Source: an uncultured Butyrivibrio sp.
GTDB lineage: Bacteria; Bacillota; Clostridia; Lachnospirales; Lachnospiraceae
Assembly (NCBI GenBank): GCA_946546925.1
Contig: CAMNOS010000013.1
Location: 1 to 34,191 of the forward strand
Direction of reading: 5' to 3'
DNA length: 34,191 bases
Shown here: one piece after another, positions 1-34,191 of the stretch
How the letters are laid out: the number at the start of each line of letters is the position of its first letter
Position numbering within the stretch: the stretch's first letter is position 1
Notes under the pieces: generated by a model
The model's database searches: none
Told to the model about the DNA's origin: nothing
The model's input: only the letters and a program-made list of their open reading frames with translations
Program-made: the position numbers and the translations under genes

Positions 1-221
1 GCAAAGCCGATGACCTGTCCCCCGAGGCGGATCATGGCTGTTTCAAAAGACAGCCTTGTCCTTGTACTTGGTTCATAGAAGCAGGTGGCAAGGATCTTGC
101 CGTCGCATTTGTGTGAGTAGCCCGGTAAGTCCCTCTCGATGCTGCCTGCAAGATTAAAGAGATCCTCCAGCTCCTGAACGGAAAAGTCGAGGGGGTTCAT
201 CATGTGTCTAAGTTTTTCCAT
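1..221 (-). CDS. pyrB: Aspartate carbamoyltransferase catalytic subunit, 5' part only
   Basis: This enzyme joins carbamoyl phosphate and L-aspartate to make carbamoyl-aspartate, the committed step of pyrimidine synthesis, in the cytosol. The gene runs off the left edge, so only about 73 N-terminal residues are visible. They read [18 protein letters not shown] and onward, and include the carbamoyl-phosphate-binding motif [13 protein letters not shown], which is diagnostic of the transcarbamoylase family. The string [11 protein letters not shown] after it matches the aspartate rather than the ornithine enzyme. The ATG at 221 is preferred because GGGAGA lies five bases before it; an in-frame ATG at 233 has no such site. 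pyrI and other pyrimidine genes would be expected downstream, outside the window. Family identity is secure; the C-terminal aspartate-binding domain cannot be checked here. Confidence 0.95.
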
Positions 222-253
222 ACGTTCTCCCATCTTTTTGTTTGTATTTAATG

Positions 254-289
254 TAAGCGCGTATCCTTAATAAAAAGAATACGCGCTTA
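254..289 (-). promoter_or_regulatory. Perfect 11-bp stem-loop between the DUF5050-like gene and pyrB
   Basis: TAAGCGCGTAT (254-264) is an exact inverted copy of ATACGCGCTTA (279-289), with a 14-base loop. On the minus strand it follows the stop of the upstream gene by four bases and lies about 30 bases before the pyrB ribosome site. The sequence after the stem is not U-rich in either direction. It may be a weak terminator, an mRNA-processing or stabilising hairpin, or a control element of the pyrB leader. No anti-terminator partner or PyrR-type anti-antiterminator motif was recognised. Confidence 0.6.
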
Positions 290-293
290 TAGG

Positions 294-1301
294 CTATTTG
301 GAAGCTACTATAAAAGGAGATGCAGCTGCTGACCCGTCGAGGGGCATGTGGTAGAAGAGAGTGTCATCTCCGTAAACTTTGAAGTAAACATACTTGGAAG
401 TGAGGTTGATGCTGTTGACAATTCCGTTGTAGAGGATCACCTTGTCGGAACCATCGAGATTGCATCTCCTTAAGGAGGGAGCATCTGCATTGGAGAAAGA
501 ATAGTAGATGTGATTCCTGTCCATGGTAAAGCAGTCAGCTCTGTCAGAGGTCACAAGCTGCTTCTCTCCTGTGATGAGAGAAGCTCTCCAGATGCTGTAA
601 TTGGAATCGCCGTTCATGTAATAGATGTAACCATCCTGAGCCACAGGATAGAAGAAATTGCCGGAGAGAGCAGTGGTGACCATATCACCGCTTCTCGTGT
701 CCATCGCATGTATATCGTGATCGTTTCTTACTCCCGTGTAGTAGATGATACCGTTTTCATAGCAGAATGGTGAAACCAGTTCCTGGGAAACAAGGCTCTG
801 TTCCGTCTTGTTGCACTTCATCTTGTTGAGGGTTCCATCTGTCTTGATCTGGAAGTAGAGGTACTCTCCGCAGAGCTGAAGCTCGCCGCAGAAGTCACGA
901 AGAAGACATGTCTGATCCCTTCCGCTGACCTTGCATCTGTAGATTCCGAACTGATTGGTGGCAGCTCCAAGTCCCTTGACCTTGGATGCCTTGGCTGTGG
1001 AATCCATATAAAAATAAAGGAAACCATCCGCGCCGTTTATGTACTTGGCGCCCATGGTCGTTAAACGCTTTGGCTTGGACTCGTCTAAGTTCATGCTGTA
1101 GAGACAGTAGTTGTCTGAAGCATTGGCAAAATAGACCTTGTCGTCCATTTCAAAAAAATAACCGCCGTTGTGAAGATTGCCGGCAGAATTACCGACATTT
1201 TCAGGATCTAACGGGACTCTCTTATCAAGATAATAATAGACACCGAAGCCCGTTACGCACAGAAGCAGGACAATAAAAAATATAAGAAATTTTTTATCCA
1301 T
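294..1301 (-). CDS. Membrane-anchored DUF5050-like repeat protein
   Basis: The product has 335 residues and an unknown biochemical role. Residues about 4-24 form one hydrophobic segment (FLIFFIVLLLCVTGFGVYYYL) after a positively charged start, so it is probably tethered to the membrane with the rest outside the cell. The remainder is a series of roughly 45-residue units with aromatic pairs and turns, such as GFLYFYMD, GIIYYTGV, GYIYYMNGD and HIYYSF, each followed by a short L/I-x-R/K-x-x-x-DG stretch. This pattern is typical of DUF5050, a beta-propeller-like fold common in clostridia. The start at 1301 is chosen because GGAGGA sits seven bases before it. The in-frame ATG at 1316 falls almost on the predicted transcription start. 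It is divergent from pheA and in line with pyrB. Family call is fairly good; function is unknown. Confidence 0.75.
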   Translation of the reverse strand: MDKKFLIFFIVLLLCVTGFGVYYYLDKRVPLDPENVGNSAGNLHNGGYFFEMDDKVYFANASDNYCLYSMNLDESKPKRLTTMGAKYINGADGFLYFYMDSTAKASKVKGLGAATNQFGIYRCKVSGRDQTCLLRDFCGELQLCGEYLYFQIKTDGTLNKMKCNKTEQSLVSQELVSPFCYENGIIYYTGVRNDHDIHAMDTRSGDMVTTALSGNFFYPVAQDGYIYYMNGDSNYSIWRASLITGEKQLVTSDRADCFTMDRNHIYYSFSNADAPSLRRCNLDGSDKVILYNGIVNSINLTSKYVYFKVYGDDTLFYHMPLDGSAAASPFIVASK

Positions 1302-1321
1302 CGTTAGTTCCTCCAATAACC

Positions 1322-1350
1322 ATTATAGCTACGCACCTTCTTGCTATCAA
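1322..1350 (-). promoter_or_regulatory. Predicted sigma-A promoter of the DUF5050-like gene
   Basis: Read on the minus strand, TTGATA (1350-1345) and TATAAT (1327-1322) are separated by exactly 17 bases. Transcription should start near 1315, giving a leader of only about 14 bases that carries the GGAGGA ribosome site. The -35 box overlaps the -35 box of the divergent pheA promoter. Confidence 0.75.
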
Positions 1351-1369
1351 GAAATATTTCGTTTATCAT
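1341..1369 (+). promoter_or_regulatory. Predicted sigma-A promoter of the pheA-ppx-ppk-maf operon
   Basis: TTGCTA (1341-1346) and TATCAT (1364-1369) are 17 bases apart. Transcription would start near 1376, leaving a leader of about 25 bases with AAGGAG before the pheA ATG. That leaves no room for a leader-peptide attenuator, so control of the operon by phenylalanine would have to act on the enzyme or on initiation. Confidence 0.65.
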
Positions 1370-1400
1370 TTATCTATAGATGACAACCAAGGAGAAACAC

Positions 1401-2528
1401 ATGGATTTAAACGAACTCAGAACAAAGATTGACCGCATTGATTCAGAGATTGTTAAGCTCTATGAAGAGAGGATGAAAGTCTCGGAGGAGATTGCGGATT
1501 ACAAGATAGCAAGTGGCAAAAAAGTCTACGACAGGGACAGAGAGATCCAGAAGATAAGGGCGGTGAAGGAACTTGCCCACTCAGACTTCAACAGGACAGG
1601 AGTTGAGGAGCTCTTTTCACAGATCATGTCCATGAGCAGGAAGCTCCAGTACAAGAAGCTTCAGGAGGAGGGAGCATCCTTAAGACTCCCGTTCATCCCG
1701 GTAAAGAGCCTTGACAGGGACAATGCAAGGGTCTGCTACCAGGGAGCGGAAGGGGCATATTCCGAGGCGGCTACTGCCAGGTTCTTCGGGGAGGGTGTTC
1801 ATTCTTTTCATGTGGAGACTTTCCGAGATGCCTTCGGCGCACTTGAGGACGGAAGCGCAGACTACGCAGTACTTCCCATTGAGAATTCTACGGCGGGAGT
1901 TGTGAGCGAAGTGTACGACCTTCTGACCGAGTACGAGAGTTATATCGTCGGGGAGCAGATCATCGATATACGCCACTGCCTTCTGGGACTTAAGGGAGCA
2001 CGGATAGAGGACATAACCACCGTGTATTCACATCCTCAGTCCCTTATGCAGTCTGCAAGGTTTTTGTCGGAACACAGCTACATGGAGCAGATCAGCATGA
2101 AGAACAATGCTTTTGCTGCCGACAAGGTAGCTAAGTCCGGGGATATACACAAGGCTGCGATCGCAGGCAAAAGAGCAGCCGATATCTACGGACTTGAGAT
2201 ACTTGCGGAAGGTATAAATCAGGCGCAGTCCAATTCCACGAGATTCATCGTGGTAACCAACCAGAAAGTATACCTTGAGGGATCGGGCAAGGTCAGCCTG
2301 TGTCTGGAGATTCCGCATGAAGCGGGAGCTCTTTACCACATAATGTCACATTTTATCTACAACAATCTCAATATGACCAAGATACAGTCCCGTCCGATAG
2401 AGGACAGGAACTGGGAGTACCGCTTTTTTATAGATATAGAGGGCAGCCTTGAGGACAGTGCCGTCAAGAATGCCCTGAGGGGAATTCGCGAGGAAGCCAG
2501 GATGATGAAGATACTTGGCAATTACTGA
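1401..2528 (+). CDS. pheA: Bifunctional chorismate mutase / prephenate dehydratase
   Basis: The product (375 residues) converts chorismate to prephenate and then to phenylpyruvate in phenylalanine synthesis. Residues about 1-85 are an AroQ-type chorismate mutase helix bundle (LRTKIDRIDSEIVKLYEER, then KVYDRDRE). Residues about 105-285 are prephenate dehydratase, with YQGAEGAYSEAA, PIENSTAGVV and the late NSTRFIVV motif. Residues about 295-375 are an ACT domain with GALYHIM and QSRP, the counterparts of the GALV and ESRP phenylalanine-binding motifs, so feedback inhibition is likely. In the second motif Glu is replaced by Gln. The start at 1401 follows AAGGAG by six bases; an ATG at 1380 has no site. 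It heads a close-packed operon with polyphosphate genes, 19 bases before the next start. Confidence 0.95.
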   Translation: MDLNELRTKIDRIDSEIVKLYEERMKVSEEIADYKIASGKKVYDRDREIQKIRAVKELAHSDFNRTGVEELFSQIMSMSRKLQYKKLQEEGASLRLPFIPVKSLDRDNARVCYQGAEGAYSEAATARFFGEGVHSFHVETFRDAFGALEDGSADYAVLPIENSTAGVVSEVYDLLTEYESYIVGEQIIDIRHCLLGLKGARIEDITTVYSHPQSLMQSARFLSEHSYMEQISMKNNAFAADKVAKSGDIHKAAIAGKRAADIYGLEILAEGINQAQSNSTRFIVVTNQKVYLEGSGKVSLCLEIPHEAGALYHIMSHFIYNNLNMTKIQSRPIEDRNWEYRFFIDIEGSLEDSAVKNALRGIREEARMMKILGNY

Positions 2529-2547
2529 TGACTTGGAAGGAGCAGAT

Positions 2548-4095
2548 ATGAACGGAGAAGTATTTGCTGCAATTGATGTCGGCTCATATGAAATGGCCCT
2601 TAAGATTTTTGAACTCTCGGACAAGAGGGGCGTCAAGGAGATCGACCACATAAGACACAGAATGGATCTGGGGTCTGAGACCTACGCCACCGGCAAGATC
2701 GGAAGCCGGCATGTGGATGAGATGATCAAGATCCTCGGCGAGTTCAGACAGGTTATGAAGACTTATGGCGCCAGGAACTACAAGGCCTACGGAACAAGTG
2801 CCATCAGGGAGACAAGGGATTTTGTAGTACTTCAGGAGCTCATAAGGCAGAGGACCCACATACAGGTGGATGTCCTTAGCAACTCAGAGCAGAGGTTTCT
2901 CGACTACAAGTCCATCGCCCTTAAAGGTGAGCAGTTCCATGAATTCATCAAAAAGCCTACAGCCATCATAGACATAGGCGGAGGGAGTATACAGATATCC
3001 CTCTTTGAAAAAGATGCCCTGATCGCAACCCAGAACCTCAAGACGGGAGTTTTAAGGCTCCATGCGATTATGAATACCGTCAATGCCACGAGGCAGAGGT
3101 ATTTTGAACTTATATCCGAGCTTGTCAACACTCAGCTTGCCGTCTTTTCCAAAATGTATCTCAAGGACAGGAAGATCGAGAACCTCATCATAATAGACGA
3201 CTATGTATCTCCTGTGCTTCGAAGGATAAAGGCCAGGACCGGCGACGAGGGCTTTGCCACAAGGGCTGAGTACAACGCTTTTCTCGACGGCGCCAAGGAC
3301 ATCAACGCACCGGCAGTTGCCAAGAAGCTGGGAATGCCGGAGGAGAACATACCTCTTCTCTACGTGTCGGCTATCCTCATCCAGTGCATTCTGGAAATCA
3401 CCAAGGCAGAGAATCTCTGGGCTCCAGGCGTCACACTGTGCGACGGCATAGCTTATGAGTACGCAGAGAAAAAGAACTTCATAAAGGCTCCGCATGATTT
3501 TGAACACGACATAATATCCTGCGCCCAGAACATTTCTAAGAGATACATGGGCAGCAAATCAAGGAGAGAGACCCTCTGGAAGATCGCTTCGGAGATCTTT
3601 GACAACACCAGGAAATTCCACGGACTTGGAAAGAGGGAGAGGCTTCTTTTGCAGGTTGCGACTATGCTCCATGACTGCGGCAAGTACATAAGCATGATCA
3701 ATCTTGGGGACTGCTGTTTTAATATCATCATGTCCACTGAGATCATCGGTCTCTCTCACAAGGAGAGGGCAATAGTAGCCAATGTGGTCAGATACAACCA
3801 CGAGGAATTTGATCACTTCGGAGACAGAAGCAGATACCTTGAGGGGCTTTCCTACGAGGACTATCTCGTTGTCGCCAAGCTGACTGCGATTCTTAGGGTC
3901 ACCAACAGTCTTGACAGGACCCATAAACAGAAGTTTAAGGATGTCAGGGTGACTGTAAAAGACAGGGATATGATAATAAACATCGATACCAGGGATGACA
4001 TCACCCTCGAGAAGGGACTTTTTAACAACAGGGCAGCTTTTTTTGAGGAAGTATTCGGCATCAGACCGGTAATCAGACAGAAGAAAAACGTCTGA
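2548..4095 (+). CDS. ppx: Exopolyphosphatase/GppA-family phosphatase with C-terminal HD domain
   Basis: The product (515 residues) probably removes terminal phosphate from polyphosphate, or hydrolyses pppGpp, in the cytosol. Residues about 5-300 form the ASKHA-fold Ppx/GppA domain: the first phosphate loop AIDVGSYEMALKIFE, then YGTSAIRETRD, SNSEQRFLDY (keeping the catalytic-type Glu) and the second loop IDIGGGSIQISLF. Residues about 310-500 are an HD domain with LHDCGKYI (His375, Asp376) and a later YNHEEFDHFG stretch. This fused layout is known for longer bacterial Ppx proteins. The ATG at 2548 is chosen because AAGGAG precedes it by seven bases. It lies 12 bases upstream of ppk, which points to shared control of polyphosphate synthesis and breakdown. 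Ppx rather than GppA is favoured by that context, but activity on pppGpp cannot be excluded. Confidence 0.88.
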   Translation: MNGEVFAAIDVGSYEMALKIFELSDKRGVKEIDHIRHRMDLGSETYATGKIGSRHVDEMIKILGEFRQVMKTYGARNYKAYGTSAIRETRDFVVLQELIRQRTHIQVDVLSNSEQRFLDYKSIALKGEQFHEFIKKPTAIIDIGGGSIQISLFEKDALIATQNLKTGVLRLHAIMNTVNATRQRYFELISELVNTQLAVFSKMYLKDRKIENLIIIDDYVSPVLRRIKARTGDEGFATRAEYNAFLDGAKDINAPAVAKKLGMPEENIPLLYVSAILIQCILEITKAENLWAPGVTLCDGIAYEYAEKKNFIKAPHDFEHDIISCAQNISKRYMGSKSRRETLWKIASEIFDNTRKFHGLGKRERLLLQVATMLHDCGKYISMINLGDCCFNIIMSTEIIGLSHKERAIVANVVRYNHEEFDHFGDRSRYLEGLSYEDYLVVAKLTAILRVTNSLDRTHKQKFKDVRVTVKDRDMIINIDTRDDITLEKGLFNNRAAFFEEVFGIRPVIRQKKNV

Positions 4096-4107
4096 ACAGG
4101 AGGCAGA

Positions 4108-6261
4108 ATGGCAAAAGAGAAAATGATAACAGATTTTGATAAGCCTGAGCTCTACATCAACAGGGAGCTCTCATGGATTCAGTTTAACGAAAGGGTGCTG
4201 TCGGAGGCTGAGGACGAGACCAATCCTCTTTTTGAGAGACTCAAGTTCCTTGCCATTTCCGCAAGTAATCTCGATGAGTTCTTCATGGTCAGGGTTGCAT
4301 CCCTCAAGGACATGGTCAATGCCGGTTATAAAAAGCCTGACATTGCGGGTATGACACCTACGGAGCAGATAGAGGCAGTACTCTTAAAGGTCCATTCTTT
4401 TGTGGACAAGCAGTATGAAGTGCTCAACAAACACCTCATACCGGAACTATTGGAAAACCGCATGGCTTTTACCGACGGAAGCGACCTTTCCGAGAGCGAC
4501 TTAAGATACGTGGACAGATATTTTGATGAATTCGTATATCCGGTCCTCACGCCCATGGCTGTGGACTCTTCAAGACCCTTCCCTCTGATAAGGAATAAGT
4601 CCCTGAATATCGGAGCACTTCTTAAGAAAAAAGAGGGCAGGGATGATGTGGATTTCGCAACCGTTCAGGTGCCTGACGTACTTCCGAGAGTCTTTGAGAT
4701 TCCCTGTGAAGACAACGGGATATGTCCGAGGAAGGTCATGCTTCTTGAGCAGATAATTAAGAGGAACATGTCTAAACTCTTCCTCAACTACGACATACTC
4801 ACAAGCGCAGCCTACAGGGTTGGAAGGAATGCCGACCTGTCCATAGATGAGGACGAAGCGGAAGATCTTTTAAAAGAGATAGAGAAACAGATCAAAAAGA
4901 GGCAGTGGGGCGAGGCGATAAGGCTTGAGGTTCCAAAGGGAACGGACAAAAAGCTTCTCAAATTCATTGCCGATGAGCTTAAGGTAGATGACAACGAGAT
5001 ATATACAATAGACGGTCCCCTTGACCTGACGTTTCTCATGAAGATGTACAAGCTTGAGGGCTTTGATGAACTCAAGGAGCACAGCTATCTGCCGCCGCAG
5101 CCGGTCCCTGAGTTTGAGGGCGGGGAGAATATCTTCGATGTGATTATGAGGGGAGATGTTCTTATGCATCATCCCTACCAGACTTTTGAAAACGTGGTCA
5201 GGTTCGTTGAGAGCGCAGCGCAGGACCCGGATGTTCTTGCCATAAAGCAGACACTCTACAGGGTCAGCGGCAACTCGCCAATCATAGCAGCTCTTGCCAA
5301 GGCAGCGGATAACGGCAAACAGGTAACTGTACTTGTGGAGCTCAAGGCGAGATTTGATGAGGAGAACAACATTGTCTGGGCGAGGATGCTTGAAAAAGCA
5401 GGATGCCACGTAATATACGGTCTTGTTGGACTTAAGACTCACTGCAAGATAACTCTTGTTGTAAGAAGGCAGGAAGACGGCATAATGCGCTACGTGCATC
5501 TTGGCACGGGCAACTACAATGACTCCACTGCCAAGCAGTACACGGATGTGGGACTCTTTACCTGCTCTCCGTCAATCGGTGAGGATGCTACCGCAGTCTT
5601 CAATATGCTGTCAGGCTACTCAGAGCCTCTTGGATGGAACAAGCTCTCAGTGGCACCTCTCTGGCTCAAGGACAGGATAATCGATCTCATAAGAAGAGAG
5701 GCAGATCATGCCAGAGCAGGGGAGAGCGCAAGGATAATCGCCAAGATGAATGCCATCTGCCACAAGGACGTGATAGCAGAACTCTACAAGGCAAGCCAGG
5801 CCGGAGTCAGGATCGATCTGATAGTAAGGGGAATCTGCTGTTTGCGGGCAGGAGTTCCTGGTGTTAGCGATAACATAACCGTGAGGTCCATAGTCGGGAA
5901 TTTCCTTGAGCACAGCAGGATATTCTATTTTGAGAACGGCGGAAGCCCCGAGTACTACGCTAGCAGTGCGGACTGGATGCCAAGAAACCTTGAGAGAAGA
6001 GTCGAGATATTATTCCCGGTGGAGGATGAGAAGCTAAGAAGCAAGATCTGGAATATACTTGATCTTGAGCTTAGGGACACCGAGAAGGCCCATGTCATGA
6101 ACGGAAAGGGAATCTATGTCAAGAAGGCTCTTAAGGATACTGATGAGGGCGAGAGGATCAACTCCCAGAAGATATTTGGTCAGGAGGCTCTGAAGGCCGT
6201 TAAAAAGAAGGACACAGCAGGCAGCAGGGTCTTTATACCGGAGATGAATCCCAACGCCTGA
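4108..6261 (+). CDS. ppk: Polyphosphate kinase 1
   Basis: This enzyme (717 residues) reversibly moves the gamma phosphate of ATP onto inorganic polyphosphate. The N-terminal domain begins with YINRELSWIQFNERVL and the NLDEFFMVRV motif, both hallmarks of PPK1. The catalytic domains show GLKTHCKI with His445 and YVHLGTGNYN with His464. Their 19-residue spacing equals that of the two essential histidines of the E. coli enzyme, the first being the phosphorylated one. The C-terminal part carries IVRGICCLRAGVPG and EHSRIFYF, also family-typical. Length is normal for PPK1. AGGAGG lies five bases before the ATG. The gene is 12 bases after ppx and 33 bases before maf, so it is almost certainly cotranscribed with both. 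Confidence 0.97.
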   Translation: MAKEKMITDFDKPELYINRELSWIQFNERVLSEAEDETNPLFERLKFLAISASNLDEFFMVRVASLKDMVNAGYKKPDIAGMTPTEQIEAVLLKVHSFVDKQYEVLNKHLIPELLENRMAFTDGSDLSESDLRYVDRYFDEFVYPVLTPMAVDSSRPFPLIRNKSLNIGALLKKKEGRDDVDFATVQVPDVLPRVFEIPCEDNGICPRKVMLLEQIIKRNMSKLFLNYDILTSAAYRVGRNADLSIDEDEAEDLLKEIEKQIKKRQWGEAIRLEVPKGTDKKLLKFIADELKVDDNEIYTIDGPLDLTFLMKMYKLEGFDELKEHSYLPPQPVPEFEGGENIFDVIMRGDVLMHHPYQTFENVVRFVESAAQDPDVLAIKQTLYRVSGNSPIIAALAKAADNGKQVTVLVELKARFDEENNIVWARMLEKAGCHVIYGLVGLKTHCKITLVVRRQEDGIMRYVHLGTGNYNDSTAKQYTDVGLFTCSPSIGEDATAVFNMLSGYSEPLGWNKLSVAPLWLKDRIIDLIRREADHARAGESARIIAKMNAICHKDVIAELYKASQAGVRIDLIVRGICCLRAGVPGVSDNITVRSIVGNFLEHSRIFYFENGGSPEYYASSADWMPRNLERRVEILFPVEDEKLRSKIWNILDLELRDTEKAHVMNGKGIYVKKALKDTDEGERINSQKIFGQEALKAVKKKDTAGSRVFIPEMNPNA

Positions 6262-6294
6262 ATACAGATAAAGAGGATATCTATTGGAGGGAAA

Positions 6295-6879
6295 ATGAGA
6301 TATGTACTTGCCTCCGGATCCCCAAGAAGAAGGGAACTTCTTGTCAGGGTGATACCGGAATTTGACATAATACCCGCAGTTTCAGAGGAAAGCCCGGAAA
6401 GCTGTGAACCCTCTGAAATTGTGAAGGAGCTTTCTTTTCAAAAAGCTTCCGAAATATTTTATAAAGTTTTAACGGATAGCGGCGACGGACTTGTTGTAAT
6501 AGGCGCAGACACCGTTGTATCATATAATCATGAAGTTCTTGGCAAGCCGCAGGATGAACCGGATGCCGCAAGGATGATCGGTATGCTTTCAGGCAGAGAG
6601 CACGACGTCTATTCCGGAGTCACATGCTTTTATTCTCATAACGGAGAGGTCAGAAACTTTTCTTTTACCGAGTGTACAAGGGTGCATGTGGCTAAGATGA
6701 CTCAGGAAGAGATCAAAGAATATGCCCGCAGCGGTGAGCCTCTTGATAAGGCCGGCGCCTATGGCATACAGGGACTTTTTTCCAGGTACATCACAGGCAT
6801 TGAGGGAGACTATTACAATGTAGTGGGGCTGCCCGTGGCGGCACTTTACCGGGAACTCAAAAATCACTCATTAATTTGA
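6295..6879 (+). CDS. maf: Maf-family nucleoside triphosphate pyrophosphatase
   Basis: The product (194 residues) belongs to the Maf/HAM1-like house-cleaning pyrophosphatases, which hydrolyse dTTP, UTP or modified nucleotides and have been linked to septum control in Bacillus. It starts with the nucleotide-binding motif LASGSPRRRELL and has VIGADTVV with the catalytic Asp, KPQDEPDAARM, LSGREHDVYSGVT and GAYGIQG. Length is typical. TTGGAGGG precedes the ATG with good spacing. It lies 33 bases after ppk in the same operon. The exact base preference (Maf or YceF/YhdE subgroup) cannot be read from sequence by eye. Confidence 0.93.
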   Translation: MRYVLASGSPRRRELLVRVIPEFDIIPAVSEESPESCEPSEIVKELSFQKASEIFYKVLTDSGDGLVVIGADTVVSYNHEVLGKPQDEPDAARMIGMLSGREHDVYSGVTCFYSHNGEVRNFSFTECTRVHVAKMTQEEIKEYARSGEPLDKAGAYGIQGLFSRYITGIEGDYYNVVGLPVAALYRELKNHSLI

Positions 6880-6898
6880 CATGATTCGGAGGTTTTTT

Positions 6899-7153
6899 AT
6901 GCACGAATACGATGATGCGGTTCTCAGATGTTTTTTGGAAAATCAGGGTCAGCTTTTCCCGGAAGATGTAGCAGAGAATATGGAGGAAGCTGAAGCTTTC
7001 CTTGAAGATTCAATGGCTGTTGTTGTAGACGGCATCGAAGAGGTTGAGGAATACTTTGAGGAGACCGGTGTTGACACCGAGGGCGGCAATGTCCTTGATG
7101 CCGATGAAGTCTTTGACGTGGGCGACGGAAGATACCTCATTGTCGAGGGATGA
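6899..7153 (+). CDS. Small, highly acidic protein of unknown function
   Basis: The 84-residue product has about 27 Asp/Glu, only two Arg and no Lys. There is no signal peptide or membrane segment, so it should be cytosolic. It begins MHEYDDAVLRCFLENQGQLF and ends GDGRYLIVEG. Similar short proteins next to maf in Lachnospiraceae are, as far as I recall, sometimes labelled glyoxalase, but no glyoxalase metal-binding pattern is visible and I would not use that name. CGGAGG lies seven bases before the ATG at 6899, which is better than the ATG at 6881 that abuts the maf stop. It is the last gene of the pheA-ppx-ppk-maf operon and precedes a hairpin. DNA mimicry or a protein-binding role is possible but purely speculative. 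Confidence 0.75.
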   Translation: MHEYDDAVLRCFLENQGQLFPEDVAENMEEAEAFLEDSMAVVVDGIEEVEEYFEETGVDTEGGNVLDADEVFDVGDGRYLIVEG

Positions 7154-7191
7154 TCTTATTGAAACAAAAGCATATATTATGTTAATGTTAG

Positions 7192-7224
7192 AGAGCTTAA
7201 GGATTATGTCTTTAAGCTCTTTAT
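7192..7224 (+). terminator. Probable terminator of the pheA-ppx-ppk-maf operon
   Basis: AGAGCTTAA (7192-7200) pairs with TTAAGCTCT (7212-7220), extended inward by a G-U and a G-C pair, with a short loop. It is followed by TTATT, only moderately U-rich. It sits 38 bases after the last gene and just before the ribosome site of the HAD gene, so some readthrough is possible. Confidence 0.6.
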
Positions 7225-7248
7225 TCATTCAGACAGGAGCATTTTGCA

Positions 7249-8064
7249 ATGGGAAAAAAGATTTTTTTCTTTGACCTGGACGGGACTCTTTTAACCTCAG
7301 ACAAGAGGATATCATTAAAGACTCTGGAGGCTTTGAGAAAGTTCACGGATGCAGGCAACTATTTTTGCATAAATACAGGAAGGGCCATTGAGAGCGCAAG
7401 GGCTGTATATAAGGGGCTGAACCTGGATTTTAAGGGGAGCTTTCTGTGTGGCTCCAACGGGACGCAGATCTACAGTGTTGACGAGGACAGATACGTTTTC
7501 AGGTCCGGAGTTCCCATGGAGCTTGTGGATAAGATCCTTGACCTCGCGGAGGAGTACGGCGTTCACTGCCACACCTACAATGAGGACCACATCCTCTCAA
7601 GGCATGACAATGAGTGCCTTAAGTATTACAGAAGGGTCATAAAGACGCCTCTTCTTATCACAAGGGATGTGACAAAGGAGATGACCGGGGACCCCTCCAA
7701 GATGATAGCGATAGAGCTTCATGACCATGACAGACAGGAGCGGTTCAGGCAGGCTCTTCAGGAGATGGTGGGAGACAGGCTCACTCTTCTTTATTCCAAT
7801 CCCTATTACCTTGAGATATTCCCCTCCGATGCCGGCAAGGGAAGCGTGGTTAAGCGTCTCTCCGGTTTTCTGGGGGTTGATATAAAGGACACCTATGCCG
7901 CAGGGGATGAGCAGAACGACATATCCATGATAGAGGCGGCAGGCTGCGGGATAGCAATGCTAAACGCCACGGATGCTGTCAAGGAGGCTGCTGATGTGGT
8001 GACGGAGCGGGACAACGACCACGACGGACTTGCCGACCTGATCCTTGGAGCAATAGACCGGTAA
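7249..8064 (+). CDS. Cof-type HAD-IIB family phosphatase
   Basis: The product (271 residues) is a cytosolic haloacid-dehalogenase-superfamily hydrolase, probably acting on a sugar phosphate, FMN or pyridoxal phosphate. Motif I is FFDLDGTLLTSD near residue 6, with the nucleophile and acid/base Asp. Motif II is INTGR, a central Lys is present in the GKGSVVKRL stretch, and motif IV is GDEQNDISMIEAAG. The roughly 100-residue insert between them is the C2B cap of the IIB subgroup. Length fits the Cof family. The ATG at 7249 follows a GGAG with rather long spacing. It stands alone between two hairpins. Substrate cannot be predicted. Confidence 0.88.
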   Translation: MGKKIFFFDLDGTLLTSDKRISLKTLEALRKFTDAGNYFCINTGRAIESARAVYKGLNLDFKGSFLCGSNGTQIYSVDEDRYVFRSGVPMELVDKILDLAEEYGVHCHTYNEDHILSRHDNECLKYYRRVIKTPLLITRDVTKEMTGDPSKMIAIELHDHDRQERFRQALQEMVGDRLTLLYSNPYYLEIFPSDAGKGSVVKRLSGFLGVDIKDTYAAGDEQNDISMIEAAGCGIAMLNATDAVKEAADVVTERDNDHDGLADLILGAIDR

Positions 8065-8066
8065 AG

Positions 8067-8103
8067 CTTGTTATTGTTCAGTTCCTGACCAGTAACGGGC
8101 AAG
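8067..8103 (+). terminator. Bulged hairpin after the HAD gene, possible weak terminator
   Basis: The arms CTTG, TTATTG and TCAG (8067-8081) pair in order with CTGA, CAGTAA and CAAG (8085-8103). There is one T/C mismatch, one G-U pair, a four-base CGGG bulge on the 3' side and a three-base loop. It begins three bases after the HAD stop. Only a short TTT follows, so it may be a poor terminator or a processing site between this gene and the signalling operon. Confidence 0.4.
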
Positions 8104-8116
8104 TTTGCCGCATTTA

Positions 8117-8125
8117 TGGCATAAT
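8117..8125 (+). promoter_or_regulatory. Possible extended -10 promoter of the signalling operon
   Basis: TGG followed directly by CATAAT makes an extended -10 element (TGn plus a five-of-six match to TATAAT), about 19 bases before the ribosome site of the kinase gene. No good -35 box is found 17 bases upstream, where the preceding hairpin lies, so the promoter would depend on the extended -10 or on an activator. Confidence 0.4.
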
Positions 8126-8143
8126 ATAGTTATACCAAACACC

Positions 8144-8149
8144 GGAGGG
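8144..8149 (+). promoter_or_regulatory. Ribosome binding site that sets a TTG start
   Basis: GGAGGG lies six bases before the TTG at 8156. An in-frame ATG at 8105 lies inside the predicted promoter region and adds residues upstream of a normal membrane-anchor N-terminus, so the TTG is the likelier start. Confidence 0.75.
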
Positions 8150-8155
8150 CAGAGC

Positions 8156-10975
8156 TTGAAAAGAAGGGCAGTCATAATAATAAATCTCCTGATAATGGGG
8201 TTCATACTGTTCTTTATCTTCCGATATGCCAATTCCAAGGCGGAGGAGAGTAGAAGTAATGGGATCGTGGCCTTTGAACAGATGACCACCACCACGAATC
8301 AGATCATCGTCAACTACCTTGAGGATGAGCAGCATCTCTGTGATATATGGGCGAACTATGTCAACAGTTCCGCGCAAGATGGAAATCCCATGACTGCAGA
8401 TGAGGCAATATCCTATATCAGAAAGGTCAAAATATCTCCGGAGATAGAGGGGCATCTTATTTTTCCCGAAAGTCCGGAAATGTCGGGGATCTCCACCACA
8501 GCCAGTGTATCGGATCCCGGTGAATTTAATGTTTCCTACAAGAGAATAAGTATATTTGACAATCTTGAAAATGTGAGCAGCGATACGGACGTTGTCAATC
8601 TCACCAGGGCCTACACCAATCCCATGAGCGGAGTGCAGTCGATTGCATTTTTAAACTATGTGACTGTCCTTGACAGGGAGAGCGGGAGCCTTAAAAAGGG
8701 CCTTTTAATGCGTGTGGTTCCTCTCAGCACCCTTGAGCAGAAGCTGGTCTTTTTAAAGGGAGAGTATGAGAACGTTGAGATCAGCCTGGTGGACCAGGAA
8801 GGCAACTACGTTGTTCACGGTAAATCCTTCAAAAACAAAAATTTCTTTGAGTACTACAAGTCATATAATGAATCCACGGCCGAGGAATACGAGAACGTCA
8901 TCAGGGAGATAACCGGCGGAACCGGCACCATGACCATAAAGAACGTCAAGGGAGAGGACTGCATACTGGCGTATACTCCCCTTGAAACCATGAAGACCTG
9001 GTCACTTCTGGCCTATATTCCTGCAGACGACCTGGTGACAAGCAGGTCCATAGACTGGCTTTTGCTTGGCATAGCATCCTGCGGCTTTGCGGCTCTTCTG
9101 ATCTTTAATTCCATCGTTTTGATGAGTTACAATCTGAAGCTCTCTGAAGCTGCCCAGCAGGCAAATCAGGCCAACGAGGCCAAGTCGTACTTTCTTTCCA
9201 CCATGTCCCACGACATCCGTACACCTATGAACGCCATACTGGGCCTTAACGAGATGGTACTCAGGGAGTCACTTGATGAAAACGTCAGGATGTATTCGGA
9301 GAATATCAGGACCGCCGGGAATACGCTGCTTGGCATCATCAATGATATCCTTGATTTCTCCAAGATAGAAGCGGGCAAAATGGAGATCATCAACGTGGAT
9401 TACAGTTTTGTCTCACTTCTCAATGATCTTGTAAATATGGTGCAGAAAAAGGCTGAAGACAAGGGCCTGTCCTTTAACCTTGATGTTGACAGAAATATCC
9501 CGACGGTCTTAAACGGGGACGAGGTGAGGATCAAACAGATCATCATAAATGTTCTTTCGAATGCCGTGAAATATACCAAACAGGGCTCCGTGACCTTTTC
9601 TCTGAATTCTCGCAGGATAGAGGACAAACCCGATTCGATAATGCTGAGAGTGAGCGTTCAGGACACCGGAATAGGCATAAAGCCTGAAGATATGGACAGA
9701 CTGTTTGTCGCTTTTGAGCGCATTGATGAAAAGAGCAACAGAAACATCGAGGGCACAGGGCTCGGAATGACTATTGTCCAGAGGTTCCTTGCCATGATGG
9801 GAAGCAGCCTCGAGGTCAAAAGTGAATACGGCAGGGGCTCCGTTTTTTCTTTTGAGATCGAGCAGAAGGTCATTAAATGGGATCCGGTGGGTAATTATGA
9901 GGAAGCATTCTACCGCTCGCTTAAAGAGCGTGTGAACTATCACGAGAAGTTCACTGCTCCCCACGCCAGAGTCCTTGTGGTTGATGATACACCCGTCAAT
10001 CTCACGGTATTCACAAACCTCCTTAAGCAGACAGCTCTTCAGATCGACACCGCAGAAAGCGGTGATGAGTGTATAGCTCTTTTTACCCAAAAGCATTATG
10101 ACGTTATCTTCCTGGATCATATGATGCCTGATAAAGACGGAATAGAGACCCTCAGGGAGATGAAGGCCATAGATGAAACCCCTAATAAGGATACTCCCGT
10201 AATCTGTCTTACAGCCAATGCAGTATCGGGCATGCGGGAGATATATACAAAGGCCGGATTTGATGACTATCTGACCAAGCCCATAGATGCCGAGAGGCTG
10301 GAAATGATGCTTCTTCAGTACCTTCCAAAGGGAAAGGTTGCGCCTGCCTTAGGCAGCGATGACAGTGACGACTACGCGCTTCCGGATTTTCTCTTTAATC
10401 TTAAGGAGATCGACGTGGGCTCGGGGCTAACTCACTGCGGAAGCGGCGAGTCATATGTGCTCACCCTCAAAATGTATTTGGACAGCGCAGAAAAAAATGC
10501 GGAAGAGATCGAGAAATATTGGGCTGCCGGTGACATAAAGAACACCACCATCAAGGTTCATGCCCTGAAGAGTACGTCCCGGGTAATAGGAGCACTGGAG
10601 CTTGGAGAATTTGCCGCAAGGCTTGAAAAAGCGGGGGATTGCGGAGATGTTGAGACCCTGGATAAAGAGCTTGGAGAGCTGATCTCACAGTACAGGCAGC
10701 TTGCCGTGGACCTTGAGCCTTTACGGGAGCAGGACGGGGAAGAAAAAGAGGATTCCCGGCCCCTTATAGATGACGGGGACCTTAAGGAGATCTACAGTTC
10801 CCTTTCGGAATTCTGCGAAAACTATGATTTTGACAGCGTGGTCAATTTGGTGGAGGCTTTGAACAAATACAGAATACCGGAGGATGAAGCAACGCGAGTT
10901 GACGCTATAAAGAAAGCAGTGGATAATTATGATTATGAGATGATACCGGGGATCCTTTCCGGGGAAATGGGATAA
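8156..10975 (+). CDS. Transmembrane hybrid histidine kinase (sensor, HisKA, HATPase, REC, HPt)
   Basis: The 939-residue product can run a whole phosphorelay. Residues 5-24 are a membrane segment after a KRR start. About 25-298 are extracellular and resemble a double-Cache sensor. About 300-325 (WLLLGIASCGFAALLIF) are the second membrane segment. HisKA has MSHDIRTPMN with His352. The ATPase shows the N box IIINVLSNAVKYT, then DTGIGI and GTGLGMTI. The receiver begins VLVVDDTPVN and carries Asp654 in IFLDHMMPDKDG. The HPt domain has KVHALKSTS with His802. A final helical segment of about 80 residues has no clear name. The start is TTG. The gene ends two bases before the next, and three coregulated genes follow, including a binding protein and an HD-GYP output. 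The ligand is unknown; recognition through the neighbouring lipoprotein is inferred. Confidence 0.93.
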   Translation: MKRRAVIIINLLIMGFILFFIFRYANSKAEESRSNGIVAFEQMTTTTNQIIVNYLEDEQHLCDIWANYVNSSAQDGNPMTADEAISYIRKVKISPEIEGHLIFPESPEMSGISTTASVSDPGEFNVSYKRISIFDNLENVSSDTDVVNLTRAYTNPMSGVQSIAFLNYVTVLDRESGSLKKGLLMRVVPLSTLEQKLVFLKGEYENVEISLVDQEGNYVVHGKSFKNKNFFEYYKSYNESTAEEYENVIREITGGTGTMTIKNVKGEDCILAYTPLETMKTWSLLAYIPADDLVTSRSIDWLLLGIASCGFAALLIFNSIVLMSYNLKLSEAAQQANQANEAKSYFLSTMSHDIRTPMNAILGLNEMVLRESLDENVRMYSENIRTAGNTLLGIINDILDFSKIEAGKMEIINVDYSFVSLLNDLVNMVQKKAEDKGLSFNLDVDRNIPTVLNGDEVRIKQIIINVLSNAVKYTKQGSVTFSLNSRRIEDKPDSIMLRVSVQDTGIGIKPEDMDRLFVAFERIDEKSNRNIEGTGLGMTIVQRFLAMMGSSLEVKSEYGRGSVFSFEIEQKVIKWDPVGNYEEAFYRSLKERVNYHEKFTAPHARVLVVDDTPVNLTVFTNLLKQTALQIDTAESGDECIALFTQKHYDVIFLDHMMPDKDGIETLREMKAIDETPNKDTPVICLTANAVSGMREIYTKAGFDDYLTKPIDAERLEMMLLQYLPKGKVAPALGSDDSDDYALPDFLFNLKEIDVGSGLTHCGSGESYVLTLKMYLDSAEKNAEEIEKYWAAGDIKNTTIKVHALKSTSRVIGALELGEFAARLEKAGDCGDVETLDKELGELISQYRQLAVDLEPLREQDGEEKEDSRPLIDDGDLKEIYSSLSEFCENYDFDSVVNLVEALNKYRIPEDEATRVDAIKKAVDNYDYEMIPGILSGEMG

Positions 10976-10977
10976 AG

Positions 10978-11748
10978 ATGATAAGCACTGTACTTTTAGT
11001 CAGCAGCGGCTTCGGATTTATGGCCGAGGCTCTGGACAGCAATCTGAAAATGCAAGGTTTTACCACGGGCTTTGCACAGAACAAGGTAAGGAGCATCAAG
11101 GAGAAAAAGGATGGAAGCGACATAATCCTTCTGCTTGCCGGGGACTTCGTATATGACTCTGCGGAGACTCTTGTCTATTTAAAGGACATAACTGAGGATG
11201 GGAGCCTTCCTCTGTGCGCGATAGGGCATGATGAGGAGCTCGAGGCAATCTTTCACTATATACCGCAGGACAATTTTTTAAAGATATTCAGACGCCCCTT
11301 TGATGCAAAGCACATAGCCGAAGAGATCAGGTATATAGCCAAGACGGAGGAGGAAAGCGAAGGCGGGAAGAAGATCCTGCTTGTGGATGATGATCCTCTT
11401 TTCCTTAAGATGTTGCAGGGGTGGCTGAGGGATAAATACAATATAACGGCAGTCAAGTCGGGAATGCAGGCCATTACCTACCTTGCCAATCACTCTCCGG
11501 ACCTGATACTGCTTGATTATGACATGCCCATAACACCGGGGCCCCAGGTCATGGAGATGATACGCAGTGAGTACAATGCCAAGGAAGTGCCTATTATCTT
11601 TCTTACTGGCAAGTCGGATAGGGAAAGCATACTACGGGTCATGAAGCTCAAGCCCCAGGGATATCTTCTTAAGACCATGACAAGAGATGATATCGTATCT
11701 GCAATAGATAATTATTTTAGGACACACAGATGGGATAATTATGGTTAA
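10978..11748 (+). CDS. Double-receiver response regulator, first receiver degenerate
   Basis: The product has 256 residues and no DNA-binding or enzymatic output domain. The C-terminal half (about 130-250) is a canonical receiver: ILLVDDDPLF holds the acidic pocket, LILLDYDMP holds the phospho-acceptor Asp180, then IIFLTGK and GYLLKTM give the Thr and Lys. The N-terminal half (about 1-120) has a receiver-like pattern, but LLVSSGFGF lacks the acidic pair and ILLLAGDF lacks Asp at the acceptor position, so it looks like a pseudo-receiver. The start follows a purine-rich GGGA just after the kinase stop. A role as phosphate shuttle or sink, or as a protein-protein adaptor in the relay from HPt to the HD-GYP protein, is inferred from context. 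Confidence 0.85.
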   Translation: MISTVLLVSSGFGFMAEALDSNLKMQGFTTGFAQNKVRSIKEKKDGSDIILLLAGDFVYDSAETLVYLKDITEDGSLPLCAIGHDEELEAIFHYIPQDNFLKIFRRPFDAKHIAEEIRYIAKTEEESEGGKKILLVDDDPLFLKMLQGWLRDKYNITAVKSGMQAITYLANHSPDLILLDYDMPITPGPQVMEMIRSEYNAKEVPIIFLTGKSDRESILRVMKLKPQGYLLKTMTRDDIVSAIDNYFRTHRWDNYG

Positions 11749-11763
11749 TGGAGGGAGATGCCT

Positions 11764-13065
11764 ATGAAGAAGACCTTTGGAAGGATTCTTTCTTTAAGCC
11801 TTGCAGCTATGCTTTTACTGCAGGGCTGCGGCAAAAGTGAAAAGGAGCCTGCGGAAGGCTTTGTTCCCCGATACGACAAGGACACGGAGTTTTCTTTGAC
11901 GGTGGCAGGCAGCTATTCGAACTTTGAGTCGCTGGAAGCAGAGTTTGAGCGCTTTTACGAATACTACCCGGAGGCAAGCCTGGAGTATGTGACCATGGAT
12001 GACTACGACAACGTTATCTCCAGCGCCCTTATTAACAGCGAGCCGCCGGATATTTTCACCACCAACACCTGGATGGTGGGCAATGAAAAGTATGACAGCA
12101 TGTTTGATGCCTGCGAGGTACTGTCGGATCCGGAGCTGGATATGGATTACTCCTGCATCAGAGAATCTCTCATATGGTCCATGGATTCGGGGGATGTGGT
12201 GATGCTTCCTATCTTTACTTCGTCCTTTGGGATGCTGGTCAATATGGACATCTTTGAAAAAGAAGGACTGGAGGTTCCCACTGACTTTGACGAGCTTTTG
12301 AGGGTCTGCGGCAAGCTTAAGAGCGCCGGATATGAATCTCCGGTTATGGGGGCTGACAAGTTTTCAGGGCCCGGGCTGTTTAACTGCTTTGTCTATCCGA
12401 TGTTTGCCTACAATGTAATGGAGAACAGCGACAAGGCTGATGCGCTCAATAATCTTGAGGCTTCTGCCGGAGAGCTTATGCGTCCCTCGCTGGAAAGACT
12501 CTATGAATTTGTCAATTCTGGCTGTATAGACGTGGAAAAATGCCGTGAGGAGATAACGGACGACTATGACTCCGTGATCATGAGATTTTTTGAGGGTGAT
12601 GTTCCCATGATGTTCGCCACAGGCGATGTGGCGTCTGGAACGGCCAAGAGAGAGAGTAAATCCGGGGCCTTTTCGGCGCATCCGTTTAAATACAGATTTT
12701 TTGTGGCTCCCTCAGGGGATGACGGCGGATATTTCATCAATTCTACCAGCCTTTGTTTTTCTGTCAATAAGAACAGCAGGAACATAGAGATGACCAATGA
12801 GTTCATGAGGTTTTTGCTGAGAAGGGAAGAGCTTGGCAATATGGCAGGCTTGAAGCGCCTGATCACTCCCACCGAGGATCTTTCCTTCGATGAGCTTTAC
12901 TCATCGCTTGCAGACATACCGTCTGACAGGTGCTTCAGTGACAAGGAGACAGGTCTTATGGATCCGGCCGTCAGACAGTTCAGGGCTGCCATTTATGCAG
13001 TGGGCAACGGCGACATGACGGTGGATGAGGCTGTTGCAGCGTATGGAAGTATTCCTGAGGAGTAG
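11764..13065 (+). CDS. Extracellular solute-binding lipoprotein (ABC family 1 type)
   Basis: The product (433 residues) looks like a type-1 carbohydrate-type ABC substrate-binding protein. It has a lipoprotein signal with the lipobox LLLQGC, so Cys22 should be lipidated and the protein anchored outside the membrane. The mature part has the family pattern: an early domain with FERFYEYYPEASLEYV, a hinge-like DIFTTNTWMVG, MLVNMDIFEKEGLEVPTDFDELL, then a late stretch with PFKYRFFVAPSGDDGGY and FINSTSLCFSV. The ATG at 11764 is preferred over 11758 because GGAGGG then sits eight rather than two bases away. There are no permease or ATPase genes on either side. The gene lies 15 bases after a response regulator and 8 bases before an HD-GYP gene. 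A sensory rather than transport role is therefore inferred. The ligand is unknown. Confidence 0.88.
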   Translation: MKKTFGRILSLSLAAMLLLQGCGKSEKEPAEGFVPRYDKDTEFSLTVAGSYSNFESLEAEFERFYEYYPEASLEYVTMDDYDNVISSALINSEPPDIFTTNTWMVGNEKYDSMFDACEVLSDPELDMDYSCIRESLIWSMDSGDVVMLPIFTSSFGMLVNMDIFEKEGLEVPTDFDELLRVCGKLKSAGYESPVMGADKFSGPGLFNCFVYPMFAYNVMENSDKADALNNLEASAGELMRPSLERLYEFVNSGCIDVEKCREEITDDYDSVIMRFFEGDVPMMFATGDVASGTAKRESKSGAFSAHPFKYRFFVAPSGDDGGYFINSTSLCFSVNKNSRNIEMTNEFMRFLLRREELGNMAGLKRLITPTEDLSFDELYSSLADIPSDRCFSDKETGLMDPAVRQFRAAIYAVGNGDMTVDEAVAAYGSIPEE

Positions 13066-13073
13066 AACGGATA

Positions 13074-14096
13074 ATGAACGAGAGAATAGTTATAGTTGAC
13101 GATGATGCCATAATCCTTCGGGGTGCCGACAGCACACTGTCGGGGGATTATAAGGTGACCTGCCTAAAAAGCGGCAGGATGTTCCTTGATTATGTAAAAA
13201 AGAATCCGGTGGACATGCTCCTGTTGGACATAAGAATGCCGGAGATGGACGGCTTTGAGACCCTCAAGGCCCTGAGAGACTGGGAGAGGGAGAGCGGGCA
13301 TAAAAAAACTCCGGTGATCTTCCTTACTGCCAATGATGACGGTGAATCCGAGACCAGGGGACTCTCCATGGGGGCCATGGATTTTATCCGCAAGCCCTTT
13401 GCCAGTGATGTTCTAAAGCTCAGGATAGGAAACCTCCTTGAGCTTATAAGGCTTCAAAATGATCTTCACCATGAGGTTGAGATCAAGACTGCGCAGGTTG
13501 AAAGCTTGTCTGTCCATCTTGTTCAGACTCTGGCAGAGGCACTGGATGCCAAGGACAATTACACAAACGGTCATTCCACCCGTGTTGCCATGTATTCTAA
13601 AGAGATTGCCGGAAGATATGGCTACTCAGCTAAGAGGCAGGAAGAAATTTACATGATGGGGCTTCTCCACGATGTGGGCAAGATAGGGATTCCGGATGAA
13701 ATAATCAACAAGCCCGGAAGGCTTACGGATGAGGAATATGCGGTGATAAAAGAGCACCCAAAGAAGGGCGCCAAGATACTGTCTGCCGTCACCGAGATGC
13801 CCGGGCTCGTTACAGGGGCCAGATGGCATCACGAGCGCTATGACGGGAAGGGATATCCCGACGGCCTTGCGGGTGATGACATACCTGAAGAGGCCAGGAT
13901 AATCGCAGTTGCCGATGCTTATGACGCAATGACCAGCAACAGGAGCTACAGGGAGATAATCCCAAGAGACCGGGTCATCAGCGAGATCAACAAAGGTATG
14001 GGGACACAGTTTGACGAGCGTTTTGCCAGGATCATGCTCCGGATGATAGACGAGGACAAGGACTATACCATGCGCCAGCATTTGTCGGGGGACTGA
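13074..14096 (+). CDS. Response regulator with HD-GYP c-di-GMP phosphodiesterase output
   Basis: The product (340 residues) should hydrolyse cyclic di-GMP when its receiver is phosphorylated. Residues about 1-120 are a receiver: VIVDDDAIIL holds the acidic pocket, LLLDIRMPEMDG the acceptor Asp52, then VIFLTAN and IRKPF. A helical linker (about 125-165) leads to an HD-GYP domain with LLHDVGKIGIPDEI (His199, Asp200), IKEHPKKG, WHHERYDGKGYPDGL and VADAYDAMTS. All metal-binding and signature residues seem intact, so it is probably active. It closes the kinase operon, eight bases after the lipoprotein gene, and is the only member with an obvious enzymatic output. No strong terminator follows. Confidence 0.94.
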   Translation: MNERIVIVDDDAIILRGADSTLSGDYKVTCLKSGRMFLDYVKKNPVDMLLLDIRMPEMDGFETLKALRDWERESGHKKTPVIFLTANDDGESETRGLSMGAMDFIRKPFASDVLKLRIGNLLELIRLQNDLHHEVEIKTAQVESLSVHLVQTLAEALDAKDNYTNGHSTRVAMYSKEIAGRYGYSAKRQEEIYMMGLLHDVGKIGIPDEIINKPGRLTDEEYAVIKEHPKKGAKILSAVTEMPGLVTGARWHHERYDGKGYPDGLAGDDIPEEARIIAVADAYDAMTSNRSYREIIPRDRVISEINKGMGTQFDERFARIMLRMIDEDKDYTMRQHLSGD

Positions 14097-14128
14097 GCAT
14101 CAATTACCTGCATATTTCCGGATATTGT

Positions 14129-14156
14129 TTGCTTTTTTCCTTTAATGTGTTAAACT
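14129..14156 (+). promoter_or_regulatory. Possible promoter of thrH
   Basis: TTGCTT (14129-14134) and TAAACT (14151-14156) are 16 bases apart, and the -10 box is preceded by TGT, giving an extended -10. It lies about 35 bases upstream of the thrH start. It is the best candidate in this 95-base gap, where no terminator hairpin was found. Confidence 0.4.
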
Positions 14157-14191
14157 GAAACCTGTATATTTGATCAAAAAGGAGAACTGTT

Positions 14192-14791
14192 ATGAATATA
14201 GTATGTTTGGATCTTGAGGGAGTACTGGTACCGGAGATATGGATCGCATTTTCAGAGGCAAGCGGGATACCGGAACTGAGAAGGACTACCAGGGATGAAC
14301 CTGATTACGACAAGCTTATGAAATACAGGATTGGAATCCTTAAGGAGCACGGACTTGGACTTAAGGAGATTCAGGAGACCATAGCAAAGATCGATCCCCT
14401 TCCCGGAGCTAAAGAATTTTTGGATGAACTAAGGAAGATTACCCAGGTCATCATCATAAGTGATACTTTTACACAGTTTGCAACTCCACTAATGGAGAAG
14501 CTTGGCTGGCCCACACTTTTCTGCAACAGCCTTGAAGTTGCGGATAACGGTGAGATAACGGGCTTTAGGATGAGAATTGAGAATTCCAAGCTTACAACTG
14601 TCAAGGCACTTCAGTCGATCGGATATGACACGATCGCAAGCGGTGACAGCTTCAATGATCTTGCAATGATCAAGGCATCCAAGGCCGGCTTTTTGTTCCG
14701 TTCAACAGACGCAATAAAAGCCGACAATCCTGAGCTGCCGGCTTTTGATGAGTTCGATGATCTCTTAAATGCAATCAGGTCAAGTATGTAA
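14192..14791 (+). CDS. thrH: ThrH-type phosphoserine phosphatase / homoserine phosphotransferase
   Basis: The product (199 residues) belongs to the HAD-superfamily ThrH group. The Pseudomonas enzyme dephosphorylates phosphoserine and can pass the phosphate to homoserine, linking serine and threonine synthesis. The first motif LDLEGVLVPEIWIAF is near-identical to that enzyme, followed by TTRDEPDYDKLMKYR, the second motif IIISDTF, and the third GDSFNDLAMI. Length is usual for ThrH and shorter than SerB. AAGGAG lies eight bases before the ATG. The 3' end overlaps the convergent EAL gene by 12 bases. Activity as plain phosphoserine phosphatase is the safest call; the transferase activity is inferred from the family. 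Confidence 0.9.
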   Translation: MNIVCLDLEGVLVPEIWIAFSEASGIPELRRTTRDEPDYDKLMKYRIGILKEHGLGLKEIQETIAKIDPLPGAKEFLDELRKITQVIIISDTFTQFATPLMEKLGWPTLFCNSLEVADNGEITGFRMRIENSKLTTVKALQSIGYDTIASGDSFNDLAMIKASKAGFLFRSTDAIKADNPELPAFDEFDDLLNAIRSSM

Positions 14792-16678
14792 TGGAGAATA
14801 TTTCCTGAGGAAATCGTTCATGGACAGGGGCTTGGAGTAGTAGTAGCCCTGCAGAAGATCGCAGCCGATGGAGCACATCATTTCCGCCATCTTTTTGTCC
14901 TCGATTCCCTCTGAGGTGATCCCGAAGTTCATGTGCTTGAAAGCCTGTATCATACTGGGCAGGATCTCGTCCGGGTCTTTGTAGTAGTCCCAGACGAGAC
15001 TCATATCCAGCTTTACATTGATGAAGGAGCACTTTTTCAGTCTTGTGAGATTGGAGTAGCCTATGCCGTAGTCGTCAAGTACAAAACTGAATCCCTTTTC
15101 CTGCATGGCGGTTATCTGTCTGTGCAGTAAGTTTTCATCTATCATGGATTCCTCAGTTATCTCTAAGTGGATCATGTGAGGATCGACATTGTATTTTCTG
15201 ATTATGGAGTCGAATCTTTCGGCGAGGTCGGACTTCATAAACTGTATTGGAGAGAGATTTACATTGATCCACTCAAGCCCAAGTGATCTTACGTCATGTT
15301 CCGATATGAAACGGCAGGTCTTTTCAAATACCTGCTCGCCGAGCTGGTTTATTCTTCCGTTGGCTTCAGCAATGTGTATAAAGGCACCTGGAGGGAGAAT
15401 ATTGTTGTTGTCATCCCTTATCCTGCAGAGTGCCTCAGCACCTTTGAGGGTCTCAGTCTGAGCATCAACCAGAGGCTGCAGGAACACCTCAACCTTGTCG
15501 TTGTCGACTGCAGTTTCCAGATGTCTCTTTATTGCAGTTTCATCTTCATTTATCCTGAGCTCATTGTCAGAGACAAAAATGAGTTCATCCGATCCCTTGT
15601 CTGCCTTGTCAAAGGCGCGGATGAGGAAGTTCAGCAGCGAATCTGCTGACTGCACCCTTGATCCCATGTCGAATTGAACAAGGCCTGCTTCCAGATAGAG
15701 CTCAAGTTCGTCTGCACGCCAGGGACGCTTGAATCTTTCTTTTATCTCCGCAGAAATTCTGGAATAATCAAGGCCCTTGTTCCCAAGCATTATGAATCTT
15801 CCCTTCCTGTAGTAGAAGGTAGTTATGTCCTTGTAGTTCTGAGTCAGATAATTGCTGATAAGTACGATACCTGCATCAATCTGTCTTCCGCCGTATATAT
15901 CCCTCATCTCGTGATAGTTCTTAACCACTACGCCAAGAATCTTGTGGCGCAGTCTGCCGTTGTTCTCATCAATATAGTCCCTGAATGCTGTAGCATTGAA
16001 TACTGAACCTCTTGCCTCAAGATAGAACTCGGGATTCTCCGTTGCCAGATATACTATCAGGATCGATATAAGGCAGAAGGTGTCCATGAGAAGCAGGGTG
16101 GGAAAGAGCTTTCTTAAAATTATCCCCACAAGAAGGATGGTATTACAGAAAAACAGACTGTAGTAGTGACGCTTTCTTCGGATGTTCCTGGAAAAGAGAA
16201 AGACTATCATGAAAGACAGGAATAGGTAATATCCAAAAAGCACATATAGGATATTGTAAAGAGGTCCGCTTACGTAGCCATCATCTGTGATTGAAAAGAT
16301 AAGTCCCGTCCATGGGGATGTTATCGCAAGAACCTCACTTATCAGAAGCGGGATATGAATGACATTGTATCTGCGGATATTTTTGGCGTTGACGATTCTG
16401 AACGAGCTTGCAATGAATGCAAAAAAGCAGGCGCCTCGTGCATAGAAAGCCACAAAGAAGCCTACGTTCAGAAGATAGGTAAGAAAAAGCGGAAAGTCCC
16501 GGTAATTATTGTCGGCATAACTTGAAAAAATATCAAGGGAAATAACCACCGACTCAACAATAAGAAGAAGCAGGAAAAAGTGGTTTTTCCTGATATCAAG
16601 TCTGGGCAGCGAAAAATAGAACATCAGAACTATTATTATTATTAAAAAGCTTGGAATAACAAAGCCAAAATTCCACAT
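14780..16678 (-). CDS. Membrane c-di-GMP phosphodiesterase, 7-TM, degenerate GGDEF and EAL domains
   Basis: The 632-residue product likely degrades cyclic di-GMP in response to a membrane-sensed cue. Residues 1-215 hold about seven hydrophobic helices, starting with FGFVIPSFLIIIIVLMFYF. Residues about 230-370 fit a GGDEF fold, but the active-site signature is replaced by RKGRFIML, so it should not make c-di-GMP and may be regulatory. Residues about 385-632 are EAL: GAEALCRI (Glu415), NLSPIQF, LEITEES, LDDYGIGYSNL, VKLDMSL, SEGIED and QGYYYSKPL keep the catalytic and metal-binding residues. The ATG at 16678 follows GGTGG by seven bases. The stop overlaps thrH by 12 bases. Signal and partners are unknown. 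Confidence 0.92.
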   Translation of the reverse strand: MWNFGFVIPSFLIIIIVLMFYFSLPRLDIRKNHFFLLLLIVESVVISLDIFSSYADNNYRDFPLFLTYLLNVGFFVAFYARGACFFAFIASSFRIVNAKNIRRYNVIHIPLLISEVLAITSPWTGLIFSITDDGYVSGPLYNILYVLFGYYLFLSFMIVFLFSRNIRRKRHYYSLFFCNTILLVGIILRKLFPTLLLMDTFCLISILIVYLATENPEFYLEARGSVFNATAFRDYIDENNGRLRHKILGVVVKNYHEMRDIYGGRQIDAGIVLISNYLTQNYKDITTFYYRKGRFIMLGNKGLDYSRISAEIKERFKRPWRADELELYLEAGLVQFDMGSRVQSADSLLNFLIRAFDKADKGSDELIFVSDNELRINEDETAIKRHLETAVDNDKVEVFLQPLVDAQTETLKGAEALCRIRDDNNNILPPGAFIHIAEANGRINQLGEQVFEKTCRFISEHDVRSLGLEWINVNLSPIQFMKSDLAERFDSIIRKYNVDPHMIHLEITEESMIDENLLHRQITAMQEKGFSFVLDDYGIGYSNLTRLKKCSFINVKLDMSLVWDYYKDPDEILPSMIQAFKHMNFGITSEGIEDKKMAEMMCSIGCDLLQGYYYSKPLSMNDFLRKYSPLHT

Positions 16679-16725
16679 ATAATTTCCACCATTTTTTTAT
16701 TTTTGGTGCTACCATATATAATTCA

Positions 16726-16754
16726 ATTGTCACATATAGTTTTTGCTTAATCAA
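16726..16754 (-). promoter_or_regulatory. Possible promoter of the membrane EAL gene
   Basis: On the minus strand TTGATT (16754-16749) and GACAAT (16731-16726) are 17 bases apart, in an AT-rich stretch about 50 bases upstream of the start. Other AT-rich -10 candidates lie closer to the gene, so the choice is uncertain. The rest of the 258-base gap up to 16862 holds no recognisable element beyond weak inverted repeats. Confidence 0.35.
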
Positions 16755-16861
16755 TTAAATAAGTATAAAGTTATCTGAATTTTGTATATTTATAAATCTG
16801 CATCAGGCACAGCCGCTCTTTGGAAAACGCACTTCTTTATTTATTGTCTGCCTGTCAGCCA

Positions 16862-16890
16862 TTGCAATTTGCTTTCCGATAAAATATAAT
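16862..16890 (+). promoter_or_regulatory. Predicted sigma-A promoter of the YkpA-type ABC-F gene
   Basis: TTGCAA (16862-16867) and a perfect TATAAT (16885-16890) are separated by exactly 17 bases. Transcription should begin near 16897, giving a leader of about 40 bases. No attenuator hairpin or leader peptide of the kind found upstream of antibiotic-induced ABC-F genes is visible in it. Confidence 0.75.
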
Positions 16891-16936
16891 ACCTACTGTT
16901 GCAAGAGTAGTTTTTTATTATGATAGAGGTTTTTAA

Positions 16937-18577
16937 ATGATAAGTGCGAATAATGTAACGCTCAGAGTTGGGAAAAAGGCTCTGTTTGAGGATGTCAATA
17001 TCAAGTTTACCCCGGGCAACTGCTACGGGATCATTGGTGCCAACGGCGCAGGTAAGTCAACTTTTCTTAAGATCCTTTCAGGTAAGATCGAGACCACTAA
17101 CGGCGATGTTGTGATCTCTGACGGAGAGAGGCTTTCCTTCCTTGAGCAGGATCACTTCAAATATGATGAAGAGGTTGTCCTTGATGTGGTAATGGGAGGC
17201 AATGCCCGCCTGATCGAGGTGATGAAGGAAAAAGACGCCATATACGCCAAGGAGGACTTTTCTGACGAGGACGGAATAAGAGCCAGTGAACTTGAGGCAG
17301 AGTTTGCGGAGATGAACGGCTGGGAGGCCGAGTCGGATGCAGAGAGCCTTCTCAACGGCCTTGGAATTGATACGGAGCTTCACAGAAAGTATATGAAGGA
17401 GCTGGACGGCAATCAGAAGGTCAAGGTCCTTCTTGCCAGAGCTCTTTTCGGCAATCCCGATATACTGCTGCTCGATGAGCCCACCAACCACCTTGACCTC
17501 GATGCCATAGCATGGCTTGAGGAGTTCCTCATAAACTTTGAGAACACTGTTATCGTGGTTTCACATGACAGATATTTCCTTAATAAGGTATGTACATATA
17601 TCGCTGATATAGACTATGGCAAGATTCAGCTCTATGCAGGCAACTATGACTTCTGGTATGAGTCAAGCCAGCTCATGATACGCCAGATGAAGGAAGCCAA
17701 CAAGAAGAAGGAAGAGCAGATCAAAGAGCTCAAGGAGTTCATTGCAAGGTTCTCAGCCAACGCAAGTAAGAGTAAACAGGCCACATCAAGAAAGAGAGCT
17801 CTCGAGAAGATCGAGCTTGATACCATCAAGCCTTCAAGCAGGAAATACCCTTACATTGATTTCAGACCAAACCGTGAGATCGGCAACGAGGTTCTCACAG
17901 TATCCGGAATCTCCAAGACAATAAACGGAGAGAAGATCCTTGATAATATTTCCTTTGTGATCCAGCATGATGACAAGGTTGCTTTTGTCGGAGGCAACGA
18001 ACTTGCAAAGACAACTCTTTTCCAGATCCTTATGGGAGAGATGGAGCCGGATGAGGGAACCTACAAGTGGGGTGTCACAACTTCCCAGGCATATTTCCCC
18101 AAGGACAGTACTAAGGAATTTGACAACGACTACAATATTACCGAGTGGCTCACAGGCTACTCTGAGATAAAGGATGCCACCTATGTGAGAGGCTTCCTTG
18201 GAAGAATGCTCTTTGCCGGCGAGGACGGAATCAAGAAGGTCAAGGTCCTCTCGGGAGGAGAGAAGGTTCGCTGCCTGCTCTCCAAGATGATGATCTCGGG
18301 TGCGAACTGCCTCATCTTTGATGAGCCAACCAACCACCTTGACATGGAATCAATTTCTGCCCTCAACGACGGAATGATCAAGTTCCCTGGGGTTGAGCTC
18401 TTCGCCTGCAGAGACCACCAGGTGGTACAGACCACAGCAAACAGAATAATGGAGATACTCCCTGACGGAACTCTCATAGACAAGAGATCCACCTATGACG
18501 AGTACCTTGAGAGCGATGAGATGGCAAGAAAGCGTACCGTTTACAACGCAGCTGCCGATGAGGAAGAGGACGACTGA
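16937..18577 (+). CDS. ykpA: ABC-F family ATPase, YkpA/YbiT type
   Basis: The product (546 residues) has two ABC nucleotide-binding domains and no membrane segments, as expected for ABC-F proteins that act on ribosomes. Domain 1 has GANGAGKSTF, the variant signature LDGNQKVKVLLARALF, LLLDEPTNHLD and VVSHDRYF. Lys-rich linker helices lie around residues 245-300. Domain 2 has VGGNELAKTTLF, LSGGEKVRCLLSKMM and IFDEPTNHLD. The altered second Walker A and the PKDSTKEF stretch are characteristic of Bacillota YkpA. In addition, the second H-loop reads CRDHQ instead of the usual SHDHQ. The ribosome site is GAGG about seven bases before the ATG. purC follows at 49 bases. Resistance is not expected of this subgroup; a translation-factor role is likely. 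Confidence 0.9.
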   Translation: MISANNVTLRVGKKALFEDVNIKFTPGNCYGIIGANGAGKSTFLKILSGKIETTNGDVVISDGERLSFLEQDHFKYDEEVVLDVVMGGNARLIEVMKEKDAIYAKEDFSDEDGIRASELEAEFAEMNGWEAESDAESLLNGLGIDTELHRKYMKELDGNQKVKVLLARALFGNPDILLLDEPTNHLDLDAIAWLEEFLINFENTVIVVSHDRYFLNKVCTYIADIDYGKIQLYAGNYDFWYESSQLMIRQMKEANKKKEEQIKELKEFIARFSANASKSKQATSRKRALEKIELDTIKPSSRKYPYIDFRPNREIGNEVLTVSGISKTINGEKILDNISFVIQHDDKVAFVGGNELAKTTLFQILMGEMEPDEGTYKWGVTTSQAYFPKDSTKEFDNDYNITEWLTGYSEIKDATYVRGFLGRMLFAGEDGIKKVKVLSGGEKVRCLLSKMMISGANCLIFDEPTNHLDMESISALNDGMIKFPGVELFACRDHQVVQTTANRIMEILPDGTLIDKRSTYDEYLESDEMARKRTVYNAAADEEEDD

Positions 18578-18626
18578 TTCGTCTTTTACCATATAAATTA
18601 CTTTTTGGGTTTAAGGAGGAGTGATC

Positions 18627-19502
18627 ATGACAGAGTACAGACCGGTTAAAGAAGGAAAGGTAAGAGAGATCTATGATGTGGGTGAGAACCTTATAATGGT
18701 TGCAACCGACAGGATCTCAGCCTTCGATGTAATTCTCAAGAACAAGGTTACCAAAAAGGGTGCTGTTCTTACACAGATGTCAAAGTTTTGGTTTGATCTT
18801 ACCAAGGATGTGGTTAAAAACCACATGATCAGTACAGATACGGCTGATATGCCCGAGTTTTTCAGAAAACCGGAGTTTACAGGAAACAGCATGCTCTGCA
18901 GAAAGCTCACCATGCTTCCCATTGAGTGCATTGTCCGCGGTTATATCACAGGTTCCGGATGGAAGAGCTACAAAGAGAACGGAACTGTCTGCGGCATAAA
19001 GCTTCCTGAAGGCTTAAGAGAGTGCGACAAGATACCTGAACCTATCTATACTCCCAGTACCAAGGCAGAAATCGGTGATCACGATGAGAATATCGATTTT
19101 GAGCGCAGCATCGAGGTGCTTGAGAGAGACTTCCCGGGACACGGCAAAGAGTATGCAACCAGGATCAGAGACTATACAATAGCGCTGTACAAGAAGTGCG
19201 CTGATTATGCCCTCACTAAGGGAATCATAATTGCTGACACCAAGTTTGAGTTTGGTCTTGATGAGAATGGGGAAGTGGTTCTCGGAGATGAGATGCTCAC
19301 TCCGGACAGCTCACGCTTCTGGCCTGTTGAGGGGTATGAGGCCGGCCACGACCAGCCCTCTTTTGACAAGCAGTTCGTAAGAAATTACCTGAAGGCCAAT
19401 CCTGACTGCGACTACAATCTGCCCCAGGATGTGATAGACAAGACGATCGACAAGTATTTAGAGGCCTACAAACTCCTTACAGGGAGCGATCTTAATATCT
19501 GA
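18627..19502 (+). CDS. purC: SAICAR synthase (phosphoribosylaminoimidazole-succinocarboxamide synthase)
   Basis: The product (291 residues) joins CAIR with aspartate using ATP in purine synthesis. It begins with EGKVREIYDV and has ATDRISAFDV, ECIVRGYITGSGWKSY, the second signature IADTKFEFG, and DEMLTPDSSRFWP, all hallmark motifs. The length is that of the longer form of the enzyme rather than the roughly 240-residue B. subtilis type. The ATG at 18627 follows AAGGAGG by about seven bases; a GTG at 18621 overlaps that site and is less likely. No purine riboswitch is visible in the 49 bases upstream, so it may be cotranscribed with the ABC-F gene. A strong hairpin terminator begins 11 bases after its stop. 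Confidence 0.96.
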   Translation: MTEYRPVKEGKVREIYDVGENLIMVATDRISAFDVILKNKVTKKGAVLTQMSKFWFDLTKDVVKNHMISTDTADMPEFFRKPEFTGNSMLCRKLTMLPIECIVRGYITGSGWKSYKENGTVCGIKLPEGLRECDKIPEPIYTPSTKAEIGDHDENIDFERSIEVLERDFPGHGKEYATRIRDYTIALYKKCADYALTKGIIIADTKFEFGLDENGEVVLGDEMLTPDSSRFWPVEGYEAGHDQPSFDKQFVRNYLKANPDCDYNLPQDVIDKTIDKYLEAYKLLTGSDLNI

Positions 19503-19512
19503 TTAGTAAGAG

Positions 19513-19550
19513 AGAAGCTGATGCATTTGACTTATGCATCAGCTTCTTTT
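19513..19550 (+). terminator. Strong terminator of purC, overlapping the end of the convergent gene
   Basis: AGAAGCTGATGCAT (19513-19526) pairs perfectly over 14 bp with ATGCATCAGCTTCT (19534-19547) across a seven-base loop, followed by TTT. The 3' arm also encodes the last residues (KEADA) of the convergent EAL-GGDEF gene. On the minus strand the sequence after the stem is not U-rich, so it is best as a plus-strand terminator. Confidence 0.85.
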
Positions 19551-22096
19551 AACTGTCTCTTATTGATATACATCTCCGCATCGGCTCTTTTGAACACCGG
19601 GGAGACATTTCTGTCGTTCTGATAGCGGCTTACACCTGCCGCAATGACTACATCGCCCTTCTTCTGGTTCTTGCGGTTGTGCTTTTTGAAACGGGTCATG
19701 ATGGATTCAATGTTGAGGTAATCATAGCCTGTGACAATTGCCACAAATTCGTCGCCGCCTATTCTGAATACCGGGCTGTGCTTGAAGAAGCGGCAGATGG
19801 TATCGCATCCTCTGATTATGTAACGATCCCCGGCCTGGTGTCCCTTTGTGTCATTTATCTGTTTTAAGTTATTGATGTCAAAGACTGCGACTGCAAAGGG
19901 CGGGTACTGGGCTGACGCAAGAAGGCTGTTCATTTTTTTTACGGTGTCCGCATAGGCGTGCTTGTTCTTTACCCCTGTAAGTTCATCGAGATTGGCCTTG
20001 CTCTCGGCGGCAAAGAGCTTTTCCTGGTATTCCATTTCCCGCTGGATCTTCTCATCAATGTTGAGTATTCCGACGATCAGCTTCTTTTCCCCATCCTCTG
20101 TCACGATGGTTGCCCTCATTGATACATATATGGGTTTTCCGTCGATGAGGAGACGGTGCTTGTTCTCATAGATGCCCTTTGAACTGATCTCCTCAAGCAC
20201 GTGTTCCCTTGTAAATGAGGAAAGAAAACCATCTACATCTTCCTTGCAGATGCCATAAGGAATTCTCTTTGTCACATCTTCAAAAAAATCATCCCCCTCA
20301 TCATTTATTGCCATAGCAGATTCTTTTCCGAGAGGACTTGTCTTGGTATAGCTGAAGTCTTCAAGCGAAACAGTAAACAGATAGATATAGTCCCCTGTGA
20401 GTGCGCTGATACGCTGATAGATGATCTTTTCTTCCCGGGCGCGCTCTAAGGCTTCCCTTTCCTTCATATGGGCATCGATGCTGCTTATCCCCACTATGAT
20501 ATGGTTGCCGTTTCCCCTGACCCTTACAGCCTTGGCGTTGACATAGACGGGAATCCCATCCATGATGATCCTGGTTACATGGGAGAAAGATCCCTGCTCG
20601 TCAAGAGCTCTTTCTATATTGGCTTTGGTGAAGTTCTGTCTCAGCTGAGGTTTATCCGCTTCGACAAAAGTAAGATCAAGACTTGCTTTATCGATATCGA
20701 AGAAGTGTTCGCCGTGCTTTTCAATGGAGATGTCACGGTTTTCGCCGTTGGAGGCATATTCCGTATATCTGTCGGTGTCCATATCCACATAAAAGAGCTT
20801 GATATAGTCGGAAGAGAGGACTCTTGCCACATAGTTGTAGCTCAGAGCCTCTGCACTTACGGAGTCGGAAATTGACAGCACCACAATTACCACGGCCTTG
20901 GCTCCGGTTAGCGGATTTACTGCAATTCTCTGGATGAGCAGCTGAATCTGTCTTCCGTCTTCGAGCCTGTCGTCAATGATGATCCTCTTGCCGTCTTCAG
21001 CGCACTGCCTGACAGCTTTAAATGCATAGAAACCAACTCCAGGTTTGATACTGTCGTAAGTAATGCTTCTTTTGGCTGTGGTATATGAAAATGCGTTTTT
21101 TATGAATTCCCTGTAGGTTTTGTTGCATCTGATAAATGTGGCGGCATTATCATCCAGAGAGTAGATTGCCATAGGCAGGGTATCAAAATACTTATCGAGG
21201 GATGTATCGCTCCCTTTGGAAAAAGAGAGATCGTAGAGATTAACTTTACCGAGCTGTTCGTAGTACTCAAACTCCTCCGGGTTCTCAAATCCAATTTGTA
21301 TTCCCTTTTTGTTCCTCTCAATAATGGTAGCGAGAGAAACAGGGTGGATGAAGTGAAAGCCCTGAAGCTTGGTACAGCCTATTTCCATGAGGAAATCTGC
21401 CTGTTCTTTGGTCTCGACACCTTCAGCTACCGTGTCAATCCCAAGCGCGAGAGCAGTTTTTATCAGCTGGGTCAGTATGATCTGAACGGCGTCGTTATTG
21501 CCGATCTGAGCCACAAGTGACTGATCTATCTTTAAGAGATTGAAATGTATCTTTGTAAGCATTAGAAGAGAGGAGTAGCCGCTTCCGTAGTCGTCCATCC
21601 ATACACTTATACCTTCATTCTGAAAGCGCTCAACCTGTTCTTTCATAAAATCAGGGGCGGAAGATATGGCTTTCTCCGAAAGCTCAACTGACAGCTTCTC
21701 CCTGGGAAGGCCTGAAGCGTCGATTATCCTTACTATTTCTTTTACCATGTCACAGCTGTCGAAATCGGATCTTGAGAGATTGACAGACTCGGGAACGATA
21801 TAAAGACCATGCTCGTCCTGGCCCTTCATCTTACGAAGGACTCTTTCCACCATGTACAGATCGAGCTTGTATGAAAGATGTGCTTTATCAAGAATCGGAA
21901 CAAAATCGGTTGCAAGAAACATCCCCAATTCAGGATCTTCCCACCTTGCGAAGGCTTCCTCCTCAGAGACCTTGCCGCTGGCCGCACGAAGAAGAGGCTG
22001 GTGATAAGCCTTGATCCACTCTTCAGAAATGGCTCTGTCGAGGTTCTCTATGAAGTACCGCTCATCCGCAGAAAAGGAAAGTGAAAATGCGTCCAA
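19532..22096 (-). CDS. Cytosolic EAL-PAS-PAS-PAS-GGDEF c-di-GMP protein
   Basis: The product (854 residues from the TTG start) has no membrane segment. Residues about 5-255 are an EAL domain: the signature is EEAFARW (EAF for EAL, Glu47), with VNLSRSDF, SVELSEKAI, MDDYGSGYSSLL, LKIDQSL, AEGVET and QGFHF, so most catalytic residues remain. Next come three PAS-like modules (about 280-400, 410-535, 545-665). The last two are similar to each other, each with a conserved DG(I/K)P(V/I)YV core and an I(V/I)VGI strand. The GGDEF domain (about 685-854) has DELTGVKNKHAY, FDINNLKQIN and RIGGDEF (780-784), so it should be an active diguanylate cyclase. No RxxD inhibitory site is seen upstream of it. The EAL-first order is the reverse of the usual one. 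The net direction of activity cannot be told from sequence. Confidence 0.9.
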   Translation of the reverse strand: MDAFSLSFSADERYFIENLDRAISEEWIKAYHQPLLRAASGKVSEEEAFARWEDPELGMFLATDFVPILDKAHLSYKLDLYMVERVLRKMKGQDEHGLYIVPESVNLSRSDFDSCDMVKEIVRIIDASGLPREKLSVELSEKAISSAPDFMKEQVERFQNEGISVWMDDYGSGYSSLLMLTKIHFNLLKIDQSLVAQIGNNDAVQIILTQLIKTALALGIDTVAEGVETKEQADFLMEIGCTKLQGFHFIHPVSLATIIERNKKGIQIGFENPEEFEYYEQLGKVNLYDLSFSKGSDTSLDKYFDTLPMAIYSLDDNAATFIRCNKTYREFIKNAFSYTTAKRSITYDSIKPGVGFYAFKAVRQCAEDGKRIIIDDRLEDGRQIQLLIQRIAVNPLTGAKAVVIVVLSISDSVSAEALSYNYVARVLSSDYIKLFYVDMDTDRYTEYASNGENRDISIEKHGEHFFDIDKASLDLTFVEADKPQLRQNFTKANIERALDEQGSFSHVTRIIMDGIPVYVNAKAVRVRGNGNHIIVGISSIDAHMKEREALERAREEKIIYQRISALTGDYIYLFTVSLEDFSYTKTSPLGKESAMAINDEGDDFFEDVTKRIPYGICKEDVDGFLSSFTREHVLEEISSKGIYENKHRLLIDGKPIYVSMRATIVTEDGEKKLIVGILNIDEKIQREMEYQEKLFAAESKANLDELTGVKNKHAYADTVKKMNSLLASAQYPPFAVAVFDINNLKQINDTKGHQAGDRYIIRGCDTICRFFKHSPVFRIGGDEFVAIVTGYDYLNIESIMTRFKKHNRKNQKKGDVVIAAGVSRYQNDRNVSPVFKRADAEMYINKRQLKEADA

Positions 22097-22101
22097 TGAT
22101 G

Positions 22102-22106
22102 CCTCC
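22102..22106 (-). promoter_or_regulatory. Ribosome binding site favouring the TTG start at 22096
   Basis: On the minus strand GGAGG lies five bases before TTG at 22096. The longer frame also begins with TTG, at 22135, but has no Shine-Dalgarno match and almost coincides with the predicted transcript start. No in-frame ATG exists near either. The upstream choice would add 13 residues. Confidence 0.65.
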
Positions 22107-22164
22107 GATGATAAGCTCAGTGAATATCTGTTCAAAAATGCATATTTATTTACCCACTATTCTA

Positions 22165-22173
22165 ATTTTAGCA
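22165..22173 (-). promoter_or_regulatory. Possible extended -10 promoter of the EAL-PAS-GGDEF gene
   Basis: On the minus strand TGC is followed directly by TAAAAT, an extended -10 element; the matching -35 is poor. It overlaps the -35 region of the divergent MFS promoter, so the two genes may be inversely controlled. Confidence 0.45.
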
Positions 22174-22197
22174 CATTAACTATCGATTGGTTATAAT
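22168..22197 (+). promoter_or_regulatory. Predicted sigma-A promoter of the MFS transporter gene
   Basis: TTAGCA (22168-22173) and a perfect TATAAT (22192-22197) are 18 bases apart. The leader would be about 60 bases. The -35 box shares bases with the extended -10 of the divergent gene. Confidence 0.6.
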
Positions 22198-22262
22198 ATT
22201 TCTATAAATACATTCATGTGATAAGTTAGTATATAGATGTATGAAAAGGGGGATTTGGGGAG

Positions 22263-23576
22263 ATGAAATTAAACTATAAGCGTACTATTCTTATCGGGCT
22301 GGCGTTTTTGTCCATCTGTGCTTTCTGGCAGTTCTACGATAACGAGATCCCGAAGATCTTAAAGTATTCCTTCGGACTTGGGGAAACTGCAACAGGCGTC
22401 ATTATGGCACTTGATAATGTGCTGGCGCTGTTTCTTTTGCCGCTGTTTGGAACAATCTCCGACAAGGCGGATACCAAAATGGGCAAAAGAATGCCCTTCA
22501 TCACCGCAGGAACCATTCTTGCGGTAGTTTTCTTTGTGATCCTTATAACTGTGGCAAGACCCAGTGGAAACCTTGCGTTCTTTGTTGCGGTTCTTCTGCT
22601 TCTTCTGATCTCCATGGGAATATACAGATCCCCGGCGGTTTCTCTGATGCCCGATCTTACTCCGGCGCCACTACGAAGTGCGGGAAACGCTGTGATAAAC
22701 CTTATGGGAGCGCTTGGCGGCGTATTCACCCTGGTGATGACCATGGTTCTTTTAAAGGGAGCGGATGACCCTTCAAAGACCAACTACATTCCGCTGATGC
22801 TCAGCATTGTGCTTCTTCTTGTCGTTGCCATAGGGATACTGAATCTCACCATCAAGGAGAAGGATATCAAGAAGCAGATAGAAGCTGAGGGCGGACTTGC
22901 ATCCTTCGGAGAGAAGTTTTCCGAAGACGTTGAGGCAAAAAGAAGCACCGGAGGAAATAAGCTTCCTCCCAATATATTCAGGAGCCTTGCATTTTTGCTT
23001 GCCTCCGTTGCCTTCTGGTACATGGCGTATAATGCGGTGACCACAGCTTTCACCAGATATGTGGGAGAAGTATGGGGCAAGACAGACGGAAGCTACGCCG
23101 GAATTCTTATGGTGGCAACTGTTGCAGCGGTACTCAGCTACATTCCCATCGGTGCAATTTCCAGTAAGATAGGACGTAAGAAGGTGATCCTTGCGGGGGT
23201 TGTTATGATGAGCGGCGTTTACCTTGTGGCTTCCTTCCTTACAAGCTATACGCCGCTTATGAATGTCTTTTTCGCAATAATAGGTATAGGCTGGGCGGCC
23301 ATCAACGTCAACTCTTATCCAATGGTTGTTGAGATGAGTAAAGCCGGCGACATCGGCAAGTATACGGGGACCTATTACACCTTCTCCATGGCTGCTCAGG
23401 TGTTTACGCCGATCCTTTCAGGATTTCTTTTGGAGCACGTTTCCTACCGGACGCTGTTCCCGTACGCCTTCGTGTTCTCAACGCTGGCGTTCTTCACAAT
23501 GCTGATGGTGAGGCACGGAGATTCCAAACCCGAAGCCAAGAAGAATATGATCGAGCACTTTGATGTTGATGACTAA
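22263..23576 (+). CDS. MFS transporter, SLC45-like (probable sugar transporter)
   Basis: The product (437 residues) is an integral membrane carrier with about 12 hydrophobic helices. The N-terminal LAFLSICAFWQFYDNEIP is characteristic of bacterial transporters annotated as SLC45-like. The loop between helices 2 and 3 has the MFS motif GTISDKADTKMGKRMPF (residues about 63-79), and a matching AISSKIGRKKVI lies in the second half. SLC45 and GPH relatives usually move disaccharides or other glycosides with protons or cations, so a sugar substrate is likely but not shown. GGGGAG lies directly before the ATG with close spacing. It stands alone, divergent from a c-di-GMP gene and followed by a terminator. 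Confidence 0.85.
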   Translation: MKLNYKRTILIGLAFLSICAFWQFYDNEIPKILKYSFGLGETATGVIMALDNVLALFLLPLFGTISDKADTKMGKRMPFITAGTILAVVFFVILITVARPSGNLAFFVAVLLLLLISMGIYRSPAVSLMPDLTPAPLRSAGNAVINLMGALGGVFTLVMTMVLLKGADDPSKTNYIPLMLSIVLLLVVAIGILNLTIKEKDIKKQIEAEGGLASFGEKFSEDVEAKRSTGGNKLPPNIFRSLAFLLASVAFWYMAYNAVTTAFTRYVGEVWGKTDGSYAGILMVATVAAVLSYIPIGAISSKIGRKKVILAGVVMMSGVYLVASFLTSYTPLMNVFFAIIGIGWAAINVNSYPMVVEMSKAGDIGKYTGTYYTFSMAAQVFTPILSGFLLEHVSYRTLFPYAFVFSTLAFFTMLMVRHGDSKPEAKKNMIEHFDVDD

Positions 23577-23595
23577 GCAGATAATATGTTATTTT

Positions 23596-23634
23596 AAACA
23601 GCGAGGCTTTTTGCCCTGCTGTTTATTTTTTATT
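23596..23634 (+). terminator. Rho-independent terminator of the MFS gene
   Basis: AAACAGC (23596-23602) pairs with GCTGTTT (23618-23624). An inner GGC/GCC stem is separated from it by a G-U pair and one mismatch, with a T-rich loop. ATTTTTTATTT follows directly. This is a classic terminator, 20 bases after the stop. Confidence 0.85.
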
Positions 23635-23637
23635 TCA

Positions 23638-23646
23638 TGGTATGAT
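23638..23646 (+). promoter_or_regulatory. Possible extended -10 promoter of the YfmM-type ABC-F gene
   Basis: TGG followed by TATGAT forms an extended -10 element about 44 bases before the start. The upstream -35 position falls in the terminator stem and does not match well. An AAAGG ribosome site precedes the ATG at 23690. Confidence 0.5.
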
Positions 23647-23689
23647 ATTTGTACTGTAAAACAGCTGTAAAACAGAAAGGTTATTTGTT

Positions 23690-25249
23690 ATGAGTATATT
23701 AAACGTAGAACATCTGACACACGGCTTTGGAGACAGGGCAATATTCGATGATGTGTCTTTTCGCCTGCTAAAGGGTGAGCATATCGGACTTGTGGGAGCT
23801 AATGGCGAGGGAAAGTCCACCTTTATGAACATTATTACAGGTAAGCTCATGCCGGACGCTGGCAATATCGAGTGGGCTAAGAACGTGAATGTCGGTTACC
23901 TGGACCAGCACGCGGTTCTTAAGCAGGGAATGACCATAAGGGACGTTCTTGCATCGGCATTCGAGCCTCTGTATAAGATGGAAGCCAGGATGAATGAGAT
24001 CTGTGATGCAATGGGAGAGGCAAACGAAGAAGAGCTTGAGAAGTACATGGAGGAGCTGGGAACTATCCAGGACCTTCTTACCAACCATGACTTCTATCTT
24101 ATAGATTCCAAGATAGAAGAGGTTTCAAGGGCGCTGGGCTTTTTGGAGCATGGGCTTGACCGCGATGTAACAGAGCTCTCCGGCGGGCAGAGGACCAAGA
24201 TACTTCTTGCCAAGCTCCTTTTAGAGAAGCCGGACATTCTTTTGCTGGATGAGCCTACCAACTACCTTGATGCGGAGCATATCGTATGGCTTACAAGATA
24301 CCTTCAGGACTACGACAATGCCTTTATCCTGATTTCCCACGACATTCCTTTTCTCAATAACGTGGTGAACATCATTTATCACATGGACGGACAGACCCAC
24401 AGCCTCGACAGATATGTGGGAGATTACGATCACTTCACTGAGGTTTACGAGGCCAAGAAGGCCCAGAGGGAAGCGGCCTACAACAGGCAGCAGCAGGAGA
24501 TCGCAGACCTCAAGGACTTTGTGGCAAGGAATAAGGCCAGGGTTGCCACAAGGAACATGGCCATGGCAAGGCAGAAGAAACTTGACAGCATGGACCTTAT
24601 AGAGAAGATTCAGGAAAAGTCAAAGCCTGAGTTTAACTTTAAGACAGCAAGGACTCCCAGCAAGTTCCTTTTTGAAATAGAGGATCTGGTGATAGGTTAT
24701 GATGAGCCTCTGTCTAAGCCAATAACCATGTTTATAGAAAGAGGCTCCTTCACAGTTCTTACGGGAACCAACGGAATCGGTAAGTCAACACTTCTTAAGA
24801 GCATCCTCGGACTCATCCCTGCCCTTTCGGGTAAGGTATCGCGAGGAGAGAATGTCGAAGTAGGATACTTTGAGCAGGAGATGGCTCCAAACATTGATAC
24901 CACCTGCATGGAAGAGATATGGAACGAGTTTCCCGGCTTCTCCCAGTATGAAGTGCGCTCGGCTCTTGCCAAGTGCGGTCTTACCACCAAGCACATTGAG
25001 AGTAAGTGCAAAGTGCTGTCAGGAGGTGAACAGGCCAAGGTTAGGCTGTGCAAGCTTATAAACAGAGAGTCCAATATTCTTATCCTGGACGAGCCCACCA
25101 ACCACCTGGATGTGGATGCCAAGGCCGAGCTTCACAGGGCGCTGAAGGAATACAAGGGAACCGTTATCATGGTGTGTCACGAACCGGATTTTTATGAAGA
25201 TCTTGCAACTGAAGTTGTTGACTGTACTAAGTGGACGACAAAGGTATAA
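23690..25249 (+). CDS. yfmM: ABC-F family ATPase, YfmM type
   Basis: The product (519 residues) is a soluble twin-ATPase of the ABC-F group, thought to act on the ribosome. It matches the B. subtilis YfmM pattern in length and motifs, starting LTHGFGDRAIFDDVSFRLLK. Domain 1 has GANGEGKSTFMNI, LSGGQRTKILLAKLLL, LLLDEPTNYLD and ISHDIPFL. The linker helices hold DLKDFVARNKARVATRNMA. Domain 2 has GTNGIGKSTLLKS, LSGGEQAKVRLCKLI, ILDEPTNHLD and MVCHEPDFY. All ATPase motifs are intact in both halves, unlike the YkpA-type protein of this window. It ends with the family's TKWTTKV tail. It is a single-gene unit after a strong terminator. No leader peptide for antibiotic induction was found. Confidence 0.92.
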   Translation: MSILNVEHLTHGFGDRAIFDDVSFRLLKGEHIGLVGANGEGKSTFMNIITGKLMPDAGNIEWAKNVNVGYLDQHAVLKQGMTIRDVLASAFEPLYKMEARMNEICDAMGEANEEELEKYMEELGTIQDLLTNHDFYLIDSKIEEVSRALGFLEHGLDRDVTELSGGQRTKILLAKLLLEKPDILLLDEPTNYLDAEHIVWLTRYLQDYDNAFILISHDIPFLNNVVNIIYHMDGQTHSLDRYVGDYDHFTEVYEAKKAQREAAYNRQQQEIADLKDFVARNKARVATRNMAMARQKKLDSMDLIEKIQEKSKPEFNFKTARTPSKFLFEIEDLVIGYDEPLSKPITMFIERGSFTVLTGTNGIGKSTLLKSILGLIPALSGKVSRGENVEVGYFEQEMAPNIDTTCMEEIWNEFPGFSQYEVRSALAKCGLTTKHIESKCKVLSGGEQAKVRLCKLINRESNILILDEPTNHLDVDAKAELHRALKEYKGTVIMVCHEPDFYEDLATEVVDCTKWTTKV

Positions 25250-25317
25250 TTAACTTCTTTAAACTCTTTGGAAAAAGAACTTGAAATTAAATCACCGCAA
25301 TAGAGAGTATTTTTGAA

Positions 25318-25337
25318 GGTTTGCGTCAAACCGCAAA
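25318..25337 (+). promoter_or_regulatory. Overlapping inverted repeats just upstream of the giant-gene promoter
   Basis: GGTTTG-CGT-CAAACC (25318-25332) and TTTGCG-TCAAAC-CGCAAA (25320-25337) are both perfect six-base inverted repeats sharing bases. The block ends five bases before the -35 box, a position usual for an activator site. No known regulator motif was recognised. Confidence 0.45.
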
Positions 25338-25341
25338 ACTA

Positions 25342-25370
25342 TTGACTTAATTTCGATATAAGGGTACCAT
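25342..25370 (+). promoter_or_regulatory. Predicted sigma-A promoter of the giant secreted protein gene
   Basis: TTGACT (25342-25347, five of six consensus bases) and TACCAT (25365-25370) are 17 bases apart. The leader is about 30 bases and carries CGGAGG six bases before the ATG. Confidence 0.7.
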
Positions 25371-25405
25371 ATAAGAGCTATTTTAGGTGATAACGGAGGC
25401 TTTAT

Positions 25406-28400
25406 ATGATTAAAAGAAGACTTGTTTCAATGATAATAACTGTAACGATGGCAGTTTCATCGTTGCAGTTTTCTTACATTAATGTGCAGGCTGCAGACTT
25501 GGAGGAAGACCTTGAGATAGCAGCCTTGGCAGCGGAAGAAGCGTCTGAAGAATCTTCCGAAGAAATCTTTGCCGAGGAGACAGAAGTACAGGAAGAAGTA
25601 TCAGAAGAGCTCAATACAGAAGAAATCTCTGTGGAAGAGACTGCTGTTCCTGAGCCTGAGACAGAAGAGGAAACCCTTCTTGATGCCTCTTATAAGGGGC
25701 TTGTCTTAAATGCCGGAGAGGGTACATTTAAGGATGGCACAAAGGAGATTAGCTTTGACAGTTATCAGGAAGAAAGTCTTACAAATTATGTTCTGAATAA
25801 TGCCTATTATCCGGTAAGAGAGGGCTATGCTTTCAGGGGATGGGCTCACCTCGATGAAAGAGATGTTACCTCCTATAACAGTCAGAAGGAGAAGTATTAC
25901 CTGCATCACGATGCATCAGTTCATCCCGGAACTACTCTCTACCCCAAGTGGAGTCCCACAAGAAAATACATGGTAGTCTTAGATAAAGACAATGACCTGT
26001 CCAATGGCGGCGGCTATGTAATGGTAGATGGGGAAAAGAAGACTCAGATTGTTGTGTATGTTGCCGGGGATGAATGTCTGAAACAGGGTCAAAACTATGA
26101 CCTTATCCGCAACATGTCTTATAATGCCGAGCATACTGATACCAGCTATTACTTTGCCGGATTTTACAGGCAGGCAGGTGTTAACAACCAAAATATATAT
26201 GATTCTGATCCGGACTTTACAATCGTAGACGGAAACAGCTATGTTTACGATGATACTACTGTTTATGCCGGGTTTAAGGAAAACGGATGCGCGGTCACTC
26301 TCCATGACAGCACAGGCGGATACTTTAAGCACAGCTCCAATAAGGATCAGTATGAAGGCAGAAATACAACCTATATTTATAGGCTCGGACCTTCTTACTA
26401 CATATGCGCCCGTTCCAGCCTTGAGGAAGTATGTCTTAATGATGATGCCACAGTTGCATTTCTTGGATTATATTACGATTCCGCTTTTACTAATCCCGTA
26501 ACGGAAGAGGAGCTTAACATTGGCCAGATGTATGTTTATGGCCTTTTGGACGAGCATGATAATCTGGATCTCTATGTAAGATGGGGCAATGAAGTGCCCA
26601 TGATCACCTTTGATCCCAACGGCGGCGTTTATGTTGATAACAAGGAAAGTGAGGGAGATGGAGATTACGATCTGTCTTCAGAGCCCATTGTTATAGCACA
26701 GCGTCCTAACCTTAGCTTTGATAAAATGCCCATTAATTTGAGCGACAGACATAAGACCTTTACCGGCTGGTACTCCGACGCAAGCTGCAGTGCTGCGTCC
26801 AAGGTTTCTGACGAATATGGCTATATTTATTTTCATAACGGCAATGGTACCTGGTTTACCCAGAGCACCACGCTTTATGCAGGCTGGGAGTCTACCAGAA
26901 CAGTAATCACCTTCAGCGCTCCCGAAGGCTGTACATTTAATGGATATGATGCTGATCTAAAAGAGAATATTACGAGTGATAAGATCATTGTGACGATTAA
27001 TAAAGACGGAAACAGAACGCTGGCTTACGGAAACGGCCGTGTTAATGAGGTCGTATATACCGATAAGCACAAGTCTTTTGATAAATGGTCATATAACGGC
27101 AAAAACTATGAAGATGACGTTCTTAATGGCATGACCTTTACAAAGGACACCACAATAACTCCTGTAAGCAAGGAGTGCGTATATGTAAAGGTGGATTTTG
27201 GCGGTGAAATTGCCACCGATAATGATAACGAGTATTCGATATATGAAGAGAAACTGAACAAAAATGATAAGTTCAGTAATCTGGTGTGGTTTGTGCATAA
27301 TAAAGACAATACCAAATATATTGAGGGCTACTACCATGACAGCGAATATAAGAGTCCTCTGCCCCAAAACGCCCTTGTAGGGCAGTATGTTGTGACAAAA
27401 GATGAGACCATCTATGCCAAGTGGGCAGATTACTATACCGTTACCTTCGATATGGGACCTCTGTCTATTGATGGCAGTCACACTATAGAAAAGACACATA
27501 TAAAGAAGGGAGAGACCTTAGACTACTGTCCTAAAGGAACTCCCATATCCCGGGATAAAAGAAGCAGCTTTAAGGGCTGGCTCATGGACGGAAAGTCTAT
27601 AACACCGGATGAGATAAAGGCTCTTACAGTCAATAAGCGCTTTACTATCAAAGCAGATTATGACGAGATGGTGTTTATCACCTTTGATGTCAATACTTCC
27701 AATACCGCAGCTAAAGTTACCTACAACTTAAACTGGGTTAATGATCAGTACGGTGTAATAGCGGTAAGGAAGGGCTATAACCTTCAGGGCTATGAGTTCC
27801 CCGGCGCAAGCTATTGGCAGAATAACATAACCGATGCAGAAGATCCCACAGAGGACTACAGAACCTTCGAGGGGTGGTTTCTTGATAAAGCATGCACTCT
27901 TCCTCTGGACAGAAGCAGCTATATCGCCGATGAAGATGCGACCTTTTATGCCAAGTGGGCAGCAGATACCTTCTATACGATTACATTCGTCAATACCAGA
28001 ACAAATCTTGGTGAAATGCAGCTTGGCGATGCCGAACTTTTATTCAGATATGATTCCGTGAATGTGTATGTCCCCAAGGGAGCACCCTACGCCTTCAACG
28101 GAGTTGATGTGGGCGACGGCTTTGAATTCCCGCATATAAATATAAATGAGGAGAACCGCGATACTCAGCAGGCCTTCCACACCGGCGAGTGGTCCACAAA
28201 TGCGGACGGCTCAGGACAGAGATGGTTCCTTGACGGAAGCAGAGGCTACTTTATAGATGAAGACGGCACAAAGCACAGCTTTAAACCAGAAGAGTTCATC
28301 CCGACCCGGGATATGACTTTCTATACGGTATGGGATGAGGCTATAACCGTCACTTTGAACCTCAATGGAGGACAGTGCGGATATGATGACGGATATCATT

Positions 28401-31400
28401 TTATCGATAATCCCTTTGTGTTCCATAAGGCAAGCAATACTTTGACAGGCAGATTCCCGAAGGGATCGACCTATTCTGAAATTAAAAAATATATTCCCGA
28501 ATATCTTTATCTGACAAAAGGTGAAGTACATTGGGGCTACAAAGAAAGTAGCTGCAAGACTCTTTTTAATGACAGTGATATTCTGACGGAAGATACCGCT
28601 ATTTATGCTGCATTTGGGACAAAGAAAAATGTGGCAATCACGTTCTTAAGCGGTGATGAAGGATACTATTCCAAAACAGGGACCGGTCAGTATGAAAGAA
28701 TAAATAATTCCAAGGTATACGAAGCATATGTTCCTGCAGGAGGCATATATAGAACCGAAATGGATATTCCTTTTATCGATGACGATCATAAGGCATTTTT
28801 CGGTATGTATGAGCTTTTGGGTGATGGCTATGCAGCTGACCTGTCAAAGCCCTGTCCTTATACGGTATATGAAGACGGCAAATGGTATCTTGAATTAACA
28901 GATCGTAAGCCGGACAAAGTATATATGGCTGCCTATGCAGATGCCAGCATAATTACTGTGGATGCGGGAGAATATGGCAATTTCAATGACAATGAAAGTG
29001 CACGAAACAGGGTAAAAGAAAAGGTGGCAGCAGGCAGGTATATCAATCTGTCTAAGTACGAGCAGAATATTGAGACTAACGGCGGAGCATGGCCACTTGG
29101 CTGGTACTACAGAGACGGCAACGGAGTCGAGCATAAGCTTATTGTCACTTGGTCGAAAAACGGAAAAGCTCTGTACAAGCCCACCGGCGATATAGACATT
29201 TACTACAAGTGGGCAACAGGTTCTGCAGCAAGAAACATCACGAACATTGATGTTTCTGCAAACAGCGGTCTGGAACTGAAGATAGGCGAGCAGAAGACTC
29301 TTTTGTCCGTGGTAACTCCTTCAGACATAAATGCTGATGTAACATGGTTCCTGGACGACTACACCTGCGGAAGTGGTAACGCGGCAAAAGAATGCCCTGT
29401 CATGCTCAAAAATGATGGAACCATCATAGGAAAAGCTGAAGGAACTGCAAGGGTCTATGCCATAGCCGACGGAAAGAGAAGTGATGAAGTTACTGTCACC
29501 GTCAGTGATGAAGAGGCGGAAAAGAGCCTTGTGCTGAAGGTTGACGGCAGTGCCGCTTCAGATGATGCCTACGGACTTTATAAAGGTGATTCCTTGAGCC
29601 TTGCGGCAGATATCACTCCTGAGTGGCTTGAGACCGAGCTGGTATGGAGCTGTACGGATACCGAGATCGTTAAGCTTACAGGCAGCAGAGCATCTGCGAC
29701 AGCAACAGCGGGATCAAAGGCTGGAAAGGCAACAGTTACTGTTAAAACAAAAGACGGAAAACTTTCAAAGAGCATAAGTGTTAACGTGAGCATCCCTATT
29801 TCTTTTGATACTCATGACACAGTTCTTGCTGCGATTGAGGGAAATACCCTGTCAATCATTTCTACGGTTATGCAGGGGTATACTGCTTCCTATGAACTTA
29901 CGGATGATGCGGGCAATTCTGTAACCGATCTTGTAAAGATGGAAGTTAAAAGCGGAGGAGAGATTGTTCTTACCCCTCTTAAATTTGAACTGGCCAGAGA
30001 ATACAATCTGATTCTCAAGGGCAGCGCTACCATTAATGGCAAGACTTATACGGATGAGTGCAGCATTCTTCTTTCTTCCGCCAAGGGAGCAGAGGCTCCT
30101 TACTGCACACCTTTTGTGGAAAACGGCGGTGAGCTTACAGTTGAGAAGGGTACAAGAGTAAGGCTTGACTGCAGCTCTCCCGGTGTAACGATAAAGTATT
30201 CTGTTAATGGCGGTGAATACAGTGTATATAGTGGTCCCATTGTAATTACCAAAGATACGGTTATCAGGGCATTTGCTGAGAGTGAAAAGTTAAGCAGAAG
30301 CGCCACGGTTACTTATAACTTTATGTTGGATCAGGACTGGGGCGAGATCAGTGAGAGCATAAGGTCTGATGTTTTTGCAGGAAATATCTCAGAAGTTCCT
30401 GCAGACCTTTGGTTTGCCATAAGGCAGGAAGCGGATAATAAGTACGCAAGAATTGATAATGTTGATACGGATGCTTCCCACACCGGCAAGAATGCCAAGC
30501 TTGGAAAGTTGACAGGCCAGAGCTTTTTATACACCGGCTCAAAGATAACCTTTAATGACAGGATAAATGTCTTTTACGGAAAGAGCAGGCTCATCGAGGG
30601 CAGAGACTATACCGTTTCCTATGCCAATAATACAGCAGCGGCAGCAGAGACTTCCGCAAAGGCTCCGACATTTACCGTTAAGGGCAAGGGAAACTATGCA
30701 AGTACCATAAACTTTAAGTTTGGCATAACCGAGGCTGATATCGAGGATACTGAAATTACTTCGGAAAAGACAGTTGCAATAGCAGCCAGCAGCAAACTGA
30801 GCGCAGTAAAGCCTACAGTTTCTTTTAACGGCAAAAAGCTCTCCCTCAACAAGGACTATGTTCTTAAGTACTACAAGACAGAGGTGGGCAGTGCAAACCT
30901 TATTACCGATGCACAGCTTAAGACCCTGAAGGCTGAGGAAAATCAAACCTATGTTATACAGATAGCGGATAAAGAGGGCGGCAATTTTGCGAAAGGTCCC
31001 AAGACTGAGACCGTTCTTGTGAAAACCTACTCTGCTTCCAATAAGGCTTATGTTCAGGCTTCAAAGCTTAAGGTAAGAGATGCAAGCGGCAAGGCGGTTA
31101 AACTTGCTTATGCTAAGGACACTACCTATACAGCAGACAAGCTCTTTGGCGCAGAGGGAGGAAATGCGCCTCTTATCTGTGTTTATAATGGTAAGACAGC
31201 TCTTACCTATAATAAGGACTTTACCGTTGAGCTTGTTGGAAAAGATACCAGGCATAATGCTGCAGGTAAACACAGCTTCGTTATTAAGGGAATCTCAAAG
31301 AGTGAGAGTGATCTTTCCGAGGGCGAAGTTATAGTTGTGGGCAATAAGACTGCGACATACGAGATTGTCGGAACACCTATGAAGAGTGTTAAGATCGCCG

Positions 31401-32584
31401 GCCTTTCTACTTCTGTGGAGTACACGGGAAAAGAAATATCACTTACAGATCTGTTTAATTCCAATGATAAGAATCTTGAAGAAGCCTGGAAAACTACCGG
31501 AGAGGCGGTTCTTTATACGGTTGATAAATCCAAAGTAAAGCATGCTCTTACAAAGGAAACGGTAAATCCGGACAATGCGGACTATGCTGTATCTATGGAG
31601 AACACCGGTAACGTAGGCAAGTTTAATCTTGTATTTACCGGCAAAAATGGCTATAGCGGCAGCATCAAGAAGACAATTACCGTTAAGGCCTACAATCTCA
31701 AGAATGATACAAAGAATAAGCTTACGGTTACCATTGGCGACAATGAGGTTTACTATTCCAAGGGCGGAGCAAAGTGCAAGGATGTTACCGTGAAGTTCGG
31801 TGATTCCGTGATCCTCAGGGAAGGAATTGATTACACTCTTTCCTATAAGAATAACGGCAAGGTGGCGGATGCCGAAATTGCCGGTGCGAAAGCGCCTGTG
31901 CTCATAGTAAAGGGCAAAGGCAATTTTGCCGGAGCAGGAACAGCTGTGAAATTCAGCATTAAGAAGGCTCCCTTTGATAAGGGCCATATTTCTTTTGCTG
32001 CAAATGACGTTAAGTTTAATGCCGGAGGAAAAGCAGGCTACTTTATACAGACTCCCAAGTTTACCGACAGCGGCAAGGCCATTGCCATAGGCAAAGACAA
32101 GGATATAGAGGCCCTGGCCAAGATTGATTACAGATATTACTATGTCGGAACTGCGGCCATGACAGACGGCAATGTGAAATCAGACGGCGAGGAGGTTGAT
32201 CCTTCAGATAAGCCTGCAGCCGGAACCATCATCGGCATAGCGGTAAGTCCTGTCTGCTCGGAGAAGAGCTCCTATTACAGTGCCGGCGCGTTGGAGTGCA
32301 GCTACAGAATAATAGATGCTTCCAAGGACATCTCAGGAGCTAAGGTAACGGTTAAGGATGTCAGCGGACTGGGCTTTAACAACGGAATGGAAGTCATTCC
32401 CATCAGCGAAAAAGATCTTAAGGTCACCCTCCAGGGAAAAGAGCTGGATCCGGGAGACTACAGGATTGTCTCCGTATCCGATAACAGATTTATCGGAACG
32501 GCAACGGTTACACTTGAAGGAACAGGTGAATACGGCGGTAAAAAGACCTTTAAGTTCAGGATTACGGCCAGAGGCCTGTCATAA
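25406..32584 (+). CDS. Giant secreted repeat protein (Listeria-Bacteroides repeats, Ig-like and chitobiase-type modules)
   Basis: The 2392-residue product has a signal peptide (IKRR start, hydrophobic core, cut near VQA-AD at residues 29-30). A very Glu-rich segment follows to about residue 92. Residues about 93-1275 hold some 12 divergent units of 80-110 residues with a G-W/Y-Y centre and a T-x-Y-x-K-W end (TGWYSD, TLYAGW, EGWFLD, TFYAKW), the Listeria-Bacteroides (Flg_new) type. About 1277-1370 and 1371-1470 are BIG2-like Ig domains. About 1563-1642 is a chitobiase-C-terminal-like module (VTIKYSVNGGEYSVYSGPI). From 1643 to the end come repeated modules built on EGRDYTVSYANN or EGIDYTLSYKNN and TVKGKGNYA or IVKGKGNFA. 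There is no LPXTG, SLH, dockerin or C-terminal membrane helix, so how it stays on the surface is unclear. No catalytic domain was recognised. Adhesion or a structural surface role is inferred. Confidence 0.85.
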   Translation: MIKRRLVSMIITVTMAVSSLQFSYINVQAADLEEDLEIAALAAEEASEESSEEIFAEETEVQEEVSEELNTEEISVEETAVPEPETEEETLLDASYKGLVLNAGEGTFKDGTKEISFDSYQEESLTNYVLNNAYYPVREGYAFRGWAHLDERDVTSYNSQKEKYYLHHDASVHPGTTLYPKWSPTRKYMVVLDKDNDLSNGGGYVMVDGEKKTQIVVYVAGDECLKQGQNYDLIRNMSYNAEHTDTSYYFAGFYRQAGVNNQNIYDSDPDFTIVDGNSYVYDDTTVYAGFKENGCAVTLHDSTGGYFKHSSNKDQYEGRNTTYIYRLGPSYYICARSSLEEVCLNDDATVAFLGLYYDSAFTNPVTEEELNIGQMYVYGLLDEHDNLDLYVRWGNEVPMITFDPNGGVYVDNKESEGDGDYDLSSEPIVIAQRPNLSFDKMPINLSDRHKTFTGWYSDASCSAASKVSDEYGYIYFHNGNGTWFTQSTTLYAGWESTRTVITFSAPEGCTFNGYDADLKENITSDKIIVTINKDGNRTLAYGNGRVNEVVYTDKHKSFDKWSYNGKNYEDDVLNGMTFTKDTTITPVSKECVYVKVDFGGEIATDNDNEYSIYEEKLNKNDKFSNLVWFVHNKDNTKYIEGYYHDSEYKSPLPQNALVGQYVVTKDETIYAKWADYYTVTFDMGPLSIDGSHTIEKTHIKKGETLDYCPKGTPISRDKRSSFKGWLMDGKSITPDEIKALTVNKRFTIKADYDEMVFITFDVNTSNTAAKVTYNLNWVNDQYGVIAVRKGYNLQGYEFPGASYWQNNITDAEDPTEDYRTFEGWFLDKACTLPLDRSSYIADEDATFYAKWAADTFYTITFVNTRTNLGEMQLGDAELLFRYDSVNVYVPKGAPYAFNGVDVGDGFEFPHININEENRDTQQAFHTGEWSTNADGSGQRWFLDGSRGYFIDEDGTKHSFKPEEFIPTRDMTFYTVWDEAITVTLNLNGGQCGYDDGYHFIDNPFVFHKASNTLTGRFPKGSTYSEIKKYIPEYLYLTKGEVHWGYKESSCKTLFNDSDILTEDTAIYAAFGTKKNVAITFLSGDEGYYSKTGTGQYERINNSKVYEAYVPAGGIYRTEMDIPFIDDDHKAFFGMYELLGDGYAADLSKPCPYTVYEDGKWYLELTDRKPDKVYMAAYADASIITVDAGEYGNFNDNESARNRVKEKVAAGRYINLSKYEQNIETNGGAWPLGWYYRDGNGVEHKLIVTWSKNGKALYKPTGDIDIYYKWATGSAARNITNIDVSANSGLELKIGEQKTLLSVVTPSDINADVTWFLDDYTCGSGNAAKECPVMLKNDGTIIGKAEGTARVYAIADGKRSDEVTVTVSDEEAEKSLVLKVDGSAASDDAYGLYKGDSLSLAADITPEWLETELVWSCTDTEIVKLTGSRASATATAGSKAGKATVTVKTKDGKLSKSISVNVSIPISFDTHDTVLAAIEGNTLSIISTVMQGYTASYELTDDAGNSVTDLVKMEVKSGGEIVLTPLKFELAREYNLILKGSATINGKTYTDECSILLSSAKGAEAPYCTPFVENGGELTVEKGTRVRLDCSSPGVTIKYSVNGGEYSVYSGPIVITKDTVIRAFAESEKLSRSATVTYNFMLDQDWGEISESIRSDVFAGNISEVPADLWFAIRQEADNKYARIDNVDTDASHTGKNAKLGKLTGQSFLYTGSKITFNDRINVFYGKSRLIEGRDYTVSYANNTAAAAETSAKAPTFTVKGKGNYASTINFKFGITEADIEDTEITSEKTVAIAASSKLSAVKPTVSFNGKKLSLNKDYVLKYYKTEVGSANLITDAQLKTLKAEENQTYVIQIADKEGGNFAKGPKTETVLVKTYSASNKAYVQASKLKVRDASGKAVKLAYAKDTTYTADKLFGAEGGNAPLICVYNGKTALTYNKDFTVELVGKDTRHNAAGKHSFVIKGISKSESDLSEGEVIVVGNKTATYEIVGTPMKSVKIAGLSTSVEYTGKEISLTDLFNSNDKNLEEAWKTTGEAVLYTVDKSKVKHALTKETVNPDNADYAVSMENTGNVGKFNLVFTGKNGYSGSIKKTITVKAYNLKNDTKNKLTVTIGDNEVYYSKGGAKCKDVTVKFGDSVILREGIDYTLSYKNNGKVADAEIAGAKAPVLIVKGKGNFAGAGTAVKFSIKKAPFDKGHISFAANDVKFNAGGKAGYFIQTPKFTDSGKAIAIGKDKDIEALAKIDYRYYYVGTAAMTDGNVKSDGEEVDPSDKPAAGTIIGIAVSPVCSEKSSYYSAGALECSYRIIDASKDISGAKVTVKDVSGLGFNNGMEVIPISEKDLKVTLQGKELDPGDYRIVSVSDNRFIGTATVTLEGTGEYGGKKTFKFRITARGLS

Positions 32585-32593
32585 TATTAGAAG

Positions 32594-32605
32594 TTTTGTA
32601 CAAAA
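32594..32605. repeat. 12-base perfect palindrome after the giant gene
   Basis: TTTTGTACAAAA reads the same on both strands and lies ten bases after the stop. It is too compact to make a normal terminator and no U-run follows. It could be an operator, but nothing supports that beyond symmetry. No convincing terminator was found for the giant gene. Confidence 0.4.
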
Positions 32606-32637
32606 TTAATAAAGATTTCATAGGTTTCACCAAGATA

Positions 32638-32691
32638 TTGTCGGATATATTGTTGCGAAATTAACAAAAGATGTGTAAAATATTTGTCGGA
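32638..32691 (+). promoter_or_regulatory. Promoter of the glycerophosphodiesterase gene flanked by direct repeats
   Basis: TTGCGA (32653-32658) and TAAAAT (32676-32681) are 17 bases apart and form a good sigma-A promoter; transcription would start near 32688. The octamer TTGTCGGA occurs at 32638-32645, before the -35 box, and again at 32684-32691, across the start site. Such paired sites could bind a repressor. The regulator is unknown. Confidence 0.55.
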
Positions 32692-32728
32692 CAAGTTATA
32701 AATTTATCAATTAGGAAGTGGTCTTCAA

Positions 32729-33631
32729 ATGTATTTTCTGCAGGTTTTGTGCATAGTTATCGTGGTTTTGGCGGTTTTGTATCTGCTGATGATAATGCCT
32801 CGTATGACGAAGAGACCGGACATGGAGCCACTGCTTGTTAACCTTTATGCACACCGGGGACTGCATGATAACAATTCCGATGCGCCGGAGAATTCCATGG
32901 CAGCTTTTAAAAAGGCAGTGGATGCCGGATACGGCATTGAATGTGATGTCCAGCTGACCAAAGACGGAGTTCCGGTTATTTTCCATGATTTTACACTTCA
33001 GCGAGTTGCAAGATATCCCGAGGGCAGGATCCCCAAGGATGCGCCTCTGACGGACGATGCGTCTTATGGAGTCAAGGGCAAGGTTATCGACTACACCTAT
33101 GATGAACTCATGGAGTTCCATCTGCTGGGCTCATCTGAGAAGATCCCCAGGTTTGAGGACTTCCTTAGGGCAGTTGACGGAAGGGTTCCGCTGATAATAG
33201 AGCTCAAGATAGAGCTCAAAGATCTCTCCGTATGCGGGAAGGTCATGGATCTTCTGAGGGACTACAAGGGTCTGTACTGCATCGAGTCCTTTAATCCGCT
33301 AGGTGTGATCTGGCTCAGAAGACATTATCCTCAGATTGTAAGAGGACAGCTTTCGGATGAATTCCACAAAGACAAGCCGGAGGAGTTTTCAGGAGTTTTA
33401 TATTTTGTCCTGACACATCTGATGTTCAATTTCCTGTCCAAACCTGATTTTATAGCTTTTAACTGCAGATATTCAAAGAGTGTATCGATGCAGATATGCA
33501 GACATCTCTATAAATGCACAACGGCTGCATGGACCGTCAAGTCCAAGGAACAGCTTTTGGAAGCCAAGAAGGATTTTGATATCTTTATCTTTGACAGCTT
33601 CATCCCTCCTGAAAGGAACAGAGCGAGGTAA
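32729..33631 (+). CDS. Membrane-anchored glycerophosphodiester phosphodiesterase family protein
   Basis: The product (300 residues) belongs to the GDPD/UgpQ family, which cleaves glycerophosphodiesters to glycerol-3-phosphate and an alcohol. Residues 4-23 form one membrane segment (LQVLCIVIVVLAVLYLLMI). The catalytic pattern follows: YAHRGLHDN (His42), APENSMAAF, GIECDVQLTKDGVPVIFHD with the metal-binding Glu and Asp and the second His, and IELKIELKD later. In many family members the second region reads ELK once; here IELK occurs twice in a row. Length fits the family. AGGAAG lies upstream of the ATG with longer than usual spacing. It is a single-gene unit by its own promoter. Substrates may be lipid head groups or teichoic-acid-like polymers; that is inference. 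Confidence 0.9.
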   Translation: MYFLQVLCIVIVVLAVLYLLMIMPRMTKRPDMEPLLVNLYAHRGLHDNNSDAPENSMAAFKKAVDAGYGIECDVQLTKDGVPVIFHDFTLQRVARYPEGRIPKDAPLTDDASYGVKGKVIDYTYDELMEFHLLGSSEKIPRFEDFLRAVDGRVPLIIELKIELKDLSVCGKVMDLLRDYKGLYCIESFNPLGVIWLRRHYPQIVRGQLSDEFHKDKPEEFSGVLYFVLTHLMFNFLSKPDFIAFNCRYSKSVSMQICRHLYKCTTAAWTVKSKEQLLEAKKDFDIFIFDSFIPPERNRAR

Positions 33632-33638
33632 TTCCCAC

Positions 33639-33644
33639 TATAAT
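33639..33644 (+). promoter_or_regulatory. Probable -10 box of the ppdK promoter
   Basis: A perfect TATAAT lies eight bases after the preceding stop and about 70 bases before ppdK. The -35 candidate GGAACA, 18 bases upstream, lies inside the preceding gene and matches only in its second half. CCACT and AGTGG flank the -10 box as a small inverted repeat (33635-33654), which might be an operator. Confidence 0.45.
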
Positions 33645-33681
33645 ATAAAAGTGGTAGTTATAAAAATGTATATATGAAAGG

Positions 33682-33700
33682 TTACCGGCGGAACCGGTAA
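33682..33700 (+). promoter_or_regulatory. Leader stem-loop just upstream of the ppdK ribosome site
   Basis: TTACCGG (33682-33688) pairs perfectly with CCGGTAA (33694-33700) across a five-base loop, directly before the GAAAGG ribosome site. No U-run follows, so it is not a terminator. A 5' stabilising hairpin for an abundant mRNA is the likeliest role. Confidence 0.5.
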
Positions 33701-33713
33701 GAAAGGTAAAAAC

Positions 33714-34191
33714 ATGGCGAACAAATGGGTTTATATGTTTAGCGAAGGTGACATGACAATGCGTAACCTCCTCGGTGGTAAGGGTGCTAACCTTGCTGAG
33801 ATGACAAGCATTGGCCTGCCTGTACCACAGGGCTTCACAATCACAACAGAGGCCTGCACACAGTATTATGAGGATGGCCGTAAGATTAACGACGAGATCA
33901 TGGCTCAGGCTATGGAAGGCGTTAAGAAGATGGAGGAGATCAACGGCAAGAAGTTTGGCGATCTTCAGAATCCTCTGCTTGTTTCAGTTCGTTCCGGTGC
34001 TCGTGCATCAATGCCCGGTATGATGGACACAATCCTCAACCTTGGTCTTAATGACGAAGTTGTTGCAGCTATGATCAAGGGCAATCCTGATCCTGCTTTC
34101 GAGCGTTTCGTATATGATTCATATCGTCGTTTCATCCAGATGTTCTCAGATGTAGTTATGGAAGTAGGTAAGAAGTACTTCGAGCAGCTCA
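33714..34191 (+). CDS. ppdK: Pyruvate, phosphate dikinase, 5' part only
   Basis: This enzyme interconverts ATP, pyruvate and phosphate with AMP, phosphoenolpyruvate and pyrophosphate, and serves in pyrophosphate-linked glycolysis or gluconeogenesis of anaerobes. The gene runs off the right edge; 159 codons are visible. They show the N-terminal ATP-grasp pattern [46 protein letters not shown] and ILNLGLND, which is specific to PpdK rather than PEP synthase. GAAAGG lies about seven bases before the ATG. All seven arginine codons in view are CGT, unlike the AGG/AGA habit of the neighbouring genes, and many valines and alanines use GTT and GCT. This codon bias suggests very strong expression. The central phospho-His domain lies outside the window. 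Confidence 0.95.

Follow-up and report, generated by a model that had tools for sequence, protein, structure and literature searches.

A solute-binding lipoprotein paired with a hybrid histidine kinase, often followed by c-di-GMP enzymes, in Butyrivibrio and its relatives

The stretch of DNA analysed here (the window), 34,191 nucleotides from an uncultured Butyrivibrio species, contains four co-directional genes, which encode a hybrid histidine kinase, a small receiver protein, a solute-binding protein (SBP) in the form of a lipoprotein, and a REC-HD-GYP response regulator (Table 1). Their ORF coordinates agree with the gaps of 2, 15 and 8 bases given in an earlier sequence-only reading of this DNA; the 15-base gap holds for an SBP start at the ATG at 11764, which has the better-spaced GGAGG, and an alternative in-frame ATG lies at 11758. 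No terminator-like sites were found at the three junctions by a scan of weak discrimination (11 sites found versus 5.4 in shuffles).

Table 1. Genes of the locus and domains of their products
Feature	Position	Strand	Basis
Hybrid histidine kinase gene, 939 aa	8156 (TTG)..10975	+	ORF, Pfam
Kinase TM segments	residues ~4-25 and ~299-323		hydrophobic segments
Kinase dCACHE-type extracellular sensor	residues ~23-300		predicted fold
Kinase HisKA	residues 342-407, H352 in SHDIRTP		Pfam, motif
Kinase HATPase_c	residues 454-569		Pfam
Kinase Response_reg (REC)	residues 606-718, D654 in LDHMMP		Pfam, motif
Kinase Hpt	residues 771-842, H802 in HALKST		Pfam, E 2e-8
Receiver protein gene, 256 aa	10978..11748	+	ORF, Pfam
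SBP lipoprotein gene, SBP_bac_1	11764..13065	+	ORF, Pfam, predicted fold
REC-HD-GYP response regulator gene	13074..14096	+	ORF, Pfam, motifs
REC of HD-GYP regulator	D52		Pfam, motif

The presumptive relay residues of the kinase, H352, D654 and H802, sit where the sequence-only reading had placed them, and Pfam recovers all four of the HisKA, HATPase_c, Response_reg and Hpt domains; a tail of about 80 residues lies C-terminal to the Hpt. A model of the sensor (pLDDT 85) matches dCACHE sensors in a fold search, and the affinity is evident from this search only, the sensor profile giving no match at E<=1 among PDB sequences; the dCache_1 family is matched in 22 of 50 sensors, with E-values up to 0.1 and a score under the cut-off in the first member. 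The 256-residue protein, earlier taken for a double receiver, retains one REC with D180, the Response_reg match being confined to residues 133-243, and has no output domain. The second receiver did not materialize: residues 1-125 match no Pfam family, and this N-terminal domain may be a degenerate receiver, a relationship to which hhalign assigns a probability of 34. The HD and HHExxDGxGYP motifs are intact in the last protein of the set, which is predicted to be a c-di-GMP phosphodiesterase.

The lipoprotein carries the lipobox LLLQGC (residues 19-24 in its longer reading) and scores 54.7 bits against SBP_bac_1, for which the cut-off is 26. Its model (pLDDT 88.9) matches RafE, GacH, CbpB and a xylo-oligosaccharide binder, with TM-scores of 0.62-0.68 to the RafE entries. 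Fold and sequence both fit the CUT1 oligosaccharide-binding class, and the ligand is most likely an oligosaccharide. No relatives of this SBP were found in viral_contigs.

We compared the locus with 80 named relatives, the best 80 of at least 478 found via the SBP, which span Butyrivibrio, Pseudobutyrivibrio, Oribacterium and rumen MAGs. The arrangement that marks three-component systems, an SBP gene beside that of a kinase with an extracytoplasmic domain, is present in the window and in 76 of these best 80 of 478 loci, with a sensor remnant in one more (L075); the remaining three are contig ends, and all 77 loci with a readable upstream region have the kinase or its remnant. This figure is biased, because the SBP was the query that retrieved these loci, and the unbiased one comes from 299 family genomes, where a strong sensor match occurs in 20 and a strong SBP match in 18, with both in 18, that is, in 18 of the 20 sensor genomes. 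The other two (G139 and G236) lack the SBP but retain kinase, Hpt and HD-GYP, and three genomes (G042, G073 and G118) hold partial SBP-like pieces of 40-47% identity with no listed sensor match. The median gap between kinase and SBP is 12.5 nt, and the genes overlap in 28 of 64 measured pairs, with starts assigned by a simple rule. The exact four-gene order recurs in six of the best 80 of 478 loci and in permuted form in one, and only kinase and SBP are seen in 26. The conserved unit is the kinase with its SBP, and the four-gene set is a minority state; of the conserved order contemplated in the sequence-only reading the core therefore stands, but the exact set does not. An objection from lack of conserved order fails for this core because a kinase or remnant adjoins the SBP, no permease is detected up to five genes away and c-di-GMP enzymes are concentrated just downstream. 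Across the window and 70 of the best 80 of 478 loci, SBP distances correlate more closely with those of the sensor (r 0.90) than with those of the kinase core (r 0.77), the partial correlations being 0.78 and -0.36, respectively, under permutations that ignore kinship; such co-divergence of sensor and SBP is likewise expected from linked inheritance. Butyrivibrio sp. MB2005 (L130) pairs a group-C SBP with a group-A kinase.

The SBP had been described as lacking a permease. Among the ORFs present up to five genes away from it, the best 80 of 478 loci, many of them incomplete, yielded no ABC permease, whereas the same profiles mark a permease at 7 of the 14 places of ordinary SBPs in this genome that were used as the control. 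The permease pairs of L053 and L055 are the search's own seeds and therefore no control. A pure transport role is not favoured by this comparison. It could still be argued that the protein is an ordinary uptake SBP which shares a permease encoded elsewhere and sits in the operon by mere proximity, in keeping with the transport SBPs that are its nearest kin in sequence and fold; given the permease comparison and the joint presence of sensor and SBP across genomes, we regard this as very improbable.

A different alternative is that the dCACHE sensor binds a small ligand of its own, and that the SBP is an optional co-receptor which only raises sensitivity, as has been suggested for CuaD acting on CuaS. 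Direct ligand binding is common among dCACHE domains. Going by their titles, the fold matches of the present sensor are such direct binders, the two SBP-less genomes keep the relay, and the CuaDSR sensor is described as responding even without CuaD (PMC10384115). Weighing the other way are the SBP beside kinase or remnant in all 77 readable loci, SBP-seeded as these are, its presence in nearly all sensor genomes, and the absence of the R-x-W of the AI-2/amino-acid motif from all 50 sensors in a pattern search, which is not a residue mapping; on balance we consider this alternative unlikely. The dCACHE AI-2 receptors of rumen bacteria termed CahR include kinases and are defined by residues equivalent to PctA R126, W128, Y144, D146 and D173 (PMC9540692). 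Our protein is likewise a dCACHE sensor kinase of rumen bacteria but differs from CahR in the missing R-x-W, and AI-2 sensing is not favoured.

A REC-HD-GYP gene follows in 37 of the best 80 of 478 loci, with motifs intact in all 37; it was not found in the other 43, of which 15 have less than 3 kb downstream. A GGDEF or EAL gene comes next in seven other loci, and in L124, L128 and L134 the next gene encodes a REC-EAL type regulator, which Pfam shows in L128 as REC-GGDEF-EAL. A c-di-GMP enzyme occupies position +1 in 26/78 cases and +2 in 19/71 (together 45/149), compared with 20/680 at the remaining positions from -7 to +8. The suggested link of sensing to c-di-GMP breakdown thus survives as an enrichment of such enzymes just downstream, but HD-GYP is not its constant form, GGDEF/EAL sometimes standing instead. 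The loci where HD-GYP was not found, and those with kinase and SBP only, could mean that the main output is another response regulator encoded elsewhere, with the HD-GYP protein and the small receiver as side branches. This is distinctly unlikely in view of that enrichment, with differing enzyme types in one slot, and of the spread of HD-GYP in the kinase tree, where it occurs in L130, the group-A branch and both branches of group B.

The Hpt is either a domain of the kinase itself or, at 23 loci, the product of a separate convergent gene. HxLK[ST] is present in 22 aligned separate Hpts; the pattern HxLK[GS] was rejected, matching 1 of 23, with T in the others in the alignment. The separate Hpt of L077 scores 21.3 bits, under the Pfam cut-off of 24.6, and no Hpt was recognised in group C (L118). 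Of the 38 loci with a fused Hpt, 30 were compared, eight being left out for a short downstream flank or unmatched motif; tail and HD-GYP occur together in 19, neither in 9, the tail only in 2 and HD-GYP only in 0, an association without statistical weight because the kinase tree, with the tail scored by protein length, needs a single tail change and so offers one independent pair. A clade of 13 kinases is without tail and receiver protein and retains the SBP, HD-GYP being missing in its 10 judgeable members. FliF occurs in 14 of the 20 sensor-bearing family genomes, compared with 154 of all 299 (p 0.11); where the HD-GYP gene accompanies the sensor, FliF occurs in 10 of 11 genomes (p 0.011). 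Its presence was read by eye, and the link to motility is suggestive only because kinship was not corrected for and the HD-GYP subset was picked after the first result.

From the gene structure, domains, motifs and conservation documented above, we propose that the locus probably encodes an SBP-gated three-component phosphorelay controlling c-di-GMP, with a LuxPQ/CuaDS-like input and an RpfC/RpfG-like output. The lipoprotein, anchored extracellularly, would bind its ligand and dock on the dCACHE sensor, altering autophosphorylation of H352. Phosphate would then pass through D654 and H802 to the receiver domain of the HD-GYP regulator, a direction suggested by the families involved, and would turn the putative phosphodiesterase on or off; the resulting change in c-di-GMP may affect attachment or motility. 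Through D180, the small receiver protein could serve as a side acceptor or phosphate sink.

Parts of this scheme have parallels. In Vibrio, the binding protein LuxP docks on the hybrid kinase LuxQ at its extracytoplasmic sensor; the ligand is AI-2, the SBP is of another class, and output is via LuxU/LuxO. The present locus shares the binding protein and a hybrid kinase with an extracytoplasmic sensor, and differs in SBP class and output. In CuaD-CuaS-CuaR of Ruminiclostridium cellulolyticum a sensing SBP lipoprotein, with cellobiose as ligand, binds a two-TM kinase of HAMP type, and CuaR is an AraC-type transcription factor that induces the adjacent transporter operon (PMC10384115). Judged from the genes, the same juxtaposition of SBP lipoprotein and two-TM sensor kinase is found here; unlike CuaDSR, the locus encodes every step of a putative phosphorelay together with a predicted c-di-GMP enzyme. 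In RpfC-RpfG of Xanthomonas a kinase-REC-Hpt hybrid that senses the fatty acid DSF passes phosphate to a REC-HD-GYP phosphodiesterase, and the relevant passages name no binding protein (PMC3749722). Our kinase resembles RpfC in its HisKA, HATPase, REC and Hpt domains and its REC-HD-GYP partner with intact catalytic motifs; unlike RpfC, it has two hydrophobic segments flanking a dCACHE domain. RpfC has a membrane sensory input layout for fatty-acid signals. NspS-MbaA of Vibrio cholerae acts on a bifunctional c-di-GMP enzyme, without a phosphorelay. There a binding protein controls c-di-GMP turnover (PMC8967002), a pairing that the present locus would share, routing it via a phosphorelay. GGDEF, EAL and HD-GYP enzymes with fused PBP-clan domains are also known (PMC8846402); in these the domain lies within the enzyme, whereas here a separate lipoprotein is proposed to act through the kinase.

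More tentatively, and with some doubt on our part, the locus might represent a widespread signalling family of rumen-type Clostridia in which a glycan-binding lipoprotein and dCACHE-kinase input is combined with exchangeable c-di-GMP outputs (REC-HD-GYP or REC-GGDEF-EAL), the Hpt being fused or separate and the post-Hpt tail docking the HD-GYP regulator. If so, plant glycans could directly set attachment or motility. To our knowledge, how rumen fibre degraders choose between attachment to plant particles and departure from them is poorly understood. In the literature searched, c-di-GMP in Butyrivibrio is seldom treated, and HD-GYP there still less; the conserved input-output unit supplies defined proteins for probing a possible route between extracellular sugar and c-di-GMP directly.

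The four co-directional genes lie on the ORFs exactly where the sequence-only reading had placed them, with the same gaps (see table), between Maf and Cof-type HAD genes upstream and thrH and an oppositely oriented EAL gene downstream. Two hydrophobic stretches (about 4-25 and 299-323) are seen in the kinase, and Pfam searches with a residue check recover HisKA (H352), HATPase_c, REC (D654) and Hpt (H802), so that the three relay residues proposed earlier are all present. The second protein, earlier described as a double receiver, has a single normal REC (D180, Pfam); no Pfam family matches its residues 1-125, which show only weak similarity to receivers (hhalign probability 34) and are read here as a degenerate receiver. 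Two EAL-domain genes, one with EAL before GGDEF, an unusual order in one protein, lie within about 8 kb downstream, and the window further encodes a probable surface protein of 2392 aa.

Coordinates of features in the window and in related loci
Feature	Location	Position	Strand	Remark
Hybrid kinase	window	8156-10975	+	TTG start after GGAGGG
Receiver protein	window	10978-11748	+	gap to kinase gene 2
Solute-binding lipoprotein (SBP)	window	11764-13065	+	gap to receiver gene 15
REC-HD-GYP	window	13074-14096	+	gap to SBP gene 8
EAL-domain gene	window	14780-16678	-	
EAL-domain gene	window	19532-22135	-	EAL N-terminal, GGDEF C-terminal
2392-aa ORF	window	25406-32584	+	Listeria-Bacteroides repeat, chitobiase C-terminal-like domain
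SBP-kinase-HD-GYP	L042	8234-13435		
Sensor-SBP ORF	L075	7497-9155		
SBP-kinase-receiver-HD-GYP	L130	8001-14017		Butyrivibrio sp. MB2005
Second hybrid kinase after SBP	L057	9699-11570	+	624 aa, HisKA-HATPase-REC

Strong relatives of the SBP occur in 18 of 299 same-family genomes, its own included (E 7e-102 or better); the next-best match (G177, 34% identity) also has a kinase directly upstream. At E 1e-40 the SBP is found once each in 22 of 344 genomes of the order, 8 of them of its own genus, in which at least six genomes are without it, and in two of 299 genomes of a phylum sample, both of its own family. Named species genomes were scanned with an alignment of the 18 SBPs, and the best 80 of at least 478 confirmed relatives were analysed. 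By record title these are Butyrivibrio, Pseudobutyrivibrio, Oribacterium, Lachnospira multipara and Eubacterium oxidoreducens, numerous MAGs of rumen or forestomach sets, and a few records under the labels Oscillospiraceae, Ruminococcus, Solobacterium or Erysipelotrichaceae.

Among these best 80 loci a kinase adjoins the SBP in 76. In L075 a single ORF begins with C-terminal sensor sequence and continues into the SBP, the kinase core being absent from the ORFs through deletion or assembly fault; the remaining three loci (L064, L072, L124) have only 91-732 bases of contig upstream of the SBP. The four-gene observation is real and its core conserved, whereas the full order recurs in only six loci (L071, L073, L076, L083, L091, L092). 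The others include kinase-SBP-HD-GYP (12/80), this string plus a convergent gene for a separate Hpt (17/80), kinase-SBP alone (26/80), and the permuted SBP-kinase-receiver-HD-GYP of L130 (1/80); L042 likewise has the SBP ahead of kinase and HD-GYP. A frameshift or assembly fault divides the kinase of L081 and L112 between two adjacent ORFs (532+299 and 429+500 aa), and L057 has a second hybrid kinase.

As loci found via the SBP are biased, a reverse search was run on the same 299 genomes with a 50-row alignment of the kinase's extracellular sensor. Twenty have a strong match (E 3e-92 or better), 18 of them the SBP genomes. The other two, G139 (locus L164) and G236 (L163), retain the kinase, convergent Hpt gene and REC-HD-GYP with the SBP missing from its place between, and speak against an absolute need for it. 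Fragments of SBP-like sequence (40-47% identity) were detected in G042, G073 and G118, none of which appears among the sensor matches listed.

A search of the 80 loci with profiles of two CUT1 permease pairs detected no permease up to five genes from the SBP, a distance that many of the loci are too short to cover; the permeases of L082 and L093 stand eight genes off. In the window's genome these profiles place a permease next to 7 of 14 ordinary SBPs, with some neighbourhoods cut short by contig ends. Three of the 14 (L183-L185) adjoin kinases instead, two of PF06580 type and one 1040-aa hybrid with sub-threshold dCache_1, and none of the three had a permease detected next to it; SBP-kinase pairing itself is therefore common in this genome.

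The sensor model (pLDDT 85) matches the dCACHE sensors MkcA, TlpA, Mlp37 and PscC and the kinase sensors mmHK1S and soHK1S; Pfam detects dCache_1 in 22 of 50 sensors (E up to 0.1). The SBP model (pLDDT 88.9) matches RafE, GacH and chitin-, cello- and xylo-oligosaccharide binders, in agreement with sequence searches. Over 71 rows (the window and 70 of the 80 loci, ten being left out for short or missing segments) SBP distances correlate with sensor distances at r 0.90 (partial r 0.78) and with kinase-core distances at r 0.77 (partial r -0.36), with permutations that ignore kinship. Linked inheritance explains part of this, as the SBP-HD-GYP correlation is also 0.93 (36 rows). L130 is an exception, an apparent SBP exchange with a group-C SBP ahead of a group-A kinase, receiver protein and HD-GYP.

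Loci of the window type carry the Hpt fused to the kinase, and in 23 loci a convergent gene encodes it separately; only L117 combines the two forms. The motif H-x-L-K-[ST] is conserved in the 22 separate Hpts below 230 aa, which also align with the C-terminal part of the fused form, including the tail of ~80 aa after Hpt; the separate Hpt of L077 scores just below the Pfam cut-off. In L118 the kinase, of group C, contains two RECs, and Pfam recognises no Hpt in it. In a kinase tree of the window and 72 of the 80 loci, receiver protein, HD-GYP, fused Hpt and tail occur together in L130, the group-A branch and one group-B branch, and a clade of 13 kinases has neither tail nor receiver protein, nor HD-GYP in the 10 judgeable. 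This pattern, which carries no statistical weight, suggests that the tail may dock the regulators.

REC-HD-GYP adjoins in 37/80 loci, and each of the 37 shows the HD motif, the HHExxDGxGYP motif and the phospho-Asp; of the remaining 43 loci, 15 have <3 kb downstream. By blastp to the window's EAL, EAL-GGDEF and HD-GYP proteins, c-di-GMP enzymes occupy gene +1 in 26/78 and +2 in 19/71 cases, and other positions from -7 to +8 in 20/680. A GGDEF or EAL gene comes next in seven HD-GYP-less loci, L064 among them: by Pfam GGDEF alone in L118 and L122, PAS-GGDEF in L063 and REC-GGDEF-EAL in L128, and by blastp REC and EAL in L124 and L134, in genes similar in size to L128's. Directly upstream of the kinase, L092 and L115 have a gene of 713 or 715 aa with EAL/GGDEF similarity. 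The window's own genome encodes three PilZ proteins, possible c-di-GMP readers.

Comparison with CuaDSR (PMC10384115), RpfC/RpfG (PMC3749722), NspS-MbaA (PMC8967002) and rumen CahR receptors (PMC9540692), and with work on SBP-activated kinases and c-di-GMP sensing, indicates that the parts and the architecture are each already known. Among the titles and abstract openings listed from a mainly open-access literature, none describes an SBP-kinase-HD-GYP set, and no account of such a combination, of how widely it is spread or of its exchangeable outputs was found there. The four genes probably constitute a three-component relay, predicted to connect glycans to c-di-GMP, a reading made very slightly less certain by the SBP fragments in G042, G073 and G118 and by bias in the 77/77 figure for a kinase or sensor remnant beside the SBP, which comes from SBP-found loci.
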